A DNA stretch of 20,878 nt, taken from a virus. Positions 1 through 20,878 of the stretch are shown in pieces. Below the pieces are notes generated by a model. It worked only from the letters and a program-made list of their open reading frames with translations. It was not told the DNA's origin and searched no databases. Both the position numbers and the translations under genes were made by a program. Every line of letters begins with the position of its first letter. The first letter of the stretch is position 1. The DNA lies in the IMG/VR virus record IMGVR_UViG_3300040808_001376, positions 1-20,878 of that record. One strand, 5' to 3'.

Positions 1-3000
1 TTTATACCATACCATATCCTTTTGAGCAACACTATCATTAAATGCTTGTAGTCCTGCATAACTTGCCACGTTAACATCTTCTAACCAGTTAGGTGTATAT
101 GTACTACCACCGTTATATGCAACTCTTTGTATTGCAGGTATTCCTGCGTGATATGTTCCTGCGTCACCACGTAGTGTTTTAATAAAGTTACGTTGATGTG
201 TGGTGTTAATGCCAGCACCGTTAGGATCAGTTATTAATTCAAATGTTCTTGCAGTTTTCTTTGCCCATTCATCTGGTACTGCAAGTTGTCCGCCTACTGC
301 TCCTGCAACAACTAGTTTCAATCCGTTTACAGTTAAGGCTCTGTCAAACACTGTACCATTGTTCTCAGTAATTAATGCACCATTGTTGTATTCTGCATCT
401 GCTGGCGCACCAGGTACTGCTGGAACACCCGGTACTGCCGGTGTTCCTGCTACAAAATCAGTTGCGTCAATTCTTATACCGTTTCTGTAAACATTGTACT
501 CAATTGTATTTTCTAAAGGTTTTGACAATTCAATAGCAACTGTACTTCCATCTAATACAAAAATTTCATCTTCAAATGTATTTTCAAAAGTGTCCCAATT
601 ATCAGTATACCAACCTGATGTATCCCAACCTGCTGGGCCTGAGAAGTCAAAACTGCGTACTTCTACTCCGCCATAATCAATACCATCTAGTAACTGAGAC
701 AACTCTTTACCAAACATATTTGCGCCGGGTTGGTATGCAAATTTAATTCTATCTTCAGCACTTAATAAACTTATAGGTTTTAAATAATTTACTGTTATTA
801 CAGAATTTAGTTTAGGAGGAACATTAAATTTAATTCTGCCTCTTTCTCTATTATACGTTTTTGTTGTATCTTCAAAATTTTCATATGTATATTTGCTACG
901 TAATTGTAATACACCATCAACTAAAACTGAAACTTTCTTTAAATCAAGGTCCATCGGCCATATTAAATCGTATGTTGATCTAGCACCTGTACCTGTTAGT
1001 GTTTCTGTTTCTTCAAGTGTATCAAAAGTATAACTACCTGCGTTACGATCAAACTTCATTGCAACTTTGGTTGACCTTACTAATCCGCTACCTAAGACTG
1101 CTGTTGCCTTTGCAGGAGTGCCATCGTCGGTTTGCGATCCTTCAATTACAACAGTTGGAGCACTTGTATATCCACTTCCAGGAGTAACAATTTCAATTTT
1201 AGTTATTTTTCCATAACCGAGATATGCCTTTGCTGTTGCGCCTGTGCCACCGCCGCCTTGTATTTTAACAATTGGTTCAAATGTCCAGCCGCTGCCGCCA
1301 TCGCCGATTTTAATTTCGGTTATTTGTTGGCCTATATTGTTTTTCCAATTTTGTCTTGGATTAACAGTACTATCTAAGTTTTCATTTACAATAACATTGT
1401 CTAATATACGTGCTGTGCTTGATTCAATTCGACCTGTGACTTCATTATATGCTGGGCTTAAATCAAAGTCAGTTGTTCGAGAACTAGTATTGTCAAGAAC
1501 ATCATAATTACTTACAAACTCTCTTAGTTTAGTTTTGTAAGGTTTAAATTCTTCTACAAACTCTTGGTAACTTGACAAGTTGTCATTGTTAAAGGTAATA
1601 TCGTCTTGATTTAGTGTTCCTCTAATATGTTTTGCTTTTACAAAACTAGTTTTAAACAGCCAATCTACAGTTGGTTGTTCTGCCATTAAATATCGAAGTG
1701 AAGACATAAACAATTTATTGTATTCAACTTTTAAATTACCTATAAAAATATTATCTCTAAGAGTTTCTAAAATAGTTCTTATTTCTTGAGAAGGATTATT
1801 ATCATAGAAAGTATTATCAAATCTTCTATTATCAAATCCTACAGTATTTTCAAGGAAATTATAAAGACTTTGTTTAAGTTTTATCGTTCCATTTTGTCTA
1901 CCAATTGTTTCAAAATTTACTGTATAATCTTCAGTCTTTTCATCAGCAATTTTTCTTAATAATAACCAACCGCCAGTTCCGACATTATTAATTTTAACAA
2001 CATCGTTAATATTTAAATCTAAAGGAAAGAGTTGATAAGATCCTTCAATACTAGTTGCAATCGGAGTAAATTGATTATAGCCTTCTGCATACCAATCTAC
2101 ATATTCCCAGTATAACGATGTATCAAAACTTTGTAATGCTCGTCTATACCATTCTTTGGTACCAGTGTTGTACGAATATAAAGCCCATTTACCATTAATA
2201 TTAGCATCTGCTGTTACTAGTACTGTAAATGGTCTAACACTGATTGTTGTTTGATCGTTATATCCTATACCGTCATCAACAACAGTTGCCGATGTAATTT
2301 GTCCTAGATTATTAATTTCAACCTTAATATCTGCATCTTTGCCTGCACCAATAACTTTTATTTTAGGAGGTGCTTTATATCCACGACCCGAATTATCTAT
2401 ATTAACTCTTACAAGGTTGCCATTTACAATAACAGGAGTTAGTGCAGCAGTCTCCAATTTATTAGTACTAATATACTGTAATTCATCTACACTGTCAACA
2501 CTTAAATCCCATGTTTGAGAATTAATTGTAGGAATTTCATCTTTATACGACAATCTAGTTAAATTATATTCGTCAGTAATTAAGTTTTCTTTTAAAACTA
2601 TATTAATTCTTTCAACTGCTTGTTTTAATGCTTCAGTTCTATTAACAAATAAACTTTGCCTAGGTCTAGACTGGATGCCGTATCTCATGCTTACGGGAAT
2701 GTTTGGATCAGGAACTGCCTTACCATTACTGTCAAAACCAATTAAACTATCAAACCATTTGCGCTCTAAACTAGGATCTGGTACACTATCGCTAGATCCG
2801 TCAGCAAACAACTTATATTGATTATGATATTTTTGTGCAGTTTTGTCTAACGTGTGATATTTAATTTGCAGAACAACGTCATCACCTTGTACTAAATCGT
2901 TACAGTTATTAAGAACAAACTTGTCCTTTCCTAAGAAACTTATAAATTTATATCCAGAAGTTCTTGGATTAGAAATTAAATTTGCAATTGTAATAGTATT

Positions 3001-6000
3001 AAGTTTTCTGCCAACTGGAATAGTCCTTTTATTAATTACCCAATAGTAATATTTTCTACTAAATGTCTTGCTTATATTATCATAAGTAATTTTTGTAGAA
3101 TATCTAGTGTCGCCGTAAATCGACACTCCGCTTACTCCATTAGCAGTTCCTTCTGTTGATCCTGATAATTGATCCCAACGACTTGGTAAGAAAATACTTT
3201 CTACCCATTCGCAAATAATAATAGCAGAACTTGGTGTTAATTTATTCCAATTATCTCTTTGGAACGTTGTTGAACCTTGATAAGGATTAACAAATTTAGC
3301 TGTTTGGGTATTCCACCAAACTTTACCAACATACTTGTCAGTCCATCCTAAATCAGGTTCAACCAACGGATCAGCTATTGTTCCTGTATTATAGAACGCA
3401 GGATCAGCTGGTAACTTATAAGATATTTCTTGTTCAGCCGGACCTGGTATTTTACCTTGTATAATATCAACATAATCGATGTATGAAACAATACTATTGG
3501 TTCTCTTATTGTAAATAAGTGCTCCGTCAAGTTGTTTAATATCTACGGGCGTAATACCCTGACTTATTATACTCCATGACCTTGTATTAGGTTTCTTCCT
3601 ATAATTCAGTAAAATTCCCTTATGATCTCTGCCATCAACGTATTGTGTTGGAACACCTATATATGCATGATTGTTTACTGAATAAACATTTTCACCAAAT
3701 GTAGTTTGTGTCATTGGATAAACAAACTGCTCACCGTACACTAAAGTAGTACCAATTTTTTCATAAACATAAACTAAGCCTTTGTCTAGTTTTGTATTCT
3801 TAAATGTAGTAAACTCTTTATCAAATGTAGTTTGAATTTCATTATCTTTATCAAAAGTTGTTGGTATTTTTTGATCGCCATTTAAACTTGAAATAAGTAA
3901 ATCGTCTTTTCCAAAATCAACACTAAATCCAAATTTTTCACTTTCTTCGTTACTAGGTGATTTGATTGTTTGAGATAGGCTAAAAATGCCGTCACTATTT
4001 TGTGTCCAAATATATACTATGCCTTGATTAACTTTAACGTCATCGTTTAATGGGGCGCCGATTGCTATTTGTGTTCCATCTGGACTTAGTGATACTGACT
4101 TTGCCCAATCATCACCGTCAACTGGCGCCGGTATGACTTGTGATACTGAATATTTGTTATCAATTTCTCTATATACAACTATGTTATAGTCAGTAGTACT
4201 ATCAGCCTGTGCCAACTTTGTTGTTACGATTAATACATTCGAATCGTCACTTACATCAAAACTTTCACTAAATTCTAATATATTTTCTAACGGATCAAAT
4301 ACTGTTTCATCATAAAATGCATTTGCAGTTAAATTTGGCAAATATCCTACATAGTCAATTCTTGTAGTTAATGATGTCCAAGAATTATTTGTGCTTGAAG
4401 GAACAGCACTAGCAGCGTCAATATTAGTTGTTGCTTTCCATAAATCATTATCGTATGAGACTATATTATTTTGTCTGTATGCATATGCGTTATTAAACTC
4501 GCCCATAAACTCAGGATCTTTTCCGTAACGCCAACTAATTTTATTCCAATAAACTGTGTTTAATATTTCATTCATAGTTTCTGGAACATCTTTTAGTGCT
4601 TCATAATAATCATCTTTATAAAGAACTACATCTCCTTTAGAATATGCATTTAGTCTATATACACCAAGGAATTCTTGCTGCGGTGATACGCCGTGGCGGA
4701 ATATTTCAATTGACCCTGGCTGTGTTCTTCTACCTGCGGAATCATTTTCTGCAATGCCGCTGTCGCTTTTACTTCCTACTAATAATGTGTAGTAATTTCC
4801 AGACTGTACTATCTTAACTTTGCTACCAAACTGTCTATTATTTGCTCTATACTCAGATACAAATATATCTTTAATTCTATATGTGCCGTTATTCAATCTT
4901 CTATATATTGCAACAGCACCTTCGTTTGTTAAGTCATTAGATATTCCTAATTCCATAGCAGGAATGTTAAACACTTGTGTATAATCTTTGTTTAAACTAA
5001 ATGGAGGATTAGAACTTCTAGATATTCCCGACTCGGTCACTTCAGTAAAGAATGAATATTCTTCATCAATTATTTCAGGATTAGATACAATGTTAAAATT
5101 AGAAGTATGTTCAAAGACTACTAATTTTCCAACTAAACTAGTTTGGACGACAATATCGTTGTTTACGTCTTCTACTGTACCGCATATACGATCAGTATCT
5201 GTTGCTCCTCTTAGTACAGTATTTGCTTTTCTTCTAATTTCATATTTTCCAATATTAGACTGTTCAACAAAATCACCAGTTAATACTTTTACATACAATC
5301 TAACACTATTAAAGTTACGCTGTACATATACAACTGATGCTGTACTTGTAGTAATTGTTGTTAATGCTAATCCACCTTGTCCATCTTTTGGACTTTGTAC
5401 ATCTTCAATTATATCGTTAACTTGTGGCTGAAACGCAAAACCTGAAAAGTCAAACTCACTAAGAGTTATATCAATATATCCGTCCCATAGATCAATAACA
5501 GTATGTTGCTTGTTTAAAATATCGTAAGATAAACCGGCAGCATCTAAATTAATATCTCTATTATCAAGATTATAAAAATTAAAGGTTGGAGTGTCGCCGA
5601 TACTAAGTTGATCTGAATATTGTCTACCAACTCGTGCTATCCATTTATTACTTGGTTGATCTGCTTCAACGCCGTCTTGTCCGTCAGCAGGTGTTGGATC
5701 ACCGCGATATGACAAGTGTGATAAAAAGCTAACCCTATTTTTATTTGTTACATATAAACCAATATCACCTACTGTGGCTTGAACATTATAGTATAAATTA
5801 GTGTCACGTACTGACGATTGTAACAAAACATCGGCATACACTAACCCTCTTCCTACATCATAATAACGTGAATTATTATTATATGTAGGTGTTGCTATTT
5901 GCCAATATCCGCCAACTGCATTTGATGTAGAATATGTGTCTTCTTCGGTATAAAATCCTACAAAATCAGTATCGTCAATGTAAAGTTCGCCTGATATATC

Positions 6001-9000
6001 AAAAATACCATTTGAACTTTTAAGATATATAACTGCACTGTCGCCTTTAAATGCAACATAGGATACATCTGCACTACCTGTGTCAGTAGTTATACGTTGA
6101 CCCGCTACAGGCAATGTTACAAAAGTATCAACAAACATAATGTGGTCAATTTTTTCCAAAATAGTATGTTCGCCTGTAATAAATGCAGTATTAAGTTCTG
6201 GTATTTCTCCATCAAACGGTATATAATTATCTAAAGTCGGATATGAAAAACTGCGTTGATTCCAAAATAAATTAATCCTATCACCTAAAGATGTTCCTAA
6301 ATATTGATCTTTAGGAGCACGTACTAACATATGATCTGTGTTAGCATAATTTGTTAACCCAGGATTACCTGCAACTAATAAATTTAGTGTTGTGCTATCT
6401 GCATCTGCAGAATTTGCAATGTTAATATAAGAGTCAAATGTTGAAAAAGGCTGACTAGCTATCTCAGGTAAAATTTCTCTATTAGCTTTCCATAGACTTT
6501 CTCTATAACGTATTATATCACCCTTAACATAACTAGCGTCGGGTTGGAAATCAAACGTCTGTTGACCATTGCCGTCGTCTTTATATGCTAACTTAGTTTT
6601 AATATTACTTGCTTTTGGAATACCAACAACTAAGTATTCGCCATCAGGTGAAACGTCTATGCTTTTACCAAAGTCGCAACTAACTGGATTAAACAAATTA
6701 GTTTCATCGATAGTTATTTCTTGTGATAAATTTAAATTAGCTACATCTCTAGATCTTCTGTAATATGAAATTTGTCCGTTACCTGCATTAGGCGCTGAAA
6801 CAAAGACATTATTATTATTACTTGTTACTGCAATACTATCAGAAAACCCTTGATCTGTACTGTCGTAATCTGCTGGATTTTCAATTGTTTGTTGGTTAGA
6901 ATATGCAGGACTGTTTTCTAATACTGCCCAGTCATCGTCATACTTGTCAATCCAGAGCCTTTGTCCTTCATATAAATTTTGTCCAATTACAGTGTTAATT
7001 TCTGGGACTGTAGGAATCCTAACAGAAATTAATCTAACTATAAGAAACGATTCGCTGTCAAATACATTAATGTCGTTATCTAACGGTATTTCAATTACTA
7101 TTTTGTCTAATAATACAGCAGCTACTTTATAAAGACCATTAAGGTCATATTTATTTGCAGCTTTAAATCCAATAAAATCTTCGACATCGACTAAATTATC
7201 AGCCCATGCGTCTGTAGTAATTTCAACTCTAATATATCCTGGAGTTAAATCTCTATTTACAGGAATATTTACAACCTTAGTTAATTCAATACAATTTATA
7301 TTTGGTGTTGTTAGCTGGGCAACATCCCAATCATCATTAGCAGTATTTGTAATCCAAACTGTTTGTCCTAAACCTATTTGGTTTATATTAACACCAGTTA
7401 AAGTTGAAATGTCTCCTGCAAGGAAATTGACATCTTCATTTCTTACATATCCGCCTGTTTTAACAAATTCTCTATCTAATACTTTTGTAGGAAACGGAGT
7501 ATGTACATAACCTTCTGGTTTGCTGTAAACTTCGTTTGGTAATATTCTGTAATGGTTGTCAACATTTGTAGGTGGTAATGTTTTTACAAGTTCAAATGCT
7601 TGAGAAGTCTCTACAAACTTTTTGTCATTAAGTTGAAATTCAACTTGCTGTACATCTTCTGTTGAACCATATCGTCCTGCCTGTATTGCCCATTCTTCGT
7701 AAAATTCTAAAGTATCTTGGGTGTTGCCTAATGCGTCAAACAAATTAGTAAACACTCGCATAGTACCTTTGTCAGAAATAGCACCTCTGTAAAATTTATA
7801 TTGGCTTACATCGTCGTTGATAATATTAGCAAGATATTGGCGTTTTTGATATCCAAACAAGTGTTGCGCCATTTTTTGTTGTTCACTATCAAAGTTATCA
7901 GAGTCTAAATCATAAAAATCTGCAAATTGATTAATTCTATAATCAAAGTTTGTTATTAATTCAGATACTGGTTTCTCATTTAATCTGTACCAAAAATTAG
8001 GATTAAATTTTTCTTCGCCAATAACATTTCTTAATGCTACATAATAAAACTGTTTGTATTTTACAAGATCGCCAATTGTATAGTCTTTCCATTTTTCCCA
8101 ATCACCGTACTTTGCATCGTCAAATATAAATCCTGGAATATTTAATCCACCATTCCAGTTATCAGATCTATATCCGTTTACACGTATTCTTTCTTGTCTG
8201 TATCCTGTGCTAGGATTATATATAGTATCATTGAATACTGTTTTATTATCTAATAGTACAACATGTTCTTTTTGAACTAATGGTAATGATGCATGATATA
8301 ATCCGTCATCGGTATTTGTTATTTCAATCCCAAAAGAATTTTCATTTCTTAATAAACTACTAAAATCGGAATCTAAAAATTCTCCAGAAGCTTTGAGAAT
8401 TGAATATCCGTAAAATGCATCTTTTATATCATCAACTACATGGTAATCTTTCTTAAATTTTAAAAAGTTTGCGCCCGGACTTAATGCAATTAATGCTGTT
8501 GCAGCCCAGCCTTGAGTTGTCCAGTACATAAATTCTTTAGTTGAAGTATTCCAATTTTCTACAACGTTTGCTTCTGAATCAAATTTATCAAAATTAAACC
8601 CTATATCTTCTAAACGTGCAGCATATCCCAACAGAAAATCAACAGTGTCTTGTACTGTATTAAATTTTGCTCCATAACTTAGTTTTTTAACGTTTGTTCT
8701 TCTAAAATCTTTTTTAAACTTTGCTGTCCTGCCGCCTTCTATAGGCAGTGCTGGTAGTTTAACTGTGTTAGCATCAAACGTTTTATCTATACTTCCGCCA
8801 GTAATAAAATTATTAACAGCTCTAAAATAATTATTTCCAGCAAATATTACTTCGCCTGATCTGTATTCAGCATTGGATGCAAATTCAGATGCTCTTACAT
8901 TTCTGCCGCCGACTGTAACTTCGTAAAAAGAAGATCCAGGCACTGTTTCATAATATTCAAAGTAAGGCTTTTCTATACTATATCCTCTAAGTACATATCC

Positions 9001-12000
9001 TACGTCTGCCTTTTCTATAATAACACCACTATATGTTGCCAATTCTGTTGCACTACTTGTGTTTAGAAAAACTTGATAATTTTCTTGGGGTATAAAAATG
9101 CCGTCACGTGTAAGAGATTGTGTTGGCGATCTGCTGTCTAAAATTAAATTAAAGTTTTCTTTGCTTGTAAATCCAGCAATTTTTAATCCTATTTGATTAT
9201 CTAGGTTTTTCAAATCATTTTGATAGCTATTATATACAGTTAGAATATCACTAGCAACTAAGTTATAAATGTAATTTACAAAACCGGATGTCATTGTTCT
9301 TAAAGTAGACTCGTTAGTATTAGGCACTAAAAAGTCTTTAATTACTATTTGCTTATTAGTTTCAGTATATGTCCATTGACCTACTAAATTCCTAGTTATT
9401 CTAGAAACATCAAAACCTAATCCCATTGTTTTTGCAGGATTATTTACTAGCATTGCTTTCATAACAGCAAATGGATATTCAGAACTTTTGCGCCATGCAT
9501 TTTCTACGGGGCTTTGATCACCAAATTTAAAATTTCTTACAGTACGATTTAAAACAAAATCTTGTACGTAGCCTGATCGCAATGGAGAAAGTAAAGAACC
9601 ATCTTGACTAACTGGTAAATGTCTTGTTATGCCAGGTCGAGCAACTTTTTCATCTACTGTAGTATTATTTGGATTTGCTATTCTACCTTCTTCAATGTTT
9701 TTCCACAATATTAAATTATCGCTTGTATATGGAGCGGGACCATATACTGTATTCCACCAAAACGGTTTTGAACTAAAGCCTTGAATTTCCCAAGGATGGC
9801 TGTGGGGACGATCTGTATCGTATGCATGTTGATATATGCCTCTCCAAAATCCTGGATTCTCATTACCGTTTGGAGAGTTTGTATCTGAGTAGTTAAATGT
9901 CCAATCATTATTTCTATCATAAAAAGTATTATTACTAAAATTTTGATTGTTTAAACTTGTTTGTAACCACTGTTGAAAGTCAGTTAGTAAAGCATTGTTT
10001 ATATCCTGGCGGCTAAAGTCATTTGTTTTATATTCGCCGCCAATAAAATGATTAACATCTAATCTGTTGTTAGAATATTCAACTTTAATATTATTATAAA
10101 TTCTTTTTTCAAATTCAAGTAGCAAATGATCTCTATAATCTTTATATGCTTTAATATAACTTCCGTCGTGTCCTTTTACAAATGCAACACCTATTGGATA
10201 TTCATTAATTTCAACATCGTCGTTTCCTAAAATAACTTGTGTGCTATTAATATTAGGAATGTATAATAATGTGTTTAAACCATTAAATGTTATAGTGTGA
10301 GCTTTTCCATCTGTCGACATAGATTTTGCAACTGCTTTAGATGTGTAAATTGGATACGTCCATCCAATTGCTTCTGTACTAACGTTTTCTTTTGATGTGG
10401 CTTCAATCTGTCCGTATATTTTATATGGACCGGCGACATTAGGATCTAAAGGATATTTAGGTTGTACGGTATCATCAATTACTACCATTGGATGATACTT
10501 AGGATACAGACCTAACTTTGATGGTGTAGGAGCTATAAAAGATCCGTCCGAAGATTCATATTCATATATTTCAATTATGTCGTTTTCTTTTTGGTTAGCA
10601 GTAATTGTAATATAACCTAGATTATTAAAATTATAATCTTTACCATGTGTTAAAAGAGATTGGTTTAAATAGACCAATAATCCTTTTGGCTGTAGTGAGT
10701 CTAATGTAAAACTATCTGTTAAAGGGTAATCTTTGGTTCTTGAATCTAATACAGCATATTCAATTCTGTTAGATGAACCATAGGGTATCATATCTGAGAA
10801 ATAAAACGGTTGTGTCTTAACTTTATCTTTATTAATAGTAGACAACACTAAGTCTACATGAGTCTTCGTTGCTCCGTCAAACCCTAAGTTAGTAGCAGTT
10901 TCAATAAAATTTCTCTTATATTTTGCATATTCAGTTTTAGCATATTTTACTGCTTTAACAATATTAAAGTCTTTGCTTGTTATGTGGTAAAGTGGCAAAT
11001 TCAGTGGGCCACTATGTTTTACAAAACGTTTACCGTAACGATCTAAGTCGCCTAAATCTCTTAAGTTGTTAGGTCCTAAAAATTTACCAGTAAAATTTGG
11101 TAAATCTTCTAACATACTATCTACATGATCGATTACTTCGCCTAACGTAAATTGTGTAATGTCTTCATTTAACGGATTTCTTTCTAAGTTATATGGAAAT
11201 TCGTAATACCCGTTTGAATTTTTTACTTTCTTAGAATCTGTTTTAATTTTAACAATATCATTAACAGCTAAGTCTGTTGTAAATTGTATTTGAGCAAGTT
11301 TGTTGTCTGTGTTAATAATATAATCAGTATTTTTTAATTTTATTTTGTTGTTAACAAATACTGCAACTTTTAAATCAGTAATTGAAGATGATTCATCGTA
11401 TACATCTATATCAAAGTTATTAAATTTTAAATCTGTTGCTGTATATTCCTTTACTACAAACTGTTTAGATTTTTGAGGTGTGCTACTAAAACCATTTGCA
11501 TAATCAAATGTAGATAAAGTTTTATACTTTTTCAAGTAACCAGCATTAATCGATCCGTTAATTACAGAATTATTTAATTCATATTCAAACGTATCATTTA
11601 ACAAATCAAAACTAAACAATATGTCACCTGAATTATCAATATTTCTATATGATAGCGGAAATCCGAGTTCAGTATCTACATTACCCTCGCCTACTGCATA
11701 TGAAAATAACTTAGTTCCTTTAAAGTCTGTTTGAGGATAGTATACTGGATCACTGTAACTATTACCAGCATTATCGCAAACTTCAAATAACGGCTGCTGA
11801 TTAGTTTTTGTTTTTTCTTGTGCTATTACCCATGCATCGCCGTGGTAGTGATAACTTTTACCTGCATTTACTAAACCTTGTGTAACTAAAATAGTTTCAA
11901 GATCAATTGGATTTGTGTCCGAAGTTTCAATTAAAGATATTTGCCTATTGTTTCCAATATCAACATATTTGACTTTGAAGATTTTGCCGCTAACTCGTAT

Positions 12001-13629
12001 GTCAGTGTCAGCAGTAAATAAGATTCTCATACCTTCAGCTAAATCAATACCGTCAATATTGTATCCTATTTGGCCTTCGATTGTGCTAAAAACATCAGTA
12101 GTATAAGTGTCAATCAAATCAACATCTTGTTTAGCACTTGCACCAAAGTTATTAAGTTTTAGACCAGCTTCAAATTCAATAATAGGACGCAATGCTCTTT
12201 TTGACTCGTCTAAGTTTTCAGATATATTATTATATTCATAACTTGCTAAAATTACATCTTTATGGTGCCAACAATTATACCTGCTCCATGCATTCCTATC
12301 TTGACTTGCTCTATTAATAACTATATAATCTTTATTTGCAGCATAGTTTCCTGCATTTGAAAAAGGTAAAGTATCAAATTCTTCGCTATCAAAAGGAACA
12401 GTCTTATTTTCACTATAGACAGCAGGAATAATTAAATCTTGATCTTTAATTAATTTAATCTTGTCGCCAACACCTTCAACATACCAATTGTTTTGATTAT
12501 AAAATGCTGGCTCAGTATCACCTTGGAATCGAATTTGCATTCCGTTAGATAATTCAACGCCATTTGCACTTTTATATGTTTTCTTACCTAAAATTTCATC
12601 AGTAACATTTAAAAAACTATTTTCTTCAATGTCATATATTTTAAATAAACCACTAGTGTCGATTTCATTTTTGCTGATATAATATAATCTATCAGGAGCG
12701 TTTGCAGGAATAGTAAATTCTATTGTTCCTTTTTCAATATAAGCAACTGCTACTTCTTCGCCATCATCTCCTAACTTACGAATACCATCCGGGTATAATG
12801 TTGAAACATTATCGTCAGCTTCAAATGTTACACTGCCACTAGACGGTAATACAATATATTCGCCTTGGTCATATTCATTGCCATATAATACTGCATCAAA
12901 AAGACCTTCGCCTCTAATTCCTTCATTACCAGCAGTTAATACTGCACTGCCTGGTGTAAAATTTCTAGTAATTGCAAATGCAAGAGGGTGTCCAGGTGTA
13001 TTAATTTCAAAGCGGTATGTTTGACCTCTGTACAGTTTTAGTGACGGGTTTCTTGTTAATCCATCATTAAACACATATGCAATATTGTCTCCTTGATCTT
13101 CTGTAGTAACTGTATAAGTACTAACAATCTCTCTACTTTGACCTCGCACAGGAATACTTAAAGGACCGGTCGGCAACCAATAATATTCACGGAAGTTTAC
13201 AAATTTATCCCAATCAATATTTGGGTTCCAGCCGTATGTTTCTTGTGAGTTTATCCTACTATGATTATCTGTATTTGCGCCGAATACATTAAGTTGTCCC
13301 ATATAATCATTATAGTCTTTATAAAAAGTTACATTATCATAATTGTCTTTAATAACAACAGCTGGTTCAAATTGATAATCTTCTCTATTTTTACTAACAT
13401 CTGCAACATAGTTGTCAGTTGGTTTATATGCTTTTGCTGTTTTTCTGCCGTAATAGCCATTTATTTTTTCTGCCACGCCGGGCTGTATAAGTTGATCAAG
13501 TGTTGCTTGTAAAAACTTTTTGTTAGCCTTTGTTCTAAAGAATGCAGGTAAAAAATCAGATGCTGTGATTTTATTATCTTTTCCGGGCACCGGAAGTGGA
13601 GATACATTTTGATCGTCATTATATGCCAT
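1..13629 (-). CDS. Giant baseplate/tail structural protein, gp7 position (partial, 3' end off left edge)
   Basis: The frame starts with ATG at 13629 and stays open to base 1, giving 4543 residues without a stop (about 510 kDa); the C-terminus is missing. The start overlaps the gp6 stop as TAATG, with a strong GGAGGA 11 bases upstream. Visible parts, by residue: 132-151 an aromatic signature (YGWNPNIDWDKF); 184-335 cupredoxin-like; 593 YHYH; 1274-1303 containing RPHSHPWE and YGPAPYTS; five CBM5/12-like repeats between 1588 and 3086; seven FG-GAP-like motifs between 2262 and 3311; 3624-3663 containing VPDPNIPV; 4029 KPYKTK; GxGY repeats at 3742-3800 and 4104-4180; a PAVPG linker near 4396. I recognise this style from giant virion proteins of marine T4-like phages. 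Its place after gp6 matches T4 gp7 (1032 residues), but I cannot show gp7 homology by eye. I infer a structural role in the baseplate periphery, perhaps with surface-glycan contact. The coding call is near certain; the specific function is not. Confidence 0.93.
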   Translation of the reverse strand, partial: MAYNDDQNVSPLPVPGKDNKITASDFLPAFFRTKANKKFLQATLDQLIQPGVAEKINGYYGRKTAKAYKPTDNYVADVSKNREDYQFEPAVVIKDNYDNVTFYKDYNDYMGQLNVFGANTDNHSRINSQETYGWNPNIDWDKFVNFREYYWLPTGPLSIPVRGQSREIVSTYTVTTEDQGDNIAYVFNDGLTRNPSLKLYRGQTYRFEINTPGHPLAFAITRNFTPGSAVLTAGNEGIRGEGLFDAVLYGNEYDQGEYIVLPSSGSVTFEADDNVSTLYPDGIRKLGDDGEEVAVAYIEKGTIEFTIPANAPDRLYYISKNEIDTSGLFKIYDIEENSFLNVTDEILGKKTYKSANGVELSNGMQIRFQGDTEPAFYNQNNWYVEGVGDKIKLIKDQDLIIPAVYSENKTVPFDSEEFDTLPFSNAGNYAANKDYIVINRASQDRNAWSRYNCWHHKDVILASYEYNNISENLDESKRALRPIIEFEAGLKLNNFGASAKQDVDLIDTYTTDVFSTIEGQIGYNIDGIDLAEGMRILFTADTDIRVSGKIFKVKYVDIGNNRQISLIETSDTNPIDLETILVTQGLVNAGKSYHYHGDAWVIAQEKTKTNQQPLFEVCDNAGNSYSDPVYYPQTDFKGTKLFSYAVGEGNVDTELGFPLSYRNIDNSGDILFSFDLLNDTFEYELNNSVINGSINAGYLKKYKTLSTFDYANGFSSTPQKSKQFVVKEYTATDLKFNNFDIDVYDESSSITDLKVAVFVNNKIKLKNTDYIINTDNKLAQIQFTTDLAVNDIVKIKTDSKKVKNSNGYYEFPYNLERNPLNEDITQFTLGEVIDHVDSMLEDLPNFTGKFLGPNNLRDLGDLDRYGKRFVKHSGPLNLPLYHITSKDFNIVKAVKYAKTEYAKYKRNFIETATNLGFDGATKTHVDLVLSTINKDKVKTQPFYFSDMIPYGSSNRIEYAVLDSRTKDYPLTDSFTLDSLQPKGLLVYLNQSLLTHGKDYNFNNLGYITITANQKENDIIEIYEYESSDGSFIAPTPSKLGLYPKYHPMVVIDDTVQPKYPLDPNVAGPYKIYGQIEATSKENVSTEAIGWTYPIYTSKAVAKSMSTDGKAHTITFNGLNTLLYIPNINSTQVILGNDDVEINEYPIGVAFVKGHDGSYIKAYKDYRDHLLLEFEKRIYNNIKVEYSNNRLDVNHFIGGEYKTNDFSRQDINNALLTDFQQWLQTSLNNQNFSNNTFYDRNNDWTFNYSDTNSPNGNENPGFWRGIYQHAYDTDRPHSHPWEIQGFSSKPFWWNTVYGPAPYTSDNLILWKNIEEGRIANPNNTTVDEKVARPGITRHLPVSQDGSLLSPLRSGYVQDFVLNRTVRNFKFGDQSPVENAWRKSSEYPFAVMKAMLVNNPAKTMGLGFDVSRITRNLVGQWTYTETNKQIVIKDFLVPNTNESTLRTMTSGFVNYIYNLVASDILTVYNSYQNDLKNLDNQIGLKIAGFTSKENFNLILDSRSPTQSLTRDGIFIPQENYQVFLNTSSATELATYSGVIIEKADVGYVLRGYSIEKPYFEYYETVPGSSFYEVTVGGRNVRASEFASNAEYRSGEVIFAGNNYFRAVNNFITGGSIDKTFDANTVKLPALPIEGGRTAKFKKDFRRTNVKKLSYGAKFNTVQDTVDFLLGYAARLEDIGFNFDKFDSEANVVENWNTSTKEFMYWTTQGWAATALIALSPGANFLKFKKDYHVVDDIKDAFYGYSILKASGEFLDSDFSSLLRNENSFGIEITNTDDGLYHASLPLVQKEHVVLLDNKTVFNDTIYNPSTGYRQERIRVNGYRSDNWNGGLNIPGFIFDDAKYGDWEKWKDYTIGDLVKYKQFYYVALRNVIGEEKFNPNFWYRLNEKPVSELITNFDYRINQFADFYDLDSDNFDSEQQKMAQHLFGYQKRQYLANIINDDVSQYKFYRGAISDKGTMRVFTNLFDALGNTQDTLEFYEEWAIQAGRYGSTEDVQQVEFQLNDKKFVETSQAFELVKTLPPTNVDNHYRILPNEVYSKPEGYVHTPFPTKVLDREFVKTGGYVRNEDVNFLAGDISTLTGVNINQIGLGQTVWITNTANDDWDVAQLTTPNINCIELTKVVNIPVNRDLTPGYIRVEITTDAWADNLVDVEDFIGFKAANKYDLNGLYKVAAVLLDKIVIEIPLDNDINVFDSESFLIVRLISVRIPTVPEINTVIGQNLYEGQRLWIDKYDDDWAVLENSPAYSNQQTIENPADYDSTDQGFSDSIAVTSNNNNVFVSAPNAGNGQISYYRRSRDVANLNLSQEITIDETNLFNPVSCDFGKSIDVSPDGEYLVVGIPKASNIKTKLAYKDDGNGQQTFDFQPDASYVKGDIIRYRESLWKANREILPEIASQPFSTFDSYINIANSADADSTTLNLLVAGNPGLTNYANTDHMLVRAPKDQYLGTSLGDRINLFWNQRSFSYPTLDNYIPFDGEIPELNTAFITGEHTILEKIDHIMFVDTFVTLPVAGQRITTDTGSADVSYVAFKGDSAVIYLKSSNGIFDISGELYIDDTDFVGFYTEEDTYSTSNAVGGYWQIATPTYNNNSRYYDVGRGLVYADVLLQSSVRDTNLYYNVQATVGDIGLYVTNKNRVSFLSHLSYRGDPTPADGQDGVEADQPSNKWIARVGRQYSDQLSIGDTPTFNFYNLDNRDINLDAAGLSYDILNKQHTVIDLWDGYIDITLSEFDFSGFAFQPQVNDIIEDVQSPKDGQGGLALTTITTSTASVVYVQRNFNSVRLYVKVLTGDFVEQSNIGKYEIRRKANTVLRGATDTDRICGTVEDVNNDIVVQTSLVGKLVVFEHTSNFNIVSNPEIIDEEYSFFTEVTESGISRSSNPPFSLNKDYTQVFNIPAMELGISNDLTNEGAVAIYRRLNNGTYRIKDIFVSEYRANNRQFGSKVKIVQSGNYYTLLVGSKSDSGIAENDSAGRRTQPGSIEIFRHGVSPQQEFLGVYRLNAYSKGDVVLYKDDYYEALKDVPETMNEILNTVYWNKISWRYGKDPEFMGEFNNAYAYRQNNIVSYDNDLWKATTNIDAASAVPSSTNNSWTSLTTRIDYVGYLPNLTANAFYDETVFDPLENILEFSESFDVSDDSNVLIVTTKLAQADSTTDYNIVVYREIDNKYSVSQVIPAPVDGDDWAKSVSLSPDGTQIAIGAPLNDDVKVNQGIVYIWTQNSDGIFSLSQTIKSPSNEESEKFGFSVDFGKDDLLISSLNGDQKIPTTFDKDNEIQTTFDKEFTTFKNTKLDKGLVYVYEKIGTTLVYGEQFVYPMTQTTFGENVYSVNNHAYIGVPTQYVDGRDHKGILLNYRKKPNTRSWSIISQGITPVDIKQLDGALIYNKRTNSIVSYIDYVDIIQGKIPGPAEQEISYKLPADPAFYNTGTIADPLVEPDLGWTDKYVGKVWWNTQTAKFVNPYQGSTTFQRDNWNKLTPSSAIIICEWVESIFLPSRWDQLSGSTEGTANGVSGVSIYGDTRYSTKITYDNISKTFSRKYYYWVINKRTIPVGRKLNTITIANLISNPRTSGYKFISFLGKDKFVLNNCNDLVQGDDVVLQIKYHTLDKTAQKYHNQYKLFADGSSDSVPDPSLERKWFDSLIGFDSNGKAVPDPNIPVSMRYGIQSRPRQSLFVNRTEALKQAVERINIVLKENLITDEYNLTRLSYKDEIPTINSQTWDLSVDSVDELQYISTNKLETAALTPVIVNGNLVRVNIDNSGRGYKAPPKIKVIGAGKDADIKVEINNLGQITSATVVDDGIGYNDQTTISVRPFTVLVTADANINGKWALYSYNTGTKEWYRRALQSFDTSLYWEYVDWYAEGYNQFTPIATSIEGSYQLFPLDLNINDVVKINNVGTGGWLLLRKIADEKTEDYTVNFETIGRQNGTIKLKQSLYNFLENTVGFDNRRFDNTFYDNNPSQEIRTILETLRDNIFIGNLKVEYNKLFMSSLRYLMAEQPTVDWLFKTSFVKAKHIRGTLNQDDITFNNDNLSSYQEFVEEFKPYKTKLREFVSNYDVLDNTSSRTTDFDLSPAYNEVTGRIESSTARILDNVIVNENLDSTVNPRQNWKNNIGQQITEIKIGDGGSGWTFEPIVKIQGGGGTGATAKAYLGYGKITKIEIVTPGSGYTSAPTVVIEGSQTDDGTPAKATAVLGSGLVRSTKVAMKFDRNAGSYTFDTLEETETLTGTGARSTYDLIWPMDLDLKKVSVLVDGVLQLRSKYTYENFEDTTKTYNRERGRIKFNVPPKLNSVITVNYLKPISLLSAEDRIKFAYQPGANMFGKELSQLLDGIDYGGVEVRSFDFSGPAGWDTSGWYTDNWDTFENTFEDEIFVLDGSTVAIELSKPLENTIEYNVYRNGIRIDATDFVAGTPAVPGVPAVPGAPADAEYNNGALITENNGTVFDRALTVNGLKLVVAGAVGGQLAVPDEWAKKTARTFELITDPNGAGINTTHQRNFIKTLRGDAGTYHAGIPAIQRVAYNGGSTYTPNWLEDVNVASYAGLQAFNDSVAQKDMVWYK
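394..453 (-). repeat. Pro/Gly/Ala linker (about residues 4393-4412)
   Basis: The stretch AGTPAVPGVPAVPGAPADAE has two PAVPG units in a row. It is probably a flexible or extended linker, or a loop on a beta domain, in the giant protein. Confidence 0.5.
1090..1320 (-). repeat. Glycine-rich GxG[YW] repeat pair (residues 4104-4180)
   Basis: Two tandem units are seen: GDGGSGWTFEPIVKIQGGGG, then GYGKITKIEIVTPGSGY followed by TSAPTVVIEG. Each has a short Gly turn, an aromatic, a Pro and a beta strand ending in I-x-G. They look like a small beta-rich repeat domain in the C-terminal part of the giant protein. Confidence 0.55.
2230..2406 (-). repeat. Glycine-rich GxGY repeat (residues 3742-3800)
   Basis: The first unit is SGRGYKAPPKIKVIGAG. 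The second begins after LGQITSATVVDDGIGY. The G-x-G-Y-x(3)-P-x-[VI]-x-[VI] pattern recurs near residues 4104-4180 in the same protein, and from memory in other phage structural proteins. Confidence 0.5.
4372..4656 (-). repeat. Tandem pair of CBM5/12-like repeats between propeller motifs (residues 2992-3086)
   Basis: Copy one (2992-3031) reads RLNAYSKGDVVLYKDDYYEA and closes with YWNKI. Copy two (3044-3086) has NAYAYRQNNIVSYDNDLWKA and closes with SWTSL. Both match the aromatic-GD-Y-aromatic-A-W layout of chitin/cellulose-binding modules; the second has QNN in place of the GD. The pair fills most of the gap between FG-GAP-like motifs 3 and 4, as if inserted in a loop. Confidence 0.5.
6421..6540 (-). 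repeat. CBM5/12-like repeat (residues 2364-2403)
   Basis: The segment contains ASYVKGDIIRYRESLWKA followed by a Pro-containing stretch, matching Y..GD.V.Y....W.A. It lies just after the second FG-GAP-like motif, at the start of the long spacer before the third. The closing Trp of the pattern is not obvious here. Confidence 0.45.
6901..7380 (-). repeat. Repeated GQ-x-x-W-I...DDW-x-V unit (residues 2084-2243)
   Basis: Two related units precede the propeller. The first has GLGQTVWITNTANDDWDV (from residue 2086) and the second EGQRLWIDKYDDDWAVLEN (from about 2221). Each could be a small beta module. They lie about 130 residues apart and lead into the first FG-GAP-like motif. Confidence 0.4.
7981..8094 (-). 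repeat. CBM5/12-like repeat (residues 1846-1883)
   Basis: The segment opens with KWKDYTIGDLVKYKQFYYVA and ends with NPNFWYRL. It follows the chitin-binding CBM5/12 pattern: an aromatic, then Y..GD.V.Y....Y.A, then a closing W. This is the clearest of the copies in the giant protein. A weaker copy lies at residues 1588-1617 (EYRSGEVIFAGNNYFRA). Confidence 0.55.
12625..13080 (-). other. Cupredoxin-like domain in the giant protein (residues 184-335)
   Basis: The segment reads as a plastocyanin-like beta-sandwich: LKLYRGQTYRFEI followed by PGHPLAFAI at its start, a glycine-rich middle, and FTIPANAPDRLYYI then SGLFKIYDI at its end. In copper-binding relatives the last part carries Cys, His and Met ligands. 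Here that stretch (YYISKNEIDTSGLF) has none, so copper binding is unlikely and the fold would be structural. The assignment rests on pattern memory, not on a profile search. Confidence 0.5.
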
Positions 13630-16600
13630 TAGTAACTATATCCTCCGCTGTTACCGCTATTATTACTACTATTGCTACTACTATTGCTACTGCTATTGTT
13701 GGTGCTACTGCTACTGCTATTAGTTGTATTAGATACGCTCGATACTATACCAGATACTACTGTAGTTGCTGCTGAACTAATTACGTTGCCTGATGATTGT
13801 ATTTGTGTTGCTGTAATTTCATCTATAGTTTCAATATCGCCAACTGTTGCTGCACTTGCAAAAATTTCATCTGGTTCGCTTTTTATTTCAAATAAACTAC
13901 CAAACGACTGAGTTGTTTGTCTTGGAACTATTAAAAAGCTAACAAGTTTTGGTGATAATTGATTCATAATATATGCACTAAGTTCTTGGAAGTAAAATGT
14001 TTCTCCAAAATCCCAATTTTCAATATCAAAAAACTTGTTTATTGCATCGATAATATCTGCTTTTAATTCATTATCGTTAATAACTAAATTTTTGTTTCTA
14101 ACTATTTTGAATTTAACTTGTAAGCTCGGCCTTGCTTTGCTTCCAAAAAGTATTTTATATTTTACTGGATGATAAATGATATCATCACTAATACTTTTAA
14201 TTCTGTTAATAGAATTGCCATAATTTCTTAGCAATTCATCATTACTTGGTGGCAACGGTTGAGTTAGAAGGTCACCTGTAATATATTGTTTAACTTGTTC
14301 GTTATAAGTTTTTGTTAATATGTAAGTATCTATAATATTGCTCGAACTTGGGTCAATTCTAAAATTGCCATCAGCAACATGAACATAATGGAACTTTAAA
14401 TTAGAACGTCCAAAATATGCTTTATAGTCTGTATTAATTTGTGTATTATTCAATTGCTTATTTAATTTTCTAAATATTTGTTCATCTTGAAGATAAAATA
14501 CTTGTCCTTCGGTGCGAGAACTATAAGGTGCTATTGCAGCTTCATTTTGTACAATAACAATTTCATTGTTTAAGTTATTAAAAAACTTGTAATCTTCTAC
14601 TCCATCAGATGTAGTATATTTCTTTTGAAATATTACTTTCTCACCGATAGAAACAGAATCAGCAAGTTCGCCAACTATTTGTTCAAATATATCTGGATCG
14701 TCAAATACTCCGTCGTCGTCTAAATCAATGAATTGGATTTGTATTTTTCTACTATCTAAATATCCTTCACTATCTTTATATTGATCTGTAATTGTCCAAG
14801 AATAATCTCTTGTAAACGGTGTTAGTTCTCCTGGTTTACGATTAATATTTAGAATATCAATTTTATCACGCACAGTTTTTCCTGTAGAAGGATCATAAAT
14901 TTTATCTGCATTATCAAAGAAGAAACGTATTTCATCTTCACTTTCCATTACATATCTTGTCTGTCGATATGTAACAGTATATTTTTGACCGTCAGTTTTA
15001 AAGTACAACATCCAACTAGCATCTAAATTATCACCTGATATGTCGCCTGCTTTACCTGTTGCAAAATTACTTATAGTGTTAACATCTTCGCCTACTACTA
15101 TTTTCCACTGTCTATCGTATATGTCATATCTTAATGCAAAGTTTCTTAATTCAAATGCTTGATCAATAAGCTGCGTTTTTACATCATTAATTAGTCTTAA
15201 GGAATATTTTGGTATTACTTGCTCAACTAAAGCACCACTATCAATATAGTCATTAATAATAATGCCTGCTGCGCTATCAGGATTTATTGATGTGCCGTCA
15301 TCAGTAACTGACATTACTTTGACCCACTTATACATTGTTTTGCCTAAATGTTCATTACCATCATCGTCCATTAATGTGCCATTTGGCATAAAATGTTTTC
15401 CTGCTGGCGGAACAAACTTTATCATTGTACCCGTTTCTAATAATCTTAAACTATTAGCAGTAAAACTTCCAACAGCATATGCATTTTCACTTACATCTTG
15501 AAGAATTCCAGAATAAGAATTTGTTTCTGTTGTTACAGCTTTCCAAGAAGCATTTAAGTCACTAACAATAATTTTTGGATATTGCGATAGATAAAAGTTT
15601 TTACTATTTGGATACTGAATAATCTTTTCAATTATATTATAAATCGCGCCTTCGATATCTGTTTGTGTTGAAAAAGTAAAAGTTTGCTTTTCTTCATAAT
15701 TTTCTTTGTAAATAACTCCGTCATCTACAAATAAACTAGTGTTTGAATATTTTCCACTAGCATCCTTTAAATCAAAATACCTACTTATACCGCTAGAAAT
15801 TCTATTTGTACTTTTAGTTTTAATAATTTCTTGACTTACTGCAAGAGGACCAATATTATAATCTTCTCCTGTAACTAATCTATCTTGTGTATAATAAGTT
15901 GCAGGAGCATTTGCTTTTATTTCTTCATTAGATTCTGTTGCTGTGCCGTTACTAACAGTAGATGTTAATTTTAAGCCAAGTGTTAATGTTTCTTTGCTAC
16001 CTGTTCTTGTTTGATAAGGTATTTCTATTTGTACAAGTCCTATTGCACTAGGTGTAATAATTGCTCTTGTTCCAGAACTTGTTCTATAATAAACTTTAAA
16101 ATCTCCTGCTGGCAAATTACCAAAAACGCCATCACTAAAGACTAGATTAATCCTATCGCCAATTCTCGTTGTTGCTGCAAATACATCTCTAGTACTGTTA
16201 AACAAACTATTATATACAACATTGTTTCCTTCTACTGAGTCAATTTTAGTCCAAGCTGCATTTTCAAATCCTCCGGAATTCAAACCGTATAACCAAATAT
16301 CAGTATTATTGATATTCTCTGCATCAATAGCAATTGATTGATTTGGAGTAGGATTTGTAATTGAAAATTTTCCGCTGTCTAACTTTCCCTGTCGGAAAGC
16401 CATAAAAAATCCTGTGTTAGCACTGCCAGCACCTTGTCCGTCATCTCTAAATAACATAGCAGGGTTGTTGCCTGGGAGCGGAGGTTCTTCAACAAGTGCA
16501 TCTCCTATAATATCTGTACTTACAACTTCAAATCTTGTGTTAACGCCTTCAATTCTTTTTGTAAATGGGTAAATTGCCGAAGCTGTATTAGTAGAATTAA

Positions 16601-17165
16601 ATTTATATTTTTGTGTTGAGACGCCGGCAATAGATGCCGACTTTAAAGGATTACCAACAGAGTTCTGTACAGGCAACGCTGAATTCATTATTTTTAAAAA
16701 CTGTTCAAAATAACTTGAATTAGTTTGGTCATTCCATTTTACTGTAATTCCTGCTAAATTTAATCCAGTACTATCTACAACATTTTCTGTAGTCTTAATT
16801 GTATTAATTTTCATCAAACCATTAGCTGCTTGATTACGTCTTGGATTATATGCAAGCATACGAGCTAGACGTAAGACGCTTTCTCTACGTTCTGCTGTTT
16901 CAAGAAAATTTTCTCTTGCATTTAGATCAATGCGGAATGATAGGTTTTGCCCAAGGAAAGCAATCATATCAATCAGTGCAAGATATTCACTAGATTCAAT
17001 ATAGTCGTTAAAATCTTCTGGATAATTTTGACGCAGATAATTAATCATTGTGCGTCTTAAATTGTCAAAATCGTATGATTGAAAATCAGCGTTACGATAT
17101 GATTGATAAATTCTTTTCCAGTCCTCAGCTACTAATAACCGTGACTGCCTATCAGTTGCAGACAT
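13629..17165 (-). CDS. 6: Baseplate wedge protein gp6
   Basis: This is the gp6 / baseplate-J-like wedge protein. In T4, gp6 dimers form the inner ring that ties six wedges together around the hub. The first 115 residues carry the family signature: SYDFDNLRRTMINYLR, SSEYLALIDMIAFLGQNLSF, then ARENFLETAERRESV and LARMLAYNPRR. The family C-terminal part, with SFLIVPRQTTQSFGSLFEI and DEIFASAATVGDIETIDEIT, ends near residue 1120. A further 50-odd residues are rich in Ser and Asn. At 1178 residues it is much longer than T4 gp6 (660), with the extra length mainly in the middle. The start at 17165 has AAGGA 7 bases upstream. It follows gp25 after 58 bases and overlaps the giant gene by one base. Confidence 0.93.
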   Translation of the reverse strand: MSATDRQSRLLVAEDWKRIYQSYRNADFQSYDFDNLRRTMINYLRQNYPEDFNDYIESSEYLALIDMIAFLGQNLSFRIDLNARENFLETAERRESVLRLARMLAYNPRRNQAANGLMKINTIKTTENVVDSTGLNLAGITVKWNDQTNSSYFEQFLKIMNSALPVQNSVGNPLKSASIAGVSTQKYKFNSTNTASAIYPFTKRIEGVNTRFEVVSTDIIGDALVEEPPLPGNNPAMLFRDDGQGAGSANTGFFMAFRQGKLDSGKFSITNPTPNQSIAIDAENINNTDIWLYGLNSGGFENAAWTKIDSVEGNNVVYNSLFNSTRDVFAATTRIGDRINLVFSDGVFGNLPAGDFKVYYRTSSGTRAIITPSAIGLVQIEIPYQTRTGSKETLTLGLKLTSTVSNGTATESNEEIKANAPATYYTQDRLVTGEDYNIGPLAVSQEIIKTKSTNRISSGISRYFDLKDASGKYSNTSLFVDDGVIYKENYEEKQTFTFSTQTDIEGAIYNIIEKIIQYPNSKNFYLSQYPKIIVSDLNASWKAVTTETNSYSGILQDVSENAYAVGSFTANSLRLLETGTMIKFVPPAGKHFMPNGTLMDDDGNEHLGKTMYKWVKVMSVTDDGTSINPDSAAGIIINDYIDSGALVEQVIPKYSLRLINDVKTQLIDQAFELRNFALRYDIYDRQWKIVVGEDVNTISNFATGKAGDISGDNLDASWMLYFKTDGQKYTVTYRQTRYVMESEDEIRFFFDNADKIYDPSTGKTVRDKIDILNINRKPGELTPFTRDYSWTITDQYKDSEGYLDSRKIQIQFIDLDDDGVFDDPDIFEQIVGELADSVSIGEKVIFQKKYTTSDGVEDYKFFNNLNNEIVIVQNEAAIAPYSSRTEGQVFYLQDEQIFRKLNKQLNNTQINTDYKAYFGRSNLKFHYVHVADGNFRIDPSSSNIIDTYILTKTYNEQVKQYITGDLLTQPLPPSNDELLRNYGNSINRIKSISDDIIYHPVKYKILFGSKARPSLQVKFKIVRNKNLVINDNELKADIIDAINKFFDIENWDFGETFYFQELSAYIMNQLSPKLVSFLIVPRQTTQSFGSLFEIKSEPDEIFASAATVGDIETIDEITATQIQSSGNVISSAATTVVSGIVSSVSNTTNSSSSSTNNSSSNSSSNSSNNSGNSGGYSY
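13632..13739 (-). repeat. 6: Ser/Asn codon repeat, C-terminal tail of gp6
   Basis: Residues 1143-1178 of gp6 are almost all Ser, Asn and Thr, including SSSSSTNNSSSNSSSNSSNN, and end in GNSGGYSY. The DNA is a loose trinucleotide repeat of AGT, AGC and AAT codons. Such tracts can change length by slippage. The tail is probably disordered. Confidence 0.8.
13641..13646 (-). promoter_or_regulatory. Ribosome binding site of the giant gene inside gp6
   Basis: GGAGGA lies 11 bases upstream of the ATG at 13629. It forms the two Gly codons of the gp6 C-terminal SGGYSY. With the TAATG stop/start overlap it points to translational coupling between gp6 and the giant protein. Confidence 0.7.
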
Positions 17166-17172
17166 ATGCTTT

Positions 17173-17177
17173 TCCTT
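17173..17177 (-). promoter_or_regulatory. Ribosome binding site of gp6
   Basis: AAGGA sits 7 bases before the ATG at 17165. It supports this start for gp6, as does the family signature beginning within the first 35 residues. Confidence 0.7.
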
Positions 17178-17189
17178 GTTTACTAATGA

Positions 17190-17197
17190 TATTTATC
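17190..17197 (-). promoter_or_regulatory. Possible T4-type late promoter before gp6
   Basis: On the minus strand the 58-base gap between gp25 and gp6 holds GATAAATA. It differs by one base from the T4 late promoter element TATAAATA, which gp55-directed polymerase reads. It lies 24 bases before the gp6 ATG, leaving room for a short leader with the AAGGA site. AT-rich DNA makes chance matches likely, so this is only a candidate. No hairpin terminator is seen in the gap. Confidence 0.4.
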
Positions 17198-17223
17198 TGA
17201 ATAGAAAAAGTGCGTATTTAATT

Positions 17224-17664
17224 TTAACTTAATAGACCGTTTTCTTTATCAAATCTAAAACGTAACTGATCTTGAATTTTGTAGGGTAAAAATATAAGGG
17301 ATATATCAACTTGTATGCCTTGCTCGTATGTATCAACTATAATTTGATCTATTTTGGTTCTAGGATCATAGTTAACAATACGAGTAACATCATTAACTAC
17401 TGCTTCTTGTACTTCTTTTGTAAACGGTTCAAATAAGATATCCCATATAATAGTTCCAAATGTAAGATCGCTTAATTTTTCACTCTGTCTAATATGAAAA
17501 TGATTTATTAAATCTTGCTTAATTAAGTCATAGTCGTACAATCCAAAGTTTTTTGCATCAGGTGAAACTGTAGAAAATCCTCTATAGGTTCTACCGTCAA
17601 GTGATTTTTTAGAGTTTGGCTGTACTGTTACACGTTTATATAGATTTTTTTCTAATTGACTCAT
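17224..17664 (-). CDS. 25: Baseplate wedge protein gp25
   Basis: This is a gp25 / P2 gpW / TssE-type protein that joins the wedge core to the first sheath ring in contractile systems. At 146 residues it is slightly longer than T4 gp25 (132). Family features are DLIKQDLINHFHIRQSEKL near residue 45, FGTIIWDILFEPFT near 70 (with the conserved Glu-Pro), and VTRIVNYDPR near 93, followed by two predicted beta strands. The start at 17664 is 15 bases after the gp5 stop, with only a weak AGGG site 10 bases upstream, so translation may be helped by read-on from gp5. The order gp5, gp25, gp6 resembles P2 V-W-J. Confidence 0.93.
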   Translation of the reverse strand: MSQLEKNLYKRVTVQPNSKKSLDGRTYRGFSTVSPDAKNFGLYDYDLIKQDLINHFHIRQSEKLSDLTFGTIIWDILFEPFTKEVQEAVVNDVTRIVNYDPRTKIDQIIVDTYEQGIQVDISLIFLPYKIQDQLRFRFDKENGLLS

Positions 17665-17679
17665 ACTGTATTTACCCTA

Positions 17680-20157
17680 TTAAAATGGTCCAATTGGCGG
17701 TATTTCTGCTAAATTATCATCCGGACTTATTGTTACATCTGCTTGCGATTCTTGCTCATCTATTAAACTTTTTAGTGCATCTGCTAATTCATTTTTAAAT
17801 CTAGACACAACTGATCTTCTAACAGCAGGAGTACTTGAACCAAAATATTTCATTCCGTTACTTGCAGCCCTTTCTAAGTATACCATTTTGACCATTGCTC
17901 TATCAGATGGTGTATCTGCGCCAATGGTTTTAACTGCTCTTTCAAATATACGCTGGCATCCTGAATTTCCATGTTGTATAGCTGTAGACCAAACAACATC
18001 TTGTAGCGTTTTAGAACGTTCTCGTGGATCAATTCCAGTAGCTCGTTTAATACGTTTTGCAGCAGGTTCAAAGTATGTTTTAACAGCAAACGAATGTTGT
18101 GCTTCTGCATTAGCAGCATCGGACATTAAAGATTGCCAACCTTGTTTAAAAGTATCAGATCCTGATCTTGCTGCATTTTCTCCGCCCAATGCATTTATTC
18201 CGTCATACAAACTGGAATAATTATGTTCACAATACTTAATAAAATTACCCATTGCACCTGTATTAGCAGCAATTTGATATGTTCCATAACTCCAGCCGCC
18301 AGTTCTGTCATAACCAATAGCAGATGGCTCTCCTCTAGACTCATATTTTGCACTCAATGATCCTAATTCTTCACTAAATTCAAAATTTGGATTTGCTGCA
18401 TAATCATCTGATCCTGTAAAACCTAATTCGTCTCCATTTAAATCCTTTCTTCCTGCAAGAGAAGTTGTACCTGAATTAATCTGGCCGCCGCTGCCAGCAA
18501 CATATGCACTTGCTTTCCTACCGCCTGTATTTTTAAAGAATGTATCAGGAGTTAGTACCCTATTAGCTGACGGTAATCCTCCAGGTGTTTCTCTGTCAGT
18601 TTCTGTTTTTTTATAAGATAAAGGATCTAAATTTTCATGATGTGGCCAAGGTTCGTGTTGCGGAGCTCTACATAAAATACTTTCATAAGGTTCAATTATG
18701 CCGCCTGGTTTAACACGAGGTAAAGTTACTGTACCTAATATATCAACTTCTTTTGCAGTTTGTGCTGTTGCTGCTTTTGGTCCATTCATATGAACAAACG
18801 TTGCTGTTTCTCTGTGTTCTTTTTTGCTGCTTATATGAGTATATGCACCTGTAGTTAATCTATTATCACCGACTGATTTAATATTCATATTTCCAGCAGT
18901 GTCAATATATTGATTTTTCTTTACTTTCATATGATGATCTTTTGCAATAGTTACTTTACTATCAGCACCAATATGTAAATTGTAATCATATGCAGATTCT
19001 ATTTGCACCCTGCCGCTAGGAGCATCATTTTTATCTGTTGCACTACCATCATTGTAACGTGCAGTTGCTTTAATATTAACATTTCTTCCTGCTTCTAAAT
19101 TAATATCACGTTCGGCAGTAACGTTAAGATCATTTTCAGTCATAATACTAACACTGTCTTGTGCGTGAATATCAATTTTGCCATCGCTAGACATTTCTAT
19201 CCATGTAGTGCCTCTAGCGTTTCCTATGTAAATTAAATCTTCCGAATTATGCAATAGAAGCTGATGTCCAGTGCGTGTTCTAAAACGTAACAATTCATTT
19301 TGAGGAATTGTATTATCGCCTTCTTGACCTTCTTTTACATTTTTGTAAATAGGCGGGCCGTCTTCTGCATGAGTAGCTCTTACAAACCTATCATCACCGT
19401 CGTCCATTACAAAACTACTTCCGCCTAATCTATTAGAAGGAACTGAAATCTTTTGTTTTGCAGAACCAATTGCAGCCGTTGGAGCACCATCTCTATAATC
19501 TTTAGGGCCCGGCGTACTAACACCAAAAACCATGCTAGGTATTTCACGTCTAGCACTAGTAGTTGTTGTTCCTCGAACTTCGTCATTTAATAAACCTTGG
19601 ACTTCTAATGTTTCAGTAAAATCTTTATTATATGGTTTATTAAATAGCGTAGGGTCAATTAAAGCACCATCTTCGTTTGCTTTATTATATTCTCCTACAG
19701 GAAGTTTTCTGCCTTTTAAATTTTCTGGTAAATCTGCTTGGGTTGTTTTTTCTGTTGATGCTCTGCCGTCAGGAACCATAAAGTTCATATAATCTGCAGG
19801 TATACATCCTATCCAATAACCAAAGTTTGCATTGCCTTCTGCAAAAATAACAAGAACACGGGTTCCAACATCTGGCGGCACCATCCACATACCGTAAGAC
19901 TTTTGTGTATGCTGATATCCTTCATTTGCTGTAAGTGCATTATTAGGAGTTACTCCGTAAAACGGACTTAGGTACTTTACGTTTAATAATTGTCCTGTTC
20001 TTTCTGGTGTGCCACCAGCTGAAGTATATTTTAAAAGTTCAACTGTCAATCCGCCCATATACTTTGTATCAAGATTATTTACTACGATTGCTTCATACGG
20101 TCCTGGATCGTTGAATTTCTTTTCTGTATGTCTAGTTCTTTGGTAACTTGAAGCCAT
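17680..20157 (-). CDS. 5: Baseplate hub spike gp5 with C-terminal hydrolase-like domain
   Basis: This is the central spike of the tail, the trimeric needle that pierces the outer membrane. Residues 18-125 fit the N-terminal OB-fold of gp5/VgrG spikes, including MWMVPPDVGTRVLVIFAEG and GYWIGCIP. Residues 295-455 form a beta-helix: LLLHNSEDLIYIGN, then short alternating strands such as DLNVTAERDINLEAGRNVNI. A CRAPQHEPWPHHENLDP segment follows at 496-512. Residues 590-800 look like a glycan hydrolase, with YESRGEPSAIGYD (E606) and GGWSYGTYQIA, then VVWSTAIQHG. T4 gp5 (575 residues) instead has its lysozyme between the OB-fold and the helix. I see no lysozyme there. The start at 20157 has AAAGGA 7 bases upstream, overlapping the stop of the gene before it. 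gp25 follows after 15 bases. Confidence 0.92.
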   Translation of the reverse strand: MASSYQRTRHTEKKFNDPGPYEAIVVNNLDTKYMGGLTVELLKYTSAGGTPERTGQLLNVKYLSPFYGVTPNNALTANEGYQHTQKSYGMWMVPPDVGTRVLVIFAEGNANFGYWIGCIPADYMNFMVPDGRASTEKTTQADLPENLKGRKLPVGEYNKANEDGALIDPTLFNKPYNKDFTETLEVQGLLNDEVRGTTTTSARREIPSMVFGVSTPGPKDYRDGAPTAAIGSAKQKISVPSNRLGGSSFVMDDGDDRFVRATHAEDGPPIYKNVKEGQEGDNTIPQNELLRFRTRTGHQLLLHNSEDLIYIGNARGTTWIEMSSDGKIDIHAQDSVSIMTENDLNVTAERDINLEAGRNVNIKATARYNDGSATDKNDAPSGRVQIESAYDYNLHIGADSKVTIAKDHHMKVKKNQYIDTAGNMNIKSVGDNRLTTGAYTHISSKKEHRETATFVHMNGPKAATAQTAKEVDILGTVTLPRVKPGGIIEPYESILCRAPQHEPWPHHENLDPLSYKKTETDRETPGGLPSANRVLTPDTFFKNTGGRKASAYVAGSGGQINSGTTSLAGRKDLNGDELGFTGSDDYAANPNFEFSEELGSLSAKYESRGEPSAIGYDRTGGWSYGTYQIAANTGAMGNFIKYCEHNYSSLYDGINALGGENAARSGSDTFKQGWQSLMSDAANAEAQHSFAVKTYFEPAAKRIKRATGIDPRERSKTLQDVVWSTAIQHGNSGCQRIFERAVKTIGADTPSDRAMVKMVYLERAASNGMKYFGSSTPAVRRSVVSRFKNELADALKSLIDEQESQADVTISPDDNLAEIPPIGPF
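17758..18390 (-). other. 5: C-terminal peptidoglycan hydrolase-like domain of gp5 (residues 590-800)
   Basis: The domain has a Glu in YESRGEPSAIGYD and a GGWSYGTYQIA motif. From memory this matches the GGxSYGxYQ motif of chitosanase/lysozyme-like domains on evolved VgrG spikes and some phage tail tips. A helical remainder follows, with VVWSTAIQHG and GMKYFGSS. E606 is the likely general acid. Activity is inferred from motif only. Confidence 0.6.
18793..19275 (-). other. 5: Beta-helix needle of gp5 (residues 295-455)
   Basis: Short strands of alternating small and hydrophobic residues repeat roughly every eight residues, as in DGKIDIHAQDSVSIM and GNMNIKSVGDNRLTTGA. This is the pattern of the trimeric gp5/VgrG needle that forms the spike shaft. 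Confidence 0.75.
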
Positions 20158-20164
20158 TAATTAT

Positions 20165-20170
20165 TCCTTT
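20165..20170 (-). promoter_or_regulatory. Ribosome binding site of gp5
   Basis: AAAGGA lies 7 bases before the ATG at 20157 and overlaps the TAA of the preceding gene at 20171-20169. This suggests coupled translation and supports the chosen start. Confidence 0.7.
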
Positions 20171-20878
20171 AAGGAGTTGTAAAAACCTTTTTTCCACTTT
20201 TAAAATCATATCTGTCAAACCCAGGCTTTAGTACTTCGTAATTATATACTGTTCCTGAAGATGCAGTTGGAGGAGGTTCAGTAACAGTAGAAGGAGTAGT
20301 TGTTTCAGTATTAGGAGTTGCTGGACCTGCATCTGGTTCTTGATCTTCAGTTTCACTAGTTGTTTCTGTAGTAGTTGTTGTTTCTCCGGTCTTTGTGTTT
20401 TGTGTTGTTTTTGTTGTTGTGCCGCTGGCGTTACTTGTTACAGAAGAAGATTCTTCAGGCGGTTCATTACTAACATCTGGATTAGCTTCAAATATAGGAA
20501 GACCTTTATATTCTCCACATTTAACAGAGCCTGGAGGCTGGAAAATTTTAGTTCTATCACTATTTTCTACTATTTCTGCATTATAATCGTATAATGTACG
20601 TATTACATTTCCGTTAATAGATGCATATGCTATAAAAAATCTATTTTTCATAGTATAAAATGGTTCACCGTTAACTACCCTAACAAGAGTAGGCATTGTA
20701 TTTTCTGTTATAGGCTTTGCAACACTAACAATATCTGCAACAAACTCGTCGTATGTTAAATAGGTGATTGTTTCATATTCGTCTAGCCAATACTGACCTT
20801 CAACAGGAAGATCTTCAGAAGGAGCATCTGCCCCTTTTTGTTGAATGTCTTCTGGTCCTGCATCTGGTGCTAAATCTT
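20169..20878 (-). CDS. Unrecognised tail-region protein with Thr-rich linker (partial, 5' end off right edge)
   Basis: The frame ends at TAA 20171-20169 and is open to the right edge, showing 235 residues. An internal ATG at 20696 could be taken as the start. It has no ribosome site before it, and the 60 upstream codons read as sensible protein (GQYWLDEYETITYLTYDEF), so I treat the gene as partial. The visible parts are an acidic Pro-rich segment with PDAGP; a compact part with NRFFIAYASINGNVIRTLYD and GEYKGLPIFE; a Thr/Glu/Pro linker of about 70 residues; and a short C-terminal segment (VYNYEVLKPGFDRYDFKSG). I do not recognise the family. Its place just before gp5, 11 bases away, suggests a late structural protein of the hub or baseplate. 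Confidence 0.8.
   Translation of the reverse strand, partial: DLAPDAGPEDIQQKGADAPSEDLPVEGQYWLDEYETITYLTYDEFVADIVSVAKPITENTMPTLVRVVNGEPFYTMKNRFFIAYASINGNVIRTLYDYNAEIVENSDRTKIFQPPGSVKCGEYKGLPIFEANPDVSNEPPEESSSVTSNASGTTTKTTQNTKTGETTTTTETTSETEDQEPDAGPATPNTETTTPSTVTEPPPTASSGTVYNYEVLKPGFDRYDFKSGKKVFTTP
20256..20462 (-). repeat. Thr/Glu/Pro low-complexity linker in the protein before gp5
   Basis: About 69 residues are dominated by Thr, Ser, Glu and Pro, for example KTGETTTTTETTSETEDQE and TETTTPSTVTEPPPTASS. It is probably a disordered, extended tether between two small folded parts. The DNA shows simple ACT/ACA codon runs. Confidence 0.75.

Follow-up and report, generated by a model that had tools for sequence, protein, structure and literature searches.

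Do seven FG-GAP-like motifs that are kept apart by two very long gaps belong to one closed beta-propeller and, if they do, what might a ring interrupted by whole domains be doing in a phage particle? The question is raised by a stretch of viral DNA of 20,878 nucleotides (IMG/VR record IMGVR_UViG_3300040808_001376), which was analysed as a whole and is called the window here. A first-pass annotation, made from the letters alone, read positions 3595-6852 as an integrin-like FG-GAP propeller split by two large insertions and carried on a phage tail. These positions correspond to amino acids 2260-3345 of a giant open reading frame.

The giant protein and its place in the baseplate

The open reading frame runs on the minus strand from 13629 to 1, where it is open at the window edge, and encodes 4543 amino acids (all features given below are also on the minus strand). 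Its full-length form, as seen in the loci L002 and L023, has 5486 amino acids; the L002 and window proteins are identical at 4541 of 4543 positions. In a profile search the window protein matches PHROG 10938, a virion structural protein (E 1.6e-293, 6 stretches), and together with the reading frame this marks 1..13629 as the gene of a giant virion or baseplate protein that runs past the edge. Upstream lie a gp6-like baseplate wedge subunit (13629..17165; PHROG 10646, E 5.2e-287; PHROG 219, 9e-24), a gp25-like wedge subunit (17224..17664; PHROG 261, 1.6e-9; PHROG 43, 9.3e-9) that scores 24 bits with Pfam GPW_gp25, below the cut-off of 27.2, and a gp5-like hub or spike with a VgrG3-like C-terminal domain (17680..20157; Pfam PF21277, 7.5e-31; PHROG 13211, 4.7e-51). 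On the downstream side, the second gene after the giant gene in L023 carries a Collar domain (52.9 bits) and a Gp10_C match that stays below its cut-off (19.5 bits against 27). The source of the giant protein is an environmental jumbo-type phage.

Giant virion proteins of six known jumbo phages (PA5oct, Atu_ph07, RaK2, PBECO4, Vibrio 2.275 and SCTP-2) have a backbone in common with this one on both flanks of the propeller. The preceding gene is annotated as a baseplate wedge subunit in PA5oct, Atu_ph07, RaK2 and PBECO4, and the gp6-like match of SCTP-2 lies elsewhere in its genome. PA5oct also has an annotated T4-like gp10 at the corresponding place, and its giant homologue, gp355, is marked ESI-MS/MS. 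Because of the gene order and this mass-spectrometry note on a homologue, we place the protein in the baseplate, and it is highly likely to be a wedge-type protein occupying the place of T4 gp7. The latter has the same gene place, immediately after gp6, and is described as a peripheral wedge protein of the baseplate, of which there are six copies (PMC3004832). It is much shorter (1032 amino acids against 5486), and hhalign, comparing a 14-row profile with the T4 sequence by itself, gave a probability under 1; the Pfam gp7 domains also stay below cut-off in the giant protein (Gp7_5th, 17.7 bits against 27). The first-pass annotation spoke of a phage tail; the protein is better placed in the baseplate, as a wedge-type component, than among the tail fibres.

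Evidence for a single seven-bladed ring

All seven motif residues (F2262, F2320, F2934, F3120, W3175, F3233 and F3311) are found where the first-pass annotation had put them, spaced by 58, 614, 186, 55, 58 and 78 residues. The 55-78 residue period broken by gaps of 614 and 186 therefore stands as a matter of spacing, but two of its members are weak when taken alone. That is, when each site was scored against a position-specific matrix made from the other six, across 4486 protein positions, motifs 2262, 2320, 3120 and 3175 ranked first and motif 2934 fourth, so that most of the sites exceed chance, whereas 3233 (rank 71) and 3311 (rank 36) need support from beyond the motif.

Profile-profile comparison of the blades, using non-overlapping slices, ties the repeats together. 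Blades 1, 2 (first half), 4 and 5 match one another with probabilities of 51-96, blade 6 matches blade 5 (76-87), blade 7 matches blade 2 only (51-55) and blade 3 matches blades 1 and 2 only, weakly (22-39); the highest probability among 13 control slices was 5.2. Blades 3, 6 and 7 are thus linked to the others only loosely at the sequence level. A scan of the 5486-column profile of the whole protein with blade 1 recovers the six other blades ahead of all else, as well as the second half of blade 2, beyond the 614-residue gap. In scans of the same profile, blade 6 is not reached from blade 2 nor blade 7 from blade 5, blades 4, 6 and 7 recover fewer other blades, and several blade matches have low probability.

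Family searches identify the repeat type. Pfam FG-GAP_2 (PF14312) passes its cut-off in the window protein (27.4 bits against 23) in a single stretch, at blade 5, whereas Pfam FG-GAP (PF01839) has no match in the window record, so the family suggested at first pass holds only in its FG-GAP_2 form. FG-GAP_2 is found at E 0.01 or better in 12 of the 16 members of alignment A1; it reaches 49.1 bits in the compact homologue L176 and stays below cut-off in L184 (22.5 bits) and L177 (14.3 bits). For the window propeller, neither PHROGs (at E 0.01) nor NCBIfam (at 0.1) held a matching family, tblastn of amino acids 2201-3399 against the phage collection returned no match, and the L176 propeller compared by sequence with solved structures had a best E of 0.42.

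The closure of the ring is a matter of prediction. An AlphaFold2 model, built from 43 aligned sequences (L018, cut at a contig end, was left out), has a pLDDT of 84.2 and a pTM of 0.61. Its best match among solved folds is integrin alphaM (Z 30.0, 353 aligned residues, 3.1 A, by VIA), in an alignment that spans model residues 41-1153 and so crosses both inserts; Z is 8 or more in 956 of 972 aligned chains, all of them pre-selected by Foldseek. Going by this structural alignment, the closing of the seven repeats into one predicted ring, which the first-pass annotation had expected, is supported. With a whole-model pTM of 0.61, the model does not fix how the inserts sit on the ring. Taken together with the relatives' sequences described below, the predicted fold and insert boundaries are very likely right.

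The label 'integrin-like' fits the fold and not the loops. The calcium-binding loop of integrin alpha chains has the motif D-x-D/N-x-D/N-G-x-x-D/E, and this occurs in none of the 43 alignment rows. We claim no kinship with integrins: propellers of the WD40 type come close in VIA (Z about 28), and an advantage of about 2 Z units is too small for it.

The FG-GAP_2-type propeller with its two inserts covers amino acids 2241-3357 (3559..6909), as judged from AlphaFold2, PDB comparison and blade profiles. Model strands and motifs delimit blade 1 with a preceding strand (amino acids 2244-2305; 6715..6900), the first half of blade 2 (2318-2338; 6616..6678), blade 4 (3115-3167; 4129..4287), blade 6 (3230-3303; 3721..3942) and blade 7 (3311-3357; 3559..3699), and blade 5 (3173-3223; 3961..4113) is placed by Pfam FG-GAP_2 and the model. 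The second half of blade 2 (2903-2925; 4855..4923) comprises model strands 704-711 and 717-724 and is matched by the blade 1 and blade 5 profiles with low probability. Blade 3 (2930-2981; 4687..4842) has its motif and three assigned strands in the model (737-743, 746-752 and 774-780), a fourth being unassigned.

Composition and history of the inserts

Insert 1, of about 564 residues, lies inside blade 2 (amino acids 2339-2902; 4924..6615), and insert 2, of about 130 residues, lies behind the third strand of blade 3 (2982-3111; 4297..4686). Both are delimited by modelling and missing in L176 and L177. Insert 1 begins with a CBM5/12-like module (about amino acids 2350-2391; 6457..6582) followed by a tandemly duplicated beta module, whose copies (2392-2593, 5851..6456; 2594-2863, 5041..5850) are supported by the model and by hhalign, where they match each other with probability 98 (E 2.6e-13, 118 columns). 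Profile scans place two CBM5/12-like modules in insert 2 (2985-3032, 4534..4677; 3036-3090, 4360..4524), the second being the best Pfam CBM_5_12 stretch. This family scores 22.1 bits in the whole window protein, under the cut-off of 26.2, and 30.1 bits when amino acids 2201-3399 are scanned alone; it is found at E 0.01 or better in 16 of 16 members of alignment A1. Similar CBM-like modules also occur outside the propeller, at amino acids 1582-1616 and 1843-1897.

The duplicated beta module has no clear solved fold, although insert 1 may belong to a known one. For insert 1 the best Foldseek match in the PDB has E 0.024 and the best VIA match Z 5.9 over 82 residues, and the 12 matches in BFVD that reach E 0.001, with TM-scores of 0.15 or less, amount to a weak resemblance to phage virion proteins. 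Compared by sequence with solved structures, the CBM-like part matches 7b5h and 2rts, part of insert 1 weakly matches 8d4o (E 0.078) and one 54-amino-acid module alone finds nothing. In CBM5/12 modules, a pair of aromatic residues binds the ligand. The alignment to chitinase 2rts, where the pair is YW, covered the module of insert 1 (those of insert 2 were judged by eye only), and its consensus lacks the pair; as far as sequence can tell, this speaks against simple chitin binding by that module.

Relatives of the giant protein reveal what the propeller looks like when it is compact. The two long gaps shrink from 614 and 186 residues to only 64 and 53 in L176 and to 72 and 48 in L177, and the homologues keep a period of 48-72 residues through blade 6, with a last step of 107 or 78. 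Judged by such insert-free homologues, both long gaps hold sequence inserted in a single propeller, as had been supposed at first pass. Other arrangements also exist: L171 has gaps of 121 and 126 residues that hold short CBM5/12-like modules only, and L013, L020/L021 and L012/L014 have extra stretches in other propeller loops. Of the 66 loci that were selected by backbone and have blade matches, 52 contain the large module and 14 lack it, proportions that are not natural frequencies since the loci are the best 80 per search. The state 'none' means neither a CBM-like nor a large module; in L184, so labelled, the gaps are still 137 and 216 residues long.

Further out, profile mapping found a propeller at the corresponding place in none of the six known jumbo phages. 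The place is taken by 95 residues in PA5oct, 96 in RaK2, 108 in PBECO4, 125 in Vibrio 2.275, 266 in SCTP-2 and 1,511 other residues in Atu_ph07. As none of the known jumbo-phage relatives examined has it, the propeller counts as a feature of this clade; because the root falls between the clade and these phages, the tree does not decide between a gain here and a loss there.

The inserts may be old. Alignment A4 took in 68 of 88 listed stretches; rows without a blade-6 match were dropped from the tree, except L182 (state 'none' set from its sequence), and the tree contains identical or near-identical rows (among them L177/L178 and L151/L153). The quick tree, once rooted, puts the large-insert rows at the base and nests the rest, although it is not the best tree and carries long-branch warnings; in it, L176 (no CBM-like or large module) is the sister of L164 (CBM-like only). 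This would fit an ancestral propeller of the clade that already had its inserts, the compact forms being later losses and the inserts old rather than exchangeable, which is a live possibility falling somewhat short of probable. The branching order behind it is not firm, however. Forcing the rows without the large module into one clade is not rejected (p-AU 0.484, and 0.446 in a subset of 37 of the 74 rows under a simpler model); nor is a branch that separates them, together with the outgroup, from all other rows (subset p-AU 0.559), a constraint whose log-likelihood there is 4.26 above that of the free tree.

Possible roles and comparison with known propellers

On balance, we favour as rather probable a reading in which a seven-bladed ring in a wedge-type protein holds whole domains in its loops and carries them outward for contact. 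Amino acids 2241-3357, approximately, of the 5486-residue protein are predicted to form one closed FG-GAP_2-type ring, and its loops, within blade 2 and beyond strand three of blade 3, hold whole domains. A rigid ring at the baseplate periphery could then bear exchangeable modules outward, where they might touch the host surface, or neighbouring baseplate or fibre proteins. The contact or display role itself, which we infer, is more tentative, with the balance just short of even.

The same features can be read structurally. The propeller and its inserts may be an enlarged spacer or an inter-wedge brace of a big baseplate, the inserts making protein-protein contacts with no host ligand; the same large insert is kept in those 52 of 66 sampled loci, the CBM-like module of insert 1 is without the chitinase aromatic pair, similar modules lie outside the propeller and the BFVD matches of insert 1 show a faint likeness to phage virion proteins. 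Such a role is possible rather than probable, for some relatives are without inserts and the six known jumbo phages without a propeller and, as they manage so, neither is generally indispensable to such baseplates. That two or more unrelated beta domains share a chance FG-GAP likeness, which the first-pass annotation named as its refuting case, is very improbable and was rejected: motifs 3233 and 3311 are weak alone, blades 3 and 7 weakly tied and the Pfam stretch single, but the modelled match is to a single ring spanning both inserts, the blades resemble one another against low controls, and the homologues are regularly spaced through blade 6.

As modelled, this is a baseplate protein of nested domains: a giant wedge-type protein contains a propeller, which in turn contains further domains. 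Some natural forms have no inserts and others a few or several, and they allow a comparison of how a contact surface is rebuilt while assembly is kept. In addition, FG-GAP_2 repeats combined with CBM-like modules provide a sequence handle for giant proteins annotated as virion structural or hypothetical.

In the open-licence PMC literature searched, we recognised no paper describing an FG-GAP propeller from the baseplate of a myovirus, and the closest parallels come from two sides. Integrin alpha chains (alphaM, alphaL and alphaX) have a seven-bladed ring like that of the phage and, according to the part of the source cited, a whole ligand-binding domain inserted between blades 2 and 3 (PMC11659783). 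In the phage, by contrast, insert 1 lies within blade 2 and another insert follows in blade 3. What is inserted is a beta module and several CBM-like modules, and the calcium-loop motif is missing. A convergent arrangement, in which a ring at the rim docks exchangeable recognition domains in its loops, gained and lost by whole-domain insertion, is rather doubtful; if true, attachment could be retuned with the supporting wedge undisturbed. Among phages, PhiKZ gp131C is described as a seven-bladed beta-propeller at the baseplate periphery and phi11 Gp45 as a five-bladed baseplate propeller with a proposed GlcNAc cavity, in passages of PMC4901313 that mention no nested domain insertions. Those two propellers belong to receptor-binding-type proteins, whereas the ring described here sits in a giant protein of wedge type.

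Blade repeats and gene setting of the giant protein

The main genes of this 20,878-base virus record lie on the minus strand, and ORF 13629-1 (-), which encodes the giant wedge-type baseplate protein, yields 4543 aa and continues past the window edge. Its complete form (5486 aa, identical at 4541 of 4543 positions) is found in a related locus, L002. The first-pass annotation had read seven FG-GAP-like motifs at F2262, F2320, F2934, F3120, W3175, F3233 and F3311 (window 3595-6852), and these residues and coordinates are exact in the ORF. In a leave-one-out PSSM over 4486 positions, four motifs rank first and one fourth; blade 6 has its motif at rank 71 and blade 7 at rank 36. A profile-profile comparison of non-overlapping alignment slices links blades 1, 2, 4 and 5 mutually at 51-96, blade 6 with blade 5 at 76-87, blade 7 with blade 2 at 51-55, and blade 3 with blades 1 and 2 at just 22-39; 13 control slices stay at or below 5.2. 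Against the full-protein profile, blade 1 has all other blades as top matches and also picks the second half of blade 2, directly past insert 1 (aa 2339-2902), while the remaining blade profiles recover a subset, several matches being of low probability. PF14312 exceeds its Pfam cut-off in the giant protein and scores higher in a compact relative, L176; PF01839 has no match in the window record, and the integrin-type calcium-loop motif occurs in 0 of 43 aligned rows.

The giant gene holds the same place as T4 gene 7, immediately after gene 6; the product of T4 gene 7 is described in PMC3004832 as a peripheral wedge protein present in six copies. Sequence kinship with T4 gp7 was not detected by hhalign (profile versus the single T4 sequence). 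Upstream lie gp6-, gp25- and gp5-like neighbours; downstream, in the related locus L023, come a 200-aa protein and then one that has a collar domain and matches Gp10_C below threshold, in the corresponding place of the PA5oct gene annotated as T4-like gp10. The gp5-like hub protein (window 17680-20157) carries a C-terminal T6SS VgrG3-like domain (PF21277, E 7.5e-31) and a glycoside hydrolase 46 match under its cut-off. PHROG 10938, matched by the giant protein (window 1-13629), is filed as 'head and packaging'; gene order points to the baseplate wedge.

A single predicted ring and its two inserts

The AlphaFold2 model, built from an alignment of the window's protein with 42 relatives (43 sequences), has pLDDT 84.2 and pTM 0.61, with consecutive blades, most of four strands (model numbering plus 2200 gives protein numbering). 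Blade 1 spans model residues 65-105, preceded by a strand at 44-50; blade 2 comprises 123-137 and 704-724, with insert 1 in between; blade 3 (737-780) has three strands, strand 786-790 being assigned to the first CBM-like module; and blades 4 to 7 occupy 917-967, 978-1023, 1033-1103 and 1114-1157. Insert 1 interrupts blade 2, and insert 2 (aa 2982-3111) comes after the third strand of blade 3. Among chains pre-selected by Foldseek, VIA-align gives Z >= 5 in 969 of 972, led by integrin alphaM (7usl_A; Z 30.0, 353 residues, 3.1 A). That alignment spans model residues 41-1153, and the proposal of one propeller ring is borne out by the prediction. By Foldseek E-value, DDB1 is top at a TM of about 0.1, and integrins appear from E 1.1e-7. 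Since WD40 rings reach a VIA-align Z of about 28, the fold indicates a propeller, and the FG-GAP label rests on sequence (PF14312).

Folded alone (68 sequences), insert 1 gives pLDDT 92.3 and pTM 0.85. Its parts are a CBM5/12-like module and the large module, which consists of a beta module present twice (copy against copy, hhalign probability 98, E 2.6e-13). Structure comparison found no clear match among solved structures; weak matches to predicted viral proteins include, among the named ones, VriC-type, virion-associated, fibre and sheath proteins, with wedge proteins beyond E 0.001. Aligned to chitinase 2rts, the CBM-like module of insert 1 is without the aromatic pair, so chitin binding is not to be assumed. 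Insert 2 holds two more CBM5/12-like modules, and similar ones, of lower probability, occur outside the propeller at 1582-1616 and 1843-1897.

Relatives with and without inserts or propeller

The query used to collect relatives was a propeller-free, conserved stretch of backbone, aa 1147-2015. Among the best 80 of 592, the propeller profile matches 73; in five others (L125, L149, L150, L174, L186) the contig ends before or inside the propeller, and the last two, L182 and L184, have FG-GAP repeats when their sequences are read (28.6 and 22.5 bits in Pfam against a cut-off of 23). Motif spacings of 58, 614, 186, 55, 58 and 78 in the window compare with 56, 64, 53, 49, 58 and 107 in L176, with 54, 72, 48, 53, 57 and 78 in L177, and with 121, 126, 51, 57 and 79 from blade 2 onward in L171. 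The same ring thus occurs without both inserts and also with CBM-like modules alone, and the two long gaps, as had been suggested, are insertions into a propeller. Within these best 80, the large module is present in 52 of 66 loci with blade hits and absent in 14, ten of which have at least one CBM-like module inside the propeller region. Extra stretches lie between blades 1 and 2 (L013) and in blade 7 and after insert 2 (L020/L021); L184 has its own long gaps between motifs. A further insertion of ~100 residues, by eye not CBM-like, sits in blade 5 of L012/L014.

Residues 1-2200 match 60 phage records, and 38 of the 40 listed measure 284-490 kb. In all six known jumbo phages mapped, the backbone flanks the propeller site on both sides, and the propeller profile has no match; the PA5oct homologue is annotated with an ESI-MS/MS note. 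The site measures 95-266 residues in five of them. In Agrobacterium phage Atu_ph07 (L105, 13915-18447) it holds 1,511 other residues matching modules of wedge and virion proteins (wedge/virion structural PHROGs), a case that makes an insertion hotspot in the giant protein possible.

A tblastn search of the phage collection finds nothing for the window's propeller and two weak matches for the compact L176 propeller. One is a separate gene annotated 'FG-GAP repeat' downstream of the tape measure gene in an uncultured tailed phage (L190, LR797314.1, 7782-9203); the other is a separate large hypothetical protein of Sinorhizobium phage Phosso (L191, 4650-11092; 22.7% identity, E 2e-5), far from the Phosso wedge genes. 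Two contigs carrying a giant-gene relative (L101, L102; one titled TaraRedSea) belong to a Neomarinimicrobiota MAG bin, probably as phage in the bin, a host hint that is at most weak.

On the 74-row backbone tree, a branch of full support separates the six propeller-less phages from all other rows; the tree fits either gain of the propeller in this clade or loss in the others. Insert states require five changes. L164, which has CBM only, is the sister of L176, which lacks both CBM and large module, so modules were gained or lost over short distances. Topology tests of a large module gained once versus lost (p-AU 0.484, 0.446, 0.559) favour neither order.

A proposed platform at the baseplate rim

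The main evidence is the ring match together with the relatives without inserts; prediction and comparison support the ring, the insert sites, the insert-free natural forms and the absence from known backbone relatives. Most likely, the ring would serve as a stable platform at the baseplate rim with loops bearing domains; we infer its rim position, its exposure and any contact with host or fibres.

Phage baseplate propellers and propellers with inserted domains are already known kinds. According to PMC4901313, PhiKZ gp131C and phi11 Gp45 also put propellers at the baseplate, and integrin alpha chains likewise bear a domain on a loop, theirs being the alphaI domain, placed between the second and third blades (PMC11659783). 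Here the nesting of domains is unusual, and the forms make up a natural series.
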